26,789 nucleotides of DNA from a virus, in the IMG/VR virus record IMGVR_UViG_3300042558_002798, positions 1-26,789 of that record; one strand, written 5' to 3'. The notes under the pieces are model-generated. The model searched no databases, was not told where the DNA came from, and saw only the letters and a list, made by a program, of their open reading frames with translations. Below, in pieces: positions 1 through 26,789 of this stretch (its first letter is position 1; every line of letters starts with the position of its first letter). Position numbers and translations under genes: made by a program.

Positions 1-315
1 AATGTTTAATAAATCTGAGTCCATCTTTGGGTCGTAGCTTTCAGACAATCCCACCAAGTATTCACATACTAAATTAATAAACTCAGTTAACTCAAGTTCT
101 TCAATATCTCTACCCGCTAATGTATAACCGCCTGTAAAACTAGGTCTTCCGTGTTTACCCATACAAACTTCAACAAACTTATCAATCAAATCATCAAGTG
201 AATCATAAATACGCCCATAAGCCTCATGTCTTGAGAATGATTTTGTTTGCCAGTGTAGTATTCTAAACTGAGTTTGTGTTTCTAGTAAAAATTTAACAAC
301 TTCCGAATTTTTCAT
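1..315 (-). CDS. Dps/ferritin-like phage protein (DUF5856-like), partial
   Basis: The first 105 codons of a minus-strand gene are visible from the ATG at 313-315; the frame stays open to the window edge, so the C-terminus is missing. The protein begins MKNSEVVKFLLETQTQFRIL and continues with HWQTKSFSRHEAYGRIYD and then SLDDLIDKFVEV. The HWQTKSFSxHEAxxxxYDxLxDLIDxFVE spacing is that of the first helix pair of Dps-like four-helix ferritin folds, and I recall this form from phage proteins annotated as DUF5856. Whether it binds metal cannot be judged from the fragment. It lies directly downstream of the methyltransferase terminator, so it probably has its own promoter in the AT-rich stretch at 316-350. 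The fold assignment is by motif resemblance only. Confidence 0.6.
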   Translation of the reverse strand, partial: MKNSEVVKFLLETQTQFRILHWQTKSFSRHEAYGRIYDSLDDLIDKFVEVCMGKHGRPSFTGGYTLAGRDIEELELTEFINLVCEYLVGLSESYDPKMDSDLLNI

Positions 316-350
316 AATAACATTTAATTATAAATATACAAATAAATAAA

Positions 351-377
351 AAAACGGAGTTTATTGGACTCCGTTTT
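351..377 (-). terminator. Rho-independent terminator of the methyltransferase operon
   Basis: A perfect 10-bp stem (351-360 with 368-377, core ACGGAGT/ACTCCGT) encloses a 7-nt loop that contains the methyltransferase stop codon. Read on the minus strand, the stem is followed by a T-rich run (TTTTTTTATTT). The position separates the methyltransferase operon from the Dps-like gene. Confidence 0.85.
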
Positions 378-1218
378 CAAATTGTAACTTCTGTTGGTTC
401 TTTTGGTCAACAAAACTTTGTATTCGTTGTTTAGCAATTTCACAATAGTTTTCACTCAATTCAATACCAACCCATCTTCTGTCATGAACAACTGCTGCCA
501 CACAACTGGTTCCTGAACCATTGAAAGGGTCTAAAACAATATCATTTCTATATGATAATATCTTAATTGCCTTTTCGGGAATATCCATCGAGAACGTTGC
601 CTTTGTTAATGAACGAGTGTCAGCAAAGTATTTCCATTGTCCAAACACCAATTCCATGAACTCTTTCTTATCTTGTTCAGAATAAGCAACTTTGTTCTTT
701 CCCTCTTCAGTTAGATAAGGTTCACCTTTCCATTGTGGTTCACCTTTAATTTTCTTAATATGAACTTTCTTATAAGCAAGAATAACACACTCTTTTGGGT
801 TATAAATGTAAGGTGCCGATGGACTCATCCAAGAACCCCAAGCAGTTGTCTTACTTCTATGTGGCGAGTCTTCTTCAAGGTCAACAATACCGTAGAACTT
901 AAACCCAACTTTTTTCATCACCTGATATATCTCAGAGGCAAAGAATACTCTACCACCACGAGCTTGTACATTTACCTCATATGGTATGTTAATAGCCATT
1001 CTTCCATCGTCTTTAAGTAAACGATAAGCCTCCGTTAACCATTTTTCAGACCAATCCCAATATTCATCCATAACAATCTCATCATTATGTGTGTCGTATT
1101 GGATACCCACATTATATGGTGGTGACGTTACAACTAAATCAACCCAACCTTCAGGCATCTCTTTCATTACATCAATGGTGTCACCATTGATTACCTTATT
1201 AATATAATTCTCAATCAT
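361..1218 (-). CDS. DNA methyltransferase, beta class (N4-cytosine or N6-adenine)
   Basis: A complete 285-residue S-adenosylmethionine-dependent DNA methyltransferase that modifies the amino group of a base. The catalytic motif IV TSPPYN is at residues 31-36 and the SAM-binding DPFNGSGTS motif at about 230-238. Motif IV coming before the SAM motif defines the beta class. The TSPPY form occurs in both N4-cytosine and N6-adenine enzymes, so the target base is uncertain. No restriction endonuclease is next to it, so it is an orphan enzyme; the usual phage role is to protect phage DNA from host restriction or to mark it. Its ATG overlaps the end of the DUF3310 gene by 8 nt, suggesting translational coupling, and its stop codon lies in the loop of a terminator. 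Confidence 0.95.
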   Translation of the reverse strand: MIENYINKVINGDTIDVMKEMPEGWVDLVVTSPPYNVGIQYDTHNDEIVMDEYWDWSEKWLTEAYRLLKDDGRMAINIPYEVNVQARGGRVFFASEIYQVMKKVGFKFYGIVDLEEDSPHRSKTTAWGSWMSPSAPYIYNPKECVILAYKKVHIKKIKGEPQWKGEPYLTEEGKNKVAYSEQDKKEFMELVFGQWKYFADTRSLTKATFSMDIPEKAIKILSYRNDIVLDPFNGSGTSCVAAVVHDRRWVGIELSENYCEIAKQRIQSFVDQKNQQKLQFENGVQ

Positions 1219-1438
1219 TCTGTAATTTTTCTATCTTTTTTTCAATATACCATATAGCTTTCTTCAGGTCCTGAACCACATTGTCTTTCTTACCAGCACG
1301 TGATAGGTATTTGACCGCATTACCCAAATAAAAATCTTTATCTAAACCCCAAGCATCAATGACTTTGATAGCTTCATATGGATTATCTTCACCACCATAG
1401 TGTGATGGGTGATTAACCATTTCTTTTTGTTCTGACAT
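1211..1438 (-). CDS. DUF3310 family phage protein
   Basis: A small phage protein of about 75 residues when started at MSEQKEMVNHPSHYGG. The diagnostic features are VNHPSHYGG near the N-terminus, then IKVIDAWGL, LGNAVKYLSRAGKK and DLKKAIWYIEKKI, which match the DUF3310 consensus well. The family is widespread in phages and is sometimes labelled a nucleotide kinase, but I see no P-loop and would not assign that activity. Longer in-frame starts at 1453 (MEKNI) and 1480 exist. I prefer 1438 because GGAAAAG lies about 6 nt upstream and the domain starts right after it. It overlaps the preceding small gene by 26 nt and the methyltransferase by 8 nt, so the three are probably translated from one message. 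Confidence 0.85.
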   Translation of the reverse strand: MSEQKEMVNHPSHYGGEDNPYEAIKVIDAWGLDKDFYLGNAVKYLSRAGKKDNVVQDLKKAIWYIEKKIEKLQND

Positions 1439-1613
1439 AATATTCTTTTCCATATTTACTTTCTTCAAGTATACCCTCACTTACAAGTTTTTCAATTCGT
1501 TTTCTTGTTTCGTCGATTCCAACTCGTAGGATATAATCACAAATGTAATTGATATGAACTGGTTTTTCAAGTTTTCTTAACAGAACTTCATACGGGTCTA
1601 TATTGTTTCTCAT
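1413..1613 (-). CDS. Small hypothetical protein, winged-helix-like
   Basis: A 66-residue protein starting at the ATG at 1611-1613 (MRNNIDPYEVLLRKLEKPVH). An in-frame TTG at 1634 would add seven residues but seems less likely. The segment INYICDYILR, followed by ETRKRIEKLVSEGILEES and KYGKEYYVRTKR, has the layout of a small winged helix: recognition-type helix, 'LVxxGIL' turn, then a basic beta-wing. This suggests DNA binding, but it is inferred from pattern alone. The start overlaps the upstream 53-residue gene by 26 nt and the end overlaps the DUF3310 gene, which fits a tightly coupled phage operon. No specific family is recognised. Confidence 0.65.
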   Translation of the reverse strand: MRNNIDPYEVLLRKLEKPVHINYICDYILRVGIDETRKRIEKLVSEGILEESKYGKEYYVRTKRNG

Positions 1614-1749
1614 ACTCTTTAAATTTTTTGGCAACGTCGTTATTTGTGAAAATGATTGAATCGGCTTTGAGATAATGATTAATAATAGTTAAATCTTTTT
1701 CTAAACTTTTGATTTGTTCTTCTCCTATTATTTTTTTGTTGAATCCCAT
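1588..1749 (-). CDS. Small hypothetical protein (53 aa)
   Basis: An open frame of 53 codons from ATG at 1747-1749 to TGA at 1588-1590, beginning MGFNKKIIGEEQIKSLEKDL and ending KKFKEYEKQYRPV. The product is charged and mostly helical by eye, with no recognisable motif. Support comes from a promoter-like sequence just upstream (TATATTTG four bases before the ATG), the way it fills the gap between the 253-residue gene and the winged-helix-like gene, and the overlapping junction with that next gene. Function unknown. Confidence 0.6.
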   Translation of the reverse strand: MGFNKKIIGEEQIKSLEKDLTIINHYLKADSIIFTNNDVAKKFKEYEKQYRPV

Positions 1750-1753
1750 ATAA

Positions 1754-1785
1754 CAAATATATTAATCTTTTTTTAGATTTACAAT
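1754..1785 (-). promoter_or_regulatory. Bacteroidota-type promoter, leaderless arrangement
   Basis: On the minus strand, ATTG (1782-1785), a 20-nt spacer and TATATTTG (1754-1761) fit the Bacteroidota consensus TTTG-N17-23-TAnnTTTG with one mismatch in the -33 box. The -7 box ends only four bases before the ATG of the 53-residue gene, so a transcript from here would have almost no leader. Confidence 0.55.
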
Positions 1786-2523
1786 TGTTTTTTTCTGAAC
1801 TATGTAACTTAATACCTTTCTTTTAAAGATTGGTAGGAGTGTATTTTCAAATGGTAGGTCGTTGGAAGACATTAATTCAAAGATGGGTAAACTTATATCT
1901 TGTGTTAATTCATTTAATATTGTTCTAATTACCTTTTTACTTTCCCCATCAAATATCAACTGAACCGCAAATTTACTGTCGTGTTTAACCGTATCAATAC
2001 CACCAGTTGTATACTTCCAAATCCTTTTGTTGTTCCCGTTAAGTGTGAAGAAGTAACCTCTTTCTAAATCCTGTTTCTTATTTTCGTTGGTGTGTTTGAT
2101 TGAAACCGAGTCGTATGTTAATGTCCAAAGAGCTTTGATGACATTGAAATATTCAAAAAACTTTGGTCCGGCATATTTTAATACCTTATTTAATTCTTCC
2201 AACTCATCATCATTTAATTTTGGGATGGGTGTGAATTTAAGTTCATTGATTAGTATTTCATCATCAATAACTTCAAACTTCTTATTAACAACGATGTATT
2301 TGAATTCCGAAGACATCACTTGTAGATTAGCCAAGTGTAATGACATTTCACTAAATAATGGATATAACTCAAACTTCTCAATCTTATCGTCACAGAACTT
2401 TAAAAAGTCCATCAACATATAATATTTGTGTTCGTAGTCAATTGGTTCTGTTAATAACCAGTCGGTTGTTAATCTGAAATGATTATTTTTTTTCGTTCTT
2501 CTTTTTCTTGATTTGGTTTCCAT
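1762..2523 (-). CDS. Hypothetical phage protein (253 aa)
   Basis: A complete 253-residue protein that I do not recognise. It begins with a strongly basic stretch (METKSRKRRTKKNNHFRLTT), then FRLTTDWLLTEPIDYEHKYYMLMDFLKFCDD, an amphipathic helix rich in Leu, Tyr and Phe, and a mixed alpha/beta remainder ending in KTIVNLKKD. There are no cysteines of note, no signal peptide and no membrane segment. It starts two bases downstream of the stop of the acidic 432-residue gene, so the two are almost certainly co-transcribed. The basic tail could contact nucleic acid, but that is speculation. Confidence 0.8.
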   Translation of the reverse strand: METKSRKRRTKKNNHFRLTTDWLLTEPIDYEHKYYMLMDFLKFCDDKIEKFELYPLFSEMSLHLANLQVMSSEFKYIVVNKKFEVIDDEILINELKFTPIPKLNDDELEELNKVLKYAGPKFFEYFNVIKALWTLTYDSVSIKHTNENKKQDLERGYFFTLNGNNKRIWKYTTGGIDTVKHDSKFAVQLIFDGESKKVIRTILNELTQDISLPIFELMSSNDLPFENTLLPIFKRKVLSYIVQKKTIVNLKKD

Positions 2524-2524
2524 T

Positions 2525-3823
2525 TTACCCTTCTATTTGTAAAATGTAATATGTTTCATCATTAAATTCAATAGTATCGTAATCACCATCGTAAGAGTTC
2601 AGTGTGTGACCAATACCGTCAGTTTGAATTAACCCTTCTTTAAATCCTTTTATATCTATAAAGTTTTCAATATTCAAACCATATTCTTCAATTACGTTCG
2701 CAGGGTCATCAACCAAATCATTAATTAAATCTTCAACCTTTTCCTCAATTAAATTTTCAGGGACAGTTTTATCACTATCTCTTAACTCATCAAGTTCTTC
2801 ATTTAATTCATCTTTTTTTTCTTGGTCTATTTCAGAATCTTCTAAAAACAATTCAATTTCATCAATCCTTTCTTGAACTGCCGGGTCGGAATATTCAAAA
2901 TCTTCCTCGTCAAAAAAGTCTTCAAGGTTTTCTCTAACATTATTTTCTTCATCGTCTCTAAAAGTTTCCTTAAGTTCTTCAATATCAATATAATCTTCAA
3001 CAAAACTAGAATTAAAACCTTTTATTCCGATATCATCAATCAATTCATCAATTCTTTCATATGCCGACATGTGGGTTCTATAATTATCACCAACCGCCCA
3101 TCTTTCTTTTGATTCTTCTAATTCGTCAGTTAACAAATAAAAAGTTCTCATACTATAATATTTGTAATCATAAACCAAATTATATAAGTCAATTCTTTTT
3201 TCAAGTTCTTCAATTTCTTCTTCAACCGCTTCTAAATCCATCAGATTTTCATTATCTTCTGTTTCTTTCTCAATTTCCTCCATTCTTTCTTTTGCAGTAT
3301 AAAGTTCCTGTAACCTTGCATCATGATTAGGTTCTTTAGCCTCATAAAGACCAAAAGATGAAGTCAGATACTCAAATAAAACATTTGCCAAAATCGCAAT
3401 CTCACTAGTCGCAGTTTCTAAATTCCATTCGTCCTCTTGTCGTAAATCGTTTTGTTTGGCTAATTCAATCTGTCTTTGTTTTTTGATTTGAATTTTTTCA
3501 TACGGTGTTCCATATGTTGAAATATTATTGTATATAAGACCCTCAAGAGAGTTAATTTGAGTGTATGATAAATCTAAACCACCATTAACTGTGATATTTG
3601 TAATGTTATTAGCATCCGTATTTCTCAAACTTAAGTCACCATCAATAACAATTCGTTTACCTCTGAATTGTTTCATATTTTGAACCAATTTACCGTTATA
3701 GTTAGTAAACTTTAATAAGTCAATATATTGCTCAGGTGTTATAACAACACTCTCTTGTCCTTCTTCCTCAACCAACATCTGAACAACCTTTTGTATTTGT
3801 GATATATCTATATTAACTCTCAT
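2525..3823 (-). CDS. Highly acidic protein with short leucine-rich/solenoid segment
   Basis: A 432-residue protein with three visible parts. Residues about 50-100 contain GDLSLRNTDANNITNITV followed by GGLDLSYTQINSLEGL, the 'GxLxLxxTxIxxL' pattern of short leucine-rich or beta-solenoid repeats seen in phage proteins. Residues about 125-390 are helical and extremely acidic, with coiled-coil-like runs such as LEAVEEEIEELEKRIDLY and many Asp/Glu clusters. The C-terminus ends GHTLNSYDGDYDTIEFND and ETYYILQIEG, a tail that I recall from other uncharacterised large-phage proteins. The plus-strand gene at 4168 encodes another acidic protein with similar composition. Function unknown; a scaffold, DNA mimic or host-interaction role are all possible. 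Confidence 0.8.
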   Translation of the reverse strand: MRVNIDISQIQKVVQMLVEEEGQESVVITPEQYIDLLKFTNYNGKLVQNMKQFRGKRIVIDGDLSLRNTDANNITNITVNGGLDLSYTQINSLEGLIYNNISTYGTPYEKIQIKKQRQIELAKQNDLRQEDEWNLETATSEIAILANVLFEYLTSSFGLYEAKEPNHDARLQELYTAKERMEEIEKETEDNENLMDLEAVEEEIEELEKRIDLYNLVYDYKYYSMRTFYLLTDELEESKERWAVGDNYRTHMSAYERIDELIDDIGIKGFNSSFVEDYIDIEELKETFRDDEENNVRENLEDFFDEEDFEYSDPAVQERIDEIELFLEDSEIDQEKKDELNEELDELRDSDKTVPENLIEEKVEDLINDLVDDPANVIEEYGLNIENFIDIKGFKEGLIQTDGIGHTLNSYDGDYDTIEFNDETYYILQIEG

Positions 3824-3913
3824 GATAAAAATTATATTAATAAATATTAAAATAACTATATTATTTACTATTAAATCACATGTGGTAAATATTTATAATA
3901 AAATACCAACAAT

Positions 3914-4039
3914 ATGGGATGTGGATGTAAAAAACAAAGTGCGTCACCTGAACAGGTGAAAAAGTTAAGAACTGAGAGTATCAGAACAGCAATTCAAAGT
4001 ACTATTGATAAGTACTACAACAAAAACAAGAAAAAGTAA
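3914..4039 (+). CDS. Micropeptide with N-terminal MGCGCKK motif (41 aa)
   Basis: A 41-codon frame from ATG at 3914 to TAA at 4037-4039. It begins MGCGCKKQSASPEQVKKLRT and ends in a lysine-rich tail, NKNKKK. The only cysteines form a Cys-Gly-Cys pair at residues 3 and 5, followed by a predicted basic helix. It is the first plus-strand gene after a divergent gap, and is followed 24 nt later by an even smaller frame with the same CGC motif and then a strong terminator, which supports a real transcription unit. A short inverted repeat (TCACCTG/CAGGTGA, 3944-3959) lies inside the frame. Metal or thiol chemistry is possible, but no family is recognised. Confidence 0.65.
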   Translation: MGCGCKKQSASPEQVKKLRTESIRTAIQSTIDKYYNKNKKK

Positions 4040-4063
4040 TAAACCTCTAATAAATTAAAAACA

Positions 4064-4105
4064 ATGAAGAACAACAACGGTGGTGGTTGCGGATGTGGAA
4101 AATAA
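4064..4105 (+). CDS. Possible 13-residue CGC micropeptide
   Basis: The frame ATG 4064 to TAA 4103-4105 encodes only MKNNNGGGCGCGK. On its own it would be ignored. It shares a Cys-Gly-Cys core flanked by glycines with the peptide just upstream, starts with a typical Met-Lys in an A-rich context (AAAACAATGAAG), and is the last frame before the terminator at 4130. It may be a genuine micropeptide, a remnant copy of the neighbour's N-terminus, or chance. Confidence 0.35.
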   Translation: MKNNNGGGCGCGK

Positions 4106-4129
4106 TCTTTCCCGCAACATAAGAAAACT

Positions 4130-4155
4130 AAAAGGGGAATTTTTCCCCTTTTTTT
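4130..4155 (+). terminator. Strong Rho-independent terminator
   Basis: Stem AAAAGGGGAA (4130-4139) pairs with TTCCCCTTTT (4143-4152) around a TTT loop, and a seven-T run (4149-4155) follows. It ends the plus-strand micropeptide transcript 12 nt before the next gene's ATG. Confidence 0.9.
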
Positions 4156-4167
4156 ATATTTATCATT

Positions 4168-5280
4168 ATGGAATTTAAAATTTTCAAAAACTTAAACGAA
4201 GAAGAGGAAAAACCCGTACTAACAGCTTTCCAAAATAAGTTAGTAAAACTTATTACTCTATTCCAAAACGGAGATGTTACTGAAGAGGATATTGAAAACA
4301 CCATAGGTGGTTTTGATAAATTTTTTGAGTTAATAATTAAAAATAATTTAACACATTACATTGACCCTTTTAATAATGACTGGTCGGATTATCAAAATAA
4401 AATAATTTATCAGTTAATACAAAAAGACCCAAATTACATCTATAAGATGATGGAAATGGAATTTTCAGATATAACTGAAATTGATGGGAAATATTATGTT
4501 GATTTAGAAGATTCTGGTGAACTGGCACAATTCTTTAGTAGTGGTAGAAACGATATTAGTGAAGATAGAATTGCCGAAATATTAAATGGGGATTATGATG
4601 GTTATTTATATGATGACGTAACAGGTGATGAGTTCAAAGATATTTATGAAGAACTAGAACCAAAATACCAAGAAGAAATTAGAGGTTATATCAAAGAAGA
4701 TTTACTTAAAATTGGTAATTTATCTATCGAACATCTAACTCCTGAATTAATAGAAGATTTAGCAATAGAACAAGGTGATGAGTCGAATTTAAAATTAAAT
4801 GAAGAGATAATCACTAAACTTTTACAAGATAATGATTGTGTTGAATACTTTATAATGAACTTAGGATTAGATATAAGAAGTGAATTATATTCATTATACT
4901 CAAATTGTTATGGGTCGGTTTATGCTAACGAATTGTATGACTCACTTATAGGACAATTAGTCGGTGAGGTTATTGATAGTAAAAAATCAGAAGAGTATAA
5001 ATACAAAAAACACGACTACAATAAAAGTACATCAACAGAAAGATGGGGTGTAAGATATGAAGTTACAAAAACTGCTCATAATAATATTAAACTTTGGTTT
5101 GAAAGTAACGTAAATAACCCATATGAAAATTTAAATTATTACGGAGGTTACATCAACCTACTTAAAAGTTTATTTGAAAATGGTGATTTAAATTGGTTGA
5201 GTTCTGGAAGAGTTCCTGACTACCCCGATTTAGGTGACGTTAAAAAATGTCTTAATATTGAATTTAATAGTTATTTCTAA
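4168..5280 (+). CDS. Hypothetical acidic phage protein (370 aa)
   Basis: A 370-residue acidic protein starting MEFKIFKNLNEEEEKPVLTA. It has an N-terminal helical region, an Asp/Glu-rich middle (for example YDGYLYDDVTGDEFKDIYEE), and a C-terminal segment with SELYSLYSNCYGSVYANELY and then TERWGVRYEVTKTAHNNIKL. I recall similar Tyr/Ala-rich 'SxxYxxAxxxELY' helices from uncharacterised large-phage proteins, but cannot give a function. The ATG follows a terminator by only 12 nt, with TATATTTATCATT directly upstream, so any promoter would overlap the terminator or lie within a very short leader. Its composition resembles the minus-strand acidic protein at 2525-3823. Confidence 0.8.
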   Translation: MEFKIFKNLNEEEEKPVLTAFQNKLVKLITLFQNGDVTEEDIENTIGGFDKFFELIIKNNLTHYIDPFNNDWSDYQNKIIYQLIQKDPNYIYKMMEMEFSDITEIDGKYYVDLEDSGELAQFFSSGRNDISEDRIAEILNGDYDGYLYDDVTGDEFKDIYEELEPKYQEEIRGYIKEDLLKIGNLSIEHLTPELIEDLAIEQGDESNLKLNEEIITKLLQDNDCVEYFIMNLGLDIRSELYSLYSNCYGSVYANELYDSLIGQLVGEVIDSKKSEEYKYKKHDYNKSTSTERWGVRYEVTKTAHNNIKLWFESNVNNPYENLNYYGGYINLLKSLFENGDLNWLSSGRVPDYPDLGDVKKCLNIEFNSYF

Positions 5281-5336
5281 TAACACAAAAAATTATTTAC
5301 ACTTTAACCTTTAAAATTTTAGTTCTAAAATTGGAC

Positions 5337-5963
5337 ATGGAAAAAGAGAGTTGTATTTTAAATCAAGAATTTGTTAATAAGTTTGCAGATTTCTTATGTC
5401 AAGAAATAAGTGATAATAACACTTATAAAACAAAACTATCAGTTGTTGATTGTAATAGTTTATTTATTATCAAAGGTTATACAAAGAATCCAAAAATATA
5501 TGGATGTTACAATCTGACAGATAAGTTCATAGAACAAGAACAAAATAACTATTCTGATTTAACAGCTCTTAATCTTAAAACATTGGACATCATAGATTAT
5601 GATACCAAAGACACAAACTTTGAGGATACAAAATTCGTATTTGAATATCCTGAAACTTTCACAACAAACAATCTATCATCAATAACCATACAATCAACAT
5701 TCCCTCACGGTTATTCTAAAAACTATTTAGGTAATCTTTATTCTTACCTTTATAAAATCTCGGAGAAATCACAACCGTACTTTAAGTTCAGAAACATTAA
5801 ATTGGAATTTGAAAGTAATGAAGGTAACCTGAAATTCACAAAGGTAAAATCAGATAGTTACTATAGTTCAGAACTTCTCCTATCGATATTAAACGACAAC
5901 TTTGAAGGTAAGGTATCAGATGACTACCAACTACCGTCCAAATTGTTCCTGAACGTTATTTAA
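5337..5963 (+). CDS. Hypothetical protein (208 aa)
   Basis: A 208-residue protein starting at ATG 5337 (MEKESCILNQEFVNKFADFL). A TTG two codons upstream at 5331 is less likely. Aromatic residues and short beta-like strands are frequent (for example YNLTDKFIEQEQNNYSDLT and FKFRNIKLEFESNEGNLKF). There is no signal peptide or membrane span. It follows the 370-residue gene after a 56-nt AT-rich gap and converges on the next minus-strand gene with stop codons overlapping by 4 nt. No family recognised. Confidence 0.75.
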   Translation: MEKESCILNQEFVNKFADFLCQEISDNNTYKTKLSVVDCNSLFIIKGYTKNPKIYGCYNLTDKFIEQEQNNYSDLTALNLKTLDIIDYDTKDTNFEDTKFVFEYPETFTTNNLSSITIQSTFPHGYSKNYLGNLYSYLYKISEKSQPYFKFRNIKLEFESNEGNLKFTKVKSDSYYSSELLLSILNDNFEGKVSDDYQLPSKLFLNVI

Positions 5964-6487
5964 ACACGTTTAGAATAACCAACGATTTGGTAGAAGTCTC
6001 TATCACCATCAATATACCCCTTAACCATCACCAATAGGTTTCTAAACATGAACGCATCTGGTGTTTGTTTTTCACACTTGGAGAACAACTCAACAAAAGA
6101 AATTAAAACTTCAACAGAATAATAACCACATCCTTGTAACTCAAGATACTTTGATGTGAGTTTATTAACATACTGTAACTTGTAGGTATCCCTTGATGTC
6201 TCACAATTAAATGGTTCGGTCTCATCATAGATTTTTATCAGGTCATCAATAAAACCCTTAATAACATTCGGAGCACATTGTTTCTTAGCAATCAAATCAA
6301 CAATCCAATGTGTATGTGATGGTGTCCGTAATCTCTTACCTTCCTCCTTATGTTTTACTATGAAATCCAAATCAGGACGAGCCCCTCTTCCACCTTGATA
6401 GATAGCAATCTTTGATGTTGGGTCAACTTGCCAAAATGTCAAAGGGGTATGAACTACCCCTTTCTTTTTAAATGTTAGTTCCTTCAT
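5960..6487 (-). CDS. Hypothetical protein (175 aa)
   Basis: A 175-residue protein beginning MKELTFKKKGVVHTPLTFWQ. Notable elements are a glycine/arginine loop (YQGGRGARPDLDF), the motif RTPSHTHWIVDLI, and a C-terminal helical half with several Cys (CETS, CGYY, CEKQ). I do not recognise the family. It is the last gene of the minus-strand run that includes glutaredoxin and thioredoxin, starting 9 nt after the glutaredoxin stop, so it is probably in that operon. The conserved-looking HTHW and GGRGAR segments could be an active site, but this is a guess. Confidence 0.75.
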   Translation of the reverse strand: MKELTFKKKGVVHTPLTFWQVDPTSKIAIYQGGRGARPDLDFIVKHKEEGKRLRTPSHTHWIVDLIAKKQCAPNVIKGFIDDLIKIYDETEPFNCETSRDTYKLQYVNKLTSKYLELQGCGYYSVEVLISFVELFSKCEKQTPDAFMFRNLLVMVKGYIDGDRDFYQIVGYSKRV

Positions 6488-6496
6488 GGAACAAAA

Positions 6497-6769
6497 CTAC
6501 AAAATATTTTTTATAATTCCAACAGCTTCGTTTATATCTTGGAAATCTCTGTCGGGAGCGAATAACTTAGCATCTTCTGTTACAGTATCCACAATCATAA
6601 ATGCCGGAACAAAATCATTACCAGTGACTTCAACAAAAAGGTTATACTCCTCTTCGTATTTTTCAATGTCTCGTTCCTTAAACTTAATCTTATTTTCTTT
6701 AAGTTGTTTTTTAAACTCCGTACACCAATGACAACCTTTCATTGTATATGCAACCAATAAATTAGCCAT
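6497..6769 (-). CDS. Glutaredoxin-like thiol oxidoreductase
   Basis: A compact 90-residue thioredoxin-fold protein. The active site CHWC is at residues 13-16 right after the first beta strand (NLLVAYTMKG), and the cis-proline is in NDFVPAF at about 54-55. The small size and early active site fit glutaredoxin/NrdH-like proteins; the CHWC sequence is unusual beside classical CPYC. It would reduce disulfides in the cytoplasm, possibly supplying electrons to ribonucleotide reductase, though no reductase gene is in this window. Its ATG overlaps the thioredoxin stop as TAATG, so the two are translationally coupled. Confidence 0.9.
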   Translation of the reverse strand: MANLLVAYTMKGCHWCTEFKKQLKENKIKFKERDIEKYEEEYNLFVEVTGNDFVPAFMIVDTVTEDAKLFAPDRDFQDINEAVGIIKNIL

Positions 6770-7074
6770 TAGTTCTCAATGTGTTCAGTGATTAATGATG
6801 ATACCATATCAGCAGGTTTTAAACCAACCATCGTGTGAGTATCAACACCTTCTTTATAGAATTTTAAAACTGGTACATTTCTAACACCCAAACTCTTTGA
6901 GAAATTAATATCACTCTCAACATCAAACTCATAGATTGACACATCAGTTGTGATTTTCTTTAATTCTTCTGTTAATTGTTTACAGGGACCACACCATGTG
7001 GCATACATCTTTAATATAAAATCTTCCCCGTTGTTAATTTTTTCCTGTATCTGACTACTTGTTAATTGTTCCAT
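6769..7074 (-). CDS. Thioredoxin
   Basis: A 101-residue thioredoxin with the classical WCGPC active site at residues 27-31 (MYATWCGPCKQLTEEL), the helix and FDVESDINFSKSLGVRNVP strand-helix-turn, and the cis-proline at Pro68. Only the normal N-terminal strand is slightly short. Phage thioredoxins typically serve ribonucleotide reduction or act as polymerase processivity factors; the coupled glutaredoxin favours a redox role. It lies 4 nt after the 113-residue gene and overlaps the glutaredoxin gene by one base. Confidence 0.95.
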   Translation of the reverse strand: MEQLTSSQIQEKINNGEDFILKMYATWCGPCKQLTEELKKITTDVSIYEFDVESDINFSKSLGVRNVPVLKFYKEGVDTHTMVGLKPADMVSSLITEHIEN

Positions 7075-7078
7075 ACTT

Positions 7079-7420
7079 TTAAATATTTTTACTTTCCTTT
7101 TTTTGTTTCAAAAGTTGAGTTAAGAAGAACTTAACCTCACTCAACTTGTCAGCGTTATAATATAATTTTACTTTATACTCAACCCCATCTGCTTTAGATA
7201 AATAAATAAAACTACCGTTGGGTAGTTTACATATTAAATCGGAGTAAACCTCACCATCACTATACATGATTGAGTTGATAAAAACTTTTTCTATGTTATC
7301 TCTTTTCAAAAAATCATTAGGTAAAAGATTGTGTCCATCAGATAACTGAAGAATTGATAAAAGTCCTTCTTTATCCAACAGTCTATCCTCAAATAGAAAT
7401 ATCTTTTTTTCGTTTACCAT
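7079..7420 (-). CDS. Hypothetical protein (113 aa)
   Basis: A 113-residue protein beginning MVNEKKIFLFEDRLLDKEGL. It has a predicted mixed alpha/beta layout, with strands around SDLICKLPNGSFIYLSK and VEYKVKLYYN and a charged C-terminal helix ending KQKKESKNI. No motif is recognised. Its ATG overlaps the end of the PcfJ C-terminal fragment by 7 nt (ATGGTAA), and its stop is 4 nt before the thioredoxin ATG, so it belongs to the same operon. Confidence 0.75.
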   Translation of the reverse strand: MVNEKKIFLFEDRLLDKEGLLSILQLSDGHNLLPNDFLKRDNIEKVFINSIMYSDGEVYSDLICKLPNGSFIYLSKADGVEYKVKLYYNADKLSEVKFFLTQLLKQKKESKNI

Positions 7421-7725
7421 TCAAAGTCAATGTAAGGTAAATCATCTCCAATGTCAATTGAATTTGTTAAATGTCCCCAGTTAAGTTGTCCGTCTTTATC
7501 AAAAATAAAGTTGTATTCTTTTCTTCCACCACCAGTAACAAACTCAGCTATAGGATTACCCCACACTTCATTAGAGATACTTTTTAATCTATTATCCAAT
7601 ATAGAAATCGCATCATCCCAACTATCATCCAATAAACCATTAAATCTTCCAAGTGTCTGAACTCGTTTGAATATAACAGGTTGATTATTATTCGTACCGA
7701 TTGAAGGTCTGTATTCTCTCCCCAT
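7414..7725 (-). CDS. C-terminal part of the PcfJ-like protein, in a shifted frame
   Basis: A 103-residue frame with an ATG at 7725, inside the end of the PcfJ-like gene and overlapping it by 38 nt. Its sequence QPVIFKRVQTLGRFN and the following WDDAISILDNRL look like the normal downstream part of phage PcfJ-like proteins, where a strand with 'EYR' is followed by 'KRVQxxGxFN' and a final helix. The frame also contains EYRPS right after its start. I therefore regard it as the C-terminus of the neighbouring gene, reached by a +1 frame change in or near a GGGG run at about 7721-7724, rather than an independent protein. Separate translation from the internal ATG cannot be excluded. Confidence 0.75.
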   Translation of the reverse strand: MGREYRPSIGTNNNQPVIFKRVQTLGRFNGLLDDSWDDAISILDNRLKSISNEVWGNPIAEFVTGGGRKEYNFIFDKDGQLNWGHLTNSIDIGDDLPYIDFEW

Positions 7726-9082
7726 CTTCCTTACGAAGTGATATAATTAATGATGAAGGTCTATCTTGATAAGTTCTTACACAATTAGATTGGTGTACTG
7801 ACTCATCAACATATTCTTCACTACTTTGTAGTACAAGAGGGTTAAATACCATTTTATCACTTGTTATGATTGGTTTTGATACTTGTTCAACAAATTCATT
7901 AGAGTATTGTCTTGAGTATTTCCCTGTGGTGTAAAAGTCAACTTTATCTGACCAAGTACTATGTTCAGCATTAAATTCTTTCAAAGTTTTAGACATCCAT
8001 TTAATCGGCTCGTTTCTTGATAGAATATCAAAAAATCTTACGTGGTCGTAAAAAGTATGAGTAGATAAATTATGGTCGGTTTTAGATAATAAGTAAATCT
8101 GATAACAATTACTCATATCCCTTTTACCGAAATTTTCAAAATAATGTCTTACAGGTTGAAATGGTGATTCGTCAATTTTAGTGTTAAAAATAATACACAA
8201 TTCTTCTTCAGGTCTTTGTAAAATAAAATCTCTCCCAAAGACATCCATCAACATTTTAATACTTTTGAAACAAGGATTTTGGACTTTATGTAATACTTTT
8301 TTAATTTTCTCTGAACTTACATCGTTTAATTTCATATAAGCATCAACCATCTTAAATCCGTATTTCTTATAGTCTTTTTTAATTGGTTTTGGATATACAT
8401 TGTAATACCCTCTCCAATTATCAGGTTTCTTAACCCCTTGTTTGTCCAACAAGCATCCAAATAAAGACATCGGTAACTCAATGTAGTTTAAAACTTTTTC
8501 AGCTCCAATTTTAGATAAAAACACATTAATACCTTCGGTAATTTTTAAATTATATGTTTTGGTATCATCTAACCCATTCATAAATGAATGATAACCATCC
8601 GTAGTTAACGATATCGGAAATGAGTTTCTTCTAACAACACTACCTTTACCCTTACCTCTTTTCTTATGGTATTCAGTGTTTTTACCAACCGTAAAAATAT
8701 TGGTTTTCTTATTAAATGTAATGTAGTTCAGTTTGGTACTTTTACGAAAAAATACTTCACCAGCCTTTCTGTGTTTTCCACAATAGAATACTTTTAAACA
8801 AACCTTATCTTCATTCTCCTCAACAACAAAAGTACTTCTAAAAACAGTTACATCACAAAGAGGATTACCATAATTTTTTTCAAACTCCTCTTTATCGTTA
8901 TTAACTGATTTATCAAATGTATAAACATAATGCTTACCGTCAAAAGACTCTCTCGCATGATATTTATTTTTCAAACCAAATGGTTCTACAAGAATACTAT
9001 CAGTAATCTCCCCCACCGAATTGTAGGGGAGATAGTGACCGACATAATATTTTTCGTTGATGAGTGTGAATAGGTTGTCCAT
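7688..9082 (-). CDS. PcfJ-like protein, main frame (interrupted by frameshift)
   Basis: A 464-residue frame starting MDNLFTLINEKYYVGHYLPY at 9082; a start two codons earlier is less likely because the ATG at 9082 forms TAATG with the DUF932 stop. The N-terminal 380 residues are basic and mostly helical. The PcfJ signature appears near the end: YVDESVHQSNCVRTY with Cys434, then SSLIISLRKEDG. PcfJ-like proteins are found on conjugative plasmids and phages; their biochemical role is not settled. The frame stops soon after this core, and the expected continuation lies in the +1 frame (7414-7725). Coupling to DUF932 is common-looking for mobile elements, but a joint function is unknown. Confidence 0.8.
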   Translation of the reverse strand: MDNLFTLINEKYYVGHYLPYNSVGEITDSILVEPFGLKNKYHARESFDGKHYVYTFDKSVNNDKEEFEKNYGNPLCDVTVFRSTFVVEENEDKVCLKVFYCGKHRKAGEVFFRKSTKLNYITFNKKTNIFTVGKNTEYHKKRGKGKGSVVRRNSFPISLTTDGYHSFMNGLDDTKTYNLKITEGINVFLSKIGAEKVLNYIELPMSLFGCLLDKQGVKKPDNWRGYYNVYPKPIKKDYKKYGFKMVDAYMKLNDVSSEKIKKVLHKVQNPCFKSIKMLMDVFGRDFILQRPEEELCIIFNTKIDESPFQPVRHYFENFGKRDMSNCYQIYLLSKTDHNLSTHTFYDHVRFFDILSRNEPIKWMSKTLKEFNAEHSTWSDKVDFYTTGKYSRQYSNEFVEQVSKPIITSDKMVFNPLVLQSSEEYVDESVHQSNCVRTYQDRPSSLIISLRKEDGERIQTFNRYE

Positions 9083-9828
9083 TAGCAAAATGTTTCAGCT
9101 AGTTCCCAAAGTTTTGTGTTAATCATGTTATCCATATTCAAGGATTGGATACCCTTTACTGAACGAGTGTTACGTCCTTGTTGTTTGATGAACCCTCCAC
9201 GGATTAACTTCTCTTGTACTACGTTGAAGGTTGTCCAAAGGTTATCATCACTATCACCATCACGAAGTGGGTCAATGATTGTCTCCAAAGTTAGAGTTGA
9301 AATATCCTCGGTGTTCTTCCAACGGATACCAACCGCCTTAGATACGAAGTCAATCTTTCTTTCAGTATCCATAGTAACTTCCATCATACGGGTTACTGAC
9401 TTTTGGATTTTTGGAGTGTTTAATACGAACTGCTCAGTAATCAATTCAACATCACTCATACTCAAGTTCAAGTGTGTTTGTTTCATATCTCCGAAAGTTG
9501 ATACAGGAACAGTCAAACCGTTACTACATACAAGTCGGAATAAACCTGCACCTACTTGAAGAGTTGAACTTCCGTTGTGTGAGTTGGTGATTACCGCCTC
9601 TAATAACGAGTCACCTACTTGTGGAAGTTCTGCGTTACGAAGACGAACTTGGTGTTTACCAAATGAGCTCTTACCCACTTGTTTTGCTCCACTTACTTGC
9701 CATCCGTTTTGGATGAACTTGTCAACTACATCAATGGTAGGAACCATGGTGTAACGGTCAGATAATTTTGAAAGTTTTTCAGTTTGGAATAATGCTGGTA
9801 CTGTTGTTTTTAAATCTTGTAGGTTCAT
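9082..9828 (-). CDS. DUF932 phage/plasmid-like protein
   Basis: A 248-residue protein started at the ATG at 9828 (MNLQDLKTTVPALFQTEKLS). A start 12 codons upstream would place a poor extension before the domain and cut into the promoter region. The recognisable DUF932 features are LSDRYTMVPTIDVVDKFIQNG near the N-terminus, the Gly-rich strand GAGLFRLVCSNGLTVPVSTF and the C-terminal helix NTKLWELAETFC. The family is found on phages and plasmids, and its molecular role is not established. It has a good host-type promoter directly upstream and shares a TAATG junction with the PcfJ-like gene, so these two head their own transcription unit. Base composition is less AT-rich than its neighbours. Confidence 0.9.
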   Translation of the reverse strand: MNLQDLKTTVPALFQTEKLSKLSDRYTMVPTIDVVDKFIQNGWQVSGAKQVGKSSFGKHQVRLRNAELPQVGDSLLEAVITNSHNGSSTLQVGAGLFRLVCSNGLTVPVSTFGDMKQTHLNLSMSDVELITEQFVLNTPKIQKSVTRMMEVTMDTERKIDFVSKAVGIRWKNTEDISTLTLETIIDPLRDGDSDDNLWTTFNVVQEKLIRGGFIKQQGRNTRSVKGIQSLNMDNMINTKLWELAETFC

Positions 9829-9850
9829 AGTGTTTATTTGTTTATGACTA

Positions 9851-9882
9851 CAAATATACAACACTTTCTTAGTTAAGCCAAA
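9851..9882 (-). promoter_or_regulatory. Bacteroidota sigma-type promoter for DUF932-PcfJ
   Basis: Minus-strand TTTG (9879-9882), exactly 20 nt of spacer and TATATTTG (9851-9858) match the consensus TTTG-N17-23-TAnnTTTG at every fixed position. Transcription would start around 9845-9848, giving a leader of about 18 nt before the DUF932 ATG. It overlaps the last codons of the 96-residue gene. Confidence 0.75.
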
Positions 9883-10159
9883 TAATTCCGTAATTTGTTT
9901 TGATAACAGGTGTTTTTATTTCTAATGGTTTAACAGTTTTGTTTGTCTCATCGTACATACCTACAACAATATCAATAAGTTGTTGCTGGGTAAGGATAAG
10001 TTCCAAACCATTATCAAGGTTTTCGTAAACTTTTTCTTTAACCCTTTCGTAGAAAGTATTTTTCTTAAGTTTCCCGATTAAGTCAATCAAATCGTTGGGG
10101 TTCTTTTCGAAGAACCCTATCAACTGATTTAAGTAAATTTCCGCATCTACATTTTTCAT
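9869..10159 (-). CDS. Hypothetical protein (96 aa)
   Basis: A 96-residue acidic, largely helical protein beginning MKNVDAEIYLNQLIGFFEKN. It has a Leu/Ile-rich helix pair (DLIDLIGKLKKNTFYERV and LILTQQQLIDIVVGMYDE) and a C-terminal strand TNYGIIWLN. No membrane segment, signal or cysteine is visible, and I do not recognise the family. A TATCTTTG element (10179-10186) lies 19 nt upstream of the ATG and may be a -7 box, but a matching -33 box is not clear. The downstream DUF932 promoter overlaps its 3' end. Confidence 0.75.
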   Translation of the reverse strand: MKNVDAEIYLNQLIGFFEKNPNDLIDLIGKLKKNTFYERVKEKVYENLDNGLELILTQQQLIDIVVGMYDETNKTVKPLEIKTPVIKTNYGIIWLN

Positions 10160-10197
10160 AGGCAGTAAGATTAGGAAACAAAGATATAACTAATTTA

Positions 10198-11550
10198 TTA
10201 AACTACATAATAATAACCATCACCTTCCTCATGTAAAACATCTTTAAGTTCTTCAGGAAGTTTAACATTACTTCCACTTACATTTAAGAAACCTAACATA
10301 GGTAAATCTTTAATACACGTTGGGATAGTCGTTAACTGAGGGTTGTTTGGTAAAGCAAGTAATAGTAAACTTGTCAAATTACAAATACTATCAGGAACAG
10401 ATTTAACCATACCACCTAATAAAAGTGTTTGTAACTTATCAAATCTTCCAATACTTTCAGGAACCTCAAGAGCAATTGTTTCTTTAATGTTTTTTGAAGT
10501 TTGGATAATTAATTGCTCCAAGTCATCTGGTAGGTTGTCAAATAATTCTTTAAATCCATATAATCCAACGAACTTACCTGCTGAAGATTCAGGATAAACA
10601 ATATCAACTCTCTTACCATTCTCTTTTGCCAATCCTTTAGCAAATTCAGGTTTGAAGAATTCTTTAAGTTCCGCCAACTTACCTTGTAACATTTCAACAA
10701 TATTCACATTTCTATCGTTTCTATCCATAAACTGATTAGACTGAAAGTGCCATTGGTATCTTTCAACAGGTAGACCTGATTTCTTACCCAAATCAGAACT
10801 TTGATTAGGTAGAATTACATATAATGGTCCTTGTTTGATATAAGTGTTAAAGTAACTTAAACCAGGTGAAGATGTACACCATCTTGTTTCACCCATATCA
10901 GGTTCGTGATAACCACCAAAGAAACAAGCCGCGTTTTTACCAAGTTCAGTTTGGTCTTCAATTTTAACAACAGTCCAGTTTGGTCCTTTAAATGCAATCG
11001 TTGAACCAGGGTATTGGTAAGTTGATTTAGCTTCTTCTTTTTCTTGTTTTGTTCCTTTTGTTTTTTCTAACTTAAAGTCCTTAACCGCATCAAATAATGT
11101 ATCAACAGTCAATTTATTAATATCTCTTTTGTCAGCTTCTAATTGACCTTTGAATCTCTCAAACTTCTTTAAGTCGTCAGTAACCTTGTATAAATCCTCA
11201 AGGTATAAGTCACGATATCTTTTAACTAATTGTTTATATTCAGGTGAACCAACTTCAACATCCGCTCTTTCATCACTAAATGATGGTTTCAAGAAATTCT
11301 TTAATATCCAGTTAGTATACTTACCAACCTTAACAATTTCCATTTGTTCAGGTGTTAGACTATCAATATTTTGAAGTAAGCTTTGCGGAGCTCTTGTAGT
11401 AGGGTCAGCAAAGATAATAGTTCTCAATGTTTCAAAAGGGATTTTACCAGGTTCAGGTTTTCTACCACCTTTGTCAACTAATTTATCATATAGAAGATTA
11501 AATCTTGAATCTTCTAAGATAATGTTTTTTAAGATATTAGTAAATTTCAT
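10198..11550 (-). CDS. WCTS-motif phage protein with C-terminal leucine-rich repeats
   Basis: A 450-residue protein. Residues 1-175 are helical and charged. The middle part has ETRWCTSSPGLSYFNTYI (221-238), GPLYVILPN (241-249) and ERYQWHFQSNQFMDRND (263-279), a motif set I recall from uncharacterised phage proteins. Residues about 345-435 hold four leucine-rich repeats with the LxxLPxxIxxLxxL pattern: LEVPESIGRFDKLQTLLLGG, SVPDSICNLTSLLLLAL, TIPTCIKDLPMLGFLNVSG and LPEELKDVL. The repeats suggest a protein-binding surface, the middle part a possible enzyme or binding domain. The Cys followed by beta strands and the 'YQ' strand resembles PcfJ in layout, which may be coincidence. It starts 24 nt after the adenine methyltransferase stop. 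Confidence 0.8.
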   Translation of the reverse strand: MKFTNILKNIILEDSRFNLLYDKLVDKGGRKPEPGKIPFETLRTIIFADPTTRAPQSLLQNIDSLTPEQMEIVKVGKYTNWILKNFLKPSFSDERADVEVGSPEYKQLVKRYRDLYLEDLYKVTDDLKKFERFKGQLEADKRDINKLTVDTLFDAVKDFKLEKTKGTKQEKEEAKSTYQYPGSTIAFKGPNWTVVKIEDQTELGKNAACFFGGYHEPDMGETRWCTSSPGLSYFNTYIKQGPLYVILPNQSSDLGKKSGLPVERYQWHFQSNQFMDRNDRNVNIVEMLQGKLAELKEFFKPEFAKGLAKENGKRVDIVYPESSAGKFVGLYGFKELFDNLPDDLEQLIIQTSKNIKETIALEVPESIGRFDKLQTLLLGGMVKSVPDSICNLTSLLLLALPNNPQLTTIPTCIKDLPMLGFLNVSGSNVKLPEELKDVLHEEGDGYYYVV

Positions 11551-11574
11551 TTCTAAAGTTTTTATATAAATATA

Positions 11575-12417
11575 TCAATAATTCATAATTAATAGTTCTT
11601 CCCCCATATTTTGTACCTTTCCTTTCTTTGCTGCCGCGGCTTTAGCAAATTCTTTCTTCTCCCATTTGTATTCCTCCTTTGGGAACCACTCATTCAACAA
11701 CTGAAAATCGTAGTAAGATAAACTAAACTTACCTTTAATACCTTTCAAACAATCAGCCAATCTTTCGTGGTCTTCCCTATCAAAATCGTGGTTTGAGTAA
11801 TAGTTCTCGGTTTTCCAGTACGGCGGGTCAACATAAAAGTATGTTGTTGGACTATCAAACTCTTTAATAACATCTTCAAAATCACCCAATCTAAACTCTG
11901 ATATTCTATTGAAATGTTCCACCCATTCAGGTTTAGATAATTTATCTCTAAAGGTAAGATATTTTGACTTATACTTTCCCTTTAAATCAATAAAACTTGA
12001 TGTCTCAGGTTTTGAACCACTGAAAACCTGTGTCAGAACATAAGCATACTTCGCAGCAACACCATAATCAGGATAGTTAATTGTTAAACCATGAGAGAAA
12101 ATTTCCTTTTGAAACTCATTAAATTGTTCTTTATAAACTGGTGGTGTTACTTCCACACCTTGTTGTTGACATGGGATACTATTAATTGAGGATAACAGAG
12201 TCTCAGGGTCCTGAAGACACATAAACAAATTATAGTTCAAAGGATTAAAGTCGTTATAAACAACTCTTTTTAAATTAGGATATTGTTTTAAATCCATGTT
12301 GAAGAAACACCAAAACATACCACCAAATGTTTCAACATACGTTTCCATATCTGTTGGGTAGAATGGGACAATCCACTTACCTATCTTACTCTTACCTCCA
12401 ATATATGATAATGCCAT
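11575..12417 (-). CDS. D12-class DNA adenine N6-methyltransferase (Dam-like)
   Basis: A 280-residue alpha-class (D12/MethyltransfD12) DNA adenine methyltransferase. The N-terminal SAM-site element YIGGKSKIG is at residues 5-13, VETFGGMF with the FxGG motif at about 28-35, YNDFN at 54-58, and the catalytic DPPYWK at about 197-202. The length matches Dam-like enzymes. The target sequence cannot be read from the protein. This is the second orphan methyltransferase in the window, in a different class from the one at 361-1218, and again there is no endonuclease beside it; protection against host restriction is the simplest role. It lies 26 nt downstream of the 45-residue basic protein. Confidence 0.95.
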   Translation of the reverse strand: MALSYIGGKSKIGKWIVPFYPTDMETYVETFGGMFWCFFNMDLKQYPNLKRVVYNDFNPLNYNLFMCLQDPETLLSSINSIPCQQQGVEVTPPVYKEQFNEFQKEIFSHGLTINYPDYGVAAKYAYVLTQVFSGSKPETSSFIDLKGKYKSKYLTFRDKLSKPEWVEHFNRISEFRLGDFEDVIKEFDSPTTYFYVDPPYWKTENYYSNHDFDREDHERLADCLKGIKGKFSLSYYDFQLLNEWFPKEEYKWEKKEFAKAAAAKKGKVQNMGEELLIMNY

Positions 12418-12443
12418 AAAATAATTTTTATCTAAATATAATT

Positions 12444-12581
12444 CTAATCTTGGTAGATATCAACCTTCTTAAGTTTTTTACGCGAATACTCCTTGCCGCA
12501 TGGTACAACTTTTGTAATCATATTTCGTCTCACAATTTGAGCGACGTGACGTAAGTTAAGTGGTAGTATTTCCTGTTTCAT
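12444..12581 (-). CDS. Small basic protein (45 aa)
   Basis: A 45-codon frame from ATG at 12579-12581 to TAG at 12444-12446, MKQEILPLNLRHVAQIVRRN at the start and KEYSRKKLKKVDIYQD at the end. It is highly basic (nine Lys, five Arg or so) and the HVAQIVRRNMITKVV segment could be a short DNA-binding helix. It sits immediately upstream of the adenine methyltransferase in the same direction. A TATCTTTG box (12586-12593) ends four bases before the ATG, the same spacing as at 1754-1761, which would give a leaderless message. Function unknown; a small regulator is one possibility. Confidence 0.6.
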   Translation of the reverse strand: MKQEILPLNLRHVAQIVRRNMITKVVPCGKEYSRKKLKKVDIYQD

Positions 12582-12616
12582 ACGACAAAGATATGTCAAA
12601 AAAAGTTTAAAATATA

Positions 12617-12648
12617 TTTTTTTATTCGGGATATTCTATTTATATTTG
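12617..12648 (+). promoter_or_regulatory. Predicted promoter of the stand-alone RNA
   Basis: TTTT (12617-12620), a 20-nt spacer and TATATTTG (12641-12648) match the Bacteroidota promoter pattern with one mismatch in the -33 box. Transcription would begin around 12652-12656, just before the first RNA stem. Confidence 0.55.
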
Positions 12649-12653
12649 TATTC

Positions 12654-12800
12654 AAGTTAAACGAATGGGGTCAACTTAATAACCCAACCAAATCATTAAG
12701 TCGGAATTGAACCCCGGTGTGTTCAAAGGCAAAAGCCTCAACCGTTAGGTGAAAAAGATAGAAACCCTCATTACATCGGATGTTTTGGGGGTTTTTATTT
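12654..12800 (+). ncRNA. Structured small RNA of unknown class
   Basis: This stretch has no credible open frame but folds well on the plus strand. Stem 1 pairs GGGGTCAA (12667-12674) with TTGA-A-CCCC (12707-12715, one bulged A), continues as CTTAAT (12675-12680) with ATTAAG (12695-12700) across a six-base bulge TCGGAA, and closes with a 14-nt loop AACCCAACCAAATC. A second hairpin pairs GGT/ACC (12716-12718 with 12741-12743) and AGGC/GCCT (12727-12730 with 12735-12738) around AAAA. A terminator hairpin follows. With a promoter upstream and no plus-strand gene for 400 nt downstream, it looks like a free-standing RNA of about 145 nt rather than a riboswitch. I do not recognise an Rfam class; a tRNA was considered and rejected. 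Confidence 0.5.
12762..12797 (+). terminator. Terminator hairpin of the small RNA, possibly bidirectional
   Basis: AAACCCTC (12762-12769) pairs with GGGGGTTT (12787-12794, one G-U pair); an inner ACAT-CGG-ATGT hairpin fills the loop, and TTTTTATTT follows. Read on the minus strand it sits directly after the stop of the gene at 12799 and could also end that transcript. Confidence 0.8.
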
Positions 12801-13185
12801 ATACGTAAATTTGGAAATCGTTTTTACCAGTTGTGTAAAATCTTTTCTTACGTATGGTAGTGACAATATTAATTTGAAAATTATAACAATCTTGTTCTTC
12901 TAAATTGGTAATAACATTCAGGAATGGATAATCTTTTTGTGAAACTACTATTGATGAATCTTGTCCTAACTCTCCCTCTTTAATACCTCTTAATATTTCA
13001 GGTAGTCCAAGGTTTAATAAACTTAAGATTTCATCATTAGTAATTACTTCATCTTTACCATGTCTATACCTTTGTGTATTTCCGTGCGCCGAGTTTTCAA
13101 TAGATACTTTAACTTTAATATCTCCAAAAAGCTTTCCAATCCTTTCTTCATTTATTATTTTTACTATACAACTTAAAAGGTTCAT
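12799..13185 (-). CDS. Hypothetical protein (128 aa)
   Basis: A 128-residue protein with the likely start at ATG 13185 (MNLLSCIVKIINEERIGKLF); a start five codons earlier lies in the divergent promoter region. The sequence alternates short strands and loops: GDIKVKVSIENSAHG, the basic TQRYRHGKDEVITNDE, and C-terminal CYNFQINIVTTIRKKRFYTT. Only 20 nt separate its start from that of the divergent membrane protein. No family is recognised. Its stop abuts the terminator of the plus-strand small RNA. Confidence 0.7.
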   Translation of the reverse strand: MNLLSCIVKIINEERIGKLFGDIKVKVSIENSAHGNTQRYRHGKDEVITNDEILSLLNLGLPEILRGIKEGELGQDSSIVVSQKDYPFLNVITNLEEQDCYNFQINIVTTIRKKRFYTTGKNDFQIYV

Positions 13186-13205
13186 AATTATAAATAACAC
13201 AGAAT

Positions 13206-13367
13206 ATGGAAAATTTAAAAAAAACCGAAGAAAAAAAATGTACTAAATGTGATAAAATGAAACAAAGTATCGTTCCTCAAGTCGCAATTGGGGTGTTAGT
13301 ATTTAGTTTCACTATCTATGGTATAGTTGAATTTGTTAAAGACATTATTGAATTACTTACCAAGTAA
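13206..13367 (+). CDS. Small CxxC membrane protein (53 aa)
   Basis: A 53-codon frame from ATG 13206 to TAA 13365-13367. It begins MENLKKTEEKKCTKCDKMKQ, with one CxxC pair (Cys12, Cys15), then a hydrophobic span of about 20 residues (IVPQVAIGVLVFSFTIYGIV) and the tail EFVKDIIELLTK. It is probably a single-pass inner membrane protein with a cytoplasmic Lys-rich, metal- or thiol-reactive head. TATAAATAA lies about 10 nt upstream. Its last eight codons form one arm of a long hairpin shared with the convergent glycosyltransferase gene. Confidence 0.7.
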   Translation: MENLKKTEEKKCTKCDKMKQSIVPQVAIGVLVFSFTIYGIVEFVKDIIELLTK

Positions 13368-13376
13368 TTCAATAAT
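13344..13376. terminator. 15-bp perfect hairpin at convergent gene ends
   Basis: ATTATTGAATTACTT (13344-13358) and AAGTAATTCAATAAT (13362-13376) are perfect inverted repeats separated by ACC. Both convergent stop codons lie inside the hairpin (13365-13367 plus, 13353-13355 minus). On the plus strand TTTTATCTTTT follows, so it may terminate that transcript; the minus-strand flank is less T-rich. Confidence 0.75.
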
Positions 13377-15485
13377 TTTATCTTTTACCATCTCAGATGT
13401 TATCTTTTTAGAACATTCAAACATTTTATCATTCCCCTTATTTATTGGACACCAATTCCAATCACCTGGGTCTAATCTAAACTTATTTGCACATCCTCTA
13501 CAAGTATTTTCAGGTGCACTAACTTTATAAACATTATCATAAGGTTCGTTAAACTCTTCAGTAAATCCTGAAATCAATACTGTTGGGATATCCAAAGCCC
13601 AAGTAACCCATGAAATACCACTTGATATTCCAATAAAGAATTCACAGGTAGATAACTCTTCAATCAGTTTATAGATTGAGCCAGAAGGGTTTTGTTTAGC
13701 ACCTTTAGGATAAAAATTACCCATATACCCATCTTCCTCTTTTGAATAAATGATTACCTCATAACCAAGAGATATAAGATAATCAGTAATTTCTTGCCAT
13801 CCTTTTGGGTTATTCCAATATTTGGATTGAGCGGTTGAATGAATACCCAATCCAACTCGTTTTTTCTTTAACTTGTTAGGGTTTTTAATTAAAGGTTTTA
13901 CTTCCTTATATTCCAAACCTAAAATGTCTGTCGCGGTTTTTTGTAATGGACCTAATTTAAAGTCACTTGGGTGTCTATCAGTTTTAACATTATCACCATC
14001 GTAAAACCAACCTATCTCATACATTGCGTATAGGTTATCAACCGTACTGCCAGGGGGGACAAATTGTATTTCAGGATATTGTTTTACAAACAAATCGTTA
14101 AAGAATGTTGAACAGATAACCTTACAATTATGTTTTTTTCTAAATTCCTCAGCGTAAGGTGCCCAAGCGAATGTATCACCTAAAGATTTAGAATCTAAAG
14201 CGATATATACTCGTTTGTTCTCCGCATTATATTTCTTTTCACTAATTAAATTACCTTCAGAGTAAATTTTTAAAGTATACTCATCAAAATATTTCTTACT
14301 TAATCTGACCCACATATTACAACCAATCTCCTCACGATATTCACAGTCACCACTCTGATTCCAAAACTCAACCAAATATCGTTTATCACTATTACCCTTA
14401 ATTTCAACTAACGCTCCGTTGATATAATGATTAATTACTTCAATTTTTTCAACCATCTCTTTTGGTTTTATTTCAGTATTTTCAAATACTTTATCAAATC
14501 TTTGTTTTGTCTCAAGACTATTCAAATTTTTTCTACTGTTAATAAGGTCTTCATAAATTCTAACCATCCTTTTAGTAATAACACTCCAATCGTATTTTTG
14601 TCTATCTAATTCAGTGTTATTTAAATATAAATCATAATTGTCAATTACTTGTTTAATACCACTAACTATTTGATTTACATCTCTTTCAACTATAACCATT
14701 CCTTCTATTGTTTGTGAACCCAAATAAGTACCAACAACGGGTATATTACAAGATACCGCCTCTAATAATGTTAGGTTTGGATGTCCGGCTTCCAACATAG
14801 ATGGATGTAAGAAGATTGAATGACTTTTATATAGTTCTAATATTTGTTCTTCATTTGGATTTGAGAACATTAAAGTTAACTTATCGTAATTTAATAAGTC
14901 ATTGTGATGTTCAAAGAATATTCTGTTATTTTCAGGACCAGCAACAGTAATAGGTAAATCTAATTTGATTGCGGATTCAATCGCATATCTAAATCCTTTT
15001 CTATCGTAGGTTGAATCACCACCAATACCATTGTTTGCTAAACACAATAATTTATGTTCAGTTCTTTTTGGATTGTCATTTTTAAAGAAATCAGTATTAA
15101 CACCATGTGATAGATAGAACAACTTATCTGTCTCATCAAAGTAATCAACTAAAAACTCAGCGTGGGTGAAAGATATCACAGACCTTTTAATTGCTTCTAA
15201 ATTTTGTTGGTAGTTAGATGACTCCTTACCGTAATAAACAACGTGGTGGTCATGTAATGAGAAGATATAAGGGATACCTCTATTTGCCGCTTCAATAGCC
15301 AAATTAGCCATATGAATATGAATAATATCACTACTGTTAGTATCTACCTCATTAAGATATTTTATATCACATTGGTGTCCTAACTCTTTAATATTGTTGT
15401 AATATTCCCATATTACTTTTTCAACCGCCCCCCAACCATTTGGTGGTATTGTAATAATTCCAGGTGTTACTTGTGTAATTCTCAT
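13353..15485 (-). CDS. Bifunctional GT4 glycosyltransferase / BAHT-type O-heptosyltransferase
   Basis: A 710-residue two-domain enzyme. Residues 1-320 are a GT4 (GT-B fold) glycosyltransferase: PPNGWGAVEKVIWEYY near the N-terminus, the DRKGFRYAIESA segment (161-172), and LEAGHPNLTLLEAVSCNIPV with the paired glutamates of the nucleotide-sugar site (Glu232, Glu242). After a linker domain (350-420), residues 425-710 resemble the autotransporter strand-loop-strand O-heptosyltransferases (TibC/BAHT, GT9-related): ALDSKSLGDTFAWAPYAEEF, GIHSTAQSKYW, GISSGISWVTWALDIP, and a four-cysteine finger (Cys662, Cys665, Cys679, Cys691) equivalent to their iron-binding finger. BAHT enzymes glycosylate proteins in the cytoplasm. 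It is the last gene of the glycan operon and overlaps the previous gene by ATGA. Confidence 0.85.
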   Translation of the reverse strand: MRITQVTPGIITIPPNGWGAVEKVIWEYYNNIKELGHQCDIKYLNEVDTNSSDIIHIHMANLAIEAANRGIPYIFSLHDHHVVYYGKESSNYQQNLEAIKRSVISFTHAEFLVDYFDETDKLFYLSHGVNTDFFKNDNPKRTEHKLLCLANNGIGGDSTYDRKGFRYAIESAIKLDLPITVAGPENNRIFFEHHNDLLNYDKLTLMFSNPNEEQILELYKSHSIFLHPSMLEAGHPNLTLLEAVSCNIPVVGTYLGSQTIEGMVIVERDVNQIVSGIKQVIDNYDLYLNNTELDRQKYDWSVITKRMVRIYEDLINSRKNLNSLETKQRFDKVFENTEIKPKEMVEKIEVINHYINGALVEIKGNSDKRYLVEFWNQSGDCEYREEIGCNMWVRLSKKYFDEYTLKIYSEGNLISEKKYNAENKRVYIALDSKSLGDTFAWAPYAEEFRKKHNCKVICSTFFNDLFVKQYPEIQFVPPGSTVDNLYAMYEIGWFYDGDNVKTDRHPSDFKLGPLQKTATDILGLEYKEVKPLIKNPNKLKKKRVGLGIHSTAQSKYWNNPKGWQEITDYLISLGYEVIIYSKEEDGYMGNFYPKGAKQNPSGSIYKLIEELSTCEFFIGISSGISWVTWALDIPTVLISGFTEEFNEPYDNVYKVSAPENTCRGCANKFRLDPGDWNWCPINKGNDKMFECSKKITSEMVKDKIIELLGK

Positions 15486-16168
15486 ATTAAACTAAAATTT
15501 TCATTTTTTCTTTTATCATAAGTTTCCCTATCTGTTGAAGCATATTTTTCATTCTCAATATCTAGTTCATCCATTGACCCTGGGTTAAAATAATAATGTT
15601 TATGTAAATAAATAAAATCACCAATATATGTTATTTTATTTAAAATTTTACCGACTTGAGTAAGTTCATCATCACAGTAAAAAGAATAATAAATAGGGTT
15701 AAATATATAACCAAATCTTTCATAATATTTTCTACCCATAACAGGATGTGTACAAATTAATTCATTTTGTATACCATCAGGAAAATGTAAAATACCGTCT
15801 AAATCAGGGTAAAACTCTAACATATATTTTCTAATATGTAAATCAATATTTTCTTTAGGAAATTCAAAATCGTCAGCAATATTCATAACAATATCCCAAT
15901 CAGATATTTTATTAATATTATAATTTGTGGCAATTATTTTACCTTTAGAGTCCGATGAAAATACTTTTATAATACTTGAATATCTATGATTTAAAATAAA
16001 ATTTTTAATTTCATCTGAATTCATTGTATCATCGTCATTATCTATTGAGACTAAAATTATACAATTTTCATAATCGTATAATTTATCACATAACTCATTA
16101 ATTACATTAATAAATTTTTTAGGTCTACTCCTTGTTGCAAAATTAAATAGGATTTTTAAATTTTTCAT
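15482..16168 (-). CDS. GT-A fold glycosyltransferase-like protein
   Basis: A 228-residue protein with a GT2-like start, KILFNFATRSRPKKFINVI, followed by the nucleotide-binding type strand VSIDNDDDTMNSDE (40-53) and the metal-site position NIADDFEFP (96-104), where ADD takes the place of the usual DxD. Late conserved-looking elements are HPVMGRKYYERFGYIFNP and YCDDELTQVGK. It is shorter than typical GT2 enzymes but has the order of a catalytic domain. It begins one base after the preceding GT25-like gene and overlaps the GT4/BAHT gene by 4 nt (ATGA). Donor and acceptor are unknown. Confidence 0.75.
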   Translation of the reverse strand: MKNLKILFNFATRSRPKKFINVINELCDKLYDYENCIILVSIDNDDDTMNSDEIKNFILNHRYSSIIKVFSSDSKGKIIATNYNINKISDWDIVMNIADDFEFPKENIDLHIRKYMLEFYPDLDGILHFPDGIQNELICTHPVMGRKYYERFGYIFNPIYYSFYCDDELTQVGKILNKITYIGDFIYLHKHYYFNPGSMDELDIENEKYASTDRETYDKRKNENFSLI

Positions 16169-16169
16169 A

Positions 16170-16889
16170 CTATTTTGTAAAAACTTTATATTCTTTATCT
16201 ATAAATGACTCACCATCTACTTGAGTTGTTATTCTTTTATTTAAAACACCCATGGTCAATCTTTGTTCTGAACATATTATATTGAAAAACGTGTCAGCAC
16301 AATCCCATCTATGTGTTCTCAACTGGTTCATTATTGTTTTACGTGATTTCTTTGAAAACATTATACATTGTAAACCAATTATTTTATTTGTAATAAACAA
16401 TAAATCTTGATTTGGTATTTCCCTAACCACATCAGATTGGTGCCATCCATAATCTAAGGTTTTAGTATCACCGAATGAAAAATAAGAAATGTCTTCCTGA
16501 TTAACAATACTACACACCTGATTAACTTTATCTATAAACTCCTCAATCGGAACTTCTATAATACAATCACCTTCACAGACAATTAAGAAATCTAAATCAT
16601 TATCAAATTCAGATAAGATACCTATTTTAAATGCTTCAAAACATCCGTAGTGAGCCGGTGTTAAAGCGTTACCATATTCAGGGTCATTAACATCTTCATA
16701 CTTACCCATTCTAACATTATGTGGTCTAACACTAGTATGAATTGGAGGTAAAGAAGCATATAACTCGTTCTGATGTAAAACATATTCAATACCATAAGGG
16801 ATTACCTGTTGTACAGATTTTCTTGATTCTTTTTCTCTATGTTCATTCTGTGTTGTCTGTAAATGAACTAATTTAATCTTATAATTCAT
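16170..16889 (-). CDS. GT25-like glycosyltransferase
   Basis: A 239-residue protein when started at MNYKIKLVHLQTTQNEHREK; an upstream ATG at 16910 would overlap the previous gene by 13 nt. The layout resembles GT25-type enzymes: LTPAHYGCFEAFKIGI (76-91), comparable to their 'LTxGExGCxxSHxxx' helix, then FLIVCEGDCII (101-111), where EGDC takes the place of the 'LEDD' metal site. Further on are SYFSFGDTKT and THRWDCADTFFNII. The match is one of pattern, so substrate and even activity are uncertain. Position within the glycan operon supports a glycosyltransferase role. Confidence 0.65.
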   Translation of the reverse strand: MNYKIKLVHLQTTQNEHREKESRKSVQQVIPYGIEYVLHQNELYASLPPIHTSVRPHNVRMGKYEDVNDPEYGNALTPAHYGCFEAFKIGILSEFDNDLDFLIVCEGDCIIEVPIEEFIDKVNQVCSIVNQEDISYFSFGDTKTLDYGWHQSDVVREIPNQDLLFITNKIIGLQCIMFSKKSRKTIMNQLRTHRWDCADTFFNIICSEQRLTMGVLNKRITTQVDGESFIDKEYKVFTK

Positions 16890-16897
16890 ATGATTTT

Positions 16898-18493
16898 TTA
16901 CGGTCTCCATAATCCAATACCACCAAACCCTTGTGAGTGTTGACCATTTAATTTAACATTACCAGATGACTTAGTACATACTAAATTAATTTTTGTACCT
17001 TCATCTAAATCTTGCCAAAATTTATAAACCTGACCGGCGTAACTATCGGCGAATATATGGTTAGGGTCAATGTCGTGGAAACCAATCACACCACGTGGTG
17101 ATAATAAATTTTTATATAATTCAAAATCATGTTTAACACCATCATATGTGTGGTCACCATCAATAAAAATAAAATCGTATTTTGGACAAAAATCTTTTAC
17201 TTGTTCAAACATATCTTTAGTATGTGAGTCCCCTTGGAAGAATTTCCAATCTTCTCCGTGCATAAAATGATGTATAATTGATTGTCTTGGTTCAATATCT
17301 ACTGAAACTTTCTTACCCGTTGATAGTTTTGACATCAACCAAAAGGTACTACCCATTGTCCCAATTTCTAATATATTATGAGGTTTAAACCCTCCTAGCC
17401 AATAGGATAATGTTAATATTTCTTCATACACCTGCATGAAAATACATTTTTCCATCAAATCAAAATCCAAACAATAATCCACTAACTCTTTTGGTTCATT
17501 AGTTTTTATAATATTTGTTTTTGTTGATTTAGAAAGTTGTTTAGATAATAAATTCACTATTGAATCGTAATAACGAATATGGTGATTATTATTACATAGT
17601 TTAGATGTGTCAACTAATCCATCAGGTAGTGTATAGTCTTTAGTCCAATCCAAATATTCAATAAAACCAATTTTATTTTTCCAATATGTATCGAATAATT
17701 TAAAACAAAGTTTTCTATCATCTTCAGTTCCTAATATATATTCATATAAAAATCCATCTCTCATCGGTGGATTAGGTGACAATATAACAATACGATTATT
17801 ATAAATTTCTTTAATTTTTAAAATTGAATTAAAGTAACTATCCATCAACTCTAAACAAGCTTCTTTTAAAGTAATGTTCTTGTTTTCACAATGTTTATGA
17901 ATTGTGTATCTGAAATCTATCTCACCCAAATAGAACACTAAAACATCTTTTTCTTGTATCGGAAGAGAATCAAGTAACCCTAAGAAGTCACCATTAACAA
18001 ATCGATTTAAACTTAATGAAGTCTGACTAACCCTTATAGGTACATGTCTCCCTACCCTATCAAATTTATTATTAGTATCGCCAAAACTAGCCCAAGCGTT
18101 TGAATCCCCTATAATCCAAGCTCTTTTAAGATATTCAGGATTAGATAAAGAATGATTACGCATTTCAAAAGATTTATGGTGAGTCTTAATTACCTCATCA
18201 TATATTATTTGATTAGTACTTAAATCTTCAACTTTAATTCTAACACCAAATTTTAAATTAGGTTTTTCATTATTATCAATTTCATCAACACTAAATCGAG
18301 TCCAAAAATTAATATTATTTGGAATTGTAACAGTGTCCGAACCTGGTATGTATTCGATATTAAAAAATGGGTCTAGTATAGTTAATTTTATAGTACTTTC
18401 ATTACTGATTGGATTTTCAACACTATAATGTATTTCACAAACAGATTCTGTAATTAATCGTTTTTCTTCCAATCTAATTAAATTAAACTTCAT
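16898..18493 (-). CDS. SGNH-hydrolase-like / class I methyltransferase fusion
   Basis: A 531-residue fusion. Residues 1-115 look like a beta-sandwich. Residues about 125-315 carry an SGNH/GDSL-like layout: AWIIGDSNAWASFGD (125-139, nucleophile Ser131 in GDSN), VLVFYLGEIDFRYTIH (184-199), VILSPNPPM and a late NNNHHIRYYD with candidate catalytic histidines. Residues about 355-531 are a SAM-dependent methyltransferase of the Methyltransf_24 kind: HNILEIGTMGSTFWL (372-386), FIFIDGDHTYDGVKHDFELY (441-460) and GVIGFHDID. SGNH domains add or remove acetyl groups on glycans, methyltransferases cap sugars, so the protein may tailor the glycan made by its neighbours. It starts 4 nt after the upstream glycosyltransferase. 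Confidence 0.75.
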   Translation of the reverse strand: MKFNLIRLEEKRLITESVCEIHYSVENPISNESTIKLTILDPFFNIEYIPGSDTVTIPNNINFWTRFSVDEIDNNEKPNLKFGVRIKVEDLSTNQIIYDEVIKTHHKSFEMRNHSLSNPEYLKRAWIIGDSNAWASFGDTNNKFDRVGRHVPIRVSQTSLSLNRFVNGDFLGLLDSLPIQEKDVLVFYLGEIDFRYTIHKHCENKNITLKEACLELMDSYFNSILKIKEIYNNRIVILSPNPPMRDGFLYEYILGTEDDRKLCFKLFDTYWKNKIGFIEYLDWTKDYTLPDGLVDTSKLCNNNHHIRYYDSIVNLLSKQLSKSTKTNIIKTNEPKELVDYCLDFDLMEKCIFMQVYEEILTLSYWLGGFKPHNILEIGTMGSTFWLMSKLSTGKKVSVDIEPRQSIIHHFMHGEDWKFFQGDSHTKDMFEQVKDFCPKYDFIFIDGDHTYDGVKHDFELYKNLLSPRGVIGFHDIDPNHIFADSYAGQVYKFWQDLDEGTKINLVCTKSSGNVKLNGQHSQGFGGIGLWRP

Positions 18494-18497
18494 ATTA

Positions 18498-19295
18498 TTA
18501 TTCTGATTTATTTATTGTATAAGCACTTGTTGATGGTTCAAAACCTAAATTGATAATGTGGAATCTTTTATGACATAAAGATTTATATTTTTTTGACCAC
18601 CTTTCAGCAAATTCCAATTCAACTTTAGTTTCATTTGGATTGAATGTTGTTGAAAATTCCCCTATTGACAATAGTTTTTTGACATTATGAACACCAGGTC
18701 TTAATGAAAAACTTGGCCAGTTAATATATGTTAACCATAAGTCAGGTGTTTGAACTACTTGTAATGCCGAAACATCATCATAAAATAAATTACAATTCAA
18801 TGGTAAATTTGGGTCATAGTACCACTCCCAATAATTTTCATATTCAACAGGTTTGATATTATCAGGAAATTTTTTAAAACTCTGAGAATATCCAAAATAA
18901 GCATAACCATTATTTAAACTTAACGCATCTATCGCTTCAGTAATCTTGAATAAATCCATAAAAAGATAATCATCCTCCAATAAAAAACAATAATCAGAAT
19001 CAGTCTCGATTAATTTATCTCTCCAAGAATTTAATACTCTAGCGTGTCTAAAATTATCAGGAAATGAATTCGGGTAAAAGTGAGTGATGATTTTGTTTGT
19101 ATTTGGAAAATAATCATTTAGTAATTTTTCCATTTCTCTTTTATCGTCATTATTAGATGAGTCGTCAAAGAAAATTATATCATCTATTATTTCCGTATCT
19201 AAACAAAAAACAGAAAATGCTTTAATAACACGTCTTAAGAAATGTAGTCTTTTACAAGACATTATTGTTAAAGATATTTTTTTATTATTATACAT
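18498..19295 (-). CDS. GT2-type glycosyltransferase
   Basis: A 265-residue protein with a GT2/GT-A arrangement: ISLTIMSCKRLHFLRRVIKA at the N-terminus, IIFFDDSSNNDD (40-51) as nucleotide-sugar strand, and YCFLLEDDYLFM (102-113) as the DxD-type metal site. A later SFSLRPGVHNVKKLL and FEPSTSAYTIN may shape the acceptor side. Several aromatic residues (YWEWYYDP) suggest carbohydrate stacking. It lies 16 nt after the 578-residue glycosyltransferase and 4 nt before the SGNH/methyltransferase gene, deep in the cluster. Linkage and sugar unknown. Confidence 0.8.
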   Translation of the reverse strand: MYNNKKISLTIMSCKRLHFLRRVIKAFSVFCLDTEIIDDIIFFDDSSNNDDKREMEKLLNDYFPNTNKIITHFYPNSFPDNFRHARVLNSWRDKLIETDSDYCFLLEDDYLFMDLFKITEAIDALSLNNGYAYFGYSQSFKKFPDNIKPVEYENYWEWYYDPNLPLNCNLFYDDVSALQVVQTPDLWLTYINWPSFSLRPGVHNVKKLLSIGEFSTTFNPNETKVELEFAERWSKKYKSLCHKRFHIINLGFEPSTSAYTINKSE

Positions 19296-19311
19296 TTTTT
19301 AAATTTTAAAA

Positions 19312-21048
19312 TTAAGAAAATACCACATAATCAAGAATATTTTCATTTATAATATCGTATAAAAATTCATTTGTCTGAGTGTCATATACCGATACTTTTT
19401 TAATTTCACTATTAAAAATATTAAATGACCAATGACCATAATTTTCCAAAGTATAATAATAAGTTTCATTACTATCATCTAAAAAATTAACAATTATTTT
19501 TCTTTCTGATTTAAAATTATTGTAATTATACGATAATACCATTTTAGAATCTTGTCCTAAAATATTATAAATTTTAATTGAGCATCCGTTAAACTTTGAT
19601 GATATATTACTAACTGTCGTTTCAGTATTCCAAATCGTACCCACAAAATCTTCATTCATGGATATTTCACCATTTTTTCTAATCAAAAATCCATTATCTT
19701 TTTGATTAATATTGTGATAAAGATATTTTTCAACATTAATAAAATCAGTACCAAATCCATTATTTTGTAAATAATTTTTATAATCTTCCTCACAATTAAT
19801 CCTATTAATTATCTGTTGGAAGTATTCTATTTCACAATAAAAATAATGGAACGAAACATCTCTACCTTCATTAAAATAAAACATTCCCTTTTTGTTTTGA
19901 GTAGAACAAATCACTGGTACAGTTGTCATATATTCATAACCTTCTTCACTATATAAATCATCAACTTCAATTCTTTGGAAATGTGTAAACCCAAATGACT
20001 TACACAAATCTAATGAGTTAAACAAATTAACCATAACAGGTAATCCATGTTTTTGTATTGTATTTGTAACTTCATGAGTTGTTAATGAACCAAGGTTTTT
20101 CCAAAAAATAACTGGTTCGGAATTAGTGTATTCACCTTCAAAAAGAATGTTATTTGAGTTATATAAATGATAATCAACAATTTTTAATATATGTTCAGGA
20201 ACAATAGTATTAGACACAAGAAGTATTGTATGGTTATACTTTTTTAAGTTATTAATACATAACTCCAACTTATTTAAAACATTTTCATTATGGATAAAAC
20301 AATCGACTATTGTTATTGTTTTAAATTCATCTTTAATATTTTGTCTTTTGAGTTCATTAGAAACTATTATGTTTTTTTTGTTTTTTTCTTCTTCCGAAAT
20401 ATTTGAAAACATACCATCATTTGATATTCGATAAATTCCCCCACATTTATGAATACACTTAATTAAACCGTGTTTACTAATTTCATAATTAAGCGGCCAA
20501 TCAACATAAGGTAAATTTGTAAAATAATCTTTAATTAAATTTGGTATGTTTCTAAATACCCTCGCAAAAGATGCATGATTAATAGTTAATAAATCATCTG
20601 TAGTTATATCGTCAAGAAATGAACTAATAAACAATTCAGGAACTGTAGGTATCTTGGTACCATCGGGATGCAAATATCTTGTTCCTGTACAAACCATACT
20701 ATAATTTGGACTGTTCTCTAAAAATTCAACTTCTTCATTTAAGATTGTATAATTATCAAAATAATCATCTCCGTCAATATAAGCAATGTATTTTGTTTTA
20801 CAGTAATTTAATAAAGTTCTAATATTTTCAAAACCTCCTAAATTAGTATCACCATTTAAAATTATTAAATTAGGGTATTTTTCTTTTAATTTAATTAAAA
20901 CATCTTTAGTATTATCTGTCGACCCATCATCCCTTACTATCACATCAAACCCATAATTAATTTTTTGAGAGTATATTGAATCAATACACTCTTCAATATA
21001 TTTTTCAAAATTATAAGATGGTACTACTACCGTAAGTATTTTTTTCAT
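19312..21048 (-). CDS. GT2 glycosyltransferase with long C-terminal extension
   Basis: A 578-residue protein. Residues 1-230 are a clear GT2 domain: ILTVVVPSYNFEKYIEECID (4-23), VIVRDDGSTDNTKDVL (36-51) and KYIAYIDGDDYFDN (86-99), the DGDD being the metal/nucleotide site. The remaining about 350 residues form an additional unit with a second alpha/beta region (TITIVDCFIHNENVLNKLEL, FTHFQRIEVDDLYSEEGYEY) and a beta-rich tail (SKMVLSYNYNNFKSERKIIV). The second region could be another GT-A domain with a VDDLYS metal site, making this a two-headed enzyme, but the match is loose. It follows the MaoC gene by 12 nt. Confidence 0.85.
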   Translation of the reverse strand: MKKILTVVVPSYNFEKYIEECIDSIYSQKINYGFDVIVRDDGSTDNTKDVLIKLKEKYPNLIILNGDTNLGGFENIRTLLNYCKTKYIAYIDGDDYFDNYTILNEEVEFLENSPNYSMVCTGTRYLHPDGTKIPTVPELFISSFLDDITTDDLLTINHASFARVFRNIPNLIKDYFTNLPYVDWPLNYEISKHGLIKCIHKCGGIYRISNDGMFSNISEEEKNKKNIIVSNELKRQNIKDEFKTITIVDCFIHNENVLNKLELCINNLKKYNHTILLVSNTIVPEHILKIVDYHLYNSNNILFEGEYTNSEPVIFWKNLGSLTTHEVTNTIQKHGLPVMVNLFNSLDLCKSFGFTHFQRIEVDDLYSEEGYEYMTTVPVICSTQNKKGMFYFNEGRDVSFHYFYCEIEYFQQIINRINCEEDYKNYLQNNGFGTDFINVEKYLYHNINQKDNGFLIRKNGEISMNEDFVGTIWNTETTVSNISSKFNGCSIKIYNILGQDSKMVLSYNYNNFKSERKIIVNFLDDSNETYYYTLENYGHWSFNIFNSEIKKVSVYDTQTNEFLYDIINENILDYVVFS

Positions 21049-21060
21049 TATTTATCCCTA

Positions 21061-21429
21061 TTATTTTTTTAGAATTATTGCATTCCCCTCAATTAAAATT
21101 TCATCATCTTTAAAAATTATTGTTTTTAAAAAAAACTTATTTCCGTCTTTTTTATCAAGTTCTACAATCACCTCAATTTCATCATTAATAAAACAAGGGT
21201 TTTTAAAAATCAAATTTTGTTGTAGATATATTGAACCCTTACCAGGATATACTTCAGATATCAATCTTGAAAAAAAGGAACTTAATAACATCCCGTGAGC
21301 AACTCTTTTACCAAAAATAGTTGATTTAGCGTATTCCTCATCTAAGTGTATTGGGTTTTTATCTCCTGATAACTCAGAGAAATCTTTAACCATATCTTCA
21401 GAAATTAAAATTTTTTCAGATACTCGCAT
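21061..21429 (-). CDS. MaoC-like hot-dog hydratase
   Basis: A 122-residue single hot-dog domain of the MaoC/(R)-specific enoyl-CoA hydratase type. Residues 17-30 (FSELSGDKNPIHLD) contain the catalytic pair Asp23 and His28 in the usual spacing, and FGKRVAHGMLLSSFFSRL follows at 39-56. These enzymes convert trans-2-enoyl-CoA to (R)-3-hydroxyacyl-CoA. It is unusual in a phage and overlaps the end of the acyltransferase gene by 25 nt, so the pair is translated together. I infer that it supplies a hydroxyacyl thioester for transfer to an amino sugar, a modification known from Flavobacterium surface glycans. Confidence 0.9.
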   Translation of the reverse strand: MRVSEKILISEDMVKDFSELSGDKNPIHLDEEYAKSTIFGKRVAHGMLLSSFFSRLISEVYPGKGSIYLQQNLIFKNPCFINDEIEVIVELDKKDGNKFFLKTIIFKDDEILIEGNAIILKK

Positions 21430-21968
21430 TCTAAATTTATTATATTTTTTTTTCTATCCTTTATTTCTTTAGCCGGTATTCCAACCGCAATTTTAGACTC
21501 AGATATGTTTTTATTTACTAATGATAAACTACCTATAGCACTATAATCTTCAATCTCAACATTTGGTAATATTATAGTACCCGCACCAATAATAACATGT
21601 TTACCTAATATGACTTTACCTGAAATCACATTTGTAAATTCTTTATTAACTGTGGGATTTGTCATGAATTCCCCACTATAATCATCTGTTGATGTATATA
21701 TGGATACTCTAGAAGATAGTCCTGAAAAATCTTTCATTACAATTTCTTCATTACCCATTAAACTACAGAAAATTGCAATATGGACATTATTACCTAACTT
21801 AATTCCTCCATTACCAGCACTTATCACACAAAAATCATCAATTCTAACATTATTACCCAATTCAATATTTTTAGGATTATAAATTGAACATCTATTAGAA
21901 ATTAAAACATTATCCCCAATAGATTTGAAACCTATTTCGACCAACTCATTTTTACTATAAAATCCCAT
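21405..21968 (-). CDS. Left-handed beta-helix (hexapeptide) acyltransferase
   Basis: A 187-residue acyltransferase with hexapeptide repeats over almost its full length: GDNVLISNRCSIYNPKNIEL, GNNVRIDDFCVISAGNGGI, LGNNVHIAIFCSLMG, then after a loop GKVILGKHVIIGAGTIILPN and the final AIGSLSLVNKNI/VGIPAKEI. This is the layout of trimeric sugar O- or N-acyltransferases such as WbbJ or those acting on amino sugars. Its ATG overlaps the DegT aminotransferase stop as TAATG, and the MaoC gene overlaps its end. The order aminotransferase, acyltransferase, hydratase suggests that it transfers an acyl group to the newly made amino group. Confidence 0.9.
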   Translation of the reverse strand: MGFYSKNELVEIGFKSIGDNVLISNRCSIYNPKNIELGNNVRIDDFCVISAGNGGIKLGNNVHIAIFCSLMGNEEIVMKDFSGLSSRVSIYTSTDDYSGEFMTNPTVNKEFTNVISGKVILGKHVIIGAGTIILPNVEIEDYSAIGSLSLVNKNISESKIAVGIPAKEIKDRKKNIINLECEYLKKF

Positions 21969-22621
21969 TATTTTTTATATATTTCAAATTTTGATAAGTC
22001 AGGATATGGTAGTTCCAAATCTTCATTATGTTTAGGTGTACCATCCATGTTATAAAATTGATTCATAAGTAATAAACCTCTTGAAGCAATTTCAGGCATC
22101 ATGTAAAAATTCCATCCTAACATATCAAAATTATCATCATGATACGATACTTCATTCCTACCTGAATATCTCGCTCGTTTAAACCACTTGTAAGCCTCAA
22201 AATCGTCAGTTAAGATTGCACCACCTTTACCAAGTTTTAAGTGTTTATATGGGCCTGTAAATGATAAACACATATGTGTTCCTGGTATATACATATCACT
22301 TGTAAATCTTAATGCCGAATCCCAAACATTTGTTGGTGATAGTTGATACGCTCCTTTTAATGTTGACCCATAAACAGGTTCAAACTCGACTTTACCTCCA
22401 GCGTGGATAATCTCGCAAGGTACTGACGGGTATGTTCTACTTGGTATTTTAATTGTTTTACCATTAATTTTCTCATAATACAACGCTAAAAATAAAGCGT
22501 TACTTTGATTATCAACTGTAACAGCATATGGTGCACCAGCATATTCAGCTAATTGTTCTTCAAATTTTTTTGTGACATCGTAAACCGATGATGACAATGT
22601 ACCAGGTGTTCTTAATTTCAT
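21968..22621 (-). CDS. Short DegT/DnrJ/EryC1-type PLP aminotransferase
   Basis: A 217-residue protein of the DegT/DnrJ/EryC1/StrS sugar aminotransferase family. Seen are the N-terminal FEEQLAEYAGAPYAVTVDNQ with NALFLALYY (20-49), IPSRTYPSVPCEIIHAGGKV (59-78), WDSALRF (100-106), the PLP-lysine region LSFTGPYKHLKLGKGGAILT (119-138; Lys126 is the likely Schiff base residue) and the arginine/asparagine region GWNFYMMPEIASRGLLLMNQ. Family members are usually about 370 residues; here the C-terminal small domain of about 150 residues is missing. It may be a natural minimal form, since the end is clean and the next gene is coupled by TAATG. Expected product: an amino-deoxy sugar nucleotide. Confidence 0.85.
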   Translation of the reverse strand: MKLRTPGTLSSSVYDVTKKFEEQLAEYAGAPYAVTVDNQSNALFLALYYEKINGKTIKIPSRTYPSVPCEIIHAGGKVEFEPVYGSTLKGAYQLSPTNVWDSALRFTSDMYIPGTHMCLSFTGPYKHLKLGKGGAILTDDFEAYKWFKRARYSGRNEVSYHDDNFDMLGWNFYMMPEIASRGLLLMNQFYNMDGTPKHNEDLELPYPDLSKFEIYKK

Positions 22622-22622
22622 A

Positions 22623-25229
22623 TTATTTTATTTTTTTAGCAATATAATTATCAGTTGTTGTATGCGTAATTGTAAATCCAAATTCATGTAGTTTTTGTAT
22701 TATTTTTTGATTACTATTTTCATCATTAGTTTTTTCAACACACAATAATCTACATTTTTTTAATTTATTTTGTATTTCATCTATTACAATTAATTCATGC
22801 CCTTCAACGTCAATATTAATGAAATCATAGGTATCTTTTTCTAAATCATAATATTCAACAATATCATTAAAATTGTATACTATTATTTGATTTTCTTTCC
22901 AACTCATTCCAATAAATCTTTCTTTATTTTCAGGATGTATAGTAGATAATATTCCCTGCGGAGCATCGCTCACATCCCAGTTCAAACTTTCATGTATATT
23001 TATCACATCTGTTTTATTTGAAACACCCGCATTAATACATTTAATATTTTTATTTTTTTTATATAAATTCTGTAATTTTAAAAAAGCAGTTTGGGTAGGT
23101 TCAACACAAACTCCATCCCATCCTAATAATGCAAGCGCGTGTGTATTTGAAAATGTTTTACCGTCATTCGCACCAATATCTAAAAATTTATTTGTTTTTG
23201 GGTCTTCCCCATCAAAAAATGATAGAATTATTTCCTGTTCATTGTTTTGTGAAAAATCTAAAATGTCATTGTTAACTTTATTTTTAGGTTTAGCAAAGAT
23301 TACTCCATGTTTAGCGTTTTTATCCGCTTTAGTTTTACGTCCCATTTCATAAATGATAATATCATATTCAAAATCATTTTTTTCAAGTTTTTCAAGTATG
23401 ATATTAATTTGTCCATTGGTATTTTCATGAAACTCAATCATAAATCTATCCACCAATCCAATCTGTTCATCAGTAATTGATTCAAAAATTGGGTATTCAC
23501 CACCCTCAATATCACATTTAAATAATGATATTCTACCATAGTCATTATCTTTGTAGATATCATCAATAGTAATAGTGTCACAACTAATTAAATTGTTAAG
23601 TTGACCATATTCTCCCACATTACCGTCAAAAACATTTGACCCAATAGTTGAATTTTCTTTTGAAAATCTGAAATCAATCTTGGTATGTTCCTTGTAAACA
23701 GGGTTCATATAAATGGTTGATTTAGATAAATCACCATCTAAATGATATTCAATACTTTCCCTTAGGTATGGATTTGCCTCAACTAAAATAACTTTTTTAG
23801 CATTTATGGTATACATGTACTTAGCGAATAACCCAACATTAGCACCAATATCAATTACAGTATCAAGATTTTCTAACTTTAAATCATCAAAACATCTATC
23901 AACAAAAAACTCATAATAGTTAATGTAATTACAATCCAAAGGTTTAAATTTAAATTCAGGTATTCTTGGGTAGAAATTAGGATTAACAATTAACTCTTGA
24001 CCAAAAACTAATTCGTTTGTTTCCACATCATAGAACTCAACTAAAAATCCTCTAAAGTTAGGATTGTCTTTGAATTTTTTAATATGAATTGGGATAGGCA
24101 TTGTCCAATAAAATATTGGGTATTCCAAAGGTAAATTAAACCAATACATCGGAGCCTTTGAAGTTATGTCTCTAATACTAACATTAAAATCAAACTTTTT
24201 ATTGCCGGTATAGTTAATGGTAATCTGATTATTATCACCATTAAAATCAAAACTGAAAAGAGAGTCAATACCCCCAACATTTAATACATCCATCATATTA
24301 TTTACATCTTTATCTATATCTCCAGTTAAAAATGTAACTTGAGGTAGTTTATCATATTTTCCACAATACACATCCAAATTATACATCATCATAGGAATAC
24401 CATATTCAATAGCCTCCTTAATGGCAATTGGATTTAATTCTTTATTATTTCTATCCCCTTTTGATGGGAACATAAACAAATCGGACGCTTCCAAAAATTC
24501 ATTTACATTATCCTTTTCACCCCAAATAATACAGTTTTCAGGTTTGTTATTCATCAGTGGTTCCCAATAACTTCTAAAGTTATCTGCCTGATTTCCAATG
24601 AAATGAAATTTAATTTTACTATTTTCTAACTTACGAGCAATTTCAAAAATGTATTTTTGATTTTTTCTTTCAGTGAATAACCCAACATTAACAACATGTT
24701 TCCACCCTTTATCGAACCCAAGTTTTTCTTGGAGCATGTTCTTTCTTTTTTCTCTGTTTTCAATAGGATACTCAATTACCTCATAAGGTATGTCAAACAT
24801 TGAATACTGAATAGCATTAAACACACTAACAAAGATAAACTTGTCAGGAAACCAAACCTTAGATGTTGGTTTAAAACTTGAATCGTGCGTGGTTTCAAAT
24901 ATTTTATATGGACGATTTTGTCTATAAATTTGTCTTGTAATGTTATTATCCATGAAAAATTCAGGGAACTCCTCCATTGATATAATGTCAGGTTGGAAAT
25001 CGTTAATAACATCAATTAAAACATTCTTATCATCCCATAGAGTAATAAGATTGTCCTCACCAATCATATTTTTAATTCTGTTCTTCTGAACAACAAAATC
25101 CCAAGAATAACACCCGTATTCAACACACTTTATAATATAATCGTCTTTAAGAAGTTGAATCTTATTCGTAGTAACCTGTGGTAGTCCCCCAGTAGATAGG
25201 TGTGGGACTATAAATAATATTTTCTTCAT
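22623..25229 (-). CDS. GT4 glycosyltransferase fused to two FkbM methyltransferases
   Basis: An 868-residue protein starting MKKILFIVPHLSTGGLPQVT at 25229; the longer frame from 25247 adds an unlikely six residues. Residues 1-320 form a GT4 domain (STGGLPQVT near the N-terminus, NVGLFTERKNQKYIFEIA 181-198, LNPIAIKEAIEYGIP with the paired acidic residues, 265-279). About residues 430-650 are a first FkbM methyltransferase (TVIDIGANVGLFAKY, 457-471; VEANPYLRESIEYHL; FKCDIEGGEYPIFES, 570-584). Residues 660-868 are a second FkbM domain (KFLDIGANDGKTFSN, 681-695; CVEPTQTAFLKLQ; FINIDVEGHELIVID, 803-817). FkbM enzymes O-methylate sugars. It is the first gene of the cluster and probably adds a sugar and then caps it. 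Confidence 0.9.
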   Translation of the reverse strand: MKKILFIVPHLSTGGLPQVTTNKIQLLKDDYIIKCVEYGCYSWDFVVQKNRIKNMIGEDNLITLWDDKNVLIDVINDFQPDIISMEEFPEFFMDNNITRQIYRQNRPYKIFETTHDSSFKPTSKVWFPDKFIFVSVFNAIQYSMFDIPYEVIEYPIENREKRKNMLQEKLGFDKGWKHVVNVGLFTERKNQKYIFEIARKLENSKIKFHFIGNQADNFRSYWEPLMNNKPENCIIWGEKDNVNEFLEASDLFMFPSKGDRNNKELNPIAIKEAIEYGIPMMMYNLDVYCGKYDKLPQVTFLTGDIDKDVNNMMDVLNVGGIDSLFSFDFNGDNNQITINYTGNKKFDFNVSIRDITSKAPMYWFNLPLEYPIFYWTMPIPIHIKKFKDNPNFRGFLVEFYDVETNELVFGQELIVNPNFYPRIPEFKFKPLDCNYINYYEFFVDRCFDDLKLENLDTVIDIGANVGLFAKYMYTINAKKVILVEANPYLRESIEYHLDGDLSKSTIYMNPVYKEHTKIDFRFSKENSTIGSNVFDGNVGEYGQLNNLISCDTITIDDIYKDNDYGRISLFKCDIEGGEYPIFESITDEQIGLVDRFMIEFHENTNGQINIILEKLEKNDFEYDIIIYEMGRKTKADKNAKHGVIFAKPKNKVNNDILDFSQNNEQEIILSFFDGEDPKTNKFLDIGANDGKTFSNTHALALLGWDGVCVEPTQTAFLKLQNLYKKNKNIKCINAGVSNKTDVINIHESLNWDVSDAPQGILSTIHPENKERFIGMSWKENQIIVYNFNDIVEYYDLEKDTYDFINIDVEGHELIVIDEIQNKLKKCRLLCVEKTNDENSNQKIIQKLHEFGFTITHTTTDNYIAKKIK

Positions 25230-25253
25230 ACCTAAAAAAAATAACAATATTTA

Positions 25254-25284
25254 TTTCATAAATCCATAGAATATAGTATCTTTA
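25254..25284 (+). promoter_or_regulatory. Possible promoter of the secreted protein gene
   Basis: TTTC (25254-25257), a 19-nt spacer and TATCTTTA (25277-25284) resemble the Bacteroidota promoter pattern with one mismatch per box, 16 nt before the ATG at 25301. Confidence 0.4.
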
Positions 25285-25300
25285 CAAAAAAATATACACA

Positions 25301-25687
25301 ATGAAAAAATTTATCTTATCAGTCTTTTTAGTTCTTTCAACACTATTATCATTCTCTCAAGAAGTAGGTTTTGCTAAAGCCGTAGAACTCTATACAGGTT
25401 ATAGAGACACAAATAACGAAATCGTATGGAATGGTTCACCAACATCAGTGGATATTCTAATCAAGTTAGAAGACGACAAAGTAACCATCTTTAGTCAACA
25501 AACCCAAGTATATCGTGTAGTAACCAAACTAAGTGACGAAGATTCATATATCACTTACAGAATGTTAGATTCACAAGGTGGTAACTGTAACTTCCATATG
25601 GGTCCATCTGAAACTCAAGGTTATATATTCATCGCAATTGAATACAACGATTATGCTTGGATGTATCTAACAGAGATAGACGAATAA
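25301..25687 (+). CDS. Small secreted protein of unknown function
   Basis: A 128-residue protein with a clear Sec signal peptide: positively charged MKK, a hydrophobic core ILSVFLVLSTLL and a cleavage region SFSQ, likely cut before Gln20, the form common in Bacteroidota. There is no lipobox cysteine, so it is probably periplasmic or secreted. The mature part of about 109 residues is beta-rich (SVDILIKLEDDKVTIFSQQT, YRVVTKLSDEDSYITYRML) with one cysteine (GGNCNFHMG). It looks host-derived in style and may be a lysogeny- or infection-related accessory gene. It is divergent from the glycan cluster and converges on dnaJ with no space left. Confidence 0.75.
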   Translation: MKKFILSVFLVLSTLLSFSQEVGFAKAVELYTGYRDTNNEIVWNGSPTSVDILIKLEDDKVTIFSQQTQVYRVVTKLSDEDSYITYRMLDSQGGNCNFHMGPSETQGYIFIAIEYNDYAWMYLTEIDE

Positions 25688-25689
25688 AT

Positions 25690-26610
25690 CTACCCCCTCT
25701 TGTGTTTAACGTACATATTAACATAGAAATCACCAATACCGTCATTTTTAAAACCCTTACCTTTAACACGTAGGGGTTTTGTTGTATCTATCTCTTCAGG
25801 TAATTTAATATTTAGACTACCTGATGGATGTGGGACATCTAAAGTATCTTTATTAAAATCATCTAACGACATTTGATAATTGTATACTAAGTCGTTGTTT
25901 ACCTTATCAAAACCATCCTGTGGTGTTATTTTAACTTTTAATATTAAATCACCAAACAAACCATTATGATAATCACCCATAGATGATGCTTTAATCAATT
26001 GACCATCAGATATACCATGAGGTAAATTGATATTAATAGTTTCAAACTTATTATTTTTACCTTCACCAGCACAGGAGAAACAAACATTCTTTAATGAATA
26101 TCCCTTACCTTGACATGAGTTACATGTTGTCTGTAAAATATTTGAGAAGAAAGAATTACCAACTCTTTGTACTATTCTACCTGAACCATTACAAGTGTTA
26201 CAAGTAATTCTATCCCCACCCTGTCCATTACAGGTGTTACAATTAACTTTTCGACTAAACTGAACATCTATATTATGAGCTAAAAAAGAATCAATTGTAC
26301 CTATATTTAAATCAACTACTTTATCAGGTGCTCTTTTCTGTTTTGGACCCGCCATATTATTAAACAAATCGTTAAACATACTAAATGGGTCTGAGTCAAA
26401 CCCTCCAAACGGATTACTACCACCTAAATCATATTGTCTTCTTTTTTCATCATCACCCAAAGTATCATACGCTTGAGAAATTTTCTTAAATGTCTCTTCA
26501 TTACCACCTTTATCAGGGTGATGTTCAACTGCTAATTTTCGATACGCCTTTTTAATTTCATCTTGTGTTGATGACCTATCGACTCCAAGTATTTCGTAAA
26601 AATTTTCCAA
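25690..26610 (-). CDS. dnaJ: DnaJ (Hsp40) co-chaperone, type I
   Basis: A complete 306-residue type I DnaJ. The J domain (1-65) has [14 protein letters not shown] and the HPD motif at 31-33; a Gly/Phe segment ([14 protein letters not shown]) follows; four CxxCxGxG zinc repeats lie at 124-184 ([32 protein letters not shown]); the C-terminal substrate domain follows and ends early, so the protein is about 70 residues shorter than E. coli DnaJ. The start is TTG at 26608-26610: the preceding codon is TAG, so no ATG start is possible, and the domain begins right here. It would stimulate host DnaK for folding of phage proteins. Confidence 0.95.
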
Positions 26611-26647
26611 CTATTTTAATTTTTTATAAATTTATTATCATTACTCT

Positions 26648-26789
26648 ATGGATTCAAAATACCATATAATTTTATTTAAAAATAACAAGAAAAAAAAGAA
26701 ACTTAAATCCTTTGTTAGAGAAAATCTTGCAAATGAATATTATAAAAATTTAATATCAAAGTCAAATGAAATTATTTTTGATAAGAAAT
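26648..26789 (+). CDS. Hypothetical protein, N-terminal part
   Basis: The first 47 codons of a plus-strand gene are visible from ATG 26648; the frame runs off the window. It begins MDSKYHIILFKNNKKKKKLK and continues SFVRENLANEYYKNLISKSN. The start is a hydrophobic strand followed by a lysine-rich run and a helix. It is divergent from dnaJ, with 37 nt between start codons that include TTTATAAATTTATTATCATT. No family can be given from this fragment. Confidence 0.6.
   Translation, partial: MDSKYHIILFKNNKKKKKLKSFVRENLANEYYKNLISKSNEIIFDKK

Follow-up and report, generated by a model that had tools for sequence, protein, structure and literature searches.

The minus-strand operon of the window (the whole 26,789-nt stretch of DNA analysed) probably encodes a system by which a freshwater phage O-glycosylates, in the cytoplasm, collagen-like fibres of its own that are poor in proline; the glycan would be a methylated and N-acylated oligosaccharide. 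The original prediction, made from the letters alone, proposed cytoplasmic protein glycosylation from missing exporters; that proposal now gains a TIGR04414/TibC-type enzyme and frequent collagen-like neighbours of homologous loci. Its target, either a virion or a host protein, can tentatively be narrowed to the former, in that the phage's own collagen-like proteins, presumably fibres, are the favoured acceptor that we infer.

The operon is compact (13353–25247, or up to 25229 if the ATG start of g1 is used) and comprises ten ORFs, g1 to g10, all on the minus strand, rather than the nine genes first counted. Their spacings of -4, 1, -13, 4, 16, 12, -25, -1 and 1 nt, i.e. a range of -25 to +16 nt, agree with the gaps of 1–16 nt or overlaps described earlier. 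Most of the predicted enzyme content is borne out by databases: the claimed five or more glycosyltransferase units find support in g1 (GT4), g10 (GT4 and TibC/GT9), g5 (GT2), g9 and g8; the three or more methyltransferase domains correspond in Pfam to FkbM PF05050 (two stretches) in g1 and Methyltransf_24 in g7, i.e. three; and the aminotransferase, acyltransferase and hydratase match DegT (short, 217 residues), hexapeptide acyltransferase and MaoC families. The predicted SGNH-like domain, by contrast, has no Pfam match, the AlphaFold model of g7 is poor (pLDDT 55.7), and a PDB search with this domain returned nothing useful. Two DNA methyltransferases are also present in the window.

The gene most informative as to function is g10 (13353–15485, minus strand), a core gene in which a TibC/AAH-type (BAHT, GT9-like) protein O-heptosyltransferase half is placed C-terminal to a GT4 domain in one fused protein (PF00534, PF01075, TIGR04414). 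Residues 369–705 score 258.4 bits against TIGR04414, the curated whole-family cut-off of which is 200 (NCBIfam), and a g10 profile matches 4rap (TibC) with an E value of 9e-88 over TibC residues 28–386 of 406. By these sequence criteria the C-terminal half is a member of the protein-acting TIGR04414/TibC family. Residues D437, C662, C665, C679 and C691 of g10 are equivalent to TibC Asp110, which we take to be catalytic, and to TibC Cys 339, 342, 358 and 370, and these equivalents are conserved in 80/80 phage homologues. The available text on TibC describes Fe binding by the four cysteines, a D110A mutant, and serines of TibA and AIDA-I as the targets (PMC4358343). The phage protein thus shares with TibC/AAH the family, as judged by the curated score, the Asp110 and iron-finger Cys equivalents and, in the proposal made here, Ser O-glycosylation of protein (described in the same text, PMC4358343). 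It differs in being encoded by phages, in being fused to GT4, in sharing an operon of ten genes with enzymes for chain extension and capping, and in its neighbours, g10-type genes being found near collagen-like proteins, whereas TibC/AAH are found with autotransporters. Relatives of g10 are encoded on 159 viral stretches; its C-terminal half is present in only 4 of 50,697 phage records, and a PHROGs scan with that half gave nothing except a terminase match (0.0056, residues 390–462). A match to SIS_2 (GmhA) was absent from 9/9 phage contigs scanned, so ADP-heptose may be supplied by the host, or another donor may be used.

The association with collagen-like genes was assessed across loci. A Ser/Thr-rich Gly-X-Y frame lies within 10 kb of the g10-type locus in 22 of 39 dereplicated phage loci, and within 5 kb and five genes in 20 of these 22. 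By the same 10-kb criterion, the controls, i.e. sheath and DNA polymerase B loci, neither of which carries a TibC-type gene or is a fibre-region gene, gave 0/59 and 1/32, respectively (Fisher, 1e-11 and 7e-7 versus g10 loci). On dereplication at 70% the 16 sheath representatives include no positive (p 0.0002 versus g10); the polymerase control, identified from motifs by eye, has only 2 representatives at that level. Since the controls include no other fibre-region gene, shared residence in variable fibre modules may underlie the association.

The window itself holds no collagen-like frame; in three long relatives (G003, G005 and G009) a collagen gene is present on the same contig, ~28 kb from the operon. 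LR756501, a phage of 735 kb, repeats the neighbourhood of g10-type and collagen-like genes, as does the Microcystis phage Mel-JY01 (PP395634; g10-type gene 4750–8430, collagen-like frame 2–3052), the record of which gives Microcystis elabens as host. Outside phages, two Methylobacter genomes (G021 and G026) have a TibC-like gene beside a small collagen-like gene, the remaining operon genes not being in view around the pair; these are the only 2 of 369 genomes of Methylobacter's class in which TIGR04414 scores above its cut-off. Negative cases also occur. For seventeen of the 39 dereplicated g10 loci the available sequence, which for some is short, shows no collagen-like frame; two short contigs (L295 and L301) have no collagen-like run, and no such frame lies within 20 kb of the TibC-like gene carried by LR756504, a phage of 636 kb. 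Among g1 loci, a collagen-like frame accompanies those with and without a TibC-like gene in 22/37 and 1/5 cases, respectively, a difference that is not significant (p 0.16), and lies within 5 kb in only 8/42.

The repeats of the phage collagen-like proteins are Gly-Ser-Ser/Gly-Thr-Ser triplets. The G005 protein, for example, has 4,766 residues, including 2,157 Ser and 589 Thr, with 6 Lys and 9 Pro. A hydroxylysine acceptor, as in mimivirus, was considered and rejected on the basis of composition, because the collagen-like proteins listed contain few Lys (0–26 per protein).

The g2–g3–g4 genes may form a cassette working like the ant operon, though it is not classed as one. The ant genes encode aminotransferase, hydratase, glycosyltransferase/methyltransferase and N-acyltransferase functions. 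The best solved relatives of g3 (21405–21968), a left-handed beta-helix (hexapeptide) acyltransferase by Pfam, are 3vbi–3vbp (E 1e-51, residues 2–186 of 187 aligned), deposited under the name 'Galactoside O-acetyltransferase', which we take to be AntD, the enzyme that N-acylates the amino sugar in anthrose synthesis. The g4 product (21061–21429) is a MaoC-type (R)-specific enoyl-CoA hydratase (PF01575; 1iq6, E 3e-21), and is proposed to supply 3-hydroxyacyl-CoA to g3. The g2 product (21968–22621), a short DegT/DnrJ aminotransferase (PF01041), is 217 residues long, matches only parts of DegT, the C-terminal part of the family being missing, and is thus not the full-length sugar aminotransferase of antABCD. 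By eye, it keeps the PLP-lysine region PYKHLKLGKGG, and it is conserved, with similar length, in relatives; one relative holds a second short g2 paralogue, 33% identical.

Of the other enzymes, g1 (22623–25247; 874 residues) combines a GT4 domain (about residues 1–320) with two FkbM-type methyltransferase domains (PF00534, PF05050); several relatives lack the second FkbM and have DegT fused there instead. The g5 product (19312–21048; 578 residues) has a GT2 domain (PF00535), a GtrB-like PHROG match and a C-terminal domain that is found again in other phage glycan genes. The core gene g8 (16170–16910) is 94–97% identical across eight relatives and encodes a glycosyltransferase assigned a GT-A fold by fold match; among solved folds it most resembles COLGALT1, the human collagen galactosyltransferase (GT25; Foldseek E 8e-9, with Z 16.4 and rmsd 4.0 over 217 aligned residues), with GnT-I close behind (Z 15.3), while sequence-profile comparison with COLGALT1 gave no match and a PDB sequence search no useful one. 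Three genes are variable cassettes: g6 (18498–19295), a putative glycosyltransferase with a weak TIGR04440 match (E 0.011) and homologues 38–61% identical; g7 (16898–18493), a possibly SGNH-like N-terminal domain followed by a class I methyltransferase (PF13578, PF04989); and g9 (15482–16168), a phage glycosyltransferase (phrog_14945, 2.6e-12) of a single sequence type among the loci compared. Cassettes differ among relatives, with one recombination-like block, which suggests that they are exchanged on a conserved scaffold. The predicted branched, methylated and acylated glycan is consistent with this gene content.

The lack of export machinery, also predicted, holds within the window, where no ORF has more than one predicted transmembrane (TM) segment. 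The check outside the window, made on relatives up to 242 kb, gave the same result: profile searches found flippase PF01943 in 0/15 and initiating transferase PF02397 in 0/9, the built-in controls being positive in 13 and in 9 of the 14 genomes. Two relatives of ~241 kb each (G003 and G005), which are collinear across most of their length, have no ORF with at least five predicted TM segments. The absence of Wzy and of an ABC exporter is a result of this TM scan rather than of family models; in its calibration E. coli Wzy and Wzx gave 6 and 9 segments. ORFs with 6 TM segments in four relatives (L188, L193, L195 and L199) were considered as exporters and, by eye, are tape-measure-like proteins of 829–911 residues. 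A bacterial chromosome contig was rejected as the source, the window being an entire IMG/VR record with viral contigs of up to 242 kb as close relatives.

O-antigen loci commonly contain genes of the GT2, GT4 and acyltransferase kinds, and these, with the GtrB-like match of g5, count for a role of the operon in altering a host surface polysaccharide (O-antigen or capsule), e.g. in blocking superinfection. Such a reading is given, in the available texts, for pelagimyophage clusters (PMC7029224) and for a huge-phage heptosyltransferase (PMC10747093). Here it appears quite unlikely, in view of the lack of any flippase or initiating-transferase match, the absence of proteins with at least five TM segments in G003 and G005, and a g10 family that acts on protein and tracks collagen-like genes; the same lack of flippase and initiating-transferase matches and of multi-TM ORFs, together with sheath-like and polymerase-B-like genes (by eye) in relatives, led to rejection of a host O-antigen locus.

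It is unlikely, too, that the glycosylated protein is a different one, belonging to the capsid, the tail tube or the host surface, with collagen-like neighbours as hitchhikers because both kinds of gene occupy hypervariable fibre regions. Capsid and tail-tube glycosylation is reported in mycobacteriophages (cited in the part of PMC12619734 available), and the 17/39 loci lacking a collagen-like frame, the negative LR756504 and the non-significant split of g1 loci fit such a reading; however, sheath loci, which are also structural, gave 0/59, Methylobacter keeps the TibC-like and collagen-like genes adjacent with the rest of the operon out of view, and TibC targets serines of adhesin passenger domains (available text of PMC4358343). 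Hypermodification of phage DNA bases would accommodate the two DNA methyltransferases, and phage glycosyltransferases acting on DNA are well known (cited in PMC12619734, as available), but TIGR04414 members modify protein, and neither an N-acyl amino sugar cassette nor collagen-like neighbours would be expected, making it highly improbable.

TibC/AAH heptosyltransferases work in the cytoplasm, without a lipid carrier. In glycosylation of the phage's own collagen-like fibres, the TibC-like half of g10 would likewise place the first sugar, which would be a heptose provided that the donor is the one typical of the family, on serines, and possibly threonines, of the (Gly-Ser-Ser/Gly-Thr-Ser)n repeats. 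The chain may then be extended and branched by the GT4 half of g10, followed by g8, g5, g1, g9 and perhaps g6, and its sugars capped by the FkbM and class I methyltransferases, while in this strain g2, g3 and g4 would build an amino-dideoxy sugar and, as for anthrose, attach a hydroxyacyl group to its nitrogen. Lipid carrier, flippase and polymerase would be unnecessary because enzyme and acceptor would meet in the cytoplasm, ahead of virion assembly. The sugar coat could stabilise the nearly proline-free repeats and vary the phage surface.

To our knowledge, neither the TibC family nor a collagen-like acceptor has been described for mycobacteriophage virion glycosylation. Those phages also use their own glycosyltransferases to decorate virion proteins (cited in PMC12619734); there the C-termini of capsid and tail-tube proteins are modified, whereas a collagen-like acceptor is proposed here. 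With the BclA/antABCD system of the Bacillus cereus group the operon shares the presumed collagen-like acceptor, an AntD-like acyltransferase, an aminotransferase, a hydratase and a glycosyltransferase/methyltransferase; the BclA oligosaccharide is described as including an N-acylated, O-methylated amino sugar (PMC6947953), to which the glycan proposed here would correspond. It differs in its TibC-like attachment enzyme, its phage rather than spore setting, its MaoC-type hydratase and its short aminotransferase; its sugar is predicted to be anthrose-like. Mimivirus, in which L230 glucosylates collagen, and the chloroviruses, which glycosylate autonomously, are likewise DNA viruses of large size that encode glycan enzymes themselves; collagen-like viral proteins are a further common feature, and PBCV-1 has a glycosyltransferase–methyltransferase fusion (PMC4691112 and PMC9614988). 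By contrast, these viruses infect eukaryotes, and in mimivirus it is hydroxylysine of the collagen that is modified, a route that the nearly Lys-free phage repeats hardly offer.

The literature available reads phage glycosyltransferase clusters as host-LPS modifiers or DNA modifiers, or leaves their role open; g10 gives a concrete, testable reason to reread some of them as virion glycosylation. The chances are about even that, more broadly, large freshwater phages have a 'glyco-collagen' of up to 4,766 residues, the triple helix of which carries, and is stabilised by, Ser/Thr-linked oligosaccharides put together by phage enzymes, that GT4–TibC fusions are a new collagen-directed O-glycosyltransferase branch of phages and some bacteria, and that exchangeable caps, an anthrose-like one among them, define phage serotype. 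If the proposed glycosylation is correct, it would give bacterial viruses a counterpart of mimivirus collagen and of the BclA filaments of spores, and would offer both a hypothesis for the stability of proline-poor collagen-like proteins and a genetic origin for variation at the phage surface.

The minus-strand operon comprises ten ORFs (g1-g10, in order of transcription) that run from 25247 to 13353, with spacings of -25 to +16 nt, in a window that is the entire IMG/VR record (26,789 bases). Reading of the ORFs upholds the originally predicted compact operon, with ten genes rather than nine and with the longer ORF of g1 beginning at 25247 rather than at the ATG at 25229. Family matches are to GT4 and FkbM domains (g1), DegT (g2), a hexapeptide acyltransferase (g3), MaoC (g4), GT2 (g5), a methyltransferase (g7), a phage glycosyltransferase (g9), and GT4 plus GT9-like domains (g10); the assignment of g6 is weak and family searches with g8 gave no match. 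The flanks encode DnaJ, two DNA methyltransferases, DUF932 and, by eye, thioredoxin-, glutaredoxin-, and DUF3310-like ORFs. A phage protein with a leucine-rich-repeat C terminus (10198-11550) adjoins Dam and is 99% identical over 328 residues in the related loci L009/L010; DnaJ, on the opposite side of the operon, shows 72% identity in that comparison. By eye, a small plus-strand ORF (25301-25687) and its relatives have a signal-peptide-like start and terminate in FSQ, features whose style hints at a host among the Bacteroidota.

Residues 369-705 of g10 match TIGR04414, the NCBIfam "autotransporter strand-loop-strand O-heptosyltransferase" model (258 bits versus a cut-off of 200), and a profile built from ten homologues, phage and bacterial, can be aligned to the crystal structures of TibC (4rap and 4rb4; E about 1e-87). 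The equivalents of TibC Asp-110, which we take to be catalytic, and of its iron-binding cysteines (D437, C662, C665, C679, and C691) are kept in 80/80 phage loci; this conservation was not directly selected for, because the search patterns lay in the GT4 half of g10. Those loci are the best 80 of 159 stretches in viral contigs, and almost all of them match g10 from end to end; at the eight loci in genome contigs, the best segment begins at residue 347 or later in seven and at residue 210 in one. PMC4358343 describes a TibC iron held by cysteines 339, 342, 358, and 370, a sugar complex obtained with a D110A mutant, and modification of TibA on serines, not threonines.

Among the most conserved genes is g8 (94-97% in eight relatives), the structure model of which (pLDDT 81, pTM 0.84) has human collagen galactosyltransferase COLGALT1 as its top match by both Foldseek and VIA-align (Z 16.4), with GnT-I second (Z 15.3); the predicted fold is suggestive of a GT25 enzyme, short of proof.

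Over its full length g3 matches PDB entries 3vbi-3vbp (E 1e-51), presumably AntD, and g4 matches (R)-specific enoyl-CoA hydratase. An AntD structure paper is cited in PMC8141488. One relative (G003) encodes RmlB above cut-off (401 versus 365 bits), and another (G005) a GDP-mannose 4,6-dehydratase-like protein under cut-off (380 versus 415), the gene for which adjoins that of another short DegT (33% identity to g2). The phage group thus collectively has an aminotransferase, an N-acyltransferase, and a methyltransferase as well as sources of keto-sugar and of hydroxyacyl groups, which makes an anthrose-type sugar a plausible, if conjectural, product. Anthrose is the terminal sugar of the oligosaccharide on collagen-like BclA (PMC6947953). 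The two short DegT proteins (window 21968-22621 and L034 8567-9190), of ~210 residues each, lack the usual C-terminal part and are possible minimal aminotransferases. A second sugar locus (L034 100-11700, i.e. G005 ~80-91 kb, and L025 8300-18500, i.e. G003 ~168-179 kb) holds the GMD-like dehydratase, the second short DegT, an acyltransferase-like ORF, GalE- and RmlD-like genes, and further glycosyltransferase-like ORFs, some named by eye.

The proposed lack of a flippase holds beyond the window: Polysacc_synt had no match in 15/15 contigs searched, nor Bac_transf, the initiating transferase, in 9/9. A hydropathy scan that gave 6 and 9 TM segments for Escherichia coli Wzy and Wzx found at most 4 in any ORF of two ~241 kb contigs (G003 and G005), which are collinear across most of their length and may be incomplete.

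Relatives encode giant Gly-X-Y-rich proteins, e.g. of 4,766 residues in G005 (2,157 Ser, 589 Thr, 6 Lys, 9 Pro), 3,414 in G012, and 2,636 and 1,998 in G003, with mostly GSS and GTS triplets where tallied (G005, G012). Such a frame lies immediately upstream of the operon in G012, G006, G014, and G015 (in G006, G014, and G015 the contig begins within it) and ~28 kb from it in G003, G005, and G009; no such frame occurs in the window fragment. Phage LR756501 (735 kb) has a fused g1-g8 gene and g10 next to a 695-residue ORF that contains two collagen-like runs, one of 19 and one of 10 triplets; in this phage, pattern matches number 10 beside the operon and 1,629 on the opposite strand, those listed lying at 103.5-104.8 kb. 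In Microcystis phage Mel-JY01, a 1,016-residue collagen-like frame, overlapped by annotated genes mostly on the opposite strand, precedes a "structural protein", after which comes a TibC-type fusion; the frame (L463 1-3052; PP395634) was apparently missed by annotation. Six of the eight genome-contig loci have a Gly-X-Y run, two of them (L296, L302) phage-like by eye. Two Methylobacter genomes have a TibC-like gene that begins 52 nt past a small collagen-like ORF (runs of 12 and 19 triplets) with, by eye, a signal-peptide-like start; these pairs span L297 8929-11119 and L298 8941-11119. A Polaromonas MAG has a 19-triplet ORF on the opposite strand, 7 nt from the TibC-like gene, and gammaproteobacterial L300 a nearby GSS-rich 24-triplet ORF, its second run being a low-complexity repeat read from the opposite strand.

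A locus was scored as positive when an uninterrupted run of 12 or more Gly-X-Y triplets, Ser/Thr making up 50% or more of the X/Y residues, lay within 10 kb or within whatever part of that span had sequence. After dereplication at 90% (70%), 22/39 (15/27) g10 loci and 23/42 (9/20) g1 N-terminal loci were positive, versus 0/59 (0/16) for tail sheath and 1/32 (0/2) for DNA polymerase B; the g10 result at 90% differs from these controls with Fisher p values of 1e-11 and 7e-7, respectively. The flank searched for the 90% sets was 639 kb for g10, 739 kb for g1, 645 kb for sheath, and 558 kb for polymerase B. Without dereplication, 33/80 g10 and 38/80 g1 loci were positive. All control loci lack a TibC-type gene, hence what the test reveals is co-occurrence together with proximity rather than proximity by itself. 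The enzyme could instead act on another protein, the collagen-like genes merely sharing hypervariable fiber regions with it. Among g10 positives the frame lies within 5 kb in 20/22. Of g1 loci with a TibC-type gene, 22/37 were positive versus 1/5 without, a non-significant difference (p 0.16). The g1 loci are less close (within 5 kb in 8/42), and LR756504 has no collagen-like frame within 20 kb of its TibC-like gene, so we give more weight to another acceptor and slightly less to the phage's own collagen-like proteins, which we nevertheless consider the probable acceptors of the glycan.

Related phages share a scaffold of g1 N-terminal part, g2, g5, g8, and g10, at about 74-100% identity (one contig, L012, stops within g1), interrupted by three variable slots. 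In 6/9 loci displayed, FkbM-like and NeuD-like genes (named by eye) replace g3-g4, and in the same six g2 is fused to g1; L008 and L015 carry extra genes, and g6-g7 and g9 are altered or missing among relatives. Identity between the window and L010 is 100% over ~19.8-25.3 kb, 79% just before, and 92% falling to 74% after, a pattern we read as recent recombination that carried the anthrose-type cassette.

Comparable phage clusters are interpreted as O-antigen modifiers in PMC7029224 and left without an assigned role in PMC12619734; among the matches listed from the open-licence literature, none connects a TibC-type enzyme of phages to collagen-like proteins. The component classes are all known already; their combination in bacteriophages looks new. 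We propose that g10 would glycosylate nascent collagen-like proteins in the cytoplasm, the glycan then being extended and capped before assembly. Glycosylation of threonine has been associated with the stability of cuticle collagen in Riftia (PMC11766948); by analogy, the proline-poor phage repeats may need sugar, with a role of the glycan as spacer, shield, or in receptor binding equally possible.
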